From assembly GCA_020721205.1 (NCBI GenBank), contig DYNF01000031.1, forward strand, positions 1 to 40,760: DNA of 40,760 nt. The letters are read 5' to 3'. Positions 1 to 40,760 of the stretch are shown here, piece after piece (within the stretch, counting starts at the first letter, position 1; each line of letters begins with the position of its first letter). The notes beneath the pieces were generated by a model, which saw only the letters and a list, made by a program, of their open reading frames with translations, was not told the DNA's origin and did not search any database. This DNA comes from Prochloron sp. SulCav_FS08_3_32_3330. Lineage in GTDB: Bacteria > Cyanobacteriota > Cyanobacteriia > Cyanobacteriales > DYNF01. The translations under genes and the position numbers were made by a program.

Positions 1-54
1 CTGACTATTCAGAATCCCCCGTTACAGCGTCAGCTTAACGGGGGAGTATGTCAA
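1..54 (+). mobile_element. Right end of an IS200/IS605-type element (omega-RNA 3' scaffold)
   Basis: Bases 16-24 (CCCCCGTTA) pair with 36-44 (TAACGGGGG), with AGC/GCT extending the stem inward, and the sequence then runs into GGGAGTATGTCAA. The intact IS605-type element at 24-26 kb ends the same way: AGAATCCCC, a GTTA..TAAC hairpin, GGGAGTGTCAA. In this family the right end follows tnpB, doubles as the omega-RNA scaffold and is cut at a short motif such as TCAA. The matching tnpB would lie to the left, outside the window. The first bases after TCAA would act as the RNA guide. I infer the element; only its end is visible. Confidence 0.7.
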
Positions 55-96
55 GTGAATGTGATATTATTATCATATCAAAAAAAGAGGGCAACT

Positions 97-873
97 ATGA
101 TAATAAAAAAGAGAAAACATATTCAGTTTAATGAAACTGATCATACCTATACAAATCTCCTAACGAAAGAAGATTATCCTTCTGTAACTAAATTTATTGG
201 AAGATTTCACAAGAAATTTGATGCGGATATTGTAGCAACTCATTTAATTGAGAATATTCCGAAATATAGACAGAGATTTAGAAATGTAGAAAAACAAGAA
301 GCAATCTTAATTTTAAAAAAGGAATGGGATAAACGCAGAGACATTGGGACGTTTATTCATGGGATTTTAGAGAAACACATAAAACAAGAATCTGTCTTTG
401 ATGAAAACAGATCAAAGAATTATAACAATCGGATTCTTCAATTAATTAATGCTTATGATAGCTTAAGGATAAAAGATAAATATCCTAATTATGAACATCA
501 TCCCGAAATGATCGTTTATAACGATGAGTTTAAATTGGCGGGTCAGGCTGATTTAATTCTCTTAAATCATGAGAAAAAATCAATTAGGATTTTTGATCAT
601 AAAACAAATCAAAAAGGCATTACTTATCGGGCTTTCGGGAATGAAAAAATGTATCCGCCAATAAATGATTTACCTGATTGCAATTATATTCATTACGGTT
701 TACAGTTATCTTTATATGCGTATTTTCTTGAAAAAGAGTTCGGATATGAATGTAGTGAATTATCTTTAATATGGGTGGATACAAATAATCCATATTCTGT
801 TAATCTTGAGGTAATCAATCTTGATTATCAAATAGATGAAATTAAAGAATTACTGTTATTCTCAAAAAAATAA
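97..873 (+). CDS. RecB-like PD-(D/E)XK nuclease, phage early gene
   Basis: A 258-residue protein with the layout of RecB/Cas4-type single-domain nucleases. His88 lies in a GTFIHGILE helix, Asp152 in GQADLIL, Asp167-His-Lys169 form the DxK catalytic motif, and Gln203xxxTyr207 is the QxxxY motif typical of RecB-family exonucleases. All active-site positions are present, so it is probably active in phage DNA processing or recombination. An upstream in-frame GTG at 55 would add 14 residues, but the ATG at 97 has AAAGAGGG five bases before it and places the start outside the IS end. It is followed after 3 bp by the ASCH gene on the same strand, suggesting one operon. The exact substrate cannot be read from sequence. 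Confidence 0.8.
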   Translation: MIIKKRKHIQFNETDHTYTNLLTKEDYPSVTKFIGRFHKKFDADIVATHLIENIPKYRQRFRNVEKQEAILILKKEWDKRRDIGTFIHGILEKHIKQESVFDENRSKNYNNRILQLINAYDSLRIKDKYPNYEHHPEMIVYNDEFKLAGQADLILLNHEKKSIRIFDHKTNQKGITYRAFGNEKMYPPINDLPDCNYIHYGLQLSLYAYFLEKEFGYECSELSLIWVDTNNPYSVNLEVINLDYQIDEIKELLLFSKK

Positions 874-876
874 ATT

Positions 877-1335
877 ATGAATTACAAAGCTATTTCTATT
901 CACCAACCTCACGCTCAATTAATTGTGGAGGGCATCAAACATTTTGAAACAAGACCAAGAAACTGTAATTATCGTGGGGAGGTAATCATCTGTTCTACGA
1001 TTAAACCTTCTACTCGTCAACAACAATTGTTTACCAAAAGAGTAGAGGAGTTAAATAAAGAATTTGGGTTTAATCTTGACTATAAATCTTTATCTTTTGG
1101 TTGTATAATTGGACTTGTTAAAATAGTTGATTGTACAAAAATGACTCCTGATTTTATCGCTTCTCAATCTCCTCAAGAATTGGCTTGTGGAAATTGGTAT
1201 AAAGGGCTATATGCTATCAGATTAGAAGTAATTAAAAAACTTATTCCCATGCGTGTGAAAGGTCAACAAGGAGTGCCTTTTAATTTGAATTTAGCGTTTG
1301 ATTTAACGGATGACCAATATCACTTAGGAGTTTAA
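877..1335 (+). CDS. ASCH domain protein
   Basis: A 152-residue protein opening with AISIHQPHAQLIVEGIKHFE (residues 5-24) and continuing with TRP, YRGEVIICS (33-41) and later FGCIIGLVKI. This is the ASCH (ASC-1 homology) beta-barrel pattern: a QPxA helix start, G.K..E.R, then YRG..I. ASCH domains are PUA-like folds thought to bind RNA or modified nucleotides, and short stand-alone versions are frequent in phages. The start follows the nuclease stop by 3 bp without a clear Shine-Dalgarno, so translational coupling is likely. The ligand is unknown. Confidence 0.8.
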   Translation: MNYKAISIHQPHAQLIVEGIKHFETRPRNCNYRGEVIICSTIKPSTRQQQLFTKRVEELNKEFGFNLDYKSLSFGCIIGLVKIVDCTKMTPDFIASQSPQELACGNWYKGLYAIRLEVIKKLIPMRVKGQQGVPFNLNLAFDLTDDQYHLGV

Positions 1336-1337
1336 TT

Positions 1338-1571
1338 ATGTGGATAGAAAATGAGTTAAAAAATTTAATAAATCTTGATCATTTAGTGTCAATCGAATCG
1401 GCTAAACTTGATGAAGAATATTACATCCTTGGTTTTTTACCAGTTCGGTCTAAACAAGATCCCGATATGTTTGAAAGTTTAATATTATGTTCTTGCGAAA
1501 CAGAGGAACAATTAGAAACAGCAATGGCACAAATTAAATTAAAAACTAAAGTAGGGAGAATTATTTTTTAA
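1338..1571 (+). CDS. Small hypothetical phage protein
   Basis: A 77-residue protein, acidic in the middle (TEEQLETA) and basic at the end, with no motif I recognise. TAGGAG at 1326-1331 is a good ribosome binding site for the ATG at 1338. The stop overlaps the next start (TAATG), so it belongs to the early operon with the nuclease and ASCH genes. Function unknown. Confidence 0.6.
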   Translation: MWIENELKNLINLDHLVSIESAKLDEEYYILGFLPVRSKQDPDMFESLILCSCETEEQLETAMAQIKLKTKVGRIIF

Positions 1572-1786
1572 TGGATATTGCAAAACTTAAAAGATTAGCC
1601 AATACTTCCAAATGGAGAGGGGAATGGTTTGTCAATAAGGAAACAAAAGCTCTCTATTTTCTTCATATTGCTGATAGTCATTTACAAGACGAAAATGGGG
1701 ATTATGTTGTGGGGCATCACCATTTACATAATTTGATATCCGTTAAAGATTATCTAAAAAATCATGAGATACCGATTAAAGGTTAA
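1571..1786 (+). CDS. Small hypothetical phage protein
   Basis: A 71-residue protein of mixed charge. It contains DYVVGHHHLHNL, a run of histidines that could bind metal, but no family is recognised. Its ATG overlaps the previous stop, with AGGGAG about 12 bases upstream. It overlaps the next small gene by 23 bp in another frame. Function unknown. Confidence 0.55.
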   Translation: MDIAKLKRLANTSKWRGEWFVNKETKALYFLHIADSHLQDENGDYVVGHHHLHNLISVKDYLKNHEIPIKG

Positions 1787-1925
1787 CAATCAATATATTA
1801 AGTATGATGGAAAATTAACGAGAGATAAGAATAAATCTCATATCCATCATACTTGGCAAAAAGCGATAATTTATCGGGATTATTATCGTGATAAATATTC
1901 TTCTGTAAGAATAGAATCTTTTTAA
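1764..1925 (+). CDS. Very small basic protein, overlapping gene
   Basis: A 53-codon frame starting MRYRLKVNNQYIKY and ending YSSVRIESF. It is rich in Tyr, Arg and Lys (WQKAIIYRDYYRDKY) and codes through what would otherwise be a gap between two genes. It overlaps the previous gene by 23 bp, normal for this tightly packed operon, but has no clear ribosome binding site. Its DNA also contains an inverted repeat (AGTATGATGG at 1801-1810 with its complement at 1844-1853), so structure may limit or regulate translation. Function unknown; it could be non-coding. Confidence 0.4.
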   Translation: MRYRLKVNNQYIKYDGKLTRDKNKSHIHHTWQKAIIYRDYYRDKYSSVRIESF

Positions 1926-1952
1926 ATTAATCAATCTTAAGGAAATTTAATC

Positions 1953-2387
1953 ATGGGCGAAGCTAAAAGACGGAAACAACTTGATCCTAATTTTGGGAAA
2001 CCAAGAAATTTTAATGAATCAAAAAAATGTGAAAAGTCAATTATTGACAATGATAGATTAATTAATTTTGGAGATTTGTGTTTGCCTTTCTTTGAAAAAC
2101 ATGGAAAAGGGGCTTTTATTAATACCCCTTGCAAACCTTTTATGTATGCAACAAAAGAGATGTTTGATTCCAACATACATCTGGAGATAATAAATACAAA
2201 TGATTACTCTAAAAATGTTTTGATTTGTGAATTTTTGGACGATACTAATGTAGTGATGATGTCTTTTCCAATAAATGAATGTCCTTTTCATGTTGGCGGG
2301 AAGTTAAAGTATTTGCAATTATTAATTGACAATTCTGAAATTCATTTGACTACCAATTTTATGAAAAACACATTTATTAATAAATAA
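1953..2387 (+). CDS. Hypothetical protein with MGEAKRRKQLDPNFGK start
   Basis: A 144-residue protein. The basic N-terminus MGEAKRRKQLDPNFGKP is a stretch I associate with assorted hypothetical proteins of cyanobacteria and their phages. The rest has alternating hydrophobic strands and no catalytic motif I recognise. TAAGGAAA lies 8-14 bases before the ATG. It stands between the small early genes and the dCTP-deaminase-like gene on the same strand. Function unknown. Confidence 0.6.
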   Translation: MGEAKRRKQLDPNFGKPRNFNESKKCEKSIIDNDRLINFGDLCLPFFEKHGKGAFINTPCKPFMYATKEMFDSNIHLEIINTNDYSKNVLICEFLDDTNVVMMSFPINECPFHVGGKLKYLQLLIDNSEIHLTTNFMKNTFINK

Positions 2388-2408
2388 GGAAATATTAGAG
2401 GTGATAAA

Positions 2409-3017
2409 ATGGTTTTAAATGATAAATGGATAATCGAAAATGGTCAGAAAGGATTAGTAATTCCCTTTGATAAGGAGTTAGTTAATCCTACTTCCTTAGA
2501 TATTAGAATTGGGTACAAAATGTTACTCATGGAAGTAAACAATAATGACCATTATCTTGATGACTTAAATGATATTAAGTTTAATCAATTTTCATTGATT
2601 GAAAAGGATTTATTAGATGATAGAGTGGCTAAATTTAATAATAGAGTTGGTTGGAAAGAAATTAATTTAACTCGCACTTCCGAAGTACGTCCTTATTGGT
2701 TATTTCCTGATGCTAAAATATTAATAGAAAGCCTTGAAACTTTTTATTTTCCTGATAATATTTGTGGACAATTTAGATTGAAGTCGAGTCGGGGTAGAGA
2801 ATTTTATGAACACCTCGAAGCGGGTTGGTGTGATAGTGGTTGGCACGGGTCTAAGTTAACTATGGAAATTGAGAACAGAAGTCTTAAAATATTACCTGTT
2901 TATAAAGGATTAAGAATGGGTCAGATAATCTTTTTTGAGACAGAAACCCCTCTGGTTTCCTATAAGATTACAGGCAGGTATAATAATGATAATTCTGTAC
3001 AAATTAGTCGAGGTTGA
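2409..3017 (+). CDS. dCTP deaminase / dUTPase-like protein
   Basis: A 202-residue protein with the trimeric dCTP deaminase/dUTPase signature. SLDIRIG is at 29-35, LKSSRGR at 124-130, AGWCDSGWHG at 138-147, LTMEIENRS at 150-158 and GLRMGQI at 167-173. In dCTP deaminases the acid in the TLE-type strand (here Glu153 or Glu155) is catalytic and the SS(x)R motif binds phosphates. Dcd-type enzymes feed dUTP to thymidylate synthesis, and phages often carry one to balance their nucleotide pool. AGAGGTGAT sits 5-13 bases before the ATG. The stretch at residues 45-80 looks like a lineage insertion. Deamination versus dUTP hydrolysis is not settled by sequence alone. Confidence 0.8.
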   Translation: MVLNDKWIIENGQKGLVIPFDKELVNPTSLDIRIGYKMLLMEVNNNDHYLDDLNDIKFNQFSLIEKDLLDDRVAKFNNRVGWKEINLTRTSEVRPYWLFPDAKILIESLETFYFPDNICGQFRLKSSRGREFYEHLEAGWCDSGWHGSKLTMEIENRSLKILPVYKGLRMGQIIFFETETPLVSYKITGRYNNDNSVQISRG

Positions 3018-3021
3018 TATT

Positions 3022-3255
3022 ATGGAAAATCAAATTATTAAAGGTGTAGTTATGATCCAATTAAGATTAGAGTGGGATGAACTTTACCCTTATTATGAAT
3101 TACAACAAAAGATCAACACATCAGATGAGGATTTTTTAGTTACTTTAACTACTGAAGAATATCACGATTATCAAAAAACTGTACAAAACTTTTTTTCATG
3201 GCAAAATAAGTTAAGAGAACTCAAAGAAAACCATATCAAAAAGAGAAAAATTTAA
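3022..3255 (+). CDS. Small hypothetical phage protein
   Basis: A 77-residue protein, MENQIIKGVVMIQLRL onward, with a charged helical C-terminus (NKLRELKENHIKKRKI). A longer frame starting at 2935 lies inside the preceding gene and has no ribosome binding site. GAGG at 3010-3013 fits the ATG at 3022, and a second in-frame ATG at 3052 is also possible. It is the last gene before the promoter of the HU gene. Function unknown. Confidence 0.5.
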   Translation: MENQIIKGVVMIQLRLEWDELYPYYELQQKINTSDEDFLVTLTTEEYHDYQKTVQNFFSWQNKLRELKENHIKKRKI

Positions 3256-3308
3256 CTATTCTCTGAAGGCGTTTGATTTTACCTAAATTAATTCATCTCG
3301 AAAAGCTC

Positions 3309-3336
3309 TTGACAATAAAGGGTTTTGTGATAGATT
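3309..3336 (+). promoter_or_regulatory. Sigma-70-type promoter upstream of HU gene
   Basis: TTGACA (3309-3314), a 16-bp spacer, then TAGATT (3331-3336), about 40 bp before the HU start. It lies in the only gap of any size (about 120 bp) between the early genes, which supports a separate transcription unit for HU and the gene after it. Confidence 0.5.
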
Positions 3337-3375
3337 AAATATTAATAAACACTAAACATAAAAGAGTACCTAAAA

Positions 3376-3657
3376 ATGAATAAAGCTGATTTTGTTACAA
3401 CAATTTCGAGAAAAACTAAGTACACGAAGAAAGAAATTAATGAGTTGGTAAATCTTTTTTTGGATACTATAGTCGAAGGTGTTAAAAAAGACGAAAAAGT
3501 GGTTTTTTGTGGTTTTGGCACTTTTGAAAAGAGAGAAAGAAAAGCTAGAAAAGGTCGAAATATTCAGACGGGGGAGGAATTACATATTCCTGCTTGTGTA
3601 ATTCCTTATTTTTCTGCGGGGGCATCATTTAAAAAGGAGATTGTAAAGAATGATTGA
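3376..3657 (+). CDS. HU/IHF-family DNA-binding protein
   Basis: A 93-residue protein of standard HU length. It has the N-terminal helix pair (MNKADFVTTISRKTKYTKKE), GFGTFEKRERKARKGRN (46-62) and QTGEELHIPA (64-73), and ends with a PYFSAGASFKKE strand-helix. The beta-arm residues and the proline that intercalates into bent DNA (IPA) are present. HU dimers bend and compact DNA, and phage copies may serve DNA packaging, replication or regulation. It has its own promoter and overlaps the next gene by 8 bp. The host presumably has its own chromosomal HU. Confidence 0.93.
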   Translation: MNKADFVTTISRKTKYTKKEINELVNLFLDTIVEGVKKDEKVVFCGFGTFEKRERKARKGRNIQTGEELHIPACVIPYFSAGASFKKEIVKND

Positions 3658-3919
3658 AGTTCTGACGGGGATGTGTTTTTCTGATTTCCCAACGGTCAAA
3701 AAGTGGTTAAAAAATCAAGGAATAACACTAATAGAAACAGAATTTACCTGCATTTGTAAAAATCCTAATCATAATATAACTGTCGGTTTTGATTGGGAAT
3801 CACTGGATTATTACACAAGGGGAACTCAATTACAAATGGTACTTTTTGGTGGCTATCATTTTTTTGATCTAACATCTTCAATTCAATCAAACTATAAACA
3901 ATTTAAAGTTAGGGGATGA
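3650..3919 (+). CDS. Hypothetical protein downstream of HU
   Basis: An 89-residue protein. It contains FTCICKNPNHNITVGFDW, where two cysteines and a histidine could bind zinc, and a hydrophobic C-terminal half. AAGGAG at 3632-3637 lies upstream of the ATG, inside the HU gene, so the two are probably co-translated. It is followed by a strong terminator hairpin on the plus strand. No family is recognised. Confidence 0.55.
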   Translation: MIEVLTGMCFSDFPTVKKWLKNQGITLIETEFTCICKNPNHNITVGFDWESLDYYTRGTQLQMVLFGGYHFFDLTSSIQSNYKQFKVRG

Positions 3920-4037
3920 TATTTTTCTTCTCAAAAATGTAACCACATTTACAACAATGATAAACCTGAAAGATAGAGCAATACTCTATCTTTTTTTCTT
4001 TGCATTTTGGACATTTTTTAGGTTTGATTTTTTTCAT
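3909..4037 (-). CDS. Zinc-ribbon mini-protein coupled to terminase
   Basis: A 42-residue frame on the minus strand. It starts MKKIKPKKCPKCKEKK, continues with VYHCCKCGYIFEKK and ends NIIP. CPKC (9-12) and CCKCGY form a four-cysteine zinc ribbon. Its ATG overlaps the terminase stop as ATGA, the usual sign of translational coupling, and its end overlaps the convergent plus-strand gene by 11 bp. It may help the terminase or act as a small regulator; this is inferred only from position. It is short but its composition and coupling argue that it is real. Confidence 0.6.
   Translation of the reverse strand: MKKIKPKKCPKCKEKKIEYCSIFQVYHCCKCGYIFEKKNIIP
3969..3997 (+). terminator. Rho-independent terminator of the HU operon
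   Basis: AAAGATAGAG (3969-3978), loop CAATA, CTCTATCTTT (3984-3993) and then further T residues. The T-run is on the plus strand, so it ends the HU transcript. The hairpin lies inside the convergent zinc-ribbon reading frame. Confidence 0.8.
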
Positions 4038-5446
4038 AAAGTCGAAAAATCTGGTAAGTAAATTGGACGATTATTCTGACAACTTGCCCACCACATTAAA
4101 CATCCGGCAACGGCACTGTCCCCATGTCTGAACCCTCCATCAATTCCTCTGATACGTTTGTCAGGAATTTTGACTTTCCCTTTCTCGTATATCACCATCC
4201 GATGATCCGCTAAAATATCACTATTTTTAGGTAATCTGATATTTTTATCTTCCATACTAGCTTTATATTTTGGGAAAGCCTCTTGATACCATTTTTCTGT
4301 AATTTGAACTTCACTGATTTTACCACGATACCGATCGCCCATAACTTCTGCGATATAATGTCCGTTTCCCCTCGCATCAATCGCTCCGCCCTGAAAATGA
4401 GGTAAAAAGTCACAAATAAAAAATAATATTTGTTCTTGTTGTTTGAAGGGGATATTTCTCATTTCTAAAGTTAAGAATGTTTCCCTAACTAAATTTTGTT
4501 TTTCCCTTGATATCATTAATACGGATAAATCCCCACTACGAGCAAAATCAAACCCCATATAACAATGCTCTGTGACCCCTTCTAGTAAAGGTAATATCGT
4601 GTCCTTAAGCCAATCTAAACATTGCTGATATCGTACCGTATCAGGCAATAAAGCAAAGTCAGAGGTAAGGGAATATCGAACTACTGGTAAATCAATCATT
4701 ACAGATTCAATTACCATTCTTGAAAAGTAAGACCCGCCACTATGACGGGGGATGCAGAATAACTCCTCATCTGCACCATCTCCATAAAATTTTACTAAGT
4801 CGTTTCTCCATATCGTCTCTTTTTCATGTGTATATTCCTGATTTGTTGATAAGCATATTCGTTTGTATAAACCATCTTGAAGGGCATTGTCTAGGGGAAT
4901 CGTATGTAATGAGTAAGGAAGTTTTCCTGCGGTAATATCTATGATCAGTTCATTGAAACTGGATTCATTCCCATTGTGAGATGATATCACTACTACTTTT
5001 CCCCCCCACATTAAGAATGCGTTGGCGGATTTTAATAACTCTGGTAGATCCTCATGGAATGCGGCTTCATCAATAATTGCCTTTCCCTGTCTTCCTCGTA
5101 GATTAGAAGGTCTTGAGGATAAAGCTAATATTTTAAATCCACTGCTAAACCGGATTTTAAAAGTTAATATATCTTTTTTCTCATCATCAAATATTTCCTG
5201 TTCAATTTCTGAAGCCACTAATTGATAGTTTTTTGCCCAAAATGCACAGTCTTCAATAAACTCCTCCGCCATGTCTTTGTTATATCCCACATAAAAAATA
5301 TCCATCCCTTTTGATGATGAAGCGGTAAGGGCTGAATCTGCCGCTTCACACCACGACAAACCAATCCGACGAGATTTAACACAAACTTTAATGGGGGATT
5401 TATCGCCGATCCATCTTTGTTGATATGGTAGCAATACTGCATTCAT
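4034..5446 (-). CDS. Phage terminase large subunit, Mu gp28-like
   Basis: A 470-residue packaging motor subunit. The ATPase part shows a Walker A-type KSRRIGLSW (24-32), Walker B AIIDEAAF (123-130) and coupling motif VVVISSHNG (151-159). The nuclease part shows MGFDFARSGD (297-306, Asp300), AIDARGNG (355-362) and a later GFRHGDSAVA stretch, giving the acidic cluster that cuts concatemers. The PYQQRWI opening and KSRRIGLSW motif resemble the Mu/FluMu gp28 group. It reads away from the portal gene, an unusual arrangement since terL and portal are normally co-directional. The reading frame is intact. No small terminase is evident. Confidence 0.88.
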   Translation of the reverse strand: MNAVLLPYQQRWIGDKSPIKVCVKSRRIGLSWCEAADSALTASSSKGMDIFYVGYNKDMAEEFIEDCAFWAKNYQLVASEIEQEIFDDEKKDILTFKIRFSSGFKILALSSRPSNLRGRQGKAIIDEAAFHEDLPELLKSANAFLMWGGKVVVISSHNGNESSFNELIIDITAGKLPYSLHTIPLDNALQDGLYKRICLSTNQEYTHEKETIWRNDLVKFYGDGADEELFCIPRHSGGSYFSRMVIESVMIDLPVVRYSLTSDFALLPDTVRYQQCLDWLKDTILPLLEGVTEHCYMGFDFARSGDLSVLMISREKQNLVRETFLTLEMRNIPFKQQEQILFFICDFLPHFQGGAIDARGNGHYIAEVMGDRYRGKISEVQITEKWYQEAFPKYKASMEDKNIRLPKNSDILADHRMVIYEKGKVKIPDKRIRGIDGGFRHGDSAVAGCLMWWASCQNNRPIYLPDFSTL

Positions 5447-5487
5447 AATTTATAATCTTAGTATTAATGTATTATTATTTTAATTAT
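5447..5487. promoter_or_regulatory. Divergent start region between terminase and portal
   Basis: A 41-bp AT-only stretch between two divergent starts. It holds TATAAT at 5451-5456 on the plus strand and TATAAA-like sequence on the minus strand. Any -35 boxes would lie inside the coding regions. Neither gene has a clear Shine-Dalgarno. This is the only room for a bidirectional promoter here. Confidence 0.3.
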
Positions 5488-6744
5488 ATGGCAATTAAAG
5501 AAACAAATTTTTTGACAAGGCTCTGGAATAATATTGTTAGTTCTATTCCCATTATCGGACGGCAAAGATCTATTACAACCTATAATTATCTTGATGATAC
5601 CACTGCGATCGGGCGGGAATATGATTTAGAAATATCGGAATATCCGATACGAAATCAGGAAAAAGCTTATAAATTGATTGAAATGTGGGAATATTGCCCT
5701 GAAGTTGCTAGTGCTATTGAAATCATTACTAATGATGTTTTTTCTAGCGATGATGGAGATGATCAGGGATTTAGTATTGGAGAATTTCTTAACGATGATA
5801 TTACTAAAATTGATCCTAAAATCAAATTAATCTTAGATAATTTAATCGAAAGATTAATCGGTGGTTTAGAGTTAGAAAGAGCAGTAGAAAGAATGCTAAT
5901 TTATGGGGATGCTTTTGCTAGTTTGGGGATTAATTTTCCTACAAATAAAATAGAAAAATTATTGTTTTTGCCTACATGGGAAATATTTAGAGTTGAGGAT
6001 AATTTTGGAAATTTAATTAGATTTGAACAAAGGCGATACTTGGCAAATAGTTTTGAGAATAAATATAATAATCAATCTCAAAATATTAAGCAAGGGGAAG
6101 CAATTATGTACCATCCATTGCAAATGATTCATTGGCGATTCAGGCAAAAAACTCTTTATGGGAGAAGTCTTTTTTTTGAATCAATTAGTGACTGGAATTA
6201 TTTAAAAGAAGCTACCGATGATTTAGCTTTTGCTTCTCGTAGTGTGGGAGTCAATCCTAATATTCATATAATGCCGGATTGCACTGATGAGGATTATCGA
6301 AAAGCTTATAAATTAGCTTATGAAGAAAAGAAAAAAACAGGGATGGTAACGGATTTTTATTTGATGTCAGGAGCGGATATTAAAAAGTTAAGTAGCACGA
6401 ATCCTGATATTAAAGCATTATCTGATACTGTTTTGATGTGGAGAACTAGAATTGTTATGAAATCCCATGTCCCCCCTTGGTTAATGGGATTGCCCACTAT
6501 TGGAGCGAGAGATATAGCTGGTCAACCTGCTTTAGCTTATGCAAGATTTATTAATAAAGTTAGAATGAATTTAGTCCAAGGGATTAGACAAATTTGTGAT
6601 TTAGAATTAGCATTAAATGATATTCCTAAAAATGAATGGAATTATAAAATAATTTTCCCTAAAATTGCTACTAATCCATACGGGAATAATGCTATTATTG
6701 ATGATGAATCTAGCAATAATAATATTGAAGATTTAGAAGAATAA
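5488..6744 (+). CDS. Phage portal protein
   Basis: About 418 residues from the ATG at 5488; an ATG at 5467 would add a hydrophobic MYYYFNY that is probably not translated. It has the portal pattern: KAYKLIEMWEYCPEVASAIE early on, ERMLIYGDAFASLGIN, MYHPLQMIHWRFRQK.LYGRSLF, then MWRTRIVMKSHVPPWLMGLP and a C-terminal helical part. This is closest in style to T4 gp20/large-phage portals with the conserved H.R and YG.S elements. Twelve copies form the ring through which DNA enters the head. The acidic tail (DDESSNNNIEDLEE) is usual. The frame is intact. Confidence 0.82.
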   Translation: MAIKETNFLTRLWNNIVSSIPIIGRQRSITTYNYLDDTTAIGREYDLEISEYPIRNQEKAYKLIEMWEYCPEVASAIEIITNDVFSSDDGDDQGFSIGEFLNDDITKIDPKIKLILDNLIERLIGGLELERAVERMLIYGDAFASLGINFPTNKIEKLLFLPTWEIFRVEDNFGNLIRFEQRRYLANSFENKYNNQSQNIKQGEAIMYHPLQMIHWRFRQKTLYGRSLFFESISDWNYLKEATDDLAFASRSVGVNPNIHIMPDCTDEDYRKAYKLAYEEKKKTGMVTDFYLMSGADIKKLSSTNPDIKALSDTVLMWRTRIVMKSHVPPWLMGLPTIGARDIAGQPALAYARFINKVRMNLVQGIRQICDLELALNDIPKNEWNYKIIFPKIATNPYGNNAIIDDESSNNNIEDLEE

Positions 6745-6749
6745 ACTTA

Positions 6750-6763
6750 TGCAAAATTTTGCA
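6750..6763. repeat. Palindrome TGCAAAATTTTGCA, copy 1
   Basis: A perfect 14-bp palindrome in the 31-bp gap between the portal gene and the next gene. It is followed by GGATT, so the match to copy 2 at 9196 extends to TGCAAAATTTTGCARGATT. A possible operator. Confidence 0.5.
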
Positions 6764-6775
6764 GGATTGTAAATT

Positions 6776-7090
6776 ATGCCTGAAGTAAAAACGTCTACCT
6801 CATTACCCAAAAATATTACTTTTGGGATTGAAGATTTAAAGTATTTTCAAGAGAAAAAATTGTTAAGCAAAGCTCAAATTTGCTTACTTGCTCTTTATCT
6901 TTCTTACGGAACTTTTGAAATATGTTTAAGTCCTCATCAAATTGATTATTTTTTAGAAGAATGGGGACTCAAACATTCAGAATTGATGAATGTTATTGCG
7001 AAGTTAGAAGCTAAAGAAGTTGTCATGCTTGATCATGAATCTCAATTATTTAGATTATTACCTATATTAGAGGATACAAATGATGGATAA
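6776..7090 (+). CDS. Hypothetical protein, possible winged-helix
   Basis: A 104-residue protein of predicted helices (SKAQICLLALYLSYG, SPHQIDYFLEEWGLKHSELMNVIAKLEAKEVVML). The helix order and the ending, two short strands after a long helix, resemble a winged helix-turn-helix, but this is a fold guess only. It directly follows the portal gene and palindrome copy 1. AGGAT lies just before the start. Function unknown. Confidence 0.55.
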   Translation: MPEVKTSTSLPKNITFGIEDLKYFQEKKLLSKAQICLLALYLSYGTFEICLSPHQIDYFLEEWGLKHSELMNVIAKLEAKEVVMLDHESQLFRLLPILEDTNDG

Positions 7091-7334
7091 AATAGAAGCT
7101 AAATTTGTAGGAAAAAGACTTTATCTTTCAGTTATTAAATGTGAACAAAGGTTTCTAAACATTTGTATTATTGACGAGATTAATTCTCCAAATCCATTGA
7201 TTATGATCCCCGGAAGGTTAGGTTTTTCTTTCTTGAAAAGGGTTCATCAAAAAATTGATTATATCGTTTCCCATAATTACCCTTTACCTAATGAAAAAAT
7301 AATCGAAATTATTACTAATGATTTATTTCCCTAA
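7080..7334 (+). CDS. Small hypothetical phage protein
   Basis: An 84-residue protein with two start options (ATG at 7080 or 7083), both preceded by AGAGGAT. It overlaps the previous gene by 11 bp. Mostly beta-type hydrophobic pattern (KRLYLSVIKCEQRFLNICII). No family recognised. The tight overlap places it in the portal operon. Confidence 0.55.
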   Translation: MMDKIEAKFVGKRLYLSVIKCEQRFLNICIIDEINSPNPLIMIPGRLGFSFLKRVHQKIDYIVSHNYPLPNEKIIEIITNDLFP

Positions 7335-7491
7335 TCAATTATTATCTCCCATTGAGGATTTATTATTATTTTCCGAGATTACCCCAGAATCAATAGCAGA
7401 TGCAATATTAGAATGGGAAAACAATCCCCCTGATATAGATTTTAAGTCTATTTTACAAGCAGAATCTGAGGAGGATAATGAAGAAGTTTAA
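7318..7491 (+). CDS. Small acidic hypothetical protein
   Basis: A 57-residue frame, MIYFPNQLLSPIEDLL to AESEEDNEEV, strongly acidic (EITPESIADAILEWENN). It overlaps the genes on both sides (17 bp and 14 bp), fills an apparent gap exactly and ends just after the start of the next gene. The composition resembles small chaperone or adaptor proteins of phage head/tail regions, but no family is recognised. Confidence 0.5.
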   Translation: MIYFPNQLLSPIEDLLLFSEITPESIADAILEWENNPPDIDFKSILQAESEEDNEEV

Positions 7492-7720
7492 AATATTGTC
7501 TAATGATTATGATGGTACTTCTCAATTATTAGATATTACTAAAGAGAAAAAGGGAGTTAAATATCCTTTCTTCTATTGTTATCTTGATATTAAATTGCCT
7601 CAAGGGACGCTTATATCAGGGGAATTAGAGTTTCCTCCTTCTCTTTCTGTTACCAACAAACGACTTCCTAACTTTTATGTCAAAAAATATCGCAGGGACA
7701 ATAAATGGATTCAGCTTTGA
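7478..7720 (+). CDS. Small hypothetical phage protein
   Basis: An 80-residue protein with a strong ribosome binding site (GAGGAG, 7468-7473). It has a beta-rich pattern (YPFFYCYLDIKLPQGTLISG) and a basic end (VKKYRRDNKW). It overlaps the next gene by 44 bp. Function unknown; it sits where head completion or neck genes often occur. Confidence 0.55.
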   Translation: MKKFKILSNDYDGTSQLLDITKEKKGVKYPFFYCYLDIKLPQGTLISGELEFPPSLSVTNKRLPNFYVKKYRRDNKWIQL

Positions 7721-7904
7721 TGTTAAAATAATTGACTCCATTCTATTAGATGAGTTTCCTGTTCATCTAACAGAATCTATTAATAATGATTATTGGTTAG
7801 TTATTATTAATGCTGGAATTGAACATTTAATATCAGATAAATTATCTAAAAAAGATGCACTTTTATTATTTCAAAAACTCAAATTAGAATCATGCCTGAT
7901 TTAG
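7677..7904 (+). CDS. Small hypothetical phage protein
   Basis: A 75-residue protein beginning MSKNIAGTINGFSFDVKII. The 44-bp overlap with the gene before and 13-bp overlap with the gene after are long but in keeping with this compressed operon. No motif recognised. Confidence 0.5.
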   Translation: MSKNIAGTINGFSFDVKIIDSILLDEFPVHLTESINNDYWLVIINAGIEHLISDKLSKKDALLLFQKLKLESCLI

Positions 7905-8551
7905 AATTTATCTGGGATAAAAAAATCCAACGATATCGTTACAAAGATTCTGGAAAGTTTGTAAGTTTACAGGCTGTCCAAAATCTTACTCGCAAAAATA
8001 TTTCCCAAAAAGAAAATACTCTTGCTGATATCTCAAAAAAATTGATATCAGGAGAAATGGAAATTAATGATTGGGAAAAGGCTACCGCTAAAATATTGCG
8101 TGATATTCATACCCAACAATATCTTCTCGGTATTGGGGGGAATAAGAAAATGACTAATATTGATTACGGGATTCTCGGAGGGGAAATAAAACACGAACTC
8201 AAATATCTAAGAAAATTCTCAAAAGATATTGCGAGTAAGGGAATGAGTGAGGCTCAATTCAAACATCGGCTTACGATGTATCTTGAAGCAACTACGGGAA
8301 CTTATGAGAAGGCTCGGCTTAAATCCCACAGACGGGCAGGATATAAATGGGAAAAAAGAGTGAGGACTAAGAATGAATCCTGTAGCCCTTGTATCGGGTT
8401 CGAGGCGATGGGTTGGCAACCTATCGGCTCTTTACCTAACCCGACGGAAGAATGTACCTGTAGATCAAATTGTGGCTGTTACAAACGATTTGAAAAAGGT
8501 TTGCTAAAGCCAAAAGACAATTATCTAAAACAACAATGGGGGTGGCTGTGA
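7892..8551 (+). CDS. Mu F-like minor head / head morphogenesis protein
   Basis: A 219-residue protein. After helices with a basic stretch (ARLKSHRRAGYKWEKRVRT, 141-159) comes a cysteine cluster: CSPC at 164-167, then GWQPIGSLPNP, then C188, C190, C194 and C196 (ECTCRSNCGCY). That order, Cys pair, GW.P.GSLP, Cys cluster, is the C-terminal signature of the phage Mu F / SPP1 gp7 family, minor head proteins found next to the portal. It is shorter than typical members and seems to keep mainly the C-terminal domain. Usually scaffold/protease and major capsid genes follow; here they do not. Confidence 0.75.
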   Translation: MPDLEFIWDKKIQRYRYKDSGKFVSLQAVQNLTRKNISQKENTLADISKKLISGEMEINDWEKATAKILRDIHTQQYLLGIGGNKKMTNIDYGILGGEIKHELKYLRKFSKDIASKGMSEAQFKHRLTMYLEATTGTYEKARLKSHRRAGYKWEKRVRTKNESCSPCIGFEAMGWQPIGSLPNPTEECTCRSNCGCYKRFEKGLLKPKDNYLKQQWGWL

Positions 8552-8814
8552 ATCAAGAAATTTTAGAAAAAGTTTGCTTAATTCTTAATACTAAGGAGTT
8601 TGAAGCTTCTGAAGAATTATTGTCTGAATTAGATCGGATTATTGCTGGATCAAACAAAACTACAAAACTAGACAATTTTATTGATGATATCAATAATAAA
8701 TTCGGAGATAGAATTAGTTTTAGTAATGAATTTATGGCAGATATTTATAATTTGTCATCGGAAGAATTAACTTTTATTTTTCACACTTATTTTAAATATA
8801 AGGAAATGGAATGA
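8536..8814 (+). CDS. Small hypothetical phage protein
   Basis: A 92-residue acidic helical protein (EASEELLSELDRII). ATG at 8536 overlaps the end of the head gene by 16 bp; GTG at 8548 is an alternative start. It ends in an ATGA overlap with the next, frameshifted gene. Function unknown. Confidence 0.5.
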   Translation: MGVAVNQEILEKVCLILNTKEFEASEELLSELDRIIAGSNKTTKLDNFIDDINNKFGDRISFSNEFMADIYNLSSEELTFIFHTYFKYKEME

Positions 8815-9033
8815 GAGCAAAACGACAGTATTATTCTGATAGGGAAAAAGCTTTAATTTTAGAGTTAATGGATAAGGGAATACCGTGTTACCAAGCATCA
8901 AAGAAAGGGAAATTTGTATTATATTTATGATAGGAGAACTTATGAACCAATCATGACATTAGAGCGAGGTTATGCTCAAACTTTTGCTCTCTTAAAAGAG
9001 TTCATCATTCAATATAAAAGAGATAATTTTTAA
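8811..9033 (+). pseudogene. Small helical gene interrupted by a frameshift
   Basis: From the ATG at 8811 the frame reads MRAKRQYYSDREKALILELM, then DKGIPCYQASKKGK and ends at a TGA at 8928-8930. The +1 frame continues naturally from the same place (GNLYYIYDRRTYEPIMTLER) to a TAA at 9031-9033. Joined near 8903-8913 (AAGAAAGGGAAA) they form one plausible protein of about 73 residues. Either a base was gained in the A/G run, or ribosomes shift +1 there. It is coupled to the previous gene by ATGA and lies just upstream of the tape measure gene, where tail-chaperone frameshift genes usually are. Confidence 0.5.
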
Positions 9034-9070
9034 TAAAAAAAGACTTCTCAGGACTGAGGAGTCTTTTTTG
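9034..9070. terminator. Bidirectional terminator between head operon and tRNA
   Basis: A GACTTCTCAGGACTGAGGAGTC-type hairpin flanked by seven A residues on the left and six T residues on the right, so it can end transcripts on both strands. It would close the portal operon on the plus strand and the tRNA transcript on the minus strand. It separates the head genes from the tape measure gene, which therefore needs its own promoter. Confidence 0.8.
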
Positions 9071-9093
9071 AGCAACCGTTCATTTTTACACAA

Positions 9094-9171
9094 TGGTGGG
9101 AGGGGCGGGAATTGCACCCGCTATTTCCAGATTATGAGCCTGTTGTGGAAGCCTAAGACCACTCCCCTCCG
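9094..9171 (-). tRNA. tRNA-like gene, anticodon CAU
   Basis: The minus strand folds as a cloverleaf. The D stem is GTGG/CCAC with a 10-base loop. The anticodon arm is ACAGG-CTCATAA-TCTGG, with anticodon CAU in the loop CTCATAA also used by initiator tRNAs. The variable loop is AAATA. The T arm is GCGGG-TGCAATT-CCCGC, the acceptor 3' strand CCCTCCC, then A73 and an encoded CCA. Departures are a C1:C72 mismatch (initiator tRNAs also lack a normal 1:72 pair), G in place of U8, G in place of T55, and A:G at the top of the anticodon stem. Met, initiator Met or lysidine-type Ile are possible identities, or a decaying gene. Confidence 0.6.
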
Positions 9172-9182
9172 TCGTTAGTATT

Positions 9183-9232
9183 AATATACCACATCTGCAA
9201 AATTTTGCAAGATTATTTGGTACAATTATACT
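9183..9232. promoter_or_regulatory. Divergent promoters sharing one -35 hexamer
   Basis: Plus strand: TTGCAA (9205-9210), 16 bp, TATACT (9227-9232), 22 bp before the tape measure ATG. Minus strand: the same TTGCAA, which is self-complementary, 16 bp, TATATT (9188-9183), 11 bp before the tRNA-like 5' end. The shared hexamer lies at the edge of palindrome copy 2, so one bound protein could block both. Confidence 0.5.
9196..9209. repeat. Palindrome TGCAAAATTTTGCA, copy 2
   Basis: An exact copy of the 14-bp palindrome at 6750, here also followed by RGATT (AGATT). It overlaps the -35 of the divergent promoters upstream of the tape measure gene. Confidence 0.55.
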
Positions 9233-9254
9233 AAAAGATTGAAGGTTAAGAAAA

Positions 9255-12200
9255 ATGGTTAGTATCGGAAGTGTTGAGTTAAATCTGAGATTAGATAGAA
9301 GTGAGTTTGATCGGGCATTAAATGATCTCAAAAAGACTGATCTACCTACGCTTACTCCTAAGATTGATATTTACAATCTTAGAAAAGCTGATATGTATGT
9401 GGATCGGCTTACGAAAAGATTTAAAGATTTACAAAGGACTTTTGATTCTAAACCGTTGACTCCTAAAGTTGATCTGAAGCAACTTCATGATCTAAATATT
9501 TTACTTGATAAAAAGCTTAGTCATTATAAACAGGTTCAGAGTTATTTTAATCAGAATCCTTTAAATGTAACATACAAAACGTCCTCTCAATCTGCATCTC
9601 ATTCTCAAGGAACATCCCCTAGTGGGTCGTCTCAGGATGGAGTTTCCACATCTCAGCTATTATCGGAAGTTCGAGGAATTTCAAGAAGTTTATCTTCAGG
9701 GGTTAAGGATTTTGCTGATGGGACGAAAACAATAGTAAATGCTGTCAAAAATCAAGGGAAAAAAGGGATTATTGGTACGATTGGTAGTGCGGTAGGGAAT
9801 ATGATTACCTCCCCAATTAAAAGTATTGGGACAGGGTTTACGGAAGAAATAGGCAGGAATATTTCTAGTGCGGTATCAAAAAAATCTATTTATTCCTCTG
9901 TAAAAAAAACAAGACAAGCACTAGCTTTTATTGATAATGAAATAATCGGATCTGCTCAAGTCTATGAGACTTTTTTTGCAAGTGTTATGGCTGGAAACTC
10001 CGTTAAAACAGCCTCAAAAGAAGCTGGTGGACGCACGAAAGTCATGAAATATATTAATCGTGTTAAGAAACTTCAGGCGATCGCAAATGCAAAACCGGAT
10101 GAGATAGTTAAGACAATTCAGGAACAAATTAAAGACGATGCTGAGTTATTGGAATTATATAATAAATTATCAGCAGAATTTATTGCAGAAAAAGGGGGGA
10201 AACCACGCCATCCTAAGATAGTAGCGGCGGCGGTAGGAGAGAAATTTGTAAAACAAGCTTCCCCTCAGCAATTGGGATCAAACGTGATCATGCCAATGGT
10301 GAATCAACTTCAACCATTATTAAAATTCATACAAGGGCTTCAAGCATATAATACTTCAAAACTTTCCGAAAGGATTGTCAGAGAAAGAGAAGCAGGATTT
10401 CCTAAACTCAAAAAAGGGGAAAATGTAATTTCTGTAATAGGGGGAGCTCAAAATTTAAAAGGGCAAGGGGGAAGACAAATATCAATGGCATTAGAGCCAT
10501 TAATGCCCGGCTCTCGATTAATGCCTGTTGAGAATTTCGATACAGATGCGTCCAAAAGAACTGAATCAGTGGACAAAAAAATTAAAGCTTTAATACCTAC
10601 TCTTTTCCCCGGTATGGAAGGCATAGCAGATACAGTTGTTAATGCAGCACGTCAGATTGCATTCGCTCTCAATCCGAAAGGTTCATCTGTAGGTGCTGCT
10701 CAAGCCTTAGCTAATACAAAATTAGCTAGAAAACAGGGAAACACCGGAGGAGCAATGTCTTTTTCCCTCGGTGGTGCGGATGCTTACAGGTATGCACAAG
10801 CGGCGGAATATGAAGGAATAGATACCAAAGCATTAGCTATGGCTTTCCCTTTTTTGAATATTGCAGATAATACTCCTAAAGGATTTCAAGCGGCGATGGT
10901 AGAGAAGGATCCTCTCACTTTTCCAGTCAATATTGAGGCAAGGAATAAAAGCGAAAAATTTAATATTTTAGATGATACTGGAATCGGAACATCTAGTGCA
11001 TCAGTACATGGGTTGCACCATTTATTCAAATCCCCTGTTTTCCAGAAATTGTTTTCTAATATGTCTGGACAACGACTCCCCAATATCCCAGCTTCTGACT
11101 TGTCGAGTATAGTCCAAGGCTTGATGGAATTAAAGAAAGTTTTAAGTGGGCTAACAGGAATAGAAAGCTTTAAAGAAACAGGGAATGTAACAGCAAATTC
11201 CCCTTTCATGGAGGAGAATAGCATAAAGACAGCAATGGAAGCATCAACATCTTTTCATTCTATAGATACTTTAGAAACAAATACTAAAAGAAGCAAAAAA
11301 CCAGAAGAAGTTGCAAATATTCAAAAAGTTGTTGATATTTTTCGATCTATGATGATCAAAACTTCTCAAGAAATAAAAAAACAATTTTCTTTGTCGGGAG
11401 TTTCTACTCCTGACAATCTTGGCGACTTACAGGGATTTTTAAGGTACATAGACGAAGTAGAAAAAATTAATAATGTTTTACTCAGTTTTAAAACAGGGGA
11501 ACTACAGCCCGATTCATGGTTTGCTGGGAAATTAGAACCAACAGAAATGGCAATAAGAAATAGAGAATTAAAAACGGAAACACTCCCTTGGTTTAAAAAG
11601 CAACCGCAATTTGGGGAATATGGAAAAATATTGGTTGTTACTTTTGAAAAGATTTTAAAATTACAGGAAGAATTTATCAGAACTAATGGGAATTTATCTC
11701 CAGAAACAGTTGAGAGTATTCAATTATTAGAAGATCCGACTGCCGATTTTTCCCCTGAACTTTTAAACTTATTATCTATCAAGGGCGGTGCGGATACTCA
11801 ACGAAAAGAGGAAATTGCTAGAATCTCAGAATTGAATATTCCTCCGCAATTCAAAGAAAATCAAGCGGCGATTTTAGCATTCAACAAACTTCTCAAAGCA
11901 CTAGGAACTAAAATGCCTGATATCAATAAAATTCAAAGTTTGGGATTTGGATTTTTAGGCGGAAATCTTGAAGAAGACCCAGGGTATGGCGTTCCTAATA
12001 GTGCGGCTCTAATATCTGAAGATTTGGTATATAAAACGGCTCTTGACCCTGAAAAAACAGGAATGATTGCTACGGATAATGAAATTTTAGCTCACGAAAA
12101 ATTGCAAGGAAGATTCTCCCCATTGTTATATGAAGGAATAAAAGGGGAAGCTCTTGTAACTGAAAGATTACAAGGTAATCCTCTTCAAAAGATGTATGAT

Positions 12201-15200
12201 TTTTATGGGAAAAAGCTGAAAAATTTTAAAAAACAGTTGGAGGATGAAACCAAAAAAGGGGATAAAGGTGATAAAGGAACGATAGAAAAGATAAAAGAAG
12301 AAATAAAACAAACAGAAAAAACTGTTCAAGATTATTCAGAAAAATATTGGGAGCAAGTAGGGCGACTCGGAGCTACTTTTCATGAGATGGGGATTGCTCA
12401 CAATGATTTATCAAGCGGAAATGTATTTATTGATAAAAACGAATCGGGGGATTTGGGAGTTACGGGAGCTATAGATTTCGGACAAGCTACTATAGATCCC
12501 ACAGATTTTGATAAATTACAGGATATATTTATCACAATTCAAAGAGTTGCGGGATTAGCAGACATAATCCCAAATATTGGGAGCGTAATTCAAAGAATTA
12601 TTGCGGGTTTCAAAAAACCGTTTAAACTCCCCAACGAACGCACGATAGACCCAACAAAATTAACCCCCGCCACCGCAGGGGTAGCCATACCATTAGGTAC
12701 AGACAAACAAACTATTTTGCAACAACACGTTGGTGAATTTAGCCCATTAGCAGAGATTCAGGAAACGGAAACTCAGGTATCTGAAATTCAAATTGGTATG
12801 GAAGATATCCTCAAATCAGCAAAAGAAATAGGGTTAATCCTCCCAGAAAGGACTAGAGAACCTGTCCTCGTCTCAACAACAAGGGATCCTTCACGAAATC
12901 AGAAAATTAATGCAAAAGAAACAACTGAGATGCAAAAAAGGATAAAACAGGCTTCTCAAGATGTTATCAAGTTTCAAAAACAACTTGATAACATCAATCA
13001 CTTCAATCCTAAAGAATTAATAGCACAAGTTCAAACAATATCTACGTCATTTAATTCTGCTATCGCAACAGCGAATAATGCTCGATTACATGAGGATAAT
13101 CCAGAAAAAGCTAAGATATATTTCAAAACTTTAATAGATAGTTTTGACTCAGCAAAATTAGATATCAAACAGGCAATCGAACAGATTAATTTAGCTGTTG
13201 AAAAACAACTAATCCCTCCGTCTGAAGCAGAAAAAGTTAAAAAGAAAATCAATTCTTTATTACAGGGGATTGGGAAATCAAATGCCTACGCAAAAGGCTC
13301 TTTTAAAGGTTTAGTTGATGCAGAAAAAATAGGGAAAGAAATTGAAGCTAGTCTCAAAGGAATAGATGCTTCGGAGTTAGGAGTTCAATTAGCTCAAGAA
13401 GTAATTGAAGGAGCGGAGGAAAAGTTTGAAATTAAATCCCCTTCTAAAGTTTTCATAAGAATCGGAAAACAATTAATGGCGGGGTTAGAGAACGGGATTG
13501 ACTCAACTTCTGCAATGGAATTATTTCAATCATTGGTAGAAATATCTGAGGATATTTCCCTAACCGACGGGATTAGGGATTCTTTAAATACAGAGCTTAG
13601 TGAGATAGGAAAAGGGATAAGTAAAGCTTTATTATCAGGGACTAACCCGAAAGGAATGGAGAAAAATATTAAACAAGCTTTAGCAATTATCAAAACTGCA
13701 TCAAGTCATGATTTGAAAGAAATTGCTAAGGCGGCGGAAGCCACAGGGCAAGGAGTAATTGAGTTTTTAAGTAATCCTCAATTACAGGAAACTATGGGAT
13801 CTGCTTACGAAACAGTATTTGATTCGATAGCTTCGGGGCTATTAACTGTAGATCAGGTTGCTGAACAAACTCTTGCTCAACTAGGAGAAGTTGCCACTTC
13901 AGAACCTGTTAAGCAAGGTTTTGAACGATTAACTAGCGATATAGGAAATTTCTTTGAGGAATTTACAACCAATTCCCCCATACTAGGAAAACTGATAACA
14001 TCGTTAGGAGCGGGAATTAAAAATTTTGGGGTTGCTATTTTAGCTGGAATTGGGATAAGCCAGTTTTCTGAGCAAGTTATTCAATTTACAAAAACAGCTT
14101 TTGAGGCTGCTAAACATATTGAATCCCTCAAGATAGCCCTTAATTTTTCTACTGCGGAGGGTGGGGTCCGAACAATTCAAAGATTACGAGAGGAAGCGAA
14201 TCAATTGGGGGTTAGTTTCATAAAATCGGCTGAGGGCTATCAACAATTAAGTGCCGCAACTATGGGAACTAAACTACAACCTCAAACTCAACAAATCTTT
14301 AAAGGGTTTCAAGAAGGGATGGCAGTGCGATCTTTGCCAACAGTTCAGCAAGAATCTGTATTCAGAGCCATTTCTCAAATCGCATCAAAAGGACGGGTAA
14401 GTTTGGAGGAACTCAATCAACAATTAGGTGAGGCTATGCCGGGCGCTTTACAATCCGCCGCCCGTGCGATGGGGGTGACCAGTGGTGAATTAATTACTAT
14501 GGTAGAAAATGGTCAGATTTTAGCTGAGGATCTGTTGCCCAAACTTTCTAACCAATTAAGCATGGAGGCTCAATCGGGGTTGGGTGGTGCATCAAAATCA
14601 ACCCAAGCTCAACTAAACCGATTAAATAATACGATGGAGGAGTTACAAACTGGAATAGGGGCAACTACTCTATCCTTAGCTAAAATTGGGCTACCTATCT
14701 TCAATTCCGCATTAAAATTTGTTGTTGATAATTTGGCAATTGTCGCTATTGGGGTGACTTCATTGTCCTTAATATTAATTGCTAAATTATTCCCTGCTCT
14801 TGTGGCTGTTCTTGGTGCGTCTGCTTCTGGTGCTGTGGCTCTTAATGCTTTTGGTATCCAAGCTTTAATTGCCACATATCAAGCGAATGGATTAACGGGA
14901 GCTTTATTATTTGTGGGGAAAGGGTTTGGCTCTTTACTTTTATCAGCTTTACCTTTGGTTGCGATCGGTGTTACGATTGCTACAATTACCAAAGCTTTTA
15001 CCCCTTTAAATGAACAAATAAAACAAGCTTCTGAGAATTTAAAAAATCTTAATAAACAAAAAATTTCTCAGGATATAGTTACTCAGATCGATACATCGAA
15101 TGGATTATCAGATTCCAGTCGTCAGCAGTTAAGAAATCAACAACAGAAAGACAAACCTAAATTTTCATGGAGTACATTAATCCCCGGTAGCGGGATAATA

Positions 15201-18200
15201 GATTTGTTTAAAGATCAGTCTTGGTCAAAAACTGTACAAAAATATAATTACGCTAATGATTTTAATTCAGCCATAGAAGATATTGACAATTTATTAAAGA
15301 AAACTCAATCTTTGAAGAATTTAGAAATAGGAAAAACTGTAATTAATGATATTGATAAACAAATTAAGGATAAACAAATAGCCATTGAGGTTGCAATAAA
15401 CACTGGGCAATCTCGCCCAATGATAGATCAACTAAATCAGCAATTAGCTGATCTACAAGGAACTCGAACCGTAGCAATTGATAATTATATTCCTGATTAT
15501 TCATCAACGGTTTCTGCCCTAACTGAAGCAGAAACTATCTTAAACGAATTACATAAAGATTTTAAAGATGGGAAAATAACTGCATCGATGTACGAGCAAG
15601 GATTAGATAGTATTATTCCACGAATAGAGGGATTAACGAAGAAACAGAAACAATATGATGATGTTATAAAAACAAATATTGATAATATCAAACGAATGAC
15701 TTATGCTTTATACCAAGTTAAAAAAGGAGCTTTAGCATTAGAAAATAGCTTAACAATTCAACAGTTAACTTCTCAAAATCAATTCCTCAATCAACGTGCA
15801 AAAGGGGAAATAGGAGATATCGGACTGCAAACAGGACAGACTGGAATTGATGTGGCTATAGCTAAAACAAAAGTCGAAAACAACCGTGATATTCTTGCCC
15901 AATTACAATCAGTATTTAAAGAAGAAATTTCGGCTGATACCCGTCGTCGTGTTGGGGAAATACTGAATTTAAGAGGAAGTATTGAGAGTAATATTCAAGA
16001 TTTATCTCCAGAAATGATTGATCTAGCTATGAATGCGAATGGGAAATTATTGGAAAATCACCCGGAATTGCAACAAGCACTAACAACATTACAAGAGATA
16101 ACAAGAAAACGTCAGGAAGGATTGACTCTTGAAAATCAATTAGCCCAATCTGAGGTGACTAGAAGAAAAGAAGAAGAAGCTAGTTTAAATCGGCAATTAA
16201 TAAAAGCTCGACAGTTGGCGGATGCTAAGTTTCAAGGGGAATTACAAGCTAATCAATCTCAAGCTTCTGCTGATTTAATTGCATTACATAAATCAAGATT
16301 GCAGGGGAATTTTACTCCTGAAATTGCACAAATGAAAGAGACTTTAATTAACTTGCAAAAAACAAATAATGATCAACAGGATAAAGCTACTAGAATTAAC
16401 TCATTAGCTAGTGAATTAAATAAACCACTAACAGAAAGCATTAAAAAAAGTTTAAGTTCTTTATCTGGAAGAAATATTAGAAGTGCCGGACAAATTTCTG
16501 GTGCAGAAGCGACAGCATTGCTCAGTTTGGAATCGGATCAACTAACCCCAGATGTTAGAGATATTCTTGAGAAGATACAAACTGTGCGTAATCTTTCTAA
16601 TGAATTTCACCAAGAACAGGCTACCTATTGGGGAACTATTGCTGGAGAACAAAATAGAATTATTCAAGAAATTAAATCTTTTAATGACCAAACTAGAGGA
16701 TTAAATACTCAATTAATTTCTACAAATAAACAGTCTATTCAATTAGCAAAAGATTTTATAAGAAGAAATGACAACCTAACTACTCCCGACGAAATTAGAG
16801 GGATTAGAGATGCGGTTTATGGTGTAGAGAATGAATTTAAAGGCTATTCTGAATCTATTTTGTCACAAATGGAATCAATTAGAGAAAATTTAAGACAAGT
16901 AAAAGAATTAAAAAGACAAGGAGGTAATATTGAGGAATCAGCGAAAGAACTTTCCGCCTATGGTGTTAATGTTGATACAACTAATGTAACAAATTCCCTT
17001 GATTTATTTAAAAGTGCGGAAACTCAATTAAATCAACAATTAACTGATTTAGGTGGAGTTCTTAATAATCTCGGTTTTCAAGAAGTAGCAACGAAAGCGA
17101 AAGAATTAGTTAATCAATCAAAAACATTAAAAGATTCTGCTAAACAATTAGCTGATGAATATAAATCAATTATTGACTCTACTAAACAGTTTCAAAAACA
17201 AATTGATGAACTTGGTTTTGAACTTAAAAAGTTAGCAAAACAAGTTGAGTTTGCTACTATTAAATTAAACTTAAAAGCTTCTTTAACTCCGGGTATTAAT
17301 TCGATGTTTGATTCTATTATTAATGGGATCATTAGTTTGGTAGGAAATGTCCAACAATTTGCATTACAGGAATTAGATAGCCAACAGAAAAAGATGTCGC
17401 TAGGATTTGAGATTGATCAGATGCGAACCGAAGCTGAAGCTATGAAAATTCAAATTGATTCTGTCAATACTCAAAGAGCGTCACTAATCGCTCAAAAAGC
17501 CGAATTAGAACGTCAACGCAATGATTTATATGGACAATATAATCAAGTTAGAAACCAACGTAACGGCGGTAATCCGGTAGTAGCACAACAGATTAATCAA
17601 CAAGCTAATTTATTAGCTAATAGCATTAATAACTTAAATACTGCTATTAGCTCAATTCAGATTCCTCAAGCAATGGATTATTCAATTGTTGAACAAAGAC
17701 AATCTCAAATTAATCAGTTTGCAGGGATGCGTCAGCAACAACTTAATTATGAATCTCAACTTGCTGATATTCAAAATCAAGAAGCCTTATTAGATGGTGC
17801 GAACTCATTAATTAGCTCATATCAAAGTGTTATTGAAAATATTAATAACACAGCTAAAACTGTTCAAAAACAAGTAGATGATATTAGACGAAAAGGTTTA
17901 GAATTACTTATTGATCCTGAAAGTTATGAGGGCAGATTAACTCAATTAAAAAATCAAATTAATGATGAATATGATTCATTAGAACAATCTGCGAGAGATC
18001 AATTAAATCAAATTAAGAAAGAAATGGAAGGCTTGGGGGATCTCCGAGCTATGGAATCTCAATTACCCAGCTTGTTATCGTCACTTAGACAAAAAGGACA
18101 AAATGCTCAAGCAGACGCTTTAGAAAAATCAGTAAAAGAAGCTTCTGCTAATTTTGGAGTTCTGGAATCATCTTTTAATTCTCTTAATGGTGCGCTTGGT

Positions 18201-19478
18201 GAATTATCGGGACAACGTAGTAAAGCTTTACAAAAAGCGATTGATGATTTTAATAAAGAGATGCAAAATAAAATCAATGAATTTGAGCAAAATCAAATTA
18301 TTGAGTTTTATGACCTTCAAGGTTCTCGGATCAAGGATCGAGAACAAAAAGCTATTTATGAAGCCGAGGGAAGTCGTTTACGTCAAAATCTTGAGTTTGA
18401 TAAAGCCTCTGAAGAATTAAGTAAACTTATCAAAGAAACAGGGGTAGGGGCTGAACAAGCTCAACTGTGGCGGGACAGGTTACAAGCTATTAATGATATT
18501 AAATTAGATAATATTCAAGTTAAATTAGAAGAAACCCGCAAACAAATTGCAGAGGAACGCTGGAAAGCCCCATTACAATCAAGTATTGATTTATTCAATG
18601 CGGAAGCGGATGCTGAAATAGATCCTTTTGCGGCTGCTAATATTCGTGGTCAAGGCGCGATGTTAGAACAACAGATGTGGTTTTATGATCAGGTTCAAAA
18701 TATCTCAAAAATGCGTGAGGAGCTAGGGTTAACTGCTGAAGTTGCTAATCAAATGTATAACAACTTATACCGTATCAATGAGCTAAAAATGGACAAAATC
18801 AGGGAAGAAAGCAACCTTGTAGCTAAAGTTTTGAAAGAATCTGTCCAAAGTGCAATTGAGGAAAACTTAGCCAGTTTCTTCAAATTTGAACAGGATTTTA
18901 ACGCCACCCTTTCAGGGATTGCTAAATCAATATTGAAAACCATTGCCGACTTAGCCGCTAAAGCCGCCGCCGCTCAACTAATGAAAGGATTTATGGGAAT
19001 ATTTGGCGGACTTTTCGGAGGGATGTTTGGCGGTGGACCCGAAATGTCTCAATCCGTACCACAACTTTATGGACCCGGATTTTACAATGGTGGTACTGTG
19101 CAAAATTTTGCAGAAGGTGGCATCGTTCAAATGGGATTATCACTTATGTCTGCAATGGCAAAAGAGCGTTCCATGGGTGGACAACCTGTGCCGATTGTGG
19201 CGAGTGTAGGAGAGGAGATACTATCTACGAAAAGAGGAGATGCTCAATTTTACAGAATGCTACGCCAATCAGGAAAATGGGATTCCATGAAATTCGGAAA
19301 TTATAGCGATGGTGGCACAATCGGAAATATTAATTTCGGTGGTGGAGGATCAGCCAATAATGCGAATATCAATATTACAGTCATAACTCCTAATGCCGAC
19401 AGTTTTAAAAAATCCGAAACTCAAATAGGACGGGAGATTGGGGAAAGACAACAACGCTTCTATCATAGAAATACTTAG
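9255..19478 (+). CDS. Giant tape measure protein with embedded kinase-like and hydrolase-like domains
   Basis: A 3407-residue protein in one intact frame. The N-terminus (VSIGSVELNLRLDRSEFDRA) and Ser/Gly-rich linker near 110-130 are usual for tape measure proteins. Residues about 390-600 resemble a serine hydrolase: VISVIGGAQ strand, MSFSLGGADAYRYA with Ser504, KDPLTFP with Asp552, HGLHHLF with His585/588. Residues about 895-1100 carry a kinase fold: LGFGFLGG, Lys927 in LVYKTAL, TDNEILAHEKL, VTERLQG hinge, HNDLSSGNV (1049-1057), IDFG (1073-1076). KSPSKVFIRIGKQLMAGLEN is at 1394-1413, the classic tape-measure core at about 1618-1800, and hydrophobic segments at about 1812-1915. Long coiled coils follow to 3240 and the C-terminus is glycine-rich. 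It probably sets tail length and may enter the host with DNA. Confidence 0.9.
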   Translation: MVSIGSVELNLRLDRSEFDRALNDLKKTDLPTLTPKIDIYNLRKADMYVDRLTKRFKDLQRTFDSKPLTPKVDLKQLHDLNILLDKKLSHYKQVQSYFNQNPLNVTYKTSSQSASHSQGTSPSGSSQDGVSTSQLLSEVRGISRSLSSGVKDFADGTKTIVNAVKNQGKKGIIGTIGSAVGNMITSPIKSIGTGFTEEIGRNISSAVSKKSIYSSVKKTRQALAFIDNEIIGSAQVYETFFASVMAGNSVKTASKEAGGRTKVMKYINRVKKLQAIANAKPDEIVKTIQEQIKDDAELLELYNKLSAEFIAEKGGKPRHPKIVAAAVGEKFVKQASPQQLGSNVIMPMVNQLQPLLKFIQGLQAYNTSKLSERIVREREAGFPKLKKGENVISVIGGAQNLKGQGGRQISMALEPLMPGSRLMPVENFDTDASKRTESVDKKIKALIPTLFPGMEGIADTVVNAARQIAFALNPKGSSVGAAQALANTKLARKQGNTGGAMSFSLGGADAYRYAQAAEYEGIDTKALAMAFPFLNIADNTPKGFQAAMVEKDPLTFPVNIEARNKSEKFNILDDTGIGTSSASVHGLHHLFKSPVFQKLFSNMSGQRLPNIPASDLSSIVQGLMELKKVLSGLTGIESFKETGNVTANSPFMEENSIKTAMEASTSFHSIDTLETNTKRSKKPEEVANIQKVVDIFRSMMIKTSQEIKKQFSLSGVSTPDNLGDLQGFLRYIDEVEKINNVLLSFKTGELQPDSWFAGKLEPTEMAIRNRELKTETLPWFKKQPQFGEYGKILVVTFEKILKLQEEFIRTNGNLSPETVESIQLLEDPTADFSPELLNLLSIKGGADTQRKEEIARISELNIPPQFKENQAAILAFNKLLKALGTKMPDINKIQSLGFGFLGGNLEEDPGYGVPNSAALISEDLVYKTALDPEKTGMIATDNEILAHEKLQGRFSPLLYEGIKGEALVTERLQGNPLQKMYDFYGKKLKNFKKQLEDETKKGDKGDKGTIEKIKEEIKQTEKTVQDYSEKYWEQVGRLGATFHEMGIAHNDLSSGNVFIDKNESGDLGVTGAIDFGQATIDPTDFDKLQDIFITIQRVAGLADIIPNIGSVIQRIIAGFKKPFKLPNERTIDPTKLTPATAGVAIPLGTDKQTILQQHVGEFSPLAEIQETETQVSEIQIGMEDILKSAKEIGLILPERTREPVLVSTTRDPSRNQKINAKETTEMQKRIKQASQDVIKFQKQLDNINHFNPKELIAQVQTISTSFNSAIATANNARLHEDNPEKAKIYFKTLIDSFDSAKLDIKQAIEQINLAVEKQLIPPSEAEKVKKKINSLLQGIGKSNAYAKGSFKGLVDAEKIGKEIEASLKGIDASELGVQLAQEVIEGAEEKFEIKSPSKVFIRIGKQLMAGLENGIDSTSAMELFQSLVEISEDISLTDGIRDSLNTELSEIGKGISKALLSGTNPKGMEKNIKQALAIIKTASSHDLKEIAKAAEATGQGVIEFLSNPQLQETMGSAYETVFDSIASGLLTVDQVAEQTLAQLGEVATSEPVKQGFERLTSDIGNFFEEFTTNSPILGKLITSLGAGIKNFGVAILAGIGISQFSEQVIQFTKTAFEAAKHIESLKIALNFSTAEGGVRTIQRLREEANQLGVSFIKSAEGYQQLSAATMGTKLQPQTQQIFKGFQEGMAVRSLPTVQQESVFRAISQIASKGRVSLEELNQQLGEAMPGALQSAARAMGVTSGELITMVENGQILAEDLLPKLSNQLSMEAQSGLGGASKSTQAQLNRLNNTMEELQTGIGATTLSLAKIGLPIFNSALKFVVDNLAIVAIGVTSLSLILIAKLFPALVAVLGASASGAVALNAFGIQALIATYQANGLTGALLFVGKGFGSLLLSALPLVAIGVTIATITKAFTPLNEQIKQASENLKNLNKQKISQDIVTQIDTSNGLSDSSRQQLRNQQQKDKPKFSWSTLIPGSGIIDLFKDQSWSKTVQKYNYANDFNSAIEDIDNLLKKTQSLKNLEIGKTVINDIDKQIKDKQIAIEVAINTGQSRPMIDQLNQQLADLQGTRTVAIDNYIPDYSSTVSALTEAETILNELHKDFKDGKITASMYEQGLDSIIPRIEGLTKKQKQYDDVIKTNIDNIKRMTYALYQVKKGALALENSLTIQQLTSQNQFLNQRAKGEIGDIGLQTGQTGIDVAIAKTKVENNRDILAQLQSVFKEEISADTRRRVGEILNLRGSIESNIQDLSPEMIDLAMNANGKLLENHPELQQALTTLQEITRKRQEGLTLENQLAQSEVTRRKEEEASLNRQLIKARQLADAKFQGELQANQSQASADLIALHKSRLQGNFTPEIAQMKETLINLQKTNNDQQDKATRINSLASELNKPLTESIKKSLSSLSGRNIRSAGQISGAEATALLSLESDQLTPDVRDILEKIQTVRNLSNEFHQEQATYWGTIAGEQNRIIQEIKSFNDQTRGLNTQLISTNKQSIQLAKDFIRRNDNLTTPDEIRGIRDAVYGVENEFKGYSESILSQMESIRENLRQVKELKRQGGNIEESAKELSAYGVNVDTTNVTNSLDLFKSAETQLNQQLTDLGGVLNNLGFQEVATKAKELVNQSKTLKDSAKQLADEYKSIIDSTKQFQKQIDELGFELKKLAKQVEFATIKLNLKASLTPGINSMFDSIINGIISLVGNVQQFALQELDSQQKKMSLGFEIDQMRTEAEAMKIQIDSVNTQRASLIAQKAELERQRNDLYGQYNQVRNQRNGGNPVVAQQINQQANLLANSINNLNTAISSIQIPQAMDYSIVEQRQSQINQFAGMRQQQLNYESQLADIQNQEALLDGANSLISSYQSVIENINNTAKTVQKQVDDIRRKGLELLIDPESYEGRLTQLKNQINDEYDSLEQSARDQLNQIKKEMEGLGDLRAMESQLPSLLSSLRQKGQNAQADALEKSVKEASANFGVLESSFNSLNGALGELSGQRSKALQKAIDDFNKEMQNKINEFEQNQIIEFYDLQGSRIKDREQKAIYEAEGSRLRQNLEFDKASEELSKLIKETGVGAEQAQLWRDRLQAINDIKLDNIQVKLEETRKQIAEERWKAPLQSSIDLFNAEADAEIDPFAAANIRGQGAMLEQQMWFYDQVQNISKMREELGLTAEVANQMYNNLYRINELKMDKIREESNLVAKVLKESVQSAIEENLASFFKFEQDFNATLSGIAKSILKTIADLAAKAAAAQLMKGFMGIFGGLFGGMFGGGPEMSQSVPQLYGPGFYNGGTVQNFAEGGIVQMGLSLMSAMAKERSMGGQPVPIVASVGEEILSTKRGDAQFYRMLRQSGKWDSMKFGNYSDGGTIGNINFGGGGSANNANINITVITPNADSFKKSETQIGREIGERQQRFYHRNT
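10415..11040 (+). other. Possible serine hydrolase domain inside the tape measure protein
   Basis: Codes residues about 388-595. A strand and glycine turn (VISVIGGAQ) could supply an oxyanion hole. MSFSLGGADAYRYAQAAE matches the nucleophile-elbow pattern of lipases (S-x-G followed by a small-residue helix), with Ser504. EKDPLTFP gives Asp552 in a lipase-like DP context, and VHGLHHLF gives His585 or His588. The first position of the usual GxSxG is Ser rather than Gly, so this is a weaker call than the kinase. Confidence 0.45.
12012..12600 (+). other. Kinase-like domain inside the tape measure protein
   Basis: This stretch codes roughly residues 920-1115. In order: Lys927 in YKTAL (ATP lysine), candidate helix-C acids Glu943/Glu948, hinge VTERLQG, and a charged insertion of about 45 residues with GDKGDKG. 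Then the catalytic loop His1049-Asn-Asp1051 to Asn1056, IDFG at 1073-1076, and DPTDFDKLQDIFITIQ. The glycine loop LGFGFLGG is just upstream at about 898-905. All catalytic positions of the protein kinase/RIO/Bud32 superfamily are present, so it may be active. Substrate unknown. Confidence 0.72.
19099..19112. repeat. Palindrome TGCAAAATTTTGCA, copy 3
   Basis: Third exact copy in the phage region, here inside the tape measure gene where it codes VQNFA. A 12-bp version (GCAAAATTTTGC) is at 39741-39752 in a host gene, where the minus strand also codes VQNFA. Confidence 0.5.
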
Positions 19479-19481
19479 TTT

Positions 19482-19505
19482 AAAACCTCCGTATACGGAG
19501 GTTTT
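19482..19505. terminator. Terminator of the tape measure gene
   Basis: A perfect 24-bp palindrome: AAAACCTCCGTA followed by its exact complement, four bases after the stop codon. With A residues on one side and TTTT on the other it can work in both directions. No tail gene follows it. Confidence 0.75.
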
Positions 19506-19525
19506 ACCAGCTTGTGATATTTTAG

Positions 19526-19729
19526 AAACTAATTATTAATAAAATTAAAACTTTACCTGGAAGAAAGTTTGATTGGAATAAAAAAGCGTGGTACATCCCG
19601 ATTTCTGATAAAGCAATAGAATATTTAGCTCATATTTATAAAATGAGGGGGTCTTATATTTTTGAATTATCGGAAAAAACAAAACAATTAATTAACAGCA
19701 CGAATGGTGAAACGCTAATTGTCCAATAA
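19526..19729 (+). pseudogene. Fragment of a HARP-like (helicase-associated) protein
   Basis: An open stretch of 67 codons with no usable start codon near its beginning. It reads IKTLPGRKFDWNKKAWYIP, then ISDKAIEYLAHIYKM and ends LIVQ. The pattern LPGRK.D...K.WY.P matches the HARP motif found ahead of SNF2-type helicases and in phage helicase-like proteins. Because it follows a stop codon and terminator with no start, I read it as a truncated remnant, probably marking the worn right edge of the phage DNA. Confidence 0.5.
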
Positions 19730-19743
19730 AAATACGATCGCCC

Positions 19744-19776
19744 GTAACCAAAGCGATCTCACTTTTGGTTAGTTAC
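19744..19776. repeat. Small hairpin in junction region
   Basis: TAACCAAA (19745-19752) pairs with TTTGGTTA (19764-19771), next to further GTAAC/GTTAC matches. It lies between the HARP fragment and the long hairpin that follows. No T-run. Confidence 0.4.
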
Positions 19777-19789
19777 TTCAGCAATCAAA

Positions 19790-19831
19790 AAGCAAAGAAA
19801 AACCGCTATACCTAGCGGTTTTTCTTTGCTT
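19790..19831. terminator. Long perfect hairpin terminator
   Basis: Nineteen paired bases without mismatch: 19790-19808 with 19813-19831, loop TACC. The stem contains AAAAACCGCTA and TAGCGGTTTTT. It may be the terminator of a host operon cut off by the phage DNA. The next 250 bp (19832-20071) hold another small hairpin but no gene I can support. Confidence 0.65.
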
Positions 19832-19988
19832 AAATTAATTATGAGAATCTGTTACATTGCTCAACAATAGCCAAAAGTATTATATACCAATCATTTTACC
19901 TGATTGATAACTGAATGATAAGTTTACTTAATCGTACTTTTTGCGTATTTTTGGTATAGCGTTATACAAAATAGAATAAGCAAAAAAA

Positions 19989-20006
19989 TAGAACCTCTAA
20001 GGTTCT
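19989..20006 (-). terminator. Terminator for the minus-strand toxin-antitoxin unit
   Basis: AGAACCT-CTA-AGGTTCT forms a 7-bp stem. On the minus strand it is followed by ATTTTTTTG, a good T-run, which would end the antitoxin/toxin transcript reading from 20364. Confidence 0.6.
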
Positions 20007-20071
20007 TGATATGGCATAGTTTCAGTCGATCTCAATTGAGATATCACTTTAATGTCAATTGAAACGTCAAG

Positions 20072-20167
20072 TTACAATAACTCATAACAGCGATCGGCTA
20101 GTTCTTGAATCTCTTTTGGTAATTGTCGGTAATAATACCAAAAATCAGGAGTTGCTTTGTATTTCAT
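20072..20167 (-). pseudogene. Truncated RelE/ParE-type toxin
   Basis: Only 31 residues: MKYKATPDFWYYYRQLPKEI, then QELADRCYELL. This is the N-terminus of a RelE-like toxin family common in cyanobacteria (F...LP.EIQ.LA...Y.L), whose members are about 85-95 residues. The part with the strands and catalytic residues (normally HPSLHFKK onward) is absent and I cannot find it in another frame. The ATG overlaps the antitoxin stop as ATGA, so the operon is otherwise normal. Probably inactive. Confidence 0.65.
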
Positions 20168-20364
20168 AAATCAGTACAACGCCCTGATTTTAAGTCTTGT
20201 AAAGCTTTTTTTGCTAAATGATCTAACTTCCCTTTTGCTACATCTTCTTCAAATTTTTGATCCCAAACTTGAGCATCAAATTCAGCAAACCAAGCTCGAA
20301 AATTAGCAAGGTCTTCAAGTGATAATTGACTAACAGCTTTTTCAATATCTTGTAAAGCGTTCAT
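20164..20364 (-). CDS. Antitoxin of RelE-type module
   Basis: A 66-residue protein with LSLEDLANFRAWFAEFDAQV, WDQKFEEDVAKGKLDHLA and a LKSGRCTDL ending. This is a very regular cyanobacterial and proteobacterial antitoxin pattern (FR.WF.EFD...WD...E.D...GKLD.LA..AL.D...GR...L). It is normally followed by a full toxin; here the toxin is cut to 31 residues. The intact antitoxin may persist by protecting against a related toxin elsewhere, which is inference. Confidence 0.8.
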   Translation of the reverse strand: MNALQDIEKAVSQLSLEDLANFRAWFAEFDAQVWDQKFEEDVAKGKLDHLAKKALQDLKSGRCTDL

Positions 20365-20435
20365 AAAAAATTGATTAATTGATCTAAAATTTAATTGACA
20401 TAATTATAACTTTAATTTGTAGTTTAGACAAAAAT

Positions 20436-20482
20436 TTTTAAAATTTTGATTTTTAACGATCAATTTTATATTTAGGACATAG
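20436..20482 (+). repeat. Direct repeat left of hicAB
   Basis: A 32-bp core (20436-20467: TTTTAAAATTTTGAT, TTTTTAACGATCAATTTT) is repeated exactly at 21033-21064. The likeness extends with a few mismatches to the AGGRCATA stretch. The two copies bracket hicA and hicB. Confidence 0.7.
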
Positions 20483-20545
20483 CCTACTATAAATATTAAG
20501 TTATAATATCTTGACAAATAGTTAATTTTTACAATTTTTAAATAA

Positions 20546-20797
20546 ATGGGAAAATACGAAAAACTTTTGATTAAAATAATAGAAGGTAAATCAGATGAAA
20601 ATATTGCTTTTGATGATTTGTGTAAACTTTTAACAAGATTAGGTTTTGAGCTAAGAATAAAAGGTAGTCATCATATTTTTAGAAAGGAAGGAATTACCGA
20701 AAAACCTAATTTACAAAAAGATGGCAATAAAGCTAAATCTTATCAAGTTCGTCAAATTAGAGATATTTTCATTAAAAATAATATTAAAGGAGCTTAA
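20546..20797 (+). CDS. hicA: HicA-like mRNA interferase toxin
   Basis: An 83-residue protein with the double-stranded-RNA-binding-like HicA fold pattern: FDDLCKLLTRLGFELRIKGS, HHIFRKEG, then KPNLQKDGNKAKSYQVRQIR. The conserved catalytic histidine lies in GSHHIFR. HicA toxins cut mRNA and are neutralised by HicB, encoded 2 bp downstream. It is slightly longer than minimal HicA proteins. TTGACA at 20511 may be its -35, but no good -10 follows and no Shine-Dalgarno is visible. Confidence 0.88.
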   Translation: MGKYEKLLIKIIEGKSDENIAFDDLCKLLTRLGFELRIKGSHHIFRKEGITEKPNLQKDGNKAKSYQVRQIRDIFIKNNIKGA

Positions 20798-20799
20798 AA

Positions 20800-21009
20800 A
20801 TGTATAAATATCAATTAGTTATGTATTGGGATAATCAAGATCAATTATTCATTATTGAAGTGCCAGAATTACCCGGATGTATGGCACATGGAGAAACTCA
20901 AGAAATAGCTTTAACTAATATTAAAACGGCTATAGAATTATGGCTAGAAACTGCTGAAGAATTTGGCGATCCTATTCCTGAACCTAAATATCAATCTGTA
21001 TTAGTTTAA
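20800..21009 (+). CDS. hicB: HicB-like antitoxin
   Basis: A 69-residue protein with the HicB pattern: YWDNQDQLFIIEVPELPGCM, AHGETQEIALTNIKTAIELW, and a proline-rich FGDPIPEP end. It is the short HicB form without a separate C-terminal DNA-binding domain. AAAGGAGCTT inside the hicA end serves as ribosome binding site. Toxin-first order is normal for hicAB. Confidence 0.9.
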   Translation: MYKYQLVMYWDNQDQLFIIEVPELPGCMAHGETQEIALTNIKTAIELWLETAEEFGDPIPEPKYQSVLV

Positions 21010-21032
21010 AAGAGTTTGTAGCTTCGCAATAC

Positions 21033-21079
21033 TTTTAAAATTTTGATTTTTAACGATCAATTTTGTATTCAGGGCATAC
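21033..21079 (+). repeat. Direct repeat right of hicAB
   Basis: Second copy of the repeat at 20436. The 32-bp core is identical and the following bases (GTATTCAGGGCATACC against ATATTTAGGACATAGCC) are close. Confidence 0.7.
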
Positions 21080-21116
21080 CTTAAGCTTTATATATTAATG
21101 TTAATGGTATGCCCTC
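21072..21116. terminator. Hairpin downstream of hicAB
   Basis: AGGGCATACC pairs with GGTATGCCCT over a loop of about 25 AT-rich bases. It overlaps the end of the right direct repeat and could stabilise or end the hicAB transcript. Confidence 0.4.
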
Positions 21117-21169
21117 ATAAAAGTTATTGGTTTGATTCATAAATTAATGCGGATTGCCCCCTTTATAAT

Positions 21170-21322
21170 TTATTTTTTAGATGTTAAAGTAACATATTTT
21201 TTTCCACTTTCTGCTTGTCTTTTTCTTAAGTCAGCACAAATCGCTTTAATATCATAGTTGAAACTTTTAGCGTGTTCTTCTCTCATTTGATGAATTGCCT
21301 CAAGAATTTCGTCTTTAATCAT
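21170..21322 (-). CDS. Small partner protein of a PIN toxin (probable antitoxin)
   Basis: A 50-residue protein, MIKDEILEAIHQMREEHAKS then FNYDIKAICADLRKRQAESG and a KYVTLTSKK end. Proteins of this type (REEHA..FNYD...I..DL..RQ...G) usually sit next to PIN-domain toxins in cyanobacteria, which is the context here, 4 bp after the PIN stop. The antitoxin role is inferred. Being intact while the PIN gene is truncated, it may be an orphan. Confidence 0.6.
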   Translation of the reverse strand: MIKDEILEAIHQMREEHAKSFNYDIKAICADLRKRQAESGKKYVTLTSKK

Positions 21323-21326
21323 GATT

Positions 21327-21602
21327 TTATTCTCCCATTAATTCATAAGGTGTACAAAGAATAGGTAATTTATAACCCAATTCTTCAGCAATATTCAATA
21401 ATTTTCTTTGAATTTGAGCATTAGCAATATGTTTACAATTCCATGTTAACAGATAATCAAGGCGATTAACTGTTGCTACTGCAATATGAATAGCATCATC
21501 AGAAGCTTTAGGAGGTAAATTGCTTTTTTCCATAAACACTAATGCTAAATTAGCAACTTCTTCTGTTATTTCTAAAAGAGGAAAATAACCATCAAATAAT
21601 TC
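21327..21602 (-). pseudogene. PIN-domain toxin lacking its N-terminal part
   Basis: The C-terminal portion of a PIN RNase: PLLEITEEVANLALVFMEKS, NLPPKASDDAIHIAVATVNR, LDYLLTWNCKHIANAQIQRK and a CTPYELMGE end. The acidic DD in ASDDAIHIA and the TWNCKHIANA strand belong to this family, while the first strand with the first catalytic Asp is missing. The reading frame continues upstream directly into the stop codon of crtW, so the gene was cut exactly where crtW now ends. An ATG at 21539 gives a 70-residue product that is unlikely to be active. Confidence 0.7.
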
Positions 21603-22352
21603 TTATTGCTTTTTCTCTTTTTTCTGACTTGGGGCAACAAGTCTACTGATCTTTGGTAACTGCCACCAAGGAATATGAGGAAACTCATGATGTTCTTGAT
21701 GAAAGCCAAAATGATAACAACTTAAAAATGATAAAAAAACTGGTAATTTAGTGCTATTAGCTCGATGAAAATTATTGTATCCCTCTAAAGGTTGACGATG
21801 GGGAAGAAAAGTCCCAAAATAAAATAACTGTAAAGAACTTAATATTAAAGGTAACGCCCAAAATAAACCCACATTAACAGGACAAATCTGGCACATATAA
21901 CTCAAAAAAATGACAATTATTAACAAAAAAATAAACTGTTGCCAATTCCAATATCCTTTCAAAAAATGTCCATACCAACCTAAAAAACTTGAATTTTGTC
22001 CATTGTGAAAATCTGGATCCTGATCGGTCGCTGGATAACGATGATGTAAGCAATGTTTTTTCAACAGTTGATCATAGGAAAAAAGTCCATATAACCACAG
22101 GGAAATTATCCCAAAATAACGATTAAGACGAGAATTTTGTGGACAAACTAATCGGTGCATCGCTTCATGAGCAGTAATAAATAACCCTGTATTAAGAAAG
22201 GTTTGTAATACAATTCCCATCAAAATGATCCCAAGGTTTATACTGCTAACTTCCACAGTCAGTAAAATCTTAAGGGTGACAAACCACAATCCTAAAATCG
22301 TTGTTGCCACCATTAAATTTTTAGAAAAAATAACATTGTGATCCAAAATCAT
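21603..22352 (-). CDS. crtW: Beta-carotene ketolase CrtW
   Basis: A 249-residue membrane di-iron ketolase that adds a 4-keto group to beta-carotene. This yields echinenone or canthaxanthin, the carotenoids OCP binds. The iron ligands are visible: His62 and His66 in ITAHEAMH, His100/103/104 in LLKKHCLHHRYP, His218/221/222 in GFHQEHHEFPH, with DQDPDFH at 110-116. The long hydrophobic stretches at 12-60 and 135-180 fit the membrane helices. Its ATG overlaps the frp stop as ATGA, so pigment enzyme and OCP recovery factor are made together. A general fatty-acid desaturase is less likely given the HEAMH and HH spacing. Confidence 0.9.
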   Translation of the reverse strand: MILDHNVIFSKNLMVATTILGLWFVTLKILLTVEVSSINLGIILMGIVLQTFLNTGLFITAHEAMHRLVCPQNSRLNRYFGIISLWLYGLFSYDQLLKKHCLHHRYPATDQDPDFHNGQNSSFLGWYGHFLKGYWNWQQFIFLLIIVIFLSYMCQICPVNVGLFWALPLILSSLQLFYFGTFLPHRQPLEGYNNFHRANSTKLPVFLSFLSCYHFGFHQEHHEFPHIPWWQLPKISRLVAPSQKKEKKQ

Positions 22353-22678
22353 CCCATTTTTGCTAAAGCAGAAATTTTCGCTTTTTTATCAGAAGTTAAT
22401 CCAGTTAAATCTTCAGGATGTAACCATCCCTCTTTAATTAACTTTGCAAGGGGAAAAATCGGCGTTAAGTCTCTTTCATCATATTTCCCATCAATATCAT
22501 ATCTTTTAGTGCTTAAATAGTCATGTAAAGACCATAAATCATTAATTTCGTTAATTAGACTAGCTTTTTGACGAATTTCATCCATTAAAGCATTGGTTTC
22601 TCTACCATAACCTTTGATGAGAGCTTTTTTAGCTATTTGTTGTTCTTCGGTTGACCAATCGGAAATATTTGATTCCAT
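22349..22678 (-). CDS. frp: Fluorescence recovery protein FRP
   Basis: A 109-residue helical protein that binds active red OCP and speeds its return to the orange form, ending energy quenching at the phycobilisome. Residues equivalent to the OCP-contact patch of Synechocystis FRP, as I recall it, are present one position earlier: Trp49, His52, Asp53 and Arg59 (DLWSLHDYLSTKRYD). It is translationally coupled to crtW and lies downstream of ocp behind terminator-like hairpins, so it may have its own promoter. Presence of frp next to ocp points to an OCP1-type protein. Confidence 0.92.
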   Translation of the reverse strand: MESNISDWSTEEQQIAKKALIKGYGRETNALMDEIRQKASLINEINDLWSLHDYLSTKRYDIDGKYDERDLTPIFPLAKLIKEGWLHPEDLTGLTSDKKAKISALAKMG

Positions 22679-22703
22679 ATTTTTAATTAAATTACTCAGG
22701 AAA

Positions 22704-22728
22704 AAACGCTCTTAAAAACAGAGCGTTT
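22704..22728 (-). terminator. Terminator between ocp and frp
   Basis: AAACGCTCT (22704-22712) pairs with AGAGCGTTT (22720-22728). On the minus strand the stem is followed by a T-run (GCGTTTTTTCC), so it ends the ocp transcript ahead of frp. Confidence 0.75.
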
Positions 22729-22741
22729 ACATTAAATCTAT

Positions 22742-22817
22742 TGGGAAAGTGATAATTATTAAGATATAAAATCAATTATTATCACTATTCCCTATTCTCT
22801 GACTTCTACCAGAAGTC
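22742..22817. repeat. Two further hairpins downstream of ocp
   Basis: A long imperfect stem (GGGAAAGTGATAAT near 22742 with its complement ending at about 22791), then GACTTCT-ACC-AGAAGTC at 22801-22817. With the hairpin at 22704 they fill the 167-bp gap between ocp and frp. They may protect the ocp mRNA 3' end or weaken read-through. Confidence 0.5.
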
Positions 22818-22845
22818 TATTGACATTTAAGATAGCTTAATCAAA

Positions 22846-23805
22846 TTAACGAACTAGGTTTAATAGCTCTTTAGGAGAAGCGAGTAAATCAATCGCCACA
22901 AAGAAAATTTTATTCTCAGGATTAAGCAAAAATCGCCAAGCGATATTCATTCCTACATTCCCACCAAACCAAGGTGTTTGACATTTTCCAGTTACTTTAA
23001 CTTGAGTAAAACCTTCATCAGCAGGTTCAGCAACCCCTCTTTCGGGAATCAGTTTGAGGTTTTGACATTCTTCTTTGAAAAACCTTAACACAGCCTCTTT
23101 TCCAATAATCGGTTTACGGAAAGGAGGTTGTAATGCTCCATCAGGGGTAAATAACTCAATTAATGCGTCAAAATCATTGGCATTTAAGTTATTCATATAA
23201 CTGGTAATAGTAGGAATATCAATGCCCTCAATTTTCACTTGTGTCCGTTGCCCAATTTCTTTCGGAGGATTGACAGGCTCACTAATCCTTTTGAAATCAC
23301 TGATTTGTTTAGGATCAAAACCCATGTCTACCACTGCATTACGCAACACGGTAATTTGTTGACCGCCTTCTAACCCAATAATTGTATTAAGCACCGCATT
23401 AGCATTGGCAGAAGCTTTGTAATTCTCAGGAATCGGAGCAATTCTTCCTTGTCTCATCAAATTTCCTAATTCATACCAAAAACCAAGTTTAACATTCGCT
23501 GTCCAAGTGGCATAAGTGCGACTAATGGGGGTATCTGTGCGATTAGCTAAATCACACATAGCCTGACTTTGTTGTAAGGGTGTCATAGACAACATTTCTT
23601 GGAGTGTTCTTTCCGCAAACTGCATACTTGCGGCACCGGGTGCGGCAATAGTAATAGTTTTACCCATTTCTAAATAAGCAAACCAGATTAAAGCAAGTTG
23701 ATCTTCGGCGCTTAATTGCTGAAATCTTGCAATAGTAGCAGGAACTGCATCAGCGGCTAAGGTACTAGGAAATATGTTTCTAGCTGTGTCTATGGTGAAT
23801 GGCAT
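22846..23805 (-). CDS. ocp: Orange carotenoid protein OCP
   Basis: A full-length 319-residue photoactive protein that quenches phycobilisome energy in strong light. The N-terminal helical domain (1-165) has Trp41, Tyr44, Trp101 and Trp110. The linker is about 166-196 and the C-terminal NTF2-like domain has Tyr203 and Trp290. Tyr203 and Trp290 match Synechocystis Tyr201 and Trp288, which hydrogen-bond the keto group, shifted by two residues in the linker. Arg155, which bridges the two domains, is kept. All pigment and switch residues are thus present, and with crtW and frp alongside this is a complete quenching kit. Confidence 0.97.
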   Translation of the reverse strand: MPFTIDTARNIFPSTLAADAVPATIARFQQLSAEDQLALIWFAYLEMGKTITIAAPGAASMQFAERTLQEMLSMTPLQQSQAMCDLANRTDTPISRTYATWTANVKLGFWYELGNLMRQGRIAPIPENYKASANANAVLNTIIGLEGGQQITVLRNAVVDMGFDPKQISDFKRISEPVNPPKEIGQRTQVKIEGIDIPTITSYMNNLNANDFDALIELFTPDGALQPPFRKPIIGKEAVLRFFKEECQNLKLIPERGVAEPADEGFTQVKVTGKCQTPWFGGNVGMNIAWRFLLNPENKIFFVAIDLLASPKELLNLVR

Positions 23806-23909
23806 ATCTTTAAAATTTATTTAAGATTTATTTAAAATTTAAAAGGTTAATAATAAATAAAATGATTTTAAAAATCAGAATTTATTATGGGTTTAAGCTC
23901 ATGTAGAAT

Positions 23910-23938
23910 AATATAACACAAAAATTAACTTTTGTAAA
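23910..23938 (-). promoter_or_regulatory. Promoter of ocp
   Basis: On the minus strand: TTTACA (23938-23933), 17 bp, TATATT (23915-23910), about 105 bp before the ocp start. It lies between ocp and the IS605 left end and is not interrupted. The leader (23806-23903) is AT-rich with a small hairpin-prone stretch. Confidence 0.55.
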
Positions 23939-24029
23939 CTTTTGTTGCAAAAATGTAATTAAGTTGACTATTTATGATGAACAAGCAATTAATAACGATC
24001 TTAATACTATCTTGAATGTCAAAAGAGGA

Positions 24030-24078
24030 CACCCGTTAAATTTCACAACAAAAAAATATCAACAGAAATTAACGGGTG
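24030..24078. repeat. Left-end hairpin of the IS605-type element
   Basis: A 14-bp stem with one bulged A and a loop of about 20 bases. Subterminal imperfect hairpins of this kind are bound by TnpA. Its CCCGTTA/TAACGGG core also occurs in the right-end hairpin. Confidence 0.65.
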
Positions 24079-24115
24079 ATGAATTTTGACCAATAAAAAG
24101 GACAGTGGGACATCC

Positions 24116-24532
24116 TTATTCTTGCGGGGATTTTTGATTCTCAACGTATTTTTTTAATTGATTTACTGTTACTCCGCCACAACTAGCAACAAAATAAGCA
24201 CCTGTCCAAAAATAAGGTTTGTTGTAAAAATATTGACTAGCTAAAGACGGAAAATCTCGTCTAATTAAGCGACTACTAACTGTTTTTAAATTGGCAATTA
24301 ATTTTGATAAAGCAATATCAGGTTTGTAATCAATTAATAAATGAACATGGTCACATTCTCCATTAAACTCAATTAAATTACATTCCCATTTGATTAATGT
24401 ATCATTAAATATTTCTTTAAGCCTGTTTAATATTTCGGGTGAAATAGCTTTTTTACGATACTTGGTGACAAAAACGATATGAACAGTAAGTCTGTAAACT
24501 GACCTAAAACCTTTATTGTAATTACTTGACAT
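24116..24532 (-). CDS. tnpA: IS200-type transposase TnpA (Y1 HUH)
   Basis: A 138-residue single-strand transposase. The HUH motif is His62-Val-His64 in GECDHVHLLIDY, and the nucleophile Tyr129 lies in QLKKYVENQ. VYRLTVHIVFVTKYRKK at 12-28 is the standard N-terminal strand. Length and motifs are normal, so it is likely active. It is transcribed away from tnpB and towards ocp, so read-through could reach ocp about 310 bp further on. Confidence 0.93.
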   Translation of the reverse strand: MSSNYNKGFRSVYRLTVHIVFVTKYRKKAISPEILNRLKEIFNDTLIKWECNLIEFNGECDHVHLLIDYKPDIALSKLIANLKTVSSRLIRRDFPSLASQYFYNKPYFWTGAYFVASCGGVTVNQLKKYVENQKSPQE

Positions 24533-24586
24533 TTTTAAACGGTAATACTACAATAATATTATATCTAAAAAATCCAAGCATTTATT

Positions 24587-25768
24587 GTGATAACTCTAAC
24601 CCAACAGTTTAAACTTAAATTAAGCAAAAAACAAATACGGGAAATTGACTTTATGTTAGAAGTTAATTGCCGAGTATATAACTTTGCTTTGACAGAAAGA
24701 AAACACTGGATTAAGAGTAGAAAATCACCAATTAATGCTTGTTCAATTATTTCTGAATATATTATTCCGGCTGAAACTCCTTACCCAAATTACAATAATC
24801 AAGCTAAAAATTTAACTATTGCTAAGAAAGATAATCTTGAATTAAAATCAGTTAATGCTCAAGTTTTACAGCAGACATTAAAAACTGTAGATCGAGCTTT
24901 TTCTGATATGAAAACTAAAGGAAATGGTTTTCCGAGATACAAGAAAAAAATGCGGAGTTTTGTATTTCCAGCAATGCTAAAAAATTGTTTAGCAAAAGGG
25001 AAAATAAAACTCCCCCAATTAGGCTGGTTAAAGATTAGACAGTCAAGGGATTATCCGATAGGATTTGAGGTAAAACAAGCAAGGATTGTTAAAAAAGCAT
25101 CTGGATATTATGTGATGTTAACTTGGGTATCCCAAGAACAATGTCCAGATATACCAGTGGGTAAAACTAGCTTAGGAATAGATGCGGGAATAGAGAGTTT
25201 TGTTGCTACTTCTAACGAGGAATTAATCAAAGCACCTAAATTTTTATTGACATCACAGCGTAAGCTTAAATTGCTACAAAGAAGATTAAAACATAAAAAA
25301 ATAGGGTCTAATAATTGGTTAAAACTTCAACAGAAAATAGCTAAAATTCATGAACAAATTGCTGATACGAGAAAGGATTGGCATTTTAAATTAGCACATA
25401 ATCTCTGTGATCAAACTGACAATATTTTTGTAGAGGATATTAATTTTAAATCTTGGAGTAGAGGAATTGTTAGAAAACAATCTCTTGACTCAGGAATAGG
25501 GCAATTTATTAATGTAATGTTGCCTTATATCTGTTGGAAACGAGGTAAATTTTATCAGAAAGTTGACAAAAATTTTACCTCTCAAGAATGTCCTAATTGT
25601 CATCAAAAAACAGGCAAAAAATCACTTAATCAAAGATTACATAATTGTCAGTTTTGTGGATATCAAGAAAACAGAGATATTGCGTCAGCAAAAGTAATAA
25701 AAAATAGAGGATTAATTGCGGTCGGACAGCCCGTAATTCAAAATGCGACTATGATTTTAATGATTTAA
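24587..25768 (+). CDS. tnpB: TnpB RNA-guided nuclease of IS605-type element
   Basis: A 393-residue protein with the split RuvC active site: Asp199 in LGIDAGIESF, Glu283 in FVEDINF, and Asp364 in ENRDIASA. The zinc finger is Cys335-x-x-Cys338 and Cys354-x-x-Cys357. The start is GTG. All catalytic residues are present, so it should be competent. TnpB uses an omega-RNA made from its own 3' end and the element's right end to cut donor-site DNA. The guide here would begin right after position 25955 (TTAAGACGAGAAGG). Confidence 0.93.
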   Translation: MITLTQQFKLKLSKKQIREIDFMLEVNCRVYNFALTERKHWIKSRKSPINACSIISEYIIPAETPYPNYNNQAKNLTIAKKDNLELKSVNAQVLQQTLKTVDRAFSDMKTKGNGFPRYKKKMRSFVFPAMLKNCLAKGKIKLPQLGWLKIRQSRDYPIGFEVKQARIVKKASGYYVMLTWVSQEQCPDIPVGKTSLGIDAGIESFVATSNEELIKAPKFLLTSQRKLKLLQRRLKHKKIGSNNWLKLQQKIAKIHEQIADTRKDWHFKLAHNLCDQTDNIFVEDINFKSWSRGIVRKQSLDSGIGQFINVMLPYICWKRGKFYQKVDKNFTSQECPNCHQKTGKKSLNQRLHNCQFCGYQENRDIASAKVIKNRGLIAVGQPVIQNATMILMI

Positions 25769-25955
25769 TGATTACTATGATTAAATCTCTAATAATATCA
25801 TAGTAATCAAAGTATAATCAAAATATAATCATAGTCAAAAATGCTTGTGGAGACGGTCTGACGGGGATTAGACAATTAAATTTGTTTGATCTAGTTAAGA
25901 GTCTGTGATACAAGAATCCCCGTTACACCCGTAGGGTTAACGGTGGGAGTGTCAA
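25769..25955 (+). ncRNA. Probable omega-RNA scaffold at the element right end
   Basis: The 187 bp after the tnpB stop carry small inverted repeats (GACTATGATT-type bases near 25747-25841, then the hairpin at 25918-25948) and end at TCAA. In this family the region is copied into the guide RNA. Limits of the RNA 5' end are not visible. Confidence 0.5.
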
Positions 25956-25979
25956 TTAAGACGAGAAGGATATAACATA

Positions 25980-26010
25980 AAGATTCAAAATAGAAAAGTT
26001 TGAATCTTTA
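25980..26010. repeat. Hairpin between the IS element and ftsH
   Basis: AAAGATTCAAA pairs with TTTGAATCTTT over a 9-base loop. It may be an old host terminator. The remaining part of this 395-bp gap holds the ftsH promoter and no gene I can support. Confidence 0.5.
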
Positions 26011-26074
26011 TGAGAATTACGTTAAATTTAATTAAGAGATTGGTTAATTTACTGATCCTCGATGGAAATAAATC

Positions 26075-26103
26075 TTGACAAAAATAAAAATTTAAGTTAT
26101 GGG
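26075..26103 (+). promoter_or_regulatory. Promoter of ftsH
   Basis: TTGACA (26075-26080), 17 bp, TATGGG (26098-26103), 60 bp before the ATG. The leader includes TAAGTTATGGG with its near-complement CCCTAACTTA about 20 bases on, a possible regulatory stem. Confidence 0.45.
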
Positions 26104-26163
26104 AATTAACTTTTTTCCCTAACTTAATTTTAAAATTAAAAAAACTCACAGTAAAACATAAAC

Positions 26164-28053
26164 ATGAAATCTTTTCCTTGGAAAACTGTTCTCCTTTGGG
26201 CATTACCCTTATTAGTGGTAGGCTTCTTCTTTTGGCAAGGGGCTTTTACCCCCGCCACAGGCAATATGGGCAGTAATACAGCTAATTCTCGCATGACTTA
26301 TGGACGCTTTCTGGAATACTTAGACACTGGAAAAGTGGTCAGTGTAGACCTGTTTGATGGTGGACGTACGGCGATCGTTCAAGCGATAGATCCTCAAGTG
26401 GATAATCAACTGCAAAAATTACGGGTTGATCTACCTTACAGCGCTCCTGAGTTAATTACTCGTTTAAGAGATTCTAATATCGTTTTTGACTCTCACCCTG
26501 CGCGTAATGATGGCGCACTGTGGGGATTTTTAGGTAATTTAATCTTTCCTTTATTATTAATCGGTTCTTTATTTTTCCTGTTTCGTCGTTCGGGTAATAT
26601 GCCCGGCGGTCCCGGTCAAGCGATGAATTTTGGTAAATCTCGCGCTAAATTCCAAATGGATGCTCAAACTGGTATTATGTTTGATGATGTGGCGGGTATT
26701 GATGAAGCTAAAGAAGAATTACAGGAAGTTGTTACTTTCTTAAAACAACCGGAAAAATTTACCGCCGTTGGCGCTCGTATTCCTAAAGGCGTTTTATTAG
26801 TGGGTCCTCCCGGAACTGGTAAAACTTTACTAGCTAAAGCGATCGCTGGGGAAGCCGGAGTTCCTTTTTTCAGCATTTCTGGCTCGGAGTTTGTGGAAAT
26901 GTTCGTCGGTGTAGGGGCTTCAAGGGTACGGGATTTATTTAAAAAAGCGAAAGAAAATGCTCCCTGTTTAATCTTTATAGATGAGATTGACGCAGTGGGT
27001 CGTCAACGGGGCGCTGGTATCGGTGGCGGTAACGATGAGCGCGAACAAACTTTAAACCAATTATTAACGGAAATGGATGGTTTTGAGGGCAATACAGGTA
27101 TTATTATTATTGCCGCTACTAACCGCCCTGATGTGTTAGATTCTGCTTTAATGCGTCCGGGTCGTTTCGATCGCCAAGTAATGGTGGATACTCCTGATAT
27201 TAAAGGACGTTTAGGTATTTTAGAAGTTCACGCGCGGAATAAAAAATTGGCTACTACTGTTTCTTTAGATGCGATCGCTCGTCGTACTCCGGGTTTTTCA
27301 GGGGCTGACTTGGCAAACTTACTCAATGAAGCGGCTATTTTAACCGCCCGTCGTCGTAAAGAAGCGATCACGATTAATGAAATAGATGACGCTGTGGATC
27401 GGGTAATAGCGGGTATGGAAGGCACTCCTTTAGTAGATAGCAAGAGTAAAAGGCTGATCGCTTATCATGAAGTGGGTCATGCGATCGTGGGTACTTTATT
27501 AAAAGATCATGATCCTGTACAAAAAGTAACTTTAATCCCTCGGGGACAAGCTCAAGGTTTAACATGGTTTACTCCTAATGAAGAACAAGGTTTAACGACT
27601 AAATCTCAGTTAATGGCTCGAATCGCTGGAGCGATGGGGGGACGTGCCGCCGAAGAAGAAGTTTTCGGTCATGATGAGGTGACAACGGGAGCCGGGGGCG
27701 ACTTACAACAAGTTAGCGGAATGGCTCGTCAAATGGTCACACGCTTTGGCATGAGTGACTTAGGACCTCTTTCCTTAGAAGGTCAAGGAGGAGAAGTTTT
27801 CCTCGGTGCTGGTTTAATGTCCCGTGCTGAGTATTCTGAGGTTATTGCTTCTCAGATTGATGAGGCAGTTCGTTCGATCGCTGAATCAGGTCATCAAATG
27901 GCACGGAAAATCGTGCGAGAAAACCGAGTCGTGATTGATCGTTTAGTGGATCTTTTGATTGAAAAAGAAACGATTAACGGCGAGGAATTTCGTCAGATTG
28001 TAGCTGAGTATACAGTAGTTCCTGAAAAAGAACAATTTGTTGCTCAAATTTAA
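26164..28053 (+). CDS. ftsH: Thylakoid ATP-dependent protease FtsH (FtsH2 type)
   Basis: A 629-residue membrane AAA protease. Membrane helices are at about 7-25 and 120-140 with a lumenal/periplasmic part between. Walker A GPPGTGKT is at 214-221, Walker B FIDEIDA at 271-277, SRH region [20 protein letters not shown] at 319-338, and the zinc site His435-Glu-x-x-His439. The N-terminus ([20 protein letters not shown]) and much of the body match the slr0228/FtsH2 type as I recall it. This is the subunit that, paired with FtsH3, degrades damaged D1 during photosystem II repair. Its position beside the OCP cluster groups two light-stress functions, though they are separated by an IS element. Confidence 0.96.
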
Positions 28054-28084
28054 TAGTTTAAGAATGATAAAATCTTTTTAATGA

Positions 28085-28121
28085 TTAAACTTCCGAAATT
28101 TTTGAAATTTCGGAAGTTTAA
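28085..28121 (+). terminator. Terminator of ftsH
   Basis: A perfect 17-bp stem, TTAAACTTCCGAAATTT with its complement, loop TTG, followed by TTTTATT. Strong intrinsic terminator 32 bp after the stop codon. Confidence 0.85.
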
Positions 28122-28139
28122 TTTTATTGCCATCCACAG

Positions 28140-28715
28140 GCAGGGCGTTTTCATTCTTTTTTTTCCCAACGGGTTGAAACCCGTTGCTACCCAAACAAAA
28201 CCCGTCTTTACGGGTTTTAGGATTAAATATTAACTAATATTAAAAAATTAAACCTGCGAAGGCAGGTTTTGTTTGTGTAGCAACGGGTTTCAACCCGTTG
28301 CTTTTTGGAGAATGAAAACGCCCTGCCGTCGACCCAAGGCGTTTTCATTCTTTTTTTTCCCAACGGGTTTCAACCCGTTGCTACACAAACAAAACCCGTC
28401 TTTACGGGTTTTAGGATTAAATATTAAATAATTTTAAAAAATTCAACCTGCGTATGCCTGTTTTGTTTATGTAGCAACGGGTTTCAACCCGTTGCTTTTT
28501 GGAGAATGAAAACGCCCTGCCGTCGACCCAAGGCGTTTTCATTCTTTTTTTTCCCAACGGGTTTCAACCCGTTGCTACACAAACAAAACCCGTCTTTACG
28601 GGTTTTAGGATTAAATATTAAATAATTTTAAAAAAATTCAACCTGCGTATGCCTGTTTTGCTTATGTAGCAACGGGTTTCAACCCGTTGCTTTTTGGAGA
28701 ATGAAAACGCCCTGC
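28140..28715. repeat. Three tandem copies of a 194-bp palindromic repeat (MITE-like)
   Basis: Units begin with GGCGTTTTCATTCT at 28144, 28338 and 28532, an exact 194-bp period. Each ends with the complement AGAATGAAAACGCC. Inside each are two copies of the palindrome CAACGGGTTTCAACCCGTTG facing each other, an AAACCCGTC..ACGGGTTT hairpin and an AACCTGCG..hairpin. So each unit is one large nested foldback. Units are separated by CTGCCGTCGACCCAA. Half a copy lies at 40595-40681 and an end fragment at 38787-38805, so this is a dispersed family. No coding capacity. Confidence 0.9.
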
Positions 28716-28726
28716 TTTAGGCAGTA

Positions 28727-28754
28727 GTAACTGGTAACTGGTAACTGGTAACTG
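28727..28754 (+). repeat. Four copies of GTAACTG
   Basis: A 7-bp unit repeated four times without mismatch, between the palindromic array and aroF. Simple slippage repeat. Confidence 0.9.
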
Positions 28755-28830
28755 AAATGACAGGGTATCTCCAAAATTTTTTTGTACAATTAAAAATTAA
28801 GTTTATTCTTTCGATAACAGAAAAATTATT

Positions 28831-29865
28831 ATGATTATTGTCATGAAAACTGGCACGTCAAAAGCTGAGATTGAGCGTGTCACTCAAGAGATTAAAACTT
28901 TACACCTCACTCCTGAGTTGATTATTGGAGAACAAAAAGTGGTCATTGGTTTGGTGGGAGATACTGCTTCCTTTTCTTTAGAGCGAGTTCAAGAAATTAG
29001 TCCTTGGATCGAGCAGGTGGTAAGGATTGAACAGCCTTTTAAACGTACCAGTCTTGATTTTAGAAATGGTGAGTATAGTGAGGTTACAGTGCCTACTCCT
29101 AATGGCGATGTAATTTTTGGCAAAAATCAGCCCCTTGTGGTGGTAGCTGGTCCCTGTTCAGTGGAAAATGAGGAAATGATCGTGGAAACAGCGCTCAAAG
29201 TTAAAGCGTCCGGGGCAAAATTTCTCCGAGGTGGTGCTTATAAACCTCGTACTTCTCCTTATGCTTTTCAGGGTTATGGTGAAAGTGCTTTAGAGTTATT
29301 AGGAGCGGCAAGGGAAGCTAGTGGATTAGGAATTATTACTGAGGTAATGGATACAGCAGATTTAGATTTAGTAGCTAATTATGCAGATATTATTCAAATT
29401 GGCGCTCGTAATATGCAAAATTTTCCTTTATTAAAAAAGGTGGGTTCTCAGGAAAAACCTGTTTTATTAAAGAGGGGAATGTCCTCTACTATTGATGAAT
29501 GGTTAATGGCGGCAGAGTATATTTTGGCAGGAAGTAATAGTAATGTGATTCTTTGTGAGCGTGGTATTCGTACTTTTGATAGTCGTTATACTCGTAATAC
29601 TCTGGATTTATCGGTCATACCTGTTTTACGCTCTTTAACTCATTTACCAATTATGATTGATCCTAGTCACGGTACGGGAAAATCGGATTATGTTCCGGCT
29701 ATGGCTTTAGGGGCGATCGCCGCCGGAACTGATGCTTTAATGATTGAAGTTCATCCCACACCCTCAAAAGCCCTTTCTGATGGACCTCAATCCTTAACAC
29801 CCCTAGCTTTTGACAAATTAATGAAAGAAATGGCGATCGTTGGAAAAGCAGTTAAGCGTTGGTAG
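28831..29865 (+). CDS. aroF: DAHP synthase (3-deoxy-7-phosphoheptulonate synthase), type I-beta
   Basis: A 344-residue enzyme joining phosphoenolpyruvate and erythrose-4-phosphate, the first step of the shikimate pathway. An N-terminal ferredoxin-like regulatory domain (1-70) precedes the barrel. Barrel motifs are [13 protein letters not shown] (about 103-115), [54 protein letters not shown] and IDPSHGTGK, with the late [11 protein letters not shown]. Metal and substrate residues (Cys in GPCS, His in PSHG, Glu in IEVH) are in place. The regulatory domain suggests feedback control by an aromatic amino acid or prephenate. Confidence 0.95.
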
Positions 29866-29896
29866 GGAAAAAGTTTGTTGTTGTGCTTCAGCGCTA

Positions 29897-30064
29897 AAGA
29901 TCGTGGTGCCAAAGCACAGTAGATCGTGGTGCTAAAGCCCAACAACGAACCTCCATTTTTTTAGAGCTAAAGATCGTGGTGCTAAAGCCCAACAACGAAC
30001 CTCCATTTTTTTAGAGCTAAAGATCGTGGTGCTAAAGCACAACAACGAACCTCCATTTTTTTTA
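29897..30064 (+). repeat. Tandem 50-bp repeat, about three copies
   Basis: GATCGTGGTGCTAAAGCMC followed by AACAACGAACCTCCATTTTT and TTAGAGCTAAA recurs every 50 bp (starts near 29922, 29972 and 30022), with a partial first unit at 29897. GTTGTTGTGCTT at about 29877 is the complement of the AAGCACAACAAC end of the array, so the whole block can fold back. It fills the gap between aroF and chlG; no gene seen. Confidence 0.85.
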
Positions 30065-30120
30065 CTCTACAGTTTATACTTAATCCTAGATTTAATCTTA
30101 ATATTTCTTAATAAAAAATT

Positions 30121-31098
30121 ATGTCTGAAAATACGACTCAAACTCAAGATAATACCTCAAAAACCCGTCAAATGCTTGGTATGAAAGGAGCAAGTGCGGG
30201 AGAAACTAATATTTGGAAAATTCGCCTTCAGTTAATGAAACCGATCACATGGATCCCTTTGATCTGGGGCGTAGTCTGTGGTGCGGCTTCCTCCGGCGCT
30301 TATACATGGAATCTTGAAAATTTCTTGATGGCTCTTGCCTGTATGCTCTTATCTGGTCCATTAATGACAGGCTATACTCAAACTATTAATGACTATTATG
30401 ACAGAGAAATTGACGCTATTAATGAGCCTTATCGCCCGATTCCCTCCGGTGCGATTACCATTCCTCAAGTAAAAACTCAAATTGTGGTTTTATTAGGAAG
30501 TGGTTTAATTTTATCTTATCTGTTAGATATGTGGGCAAAACATGACTTTCCTATTATGTTTTGTTTAACCTTATTAGGAACATTTTTAGCATATATTTAT
30601 TCAGCACCACCGTTAAAATTAAAACAAAATGGTTGGCTCGGAAATTATGCTTTAGGTGCAAGTTATATTGCTTTACCTTGGTGGGCTGGTCATGCTTTAT
30701 TTGGTCAGTTAAATTGGACAATTGTAGTCTTAACTTTATTCTATAGTTTAGCAGGTTTAGGGATAGCTGTTGTTAACGATTTCAAAAGTGTAGAAGGGGA
30801 TGAAAAATTAGGTTTAAAATCTATTCCTGTCATGTTTGGAATTAAAACTGCCGCATGGGTTTGTGTAATTATGATTGATGTATTTCAAGCAGGAATTGCG
30901 GGATATTTAATCAGCATTAATCAACAACTTTATGCCACAATTTTACTATTATTAATAATTCCTCAAATCACTTTTCAAGATATGTATTTCTTAAGAGATC
31001 CTTTGAAAAATGATGTAAAATATCAAGCTAGTGCGCAACCTTTTCTCGTATTAGGAATGTTAGTCGCAGGATTAGCTTTAGGACATAGTGTAATGTGA
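30121..31098 (+). CDS. chlG: Chlorophyll synthase ChlG
   Basis: A 325-residue UbiA-type prenyltransferase that attaches the geranylgeranyl or phytyl tail to chlorophyllide a in the thylakoid membrane. The first Asp-rich motif is NDYYDREIDAINEPYRPIPS and the second is VNDFKSVEGDEKLGLKSIP, both characteristic. About eight or nine hydrophobic helices follow in the expected order. The polar N-terminus (1-35) with MLGMKGASAGETN is typical of cyanobacterial ChlG. Frame intact, own terminator. Confidence 0.96.
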   Translation: MSENTTQTQDNTSKTRQMLGMKGASAGETNIWKIRLQLMKPITWIPLIWGVVCGAASSGAYTWNLENFLMALACMLLSGPLMTGYTQTINDYYDREIDAINEPYRPIPSGAITIPQVKTQIVVLLGSGLILSYLLDMWAKHDFPIMFCLTLLGTFLAYIYSAPPLKLKQNGWLGNYALGASYIALPWWAGHALFGQLNWTIVVLTLFYSLAGLGIAVVNDFKSVEGDEKLGLKSIPVMFGIKTAAWVCVIMIDVFQAGIAGYLISINQQLYATILLLLIIPQITFQDMYFLRDPLKNDVKYQASAQPFLVLGMLVAGLALGHSVM

Positions 31099-31111
31099 AC
31101 TTTAATTATCT

Positions 31112-31141
31112 AAAAAGTCGGGGATTTATCTCCGACTTTTT
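31112..31141 (+). terminator. Terminator of chlG
   Basis: AAAAAGTCGG (31112-31121) pairs with CCGACTTTTT (31132-31141), then TAAT. Fourteen bases after the chlG stop. Confidence 0.85.
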
Positions 31142-31289
31142 AATATGGAAATAAATGATTCTGTGGGAGAATCCAGTTTTTAGTTTTGCTATTAAAAAGG
31201 AGATCGGCAAAAAGATCGGCAATTTTTACCCATGTTAATCCCTATAGGCTATACTAGACAATATATTTAGCTTATTAAAATATCGGCAA

Positions 31290-32486
31290 ATGTCTAATCT
31301 TCTTGAATCAGTCAGCTTAATTGAACCGATGTTACCCGCCGACGGTACAAAAATACTAGAGGATTTGGCAACTGATTTAATTGTGAAAAGTTACAGTTTA
31401 GAAGCGGTAGTAAATCCAGTTATAACTCGAAATTTAGCGGATTTAGTGCGTTCTATGAACTGTTATTATAGTAATCTAATCGAAGGACATCATACTCATC
31501 CGAGGGATATAGATCGGGCATTAGCGGATGATTTTGCTATTGAACCGAAACAAAAAGCCTTGCAATTAGAGGCTAAAGCTCATATTGAGGTACAAAGGTT
31601 AATTGATTATCAAATTAAGCCTATTAATGTAGTAAGTGCTGATTATCTTTGTTGGCTTCATCGGGAATTTTGTCAACGACTCCCTGCTGAATTTTTGAGG
31701 TTAGAAAATTCACAAACGGGAGTAGAAATTCAACTTCAACCCGGAAAATTACGCACAGGGGGAGTAAAAGTAGGCTCCCATCTTCCCATTAGTGCTGAGG
31801 CTATTCCTCGCTTTTTACAACGCTTTGAACAGGCATACAATCCAAAACAATTCTCTAAAGTTCGTCAAGTGATGGCGATCGCCGCTTCTCATCATCGTTT
31901 ATTGTGGATTCATCCTTTTTATGACGGTAATGGTAGGGTAGCACGATTATTTTCCCATAGTTTTCTCAAGGAAATAGGATTAGGAAATGGTTTGTGGTCG
32001 GTATCAAGGGGATTAGCTCGTTCTGTGGCAGATTATCGCCGTTTTTTGATAGGGGCGGATCAGCAACGCTGGAATGATTGGGATGGACGAGGTAATTTAT
32101 CAGCGAAGGGATTAAATAATTTTTGTCAGTTTTTTCTGGAAGTTTGTCGAGATCAAGTAGATTATATGAGATCACTTTTACAACCAGAACAACTTTTAAC
32201 TCGCATTGAATTATATATTGAAGAACAAATAAAACTGAAATTATTACCTAAAAAATCTTTTAATTTACTAAGAGAAGCCCTATTATCAGGTGAATATGAG
32301 CGGGGAAAAGCCTCTCAAATTACAGGCTATCAGGAACGTCAGGCAAGAACAGTTTTAAATCAGTTAGTCAAAGCTGGGTTATTAGTATCAGATACCCCAA
32401 GAAGTGCGGTACGTTTGGGTTTTCCTCCTCAAGTGGTAGAGCGCTATTTTCCTAGTCTGTATCCTTCCTTTAATCTACACAGTTAA
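31290..32486 (+). CDS. Fic-domain AMP transferase with built-in inhibitory helix
   Basis: A 398-residue Fic protein. The catalytic motif HPFYDGNGRVAR is at 208-219 with His208 as general base. The N-terminal inhibitory motif is Ser61-x-x-x-Glu65-Gly66 (YYSNLIEGHH), which in class II Fic proteins blocks productive ATP binding through the glutamate. The C-terminal part (about 300-390) looks like a winged helix (LLREALLSGEYERGKASQIT, YQERQARTVLNQLVKAGLL), so it may control transcription or bind a partner. Fic enzymes usually attach AMP to Tyr, Ser or Thr of target proteins. No separate antitoxin is seen, in keeping with self-inhibition. TATACT near 31251 may be its -10. Confidence 0.93.
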   Translation: MSNLLESVSLIEPMLPADGTKILEDLATDLIVKSYSLEAVVNPVITRNLADLVRSMNCYYSNLIEGHHTHPRDIDRALADDFAIEPKQKALQLEAKAHIEVQRLIDYQIKPINVVSADYLCWLHREFCQRLPAEFLRLENSQTGVEIQLQPGKLRTGGVKVGSHLPISAEAIPRFLQRFEQAYNPKQFSKVRQVMAIAASHHRLLWIHPFYDGNGRVARLFSHSFLKEIGLGNGLWSVSRGLARSVADYRRFLIGADQQRWNDWDGRGNLSAKGLNNFCQFFLEVCRDQVDYMRSLLQPEQLLTRIELYIEEQIKLKLLPKKSFNLLREALLSGEYERGKASQITGYQERQARTVLNQLVKAGLLVSDTPRSAVRLGFPPQVVERYFPSLYPSFNLHS

Positions 32487-32505
32487 CTTTAATTTTAGAT
32501 CTAAT

Positions 32506-33288
32506 TTAACTGGAAGCACTGGTATAAAATCTTAAGGCAAATTTCCAAAAATAAGTAGAAAAAATTAACAAACTAAAAGCTAAAATTCCTGAGATAAAAA
32601 TGGAAGAAAATGAACTTCTACCAAGTAAAGTTTCGGCGGGAATTGTTGTTAAGAATGCCACAGGAATAATAAAGGTAAAAAATAAGCGATAAATACTAGG
32701 ATAAGCAATCATTGGATATCTTCCCGCTTCTAAAAATCCCCTTAAAACTTCCGTTACATTATATATTTTTACAAACCAAATACTGGTAGCACCCATCATA
32801 AACCAAATACTATATAAAATTATAATACCAAAACTAATAGGAATTAAACTTATTAAATAAGACATAATTGTAATTTTCAGTTTAATTCCTGCATACAATA
32901 TTAATAAAATTCCAAATAAAATATCCGTTACTCCCCATAAAGAAATCGTACGAAAAGATAACCAAAATTGACTACTAATCGGTTTTAATAACACAAAATC
33001 TAATGTTCCTAGTTGCACTTGTCTAACGATGCGACTTAAGTTAGGGATTAAAAATGTCGCTGATACCCCTTGTAATAAAGTAAATATTCCTAAAACTATT
33101 AATGCTTGTTCCCAACTCCAACCATTAAATTGATAATTATTATTATAAAATAAAAATAAACCAAAAATACTACCGATTAAATTTAAAATGCTAGTAATAG
33201 AGGCAATCACAAAATTTAACCGATATTCTAACTCCGCTAAAATTGCAGTGTGCCAAAATAAAATTAAAACCTTTAAATACTTGTTCAA
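32506..33288 (-). CDS. ABC-2 family transporter permease
   Basis: A 260-residue protein with six hydrophobic segments (about 28-50, 58-82, 115-135, 143-168, 200-222, 232-252). The pattern LNLIGSIFGLFLFY, VRQVQLGTLDFVLLKPISSQ and ILGRSS-like loops matches the ABC-2/DUF990 group, which works as a pair of permeases with an ATPase. The usual neighbouring ATPase and second permease are not here, so partners must be elsewhere. Substrate unknown. It is convergent with the Fic gene, 19 bp apart. Confidence 0.8.
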   Translation of the reverse strand: MNKYLKVLILFWHTAILAELEYRLNFVIASITSILNLIGSIFGLFLFYNNNYQFNGWSWEQALIVLGIFTLLQGVSATFLIPNLSRIVRQVQLGTLDFVLLKPISSQFWLSFRTISLWGVTDILFGILLILYAGIKLKITIMSYLISLIPISFGIIILYSIWFMMGATSIWFVKIYNVTEVLRGFLEAGRYPMIAYPSIYRLFFTFIIPVAFLTTIPAETLLGRSSFSSIFISGILAFSLLIFSTYFWKFALRFYTSASS

Positions 33289-33356
33289 CTTATTATTAAA
33301 TCTAATCTTTATAATGAATATAAATTAATCAAAAATACAAGAAATTATCTTTTTTT

Positions 33357-33383
33357 GTAAAACAAGCTAGAAGCTTGTTTTAC
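33357..33383. repeat. Hairpin at the end of the histidine kinase gene
   Basis: GTAAAACAAGCT (33357-33368), loop AGA, AGCTTGTTTTAC (33372-33383), a perfect 12-bp stem that overlaps the stop codon of the kinase gene. There is no T-run on the minus strand, so it is not a standard terminator for that gene, but it may stabilise the mRNA end. Confidence 0.6.
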
Positions 33384-34852
33384 GATTGATCATAAATTAA
33401 AGGAATCTCAACGAAAAAAGTAGTCCCTTGATTAAGTTCACTTTCAAATTTGATTATTCCTTTCATTAAAGTAACATATTTATGCACAATTGCCAAACCT
33501 AAACCAGTTCCCTGTATTTTTCCCACATTTTTGGCACGAAAAAAAGATTCAAATAAATGAGTTTGTTCTTTAGAAGGAATACCAATACCTTGATCTTTAA
33601 TTTTAAATATAATTTGTTGATTTTTCTCCTCTACAAAAATATTAAATTCCACCGAACTTTTGGCAGGAGAATATTTAATTGCATTGGATAAAAGATTAAT
33701 TAAAATATGTCTTAAAGCTTGATAATCTAAATAAATATTTTGTTGTTTAAGATCAGAAAAAGAAAATTTAATTAAATGATTTTCTTGATCGGAAAGTTGA
33801 ATGTCAGCAATAATTTGACGACAAACTTCTTCTAAATTAATTGATCTTGGATCTAATTTAAGTTTACCTGTTTCTGAACGTCCAATTACTAATAAATCTT
33901 CTAGTAATTGTAACATCTGATGACAGGTACTACGAATTAAACCAAAATATTCTAAATAATCTTTTTTTTCTAAAGTATCATGATAATATTCGAGAAAATC
34001 AATAGAAGATAAAATCCCACTTAAAGGACTTCTAAAATCATGGGAAACCATCGAAATAAAACTGGTTTTTAATTCATTAATTTCCTTTTCTTTTGCTAAA
34101 GATTCTTTCAGTTTTTGTTCCGCTTGTTTTTGTTCTGTTATATCCCGAATAATATAAACAGTATTAAGGACATTATTATTCTGAAAAATTGTTTTAGAAA
34201 GAGAAATAGGAAAGACAAAACCGTCTTTTTTTCTAGCAAAAGTTTCCATATTTAATTCTTCATAATTAAGGAACAAATTTTGTTTATTTATCGAGGAATT
34301 ATCATACAAAAAATTTCCTATTTCCCCAATTATTTCTGCTTCTGTATAACCATAAGCTTGACAAAAAGATTGATTAACAAAAATAATTTTATGCTCTTGA
34401 TCTGTAATATAAACTAAGTCTTTAACATTCTTAAAAGCATGGGATAATAATTTAGATTGAGTTTCATTTTTTTTATGATTAATCGCATTTTCTACTGTCA
34501 AAGGAAGAATAGTTAAATAATTCCGATCCGGGTCTTTAATAATGTAATCATAAGCCCCTAATTTCATCGCTTTTACTGCTACTTGTTCATCGCCACTTCC
34601 TGTGGTAATAATAACAGGAATATTCGTTTTAATAATATCTGCTAAAAAATCTAAAGCAAAACCATCTCCTAAATGATAATCTGATAAAACTACATCAAAA
34701 TTAAACTGATTTGAGCGGAGAAGTTTTCGAGTTTCAGCTACAGAATTAACAATCGTATATTGATAAGATAAATTTTGTTGTTTAACTAATCTTTTAAATG
34801 CCATCTGATCAATGGTATCGTCTTCTATTAACAGAATGTTAAGATTTTCCAT
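33380..34852 (-). CDS. Response regulator-PAS-histidine kinase hybrid
   Basis: A 490-residue soluble protein. It has a receiver domain (1-125) with acids Glu10-Asp11-Asp12, phospho-acceptor Asp58 in LSDYHLG and Lys106 in YIIKD. A PAS domain (about 135-240) contains VYITDQEHKIIFVNQSFCQA and a RDITEQKQAE end. HisKA has His271 in VSHDFRSP, and the ATPase domain has NLLSNAIKYSP, KDQGIGIP and GTGLGLAIV. The receiver-first layout means it is driven by an upstream kinase and then signals onward. No partner regulator lies beside it. No transmembrane segment; the signal is likely cytoplasmic. Confidence 0.92.
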   Translation of the reverse strand: MENLNILLIEDDTIDQMAFKRLVKQQNLSYQYTIVNSVAETRKLLRSNQFNFDVVLSDYHLGDGFALDFLADIIKTNIPVIITTGSGDEQVAVKAMKLGAYDYIIKDPDRNYLTILPLTVENAINHKKNETQSKLLSHAFKNVKDLVYITDQEHKIIFVNQSFCQAYGYTEAEIIGEIGNFLYDNSSINKQNLFLNYEELNMETFARKKDGFVFPISLSKTIFQNNNVLNTVYIIRDITEQKQAEQKLKESLAKEKEINELKTSFISMVSHDFRSPLSGILSSIDFLEYYHDTLEKKDYLEYFGLIRSTCHQMLQLLEDLLVIGRSETGKLKLDPRSINLEEVCRQIIADIQLSDQENHLIKFSFSDLKQQNIYLDYQALRHILINLLSNAIKYSPAKSSVEFNIFVEEKNQQIIFKIKDQGIGIPSKEQTHLFESFFRAKNVGKIQGTGLGLAIVHKYVTLMKGIIKFESELNQGTTFFVEIPLIYDQS

Positions 34853-35090
34853 AATTAGGGATAAAATAGAATATTAATTGAATGAATAAATGGTAATTTT
34901 GCGATCTTTTGCGTCAATTATACTATAATATTGAAACCAACAACTAAAATTAAGAGATCAAATAACAAAAATATTCATTATTTCTTAATCTTTTCTTAAA
35001 TCCAAAGAATATGTTAAGATTGCAATTATATTAAAAATTATTTAGATCAATACAGCTTAATTGTTTTAGCTATCCGTAGGAGTAATACTT
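34853..35090. other. Intergenic region between divergent kinase and peptidase genes
   Basis: A 238-bp AT-rich gap that must hold promoters for both directions. TATACTATAAT at about 34919-34929 is the best -10-like stretch, but I cannot pair it convincingly with a -35. No gene or clear repeat is seen. Confidence 0.4.
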
Positions 35091-35924
35091 TTGAATAACG
35101 AAACACACATTGAAGCGGATCTTCAGATCCAGTCTTTAGGAGAAACGATGGAGGATATTCCCCAAGCTGTACGCAATAGGGGAATATCCTCCGTTGAACC
35201 TCGAAAAAATAATCCAATAAAATCAAATTTTGTTCTTTTTAGCTCTATTTTAATCTTTTTTATCTCTATTGTTATGGGATTATTTGTCTATCGTCCCTCT
35301 GTATCATCTCAAGATAATTCTAATCCTGACTCAATTGTAGATAATTCTACTAATAATAATTCTACTAATAATCAAGAAGAATCTAATCATTTATTAGGAC
35401 ATTTGAGTTATGAAGAAGCCCCATTATCTGAATTGAAAGGGATTACGGCGGATAATCGTTTGAAATTAAGGGAAGGAGCGGCGGATAAATTTTTGGCAAT
35501 GCAAAAAGCCGCAAGACGAGATGGAGTAATTTTAGCCCCTCTTTCGGCTTATCGCACAATAGAGGAGCAGAATAAACTCTTTTTTGAGGTTAAGGCACAA
35601 AGGGGACAAGTTGCAACAAAAAGGGCAGAAGTAAGCGCTCCTCCCGGTTATAGTGAGCATCATACAGGCTATGCTATTGATATTGGAGATGCTAATGTTC
35701 CAGCGACAAATTTAAACCAAGATTTTGAAAATACGAGAGCCTACCAATGGTTAGAAAAAAATGCCTCTACTTATAGTTTTGAGTTATCTTTTCCAAAAGA
35801 TAATCCTCAAGGAGTAAGTTATGAGCCTTGGCACTGGAGATTTGTCGGCGATCGCAACAGTTTAGAAACTTTTTATAAAGCGAAAAATCAACAAAAATCT
35901 AATCCTAATTCTGAGAATAATTAA
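35091..35924 (+). CDS. VanY/LdcB-type D-alanyl-D-alanine carboxypeptidase
   Basis: A 277-residue membrane-anchored peptidase. Cytoplasmic residues 1-45 precede one transmembrane helix (about 46-68, FVLFSSILIFFISIVMGLFV) and an Asn/Ser-rich linker. The VanY domain has SAYRTIEEQ, SEHHTGYAIDIGD (zinc ligands His and Asp in SxHxxGxAxD) and EPWHWRFVGD (third ligand His). It trims D-Ala from peptidoglycan stem peptides in the periplasm. I take the TTG at 35091 as start because AGGAG at 35078-35082 is well placed; an in-frame ATG at 35148 lacks this. The 5' coding part contains a strong inverted repeat. Confidence 0.87.
   Translation: MNNETHIEADLQIQSLGETMEDIPQAVRNRGISSVEPRKNNPIKSNFVLFSSILIFFISIVMGLFVYRPSVSSQDNSNPDSIVDNSTNNNSTNNQEESNHLLGHLSYEEAPLSELKGITADNRLKLREGAADKFLAMQKAARRDGVILAPLSAYRTIEEQNKLFFEVKAQRGQVATKRAEVSAPPGYSEHHTGYAIDIGDANVPATNLNQDFENTRAYQWLEKNASTYSFELSFPKDNPQGVSYEPWHWRFVGDRNSLETFYKAKNQQKSNPNSENN
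35150..35192. repeat. 14-bp inverted repeat near the start of the peptidase gene
   Basis: GGAGGATATTCCCC (35150-35163) and its exact complement GGGGAATATCCTCC (35179-35192), 15-base loop. It lies 60-100 bases after the TTG start and just after the alternative ATG at 35148. A hairpin here could hinder translation or mask the GGAGG. Confidence 0.7.
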
Positions 35925-35935
35925 ACATTTTTGTG

Positions 35936-36739
35936 ATGAATAATCAAACAGAAAATCGTCAATGGTGGGTCGAAAAATGGTTAGAATTATTAGATTCTTA
36001 CCGTTTTAAAAAACGACTAGAAAGAGCGAGAATTTATGCAAGAGAAGGACATATTTTGTCTATCGAATTTGTAGATTCGGAAGTATTAGCAAAAGTCCAA
36101 GGAAGTGAGCCTCAGCCCTACCAAGTCAAATTATCTTTAACACTTTTTAGTGATGAAGATTGGCAATTTGTGATTGAAAGTTTAGCAAAAAAAGCAATTT
36201 TTTCAGCACAACTTTTAGCCGGAGAAATGCCCGATCAAATTGAAAAAGTTTTTACCGAAAACGGTTTAAATATTTTCCCTTTTTCTTTATCAGATATTCA
36301 TTCTCGTTGTAGTTGTCCTGATAAAGCCAATCCTTGTAAACATATTGGAGCAATTTATTATCAATTAGCAGATCGTTTTAGTGAAGATCCTTTCATTTTA
36401 TTTCAATTAAGAGGAAGGACAAAAGAACAAATTTTATTAGCATTACGTCAACATCGTACTCAAGGAGAAATTTTAGCAGAAACTCAAGAAATTCTCCATC
36501 AAACTATGGAGAAAAAACCCAAAGAAATTAACTTTAATTTAACAAAATTTTGGGAATATAAAGAAGTTTTAGACCCTTCTTTAGTGGTAATTACTCCTTC
36601 CCCTGAGCCTCAAAAAATTGTTAATATATTAGGGACAATTCCTTTACCCTATAAAGATGGGGAAGCAGTGAAACAATATCTAAATCAAGCTTATCATACT
36701 GCTTCTAATTATGGGATAGAATCAGCTTTAAAAATTTAA
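35936..36739 (+). CDS. SWIM zinc-finger protein
   Basis: A 267-residue protein. The SWIM motif is SRCSCPDKANPCKHIGAIYY (Cys-x-Cys-x6-Cys-x-His), a zinc site for binding DNA or protein partners. Upstream is the strand-rich lead-in usual for cyanobacterial SWIM proteins (SIEFVDSEVLAKVQGSEPQP, YQVKL). Many such proteins are encoded beside SNF2-type helicases; here an XPB-like helicase gene lies 530 bp further on. GTG at 35933 directly before the ATG is an alternative start. It begins 11 bp after the peptidase gene and may share its transcript. Confidence 0.88.
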   Translation: MNNQTENRQWWVEKWLELLDSYRFKKRLERARIYAREGHILSIEFVDSEVLAKVQGSEPQPYQVKLSLTLFSDEDWQFVIESLAKKAIFSAQLLAGEMPDQIEKVFTENGLNIFPFSLSDIHSRCSCPDKANPCKHIGAIYYQLADRFSEDPFILFQLRGRTKEQILLALRQHRTQGEILAETQEILHQTMEKKPKEINFNLTKFWEYKEVLDPSLVVITPSPEPQKIVNILGTIPLPYKDGEAVKQYLNQAYHTASNYGIESALKI

Positions 36740-36779
36740 AATATAAACTATTTCTTAGCCTAATTATTTCACCTAACAA

Positions 36780-37247
36780 TCAATCTAAATTATTCAATTT
36801 CCGCAATAGATCTATTAATTTTGTCGCATCAACAAAGCGAAATCCTTGATCACAGTTTGTGTTAATTAAATAATTTCTAATCACAGGAGGATAATGTTCT
36901 TTAATATCATCAATGGCAATCCATTTAATATTATTAAGATTATGATCCTCAAGATACTGTAAAATCTCTTGATAATGATAAAATTTAACATCAGCATAAG
37001 ACTCAAGAAAAGGAGTTACACCCACAATATTTTGAGCAATATCTTTTGAAAATTTTGATTTAATAAAATCCAAATCAAAAATTTCTCGCCAAGCAGAAGA
37101 AATGACAATTTTATAATAATTTTGATAAGGACGTAGTGTCATTTCAAAAATTGTTAAACATTTTTGATCTAAAACTGTATAATTTTCCTCGGAAATTGTA
37201 CCTTCTTTTATTAAAACTCCATCAATATCTAAAAAAATATAAACCAT
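36780..37247 (-). CDS. HAD-like protein of the RNA-repair-associated type
   Basis: About 155 residues from MVYIFLDIDGVL. The HAD nucleophile motif is FLDIDGVL near the N-terminus, motif II is KIVISSAWRE, and WIAIDDIKEHYPPVIRN carries the late acids. The SSAWR and IDD..HYP pattern resembles the HAD domain found with Swiss-army-knife RNA-repair proteins and in stand-alone cyanobacterial copies. A start at 37265 would add six residues but overlap the divergent helicase gene. Likely a phosphatase on a nucleotide or RNA end; substrate unknown. Confidence 0.78.
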   Translation of the reverse strand: MVYIFLDIDGVLIKEGTISEENYTVLDQKCLTIFEMTLRPYQNYYKIVISSAWREIFDLDFIKSKFSKDIAQNIVGVTPFLESYADVKFYHYQEILQYLEDHNLNNIKWIAIDDIKEHYPPVIRNYLINTNCDQGFRFVDATKLIDLLRKLNNLD

Positions 37248-37267
37248 AATTTTTGATGTTTTCAAGT

Positions 37268-38767
37268 ATGAGTAGAATGCCTAAATTAAAATATGATCGA
37301 GGTACATTAATCTTACACCCTCCACCAAAAGGTAACGCATGGATTCAATATGCTACTTGGGACGATCGCATTGAAAAATTTAGGATTCCTGCTATTCATT
37401 ATCGCTTAGTAGTGGAGGCTTTACAATCTTCTAATGCTCCTTTTGAAGATGAGGTTAAAGAGTTTTTTGAGCTTAAACTTAATGCGAGTTTTGAGATGAC
37501 TCCTTATCCTCATCAAGAGGAAGCTTTATTAGCATGGAAACAGGCACAACGTCAGGGGGTGGTAGTTTTACCCACTGCCGCCGGAAAAACCTATTTAGCA
37601 CAGTTGGCGATGGAATGCACTCCGCGCACCACGTTAATCTTAGTGCCGACTTTGGATTTAATGCACCAATGGTATGCCCAAATGAAGGCGGCTTTCCCCG
37701 ATGTGGAAGTGGGGCTATTAGGAGGGGGATCTCGGGATCGATCGCCTATTTTAGTCTCTACTTATGATAGTGCGGCGATTCACGCTGAGGCTTTGGGCAA
37801 TCGTTACGCTTTCATCGTTTTTGATGAATGTCACCATTTACCTACCGATTTTTATCGAGTGATTGCCGAATATGCGATCGCCCCTTACCGCTTAGGTTTG
37901 ACCGCTACGCCTGAGCGCACAGATGGCAAACATCGAGATTTAGAAACTTTAATCGGTCAGATCGTCTATCGTCAAACCCCTGAATCCCTTTCAGGTGGGG
38001 CATTAGCCGAACATAAAATTGTTACGATTAAAGTTAAACTTTCCCCAAAAGAGCAAAGTAGATATAGTGAGGCTATTAAAATTCGTAATAACTTTCTCCG
38101 TCAAGCTCAGATTAATCTGAGTAGTTTACAGGGATGGCAAAATTTTGTTCAAGCCAGTGCGAGGTCTTCTGAAGGACGTAGGGCAATGTTGTCCCATCGA
38201 GAAGCTAAGGAAATTTCTGCTTGTAATGATGGCAAATTAAGGATTTTAAATGAAATAATTACGGAGCATTACCCGGAAGGTATTTTAATATTTACCAATG
38301 ATAACGCTACGGTTTACCGAATTTCTCAAGAATTTTTAATCCCTGCTATTACCCATCAAACTCCGGTTAAAGAGCGTCATGACATATTAACCAGTTTTAA
38401 AGAAGGAAAATATCGTCTTTTAGTAGCCTCTCATGTGTTAAATGAAGGAGTAGATGTACCCGATGCGAGAATTGCGGTTATTTTATCGGGAACAGGCTCA
38501 ACAAGGGAATATATCCAGCGTTTAGGGCGAGTTTTACGCAAGGGAACATTAAAAAATAAACAGGCAATTTTATATGAGGTTATAGCTGAAAATACCAGTG
38601 AAGAAGGAACATCTAAACGGAGAAAAGGTGAGGATACTTCTAATTATAATAGTAAACCTAAGCCAAAAGAGAAAGAAAAACAAGGTCAATTAGAAATATT
38701 ACCTTTTTATTATAATGATAATATTTCGATGCCAAAAGCGGCGGAATCTTCTGAAGATTGGGAATAG
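37268..38767 (+). CDS. XPB/Rad25-like superfamily 2 DNA helicase
   Basis: About 499 residues. The N-terminal domain (MPKLKYDRGTLILHPPPKGN, then WIQYATWDDRIEKFRIP) is followed by the motor: PYPHQEEALLAW, Walker A LPTAAGKT, VSTYDSAA, DECHH Walker B, LGLTATPERTDG, then LRILNEII, ILIFTND, VLNEGVDVPDA and QRLGRVLRKG. The overall type is archaeal/bacterial XPB. The tail is charged (KRRKGEDTSNYN, KPKPKEKEKQG). Starts at 37256, 37268 or 37277 are possible and none has a strong Shine-Dalgarno. Likely roles are DNA repair or remodelling. Confidence 0.88.
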   Translation: MSRMPKLKYDRGTLILHPPPKGNAWIQYATWDDRIEKFRIPAIHYRLVVEALQSSNAPFEDEVKEFFELKLNASFEMTPYPHQEEALLAWKQAQRQGVVVLPTAAGKTYLAQLAMECTPRTTLILVPTLDLMHQWYAQMKAAFPDVEVGLLGGGSRDRSPILVSTYDSAAIHAEALGNRYAFIVFDECHHLPTDFYRVIAEYAIAPYRLGLTATPERTDGKHRDLETLIGQIVYRQTPESLSGGALAEHKIVTIKVKLSPKEQSRYSEAIKIRNNFLRQAQINLSSLQGWQNFVQASARSSEGRRAMLSHREAKEISACNDGKLRILNEIITEHYPEGILIFTNDNATVYRISQEFLIPAITHQTPVKERHDILTSFKEGKYRLLVASHVLNEGVDVPDARIAVILSGTGSTREYIQRLGRVLRKGTLKNKQAILYEVIAENTSEEGTSKRRKGEDTSNYNSKPKPKEKEKQGQLEILPFYYNDNISMPKAAESSEDWE

Positions 38768-38786
38768 TTGAGACTTGTAAGTCAGT

Positions 38787-38805
38787 GCGTTTTCATTCTT
38801 TTTTT
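38787..38805 (+). repeat. End fragment of the 194-bp palindromic repeat
   Basis: GCGTTTTCATTCTTTTTTT, 17 bp or more identical to the unit start of the array at 28140. Just after the helicase stop; probably a remnant, possibly serving as part of a terminator. Confidence 0.6.
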
Positions 38806-38833
38806 CTAAATTCTTTTTTAATCAAAAAACCGA

Positions 38834-38918
38834 CGTTGCATAATTAAGGTATGATAAAATCTCGCAAAGGCGCAAAGGCGCAAAGAAATATTTTAAGTCA
38901 TACCTCTATTCAGCAACG
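38834..38918. repeat. Foldback element with GCGCAAAG repeats
   Basis: CGTTGC (38834-38839) and AGGTATGA (38847-38854) pair with TCATACCT (38898-38905) and GCAACG (38913-38918). The centre holds three GGCGCAAA units. It fills the convergent gap between the helicase and the metallo-hydrolase, so it may be another small mobile repeat or a two-way terminator. Confidence 0.6.
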
Positions 38919-38944
38919 CCTAAAAATCTAATCAATTTTAAACA

Positions 38945-40534
38945 TTATTCAAAAGCGGGACAATACCCCTCAAAAGGAACTTTTAAACCGGATAAAGGAG
39001 AATCTGGATTATAACATTGTTGGTTTTTTTGATAAAGACAATTTCCGCAACAATCGAGATCAAATACGTTAGATTGACCTTCATTTTTATAACGGAAAAG
39101 TTCTCTTTGAGATAGTCCTCTTAAAACTAATTCATTTCCTTGCCAACGGGCTTCTATTATTCCTGTATCTGCTAAATTGTGCCAACGAATATCTTTTTGA
39201 ATTTCCCTAGATACATTAATAATTACTTCATTTTCTTCTTCTTTTATTTCTCCTTCATAATAAGCTTGAGGTAAATTTTGAGGACGAATAAAACGCTCTC
39301 CTATCGGTAATTCTATCGTTGTGCCTATCGTTGGTATATGTAATTGATAACGATTTTGTAATTCTTCTAAGGAGGCTAAATCTGTTAAATATTCGGTTTT
39401 TCCATGAACAAAAATTAGATGTTGAGGACGTAAATTATGGATTAATTGAGTGGTATTTTGTCCATCACTATGTTCTGCTAAAAGATAGGTTTCTAAGGGG
39501 ACATTTTGCGGTTGAGTTAATGCTAAAAAATGATGATATTTCGCATTAAAAAATAAAGTTAAATTTTCAGGAATTAAGACTGTCCAATTTCCGGGATGAG
39601 ATTGAAAATAAGGAGTAAAATCTTCAATTTGATCTGTTAAAATAATACAAGGTTTTTCCTTTAAAGGAAAGTTTTTTTTCTCGGCAAAATGTCTCATCCT
39701 TGGACAAATTTGTTCATCCCAAAATAAGGATTGATGATTAGCAAAATTTTGCACAGAGGAAGGAAATTCTCTTAATAATTTTAAATATAAATCACAAGCA
39801 GAAATTAATTTTCCATCTACCCAAATATCTAAATCTCGTCCTGTAAATTGATGATGCGATCGCAATAATTTTAAAATTTCTTGCCCAATACCGAGGGTAG
39901 GCACAGGAAATAAAATATTTCCCTCTGAAGCTAAAATGTCGTCAATTTGTTGAATTAATTTTTTTTCCTGTTGACGACGATGGGGATGTCTCGCCGTGCC
40001 ATAGGTAGCCTCTAAAATTAACACATCCGGGGTAATACCTCTTAATTCCTCAAGGGATAAACCCTCTACTAATTGAAATTTTGAGAGGGAAAAATCCCCC
40101 GTATAAAATACTTTATAAGGGCGGGAAGATGTGAGGTAAGTGAGCAATATAGAGGATGCTCCGGGTAAATGTCCAGACGGAAATAACTCAATCGTTAAAT
40201 TTGGAGCAACTTCTACGGGCGATCGCCAAGGTAAAACATGACAAAGAGGTAAAAAATCTTGAAGTTTGAGAAATTCCTTAGTTACTTTACTGCTATAAAT
40301 GGGAATCTGGGGAAAATTCTCATGAAAAAGAGATAACCCTTGGGCATGATCTCGGTGGGCATGACTACAAAAGACTAAATCTACAGGAGAATTATCAGAT
40401 TTTTTAAGAGGATTAATATCTATTAAACCACAATCCAATAAAATTTTATAATTACCCATTTTTAATAATAGACAAATTCCCTCTGTATCATGTCCAACGC
40501 CGAAAGATAGACAACTTAACAGATTTTGACTCAT
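38945..40534 (-). CDS. Beta-CASP metallo-beta-lactamase-fold hydrolase
   Basis: A 529-residue protein of the RNase/CPSF-like group. The metal motif HAHRDH is at 58-63 and FPSGHLPGASSILLTY carries a further ligand. YTGDFS and LEATYGTARHPHRRQQEKKL (beta-CASP motif A) are followed by LFPVPTLGIGQEIL. Later motifs are LAEHSDGQNT and LIFVHGK. The C-terminus is a cysteine-rich tail (CCGNCLYQKNQQCYNPDS, then YCPAFE) that may bind zinc, unlike RNase J. Likely an RNA nuclease or related hydrolase in the cytoplasm; the substrate is unknown. The DNA contains a 12-bp GCAAAATTTTGC palindrome at 39741. Confidence 0.85.
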   Translation of the reverse strand: MSQNLLSCLSFGVGHDTEGICLLLKMGNYKILLDCGLIDINPLKKSDNSPVDLVFCSHAHRDHAQGLSLFHENFPQIPIYSSKVTKEFLKLQDFLPLCHVLPWRSPVEVAPNLTIELFPSGHLPGASSILLTYLTSSRPYKVFYTGDFSLSKFQLVEGLSLEELRGITPDVLILEATYGTARHPHRRQQEKKLIQQIDDILASEGNILFPVPTLGIGQEILKLLRSHHQFTGRDLDIWVDGKLISACDLYLKLLREFPSSVQNFANHQSLFWDEQICPRMRHFAEKKNFPLKEKPCIILTDQIEDFTPYFQSHPGNWTVLIPENLTLFFNAKYHHFLALTQPQNVPLETYLLAEHSDGQNTTQLIHNLRPQHLIFVHGKTEYLTDLASLEELQNRYQLHIPTIGTTIELPIGERFIRPQNLPQAYYEGEIKEEENEVIINVSREIQKDIRWHNLADTGIIEARWQGNELVLRGLSQRELFRYKNEGQSNVFDLDCCGNCLYQKNQQCYNPDSPLSGLKVPFEGYCPAFE

Positions 40535-40542
40535 GGTTTAAT

Positions 40543-40573
40543 AATTCAAAATTCAAAATTCAAAATTCAAAAA
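40543..40573 (+). repeat. Tandem 7-bp AATTCAA repeat
   Basis: TTC recurs every seven bases about four times in a run of A residues, just upstream of the metallo-hydrolase gene. Simple sequence repeat. Confidence 0.8.
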
Positions 40574-40594
40574 TAGACAGTAGGAGCTTAATAT

Positions 40595-40681
40595 GATTAA
40601 ATATTAACTAATATTTAAAAAAATCAACCTGCGTAGGCAGGTTTTGTTTATGTAGCAACGGGTTTCAACCCGTTGCTTTTT
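40595..40681 (+). repeat. Right half of the 194-bp palindromic repeat
   Basis: Matches the second half of the units at 28140: ATTAAATATTAACTAATATT, the intact AACCTGCGTAGGCAGGTT hairpin, then GTAGCAACGGGTTTCAACCC and GTTGCTTTTT. The left half and the GAATGAAAACGC end are absent. Confidence 0.85.
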
Positions 40682-40699
40682 AACTTTTTGACTTTTTGA

Positions 40700-40760
40700 C
40701 TGTTGACGATTAACTGTTGACGATTAACTGTTGACGATTAACTGTTGACGATTAACTGTT
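40700..40760 (+). repeat. Tandem 14-bp repeat running off the window
   Basis: CTGTTGACGATTAA repeated at least four times without mismatch up to the last base. True copy number cannot be seen. TTTTTGAC doublets precede it. Confidence 0.9.

Follow-up and report, generated by a model that had tools for sequence, protein, structure and literature searches.

The stretch of DNA analyzed here (the window) comprises positions 1 to 40,760, its full length, of contig DYNF01000031.1 from Prochloron sp. SulCav_FS08_3_32_3330 (GCA_020721205.1). It contains a forward-strand open reading frame (ORF; 9255 to 19478) of 3407 residues, which scored above the curated cut-offs of two tape measure profiles, namely Pfam TMP_3 (80.9 bits, cut-off 41) and NCBIfam tape_meas_nterm (52.6 bits, cut-off 21.35), and matched several PHROG tape measure families; we therefore assign it as a phage tape measure protein. 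The ORF sits amid phage packaging and structural genes, namely those of a terminase large subunit (4034 to 5446, reverse strand) and a portal protein (5467 to 6744, forward strand), with exonuclease and dCTP deaminase genes also adjoining it. Relatives of the portal in the phage collection came from Cylindrospermopsis phages only (2 records). No major capsid or tail-tip gene was recognized among the window ORFs scanned, and the element may for this reason be a remnant. A HicAB-like pair lies ∼1 kb downstream.

Within the tape measure protein, all of whose features are on the forward strand, the conserved TMP_3 core occupies residues 1615-1797 (14097 to 14645), as compared with a location near the N-terminus in ordinary tape measures. 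The normal tape is residue ∼1560 onward, and the enzyme region precedes it as an N-terminal extension. This extension begins with residues 1-379 (9255 to 10391), a coil by eye, which are akin to the N-termini of other giant tape measures, including one from a different genus (L047).

The conserved Ser and His, together with the fold indicated by a structure model and Foldseek, identify residues 380-640 (10392 to 11174) as an α/β-hydrolase-like domain. Its putative catalytic residues are the nucleophile-elbow Ser504 (10764), a candidate Asp552 (10908), and His585 (11007), of which the Ser and the His are invariant in two alignments (16 of 16 domains in each). The model reached a pTM of 0.74, and its top three Foldseek matches were a cutinase, an esterase, and a lipase, with TM-scores of 0.25-0.38 and a best E-value of 2.2e-3 (none ≤0.001). 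Pfam gave no hydrolase match within the window protein itself; Lipase_3 scored above cut-off in two relatives (L118 and L120). A member of this hydrolase family also occurs as a fusion with a MuF minor head protein (L123; PF04233 30.7 bits, cut-off 29.6).

Residues 886-1126 (about 11910 to 12632) comprise a Bud32/APH-like, kinase-like domain, recognized by motifs and profiles. Its motifs are (i) a glycine loop, LGFGFLGG (residues 896-903; 11940 to 11963); (ii) Lys927 in VYK (12033 to 12035), a candidate ATP-binding residue placed by motif only; (iii) a catalytic loop, HNDLSSGNV (residues 1049-1057; 12399 to 12425), with Asp1051 and Asn1056; and (iv) IDFG (residues 1073-1076; 12471 to 12482), with Asp1074. 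The segment VTERLQG is found at residues 968-974. By eye, a charged insert lies ahead of the catalytic loop, and the C-lobe past the DFG motif seems short. An earlier note on this DNA had described the motifs as standing in one intact frame and in canonical order, which we confirmed for the glycine loop, the Lys, HxD....N, and DFG; the full ordered set arose in 0 of 20,000 shuffles of the tape measure ORF, and the HxD..N..DFG pattern in 1 of 20,000, with both patterns having been composed after the sequence had been seen. The note had correctly recognized the glycine loop while placing it at about residues 898-905, and its domain start at 12012 was too late, as the loop lies upstream of it. 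A chance arrangement of kinase motifs in a coiled-coil protein would agree with a poor single-sequence structure model and with the presence of a kinase in one other tape measure only; against the shuffles, profile matches of 1e-8 and 1.6e-6, and a kinase match at the equivalent place in L047, we regard such an arrangement, already disfavored, as highly improbable.

In the profile searches, Pfam APH scored above its cut-off of 23.2 bits both on a 316-residue piece (28.5 bits) and on the whole protein (24.0 bits), Kdo exceeded its cut-off of 21.3 on the piece (24.6 bits) and fell slightly below it on the whole protein (21.2 bits), and Pkinase stayed below cut-off (20.8 bits vs. 31.7). The nearest NCBIfam model was arch_bud32 (E 1e-8); at 34.9 bits against a TIGR03724 equivalog cut-off of 125, the domain resembles Bud32 without being a member. 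Atypical kinases of the Bud32, APH, and Kdo families are thus its nearest profile matches, as the earlier expectation of a Bud32/RIO/APH-like domain had it, but, unlike them, it carries the charged insert, is embedded in a tape measure, and falls far under the Bud32 equivalog cut-off. These matches extend mostly over the hinge and the C-lobe, and the N-lobe is a putative one, placed by its motifs. A single-sequence structure model of the kinase region had a pLDDT of 45.4 and was left out of the fold search because of this low confidence; the "apparently complete" kinase fold of the earlier note is thus upheld by motifs and profiles and gains no support from structure. Kinase-PolyVal (PF18762) was absent from the window protein matches up to E 10 and had no match anywhere in the genome, the control genomes being likewise matchless. 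Weak matches to PADLOC PD-T4-6, at best 4.6e-4 (window) and 2e-5 (L047), were taken as generic kinase resemblance.

With APH as the best Pfam family, Kdo second, Pkinase below cut-off, and a C-lobe that looks short after DFG, the domain could alternatively be dead and serve as a nucleotide-binding plug, or act as an aminoglycoside-kinase-like enzyme on metabolites, lipids, or sugars rather than on proteins. Every catalytic residue is, however, retained in both the window and L047, and Bud32 is the nearest NCBIfam model for both, which makes this alternative very unlikely in our estimation. Overall, the motifs and profiles support a kinase-superfamily domain, predicted at the sequence level, within a phage tape measure protein, as the earlier note had proposed.

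The second kinase-bearing tape measure, L047, keeps K998, D1120, N1125, and D1138; its kinase region scored above the Pfam ABC1 cut-off, and its nearest NCBIfam model is arch_bud32, as for the window. The N-lobes of the two kinases were judged equivalent by eye, as MAFFT had aligned them wrongly. Conservation of the Lys and the two Asp residues in homologous tape measures, anticipated in the earlier note, therefore holds in L047, the sole other one found with the domain, and the fusion does recur there, although most homologous tape measures have no recognizable kinase and some carry another enzyme in its place. Searches of viral contigs yielded 85 pattern matches with the kinase region, 186 with the aligned window and L047 kinases, 7 with the N-terminal region, 59 with both aligned N-terminal regions, kinase included, and 4 with the first 1300 residues of L047, of which 0 were confirmed in each case; nor did the kinase region have a relative in the phage or the plasmid collection. 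The sole other match among 100 genomes (the window's own included), L010, is a cellular Ser/Thr kinase, CHASE2-like by eye, that is unrelated to tape measures, and a search of 386 genomes from the phylum, again counting the window's own, gave two other matches, both located behind the kinase and none within it.

In cyanobacterial genomes and viral contigs, the hydrolase is common to 24 distinct tape measures, and it lies ahead of the tape core in all 24 tape measures having both, inside a long N-terminal extension. With every position counted from the preceding stop rather than the start codon, the core starts at residue 705-2017 in these tape measures, as compared with a median of 86 in 24 ordinary viral ones (those found with the two-sequence alignment A3), in none of which a hydrolase, an HExxH motif, or a kinase was matched ahead of the core. 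An ORF of 1850 residues with a tape core (L170) was excluded from the 24, as its hydrolase match spans merely 51 residues. Independent lineages number fewer than 24, because, apart from the region between hydrolase and core (the slot), L137 and L138 are almost the same, and because L126 and L127 share 75% identity. The earlier note, partly supported in its overall reading by the kinase in the tape measure, had overlooked the upstream hydrolase and this layout.

The slot holds a kinase in 2 of the 24 tape measures (the window and L047), an HExxH motif in 4 (none with a Pfam match), an ADP-ribosyltransferase (ART) in 1 (L138; ART-PolyVal 2.8e-13, above cut-off), a second hydrolase in 3, and no recognized second enzyme in 14, all of which were Pfam-scanned to ∼70 residues short of the core at limits of E 1 or 0.1, a scan that would miss a strongly diverged enzyme. 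L137 and L138 have the same first 1100 residues, after which their sequences diverge in the slot; that of L137 is ART-like by eye only, Pfam having given nothing there. Phage Cr-LKS4, in which the core lies at residue 1005 and the hydrolase gave no match, has a long extension without recognized cargo.

The kinase-like domain is, on balance, probably one of several interchangeable enzyme cargoes that a cyanobacterial phage tape measure carries in its N-terminal extension, and the best reading of this extension, which we favor with some reserve, is an exchangeable effector-cargo bay resembling polyvalent and MuF proteins. The observed basis of this reading consists of the motifs, family matches, domain order, catalytic-residue conservation, and the other enzymes or motifs in the relatives' slot. 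Counting against it are the recognized kinase in only 2 of 24, the 14 of 24 without a recognized second enzyme, the HExxH motifs without a Pfam match, the extension of Cr-LKS4 without recognized cargo, the lack of kinase relatives in the phage, plasmid, and viral collections, and the poor kinase model; moreover, a folded domain of ∼240 residues must unfold or occupy the tube end for tail packaging.

The polyvalent proteins found in phages and in conjugative elements are described, in the accessible part of Iyer et al. 2017 (PMC5512222), as large, multidomain proteins that are thought to be injected with DNA and that combine unrelated enzymes, including ARTs and kinases. Like them, the window protein joins several unrelated domains (hydrolase, kinase, and tape measure) in a virion context, and one relative (L138) has ART-PolyVal in its slot; unlike them, its carrier is a tape measure, a term that occurs 0 times in that paper, as do words beginning with "hydrolase", and its kinase gives no match to the polyvalent profile. 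MuF-domain polymorphic toxins of temperate phages are likewise virion proteins with exchangeable enzymatic domains (PMC5576092, accessible part), MuF being a head component whose cargo is described as C-terminal (PMC9503650, accessible part). One MuF protein (L123) carries the hydrolase family of the window, whereas the window protein has no MuF domain and bears its cargo as an N-terminal extension of a tail tape measure. Sle1-/Tme-type effectors of contractile injection systems are, in the accessible part of PMC13277306, tape-measure-related proteins with variable functional domains (C-terminal in Sle1) that are loaded in a tail-like, phage-derived particle and ejected. The window protein appears, from its sequence, to be of a similar kind, but it adjoins terminase and portal genes and has its enzymes N-terminal to the core.

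Two other roles were considered for these enzymes. The kinase, or the relatives' enzymes, could modify tape measure or tail proteins at assembly or ejection, as the kinase domain covalently belongs to a tail protein and the HExxH peptidase-like stretches of relatives could process the tape measure; we consider this unlikely, since unlike chemistries in one slot are easier to reconcile with a host target that changes than with an assembly step that stays fixed, and 0 of 24 ordinary viral tape measures have such motifs ahead of the core. Alternatively, bacteriocin-like phage particles could carry the kinase and hydrolase as toxins between cyanobacteria, in line with the hydrolase family on a MuF protein (a kind described as an effector-domain carrier in the accessible sources), the ART in a relative's slot, and the HicAB-like pair. 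That pair is, however, the only toxin-antitoxin or immunity candidate among the neighboring ORFs scanned, and the terminase and portal genes point to a DNA-packaging phage, so antagonistic toxin carriage seems quite unlikely.

Under the effector-bay reading, the tape measure protein would sit in the virion tail, be ejected together with the DNA, and then refold in the host, where the kinase would, at an early stage of infection, phosphorylate host proteins (or small molecules) and the hydrolase would act on lipids or thioesters. The lipase-like and protein-kinase-like domains may thus accompany the viral DNA when it is injected into the host cell; we infer such delivery at infection, and the cargo swapping and the fact that this hydrolase family is also fused to MuF strengthen the case. 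Whether the extension serves cyanobacterial phages as an exchangeable bay that delivers a lipase-like hydrolase plus a kinase, metallopeptidase, or ADP-ribosyltransferase during DNA ejection, as a tail-borne counterpart of the head-borne MuF/polyvalent effectors, is in our judgment evenly balanced. To our knowledge, little is known of the host-takeover mechanisms of phages of filamentous and colonial cyanobacteria. If the proposal is true, these phages would use tape measure proteins as a platform for delivering host-takeover enzymes, in direct parallel to the effectors of contractile injection systems that are related to tape measures, and the idea that a kinase can enter a cell on a tail protein would become testable. 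The proposal would further suggest that "phage tape measure" annotations may conceal unannotated effector enzymes.

The window tape measure protein (3407 aa; ORF 9255-19478, plus strand) contains, in order, a glycine loop (residues 896-903, nt 11940-11963), a VYK motif with Lys927, VTERLQG (residues 968-974), HNDLSSGNV (residues 1049-1057), and IDFG (residues 1073-1076). An earlier note had claimed these protein kinase motifs, which are present as described but slightly shifted in position; its range, 12012-12600, misses the glycine loop. Among 20,000 shuffled versions of the ORF, one had the C-lobe pattern and none the full ordered motif set; both patterns had been composed after the window sequence was seen. 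Our Pfam searches with a 316-aa piece returned APH (28.5 bits) and Kdo (24.6 bits) above their cut-offs and Pkinase (20.8 bits) below its own; with the whole protein, APH (24.0 bits) was still above its cut-off and Kdo was just under (21.2 versus 21.3). The NCBIfam model arch_bud32 matched the region at 1e-8, with a score well short of the equivalog cut-off, and the best five solved-structure matches by sequence were kinases or Bud32-type proteins (E 1.3e-4 to 0.02), followed by peptide deformylases (0.04). These kinase matches span the hinge and the C-lobe, the N-lobe, including Lys927, is supported by motifs, and a single-sequence structure model of the region reached a pLDDT of only 45. From the motifs and the Pfam, NCBIfam, and solved-structure sequence matches, we assign the domain to the kinase superfamily as a Bud32/APH-like member of putative activity.

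A second kinase-bearing tape measure, the 3853-aa protein L047 (genome G019, contig C124), is related to that of the window in its N-terminal region and its core (TMP_3). LGTGWNGT, VIKF, HGDLHLNNV, and IDFG lie in order ahead of the L047 core, and the catalytic Lys, Asp, Asn, and Asp are all retained; the earlier note had let its claim turn on the Lys and the two Asp being conserved in homologous tape measures. Pfam ABC1 is over its cut-off in L047, the best NCBIfam model for its kinase is arch_bud32 (8e-7), and the best solved-structure matches of a profile of both kinases were again kinases, weakly (0.006).

The kinase has a partner in the window tape measure that the earlier note missed, namely an alpha/beta-hydrolase-like domain. 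Residues 380-640 can be aligned with a domain of other giant tape measures. In each of two alignments, all 16 domains share (i) a serine (Ser504 in the window) and (ii) a histidine (His585); Asp552 is a candidate third catalytic residue. Our model of this domain (pLDDT 75.7, pTM 0.74) gave a cutinase, a feruloyl esterase, and a lipase as its top three Foldseek matches (probability 0.96-0.98, with low TM-scores), with a best E of 2.2e-3, none at or below 0.001, and solute-binding proteins at ranks 4 and 6. Pfam returned no hydrolase match in the window protein itself, and Lipase_3 exceeded its cut-off in the hydrolase relatives L118 and L120.

The core starts at residues 43-483 (median 86) in a comparison set of 24 ordinary viral tape measures, collected through the similarity of their cores, as against residues 705-2017 (median 1339) in 28 rows of hydrolase-bearing tape measures. 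Because the core starts far later in the latter, the enzymes occupy an N-terminal extension that precedes the tape proper. Such an extension also exists with no recognised cargo, the core starting at 1005 in phage Cr-LKS4 and at 643 in L076, neither with a hydrolase. The 28 rows, less seven same-sequence repeats (21) and with three from a further search, represent 24 distinct hydrolase tape measures, in which the slot between hydrolase and core holds a kinase in two (the window and L047), an HExxH motif in four (L074, L135, L165, and L166; VHExRHAFQFDF in three of these, and no Pfam peptidase match for any of the four), an ART-PolyVal domain in one (L138, 2.8e-13), and a second hydrolase in three (L129, L130, and L136). 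In the remaining 14 of the 24, no enzyme was recognised in the slot. The sequences of L137 and L138 match exactly for the first 1100 residues and differ from each other within the slot, with the ART in L138; at ∼1330-1600, this ART-PolyVal domain faces an unassigned stretch of L137 that is ART-like by eye. Two tape measures in which no hydrolase was recognised also have HExxH motifs, namely L045, where DUF6782 (a putative metallopeptidase family in Pfam) is just under its cut-off, and L051. The L045 ORF (3283-13524) carries two such motifs, and those of L051 lie in the tape measure and in one neighbouring ORF (6435-12485 and 13184-16255). The kinase in the tape measure was correctly observed; its interpretation as an enzyme that the phage may deliver stands in part, widened to a probable polymorphic N-terminal cargo bay.

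Among 388 genomes of the order, window genome included, 12 carry the hydrolase (11 clear, one weak short match). It was found in two families of the same order (6 of 27 genomes in one and 6 of 192 in the other; overlapping draws, some matches weak), in 4 of 42 genomes of a family outside the order (one weak), and on eight viral contigs, one a repeat of the Desmonostoc sequence. Named hosts of seven hydrolase loci are UBA11372, a Prochloraceae MAG, Desmonostoc, Nostoc, Xenococcus (two), and Pleurocapsa. In genome G014, a 1647-aa protein (L123:337-5277) combines the hydrolase with a MuF head-protein domain (30.7 versus a cut-off of 29.6), and the same contig has a tape measure core ∼12 kb away; PMC5512222 describes MuF proteins as carrying phage-delivered enzymatic effectors. 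That one hydrolase family occurs on both a head protein and a tail protein fits a virion-borne cargo. Genomes G781 and G789 encode proteins that match the hydrolase three times and lack a tape core; that of G789 (L168:3858-9104, 1749 aa) also has a HipA-like kinase match (E 2.8e-4), which is below cut-off, as are several other matches. The ORF directly downstream is tape-measure-like by eye, without a core-profile match, and a cysteine motif, CxxGxPCGxxCxP, recurs in the L168 and L169 proteins and in ORFs neighbouring L168.

The window is one entire contig (C75) of a 209-contig, 4.73-Mb assembly. Its left part holds genes for an exonuclease, a dCTP deaminase, a portal, the tape measure, and, on the minus strand, the terminase large subunit, and to the right lie cellular genes, among them those for orange carotenoid protein, FtsH, DAHP synthase, and UbiA, which indicates phage DNA joined to host DNA. 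The tape measure reading frame is intact; since none of the window ORFs scanned could be recognised as a major capsid or tail-tip gene, the element may be partial. A search of 50,697 phage records for the portal found relatives (27% identity, E 1e-5 or better) in only two, both of them from Cylindrospermopsis phages. One of these phages, Cr-LKS4, also has the match that covers most of the tape measure among the phages listed (15% of its length, at 26% identity), the better E-values of other phages being over the tape core alone. Near its own tape measure gene, Cr-LKS4 has a stand-alone class 3 lipase gene (L011:20760-21362) with a weak hydrolase-profile match (12.8 bits). PHROG matches in the window mark a HicA/HicB-like toxin-antitoxin pair (20546-21009, ∼1 kb downstream of the tape measure gene), one member of which we take to be HicA, and the host part contains an OrfB_IS605/Cas12f1-like_TNB transposase-associated gene (24587-25768) and a Fic/DOC-domain protein (31290-32486).

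It is well known that tape measures can carry peptidoglycan hydrolases. Among the matches listed in the open-access literature on effector or kinase domains and tape measures, none described a kinase within the tape measure of a phage. Polyvalent proteins include a kinase group, whose Pfam model had no match here, and the term "tape measure" is absent from PMC5512222, which describes them, whereas the carrier here is a tape measure. The tape-measure-related effectors of contractile injection systems have C-terminal variable domains according to PMC13277306, whereas the window enzymes are N-terminal to the core. Virion-packaged enzymes are discussed in PMC7824862 and PMC9503650, none within a tape measure in the sections concerned, and PMC8876498 lists an ORF with a kinase domain and another for a tape measure, each a gene of its own.

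Tape measure proteins in general occupy the lumen of the tail and are expelled from it when the phage infects, as reported in PMC13277306. The N-terminal extension would be carried along with the tape, and its domains would refold inside the cell, where the hydrolase may act on lipids or thioesters and the kinase may phosphorylate host targets. As unlike chemistries share one slot, changing host targets are favoured over a fixed assembly role. On balance, the kinase is probably one of several cargoes that tape measures of cyanobacterial phages carry in a polymorphic N-terminal effector bay.
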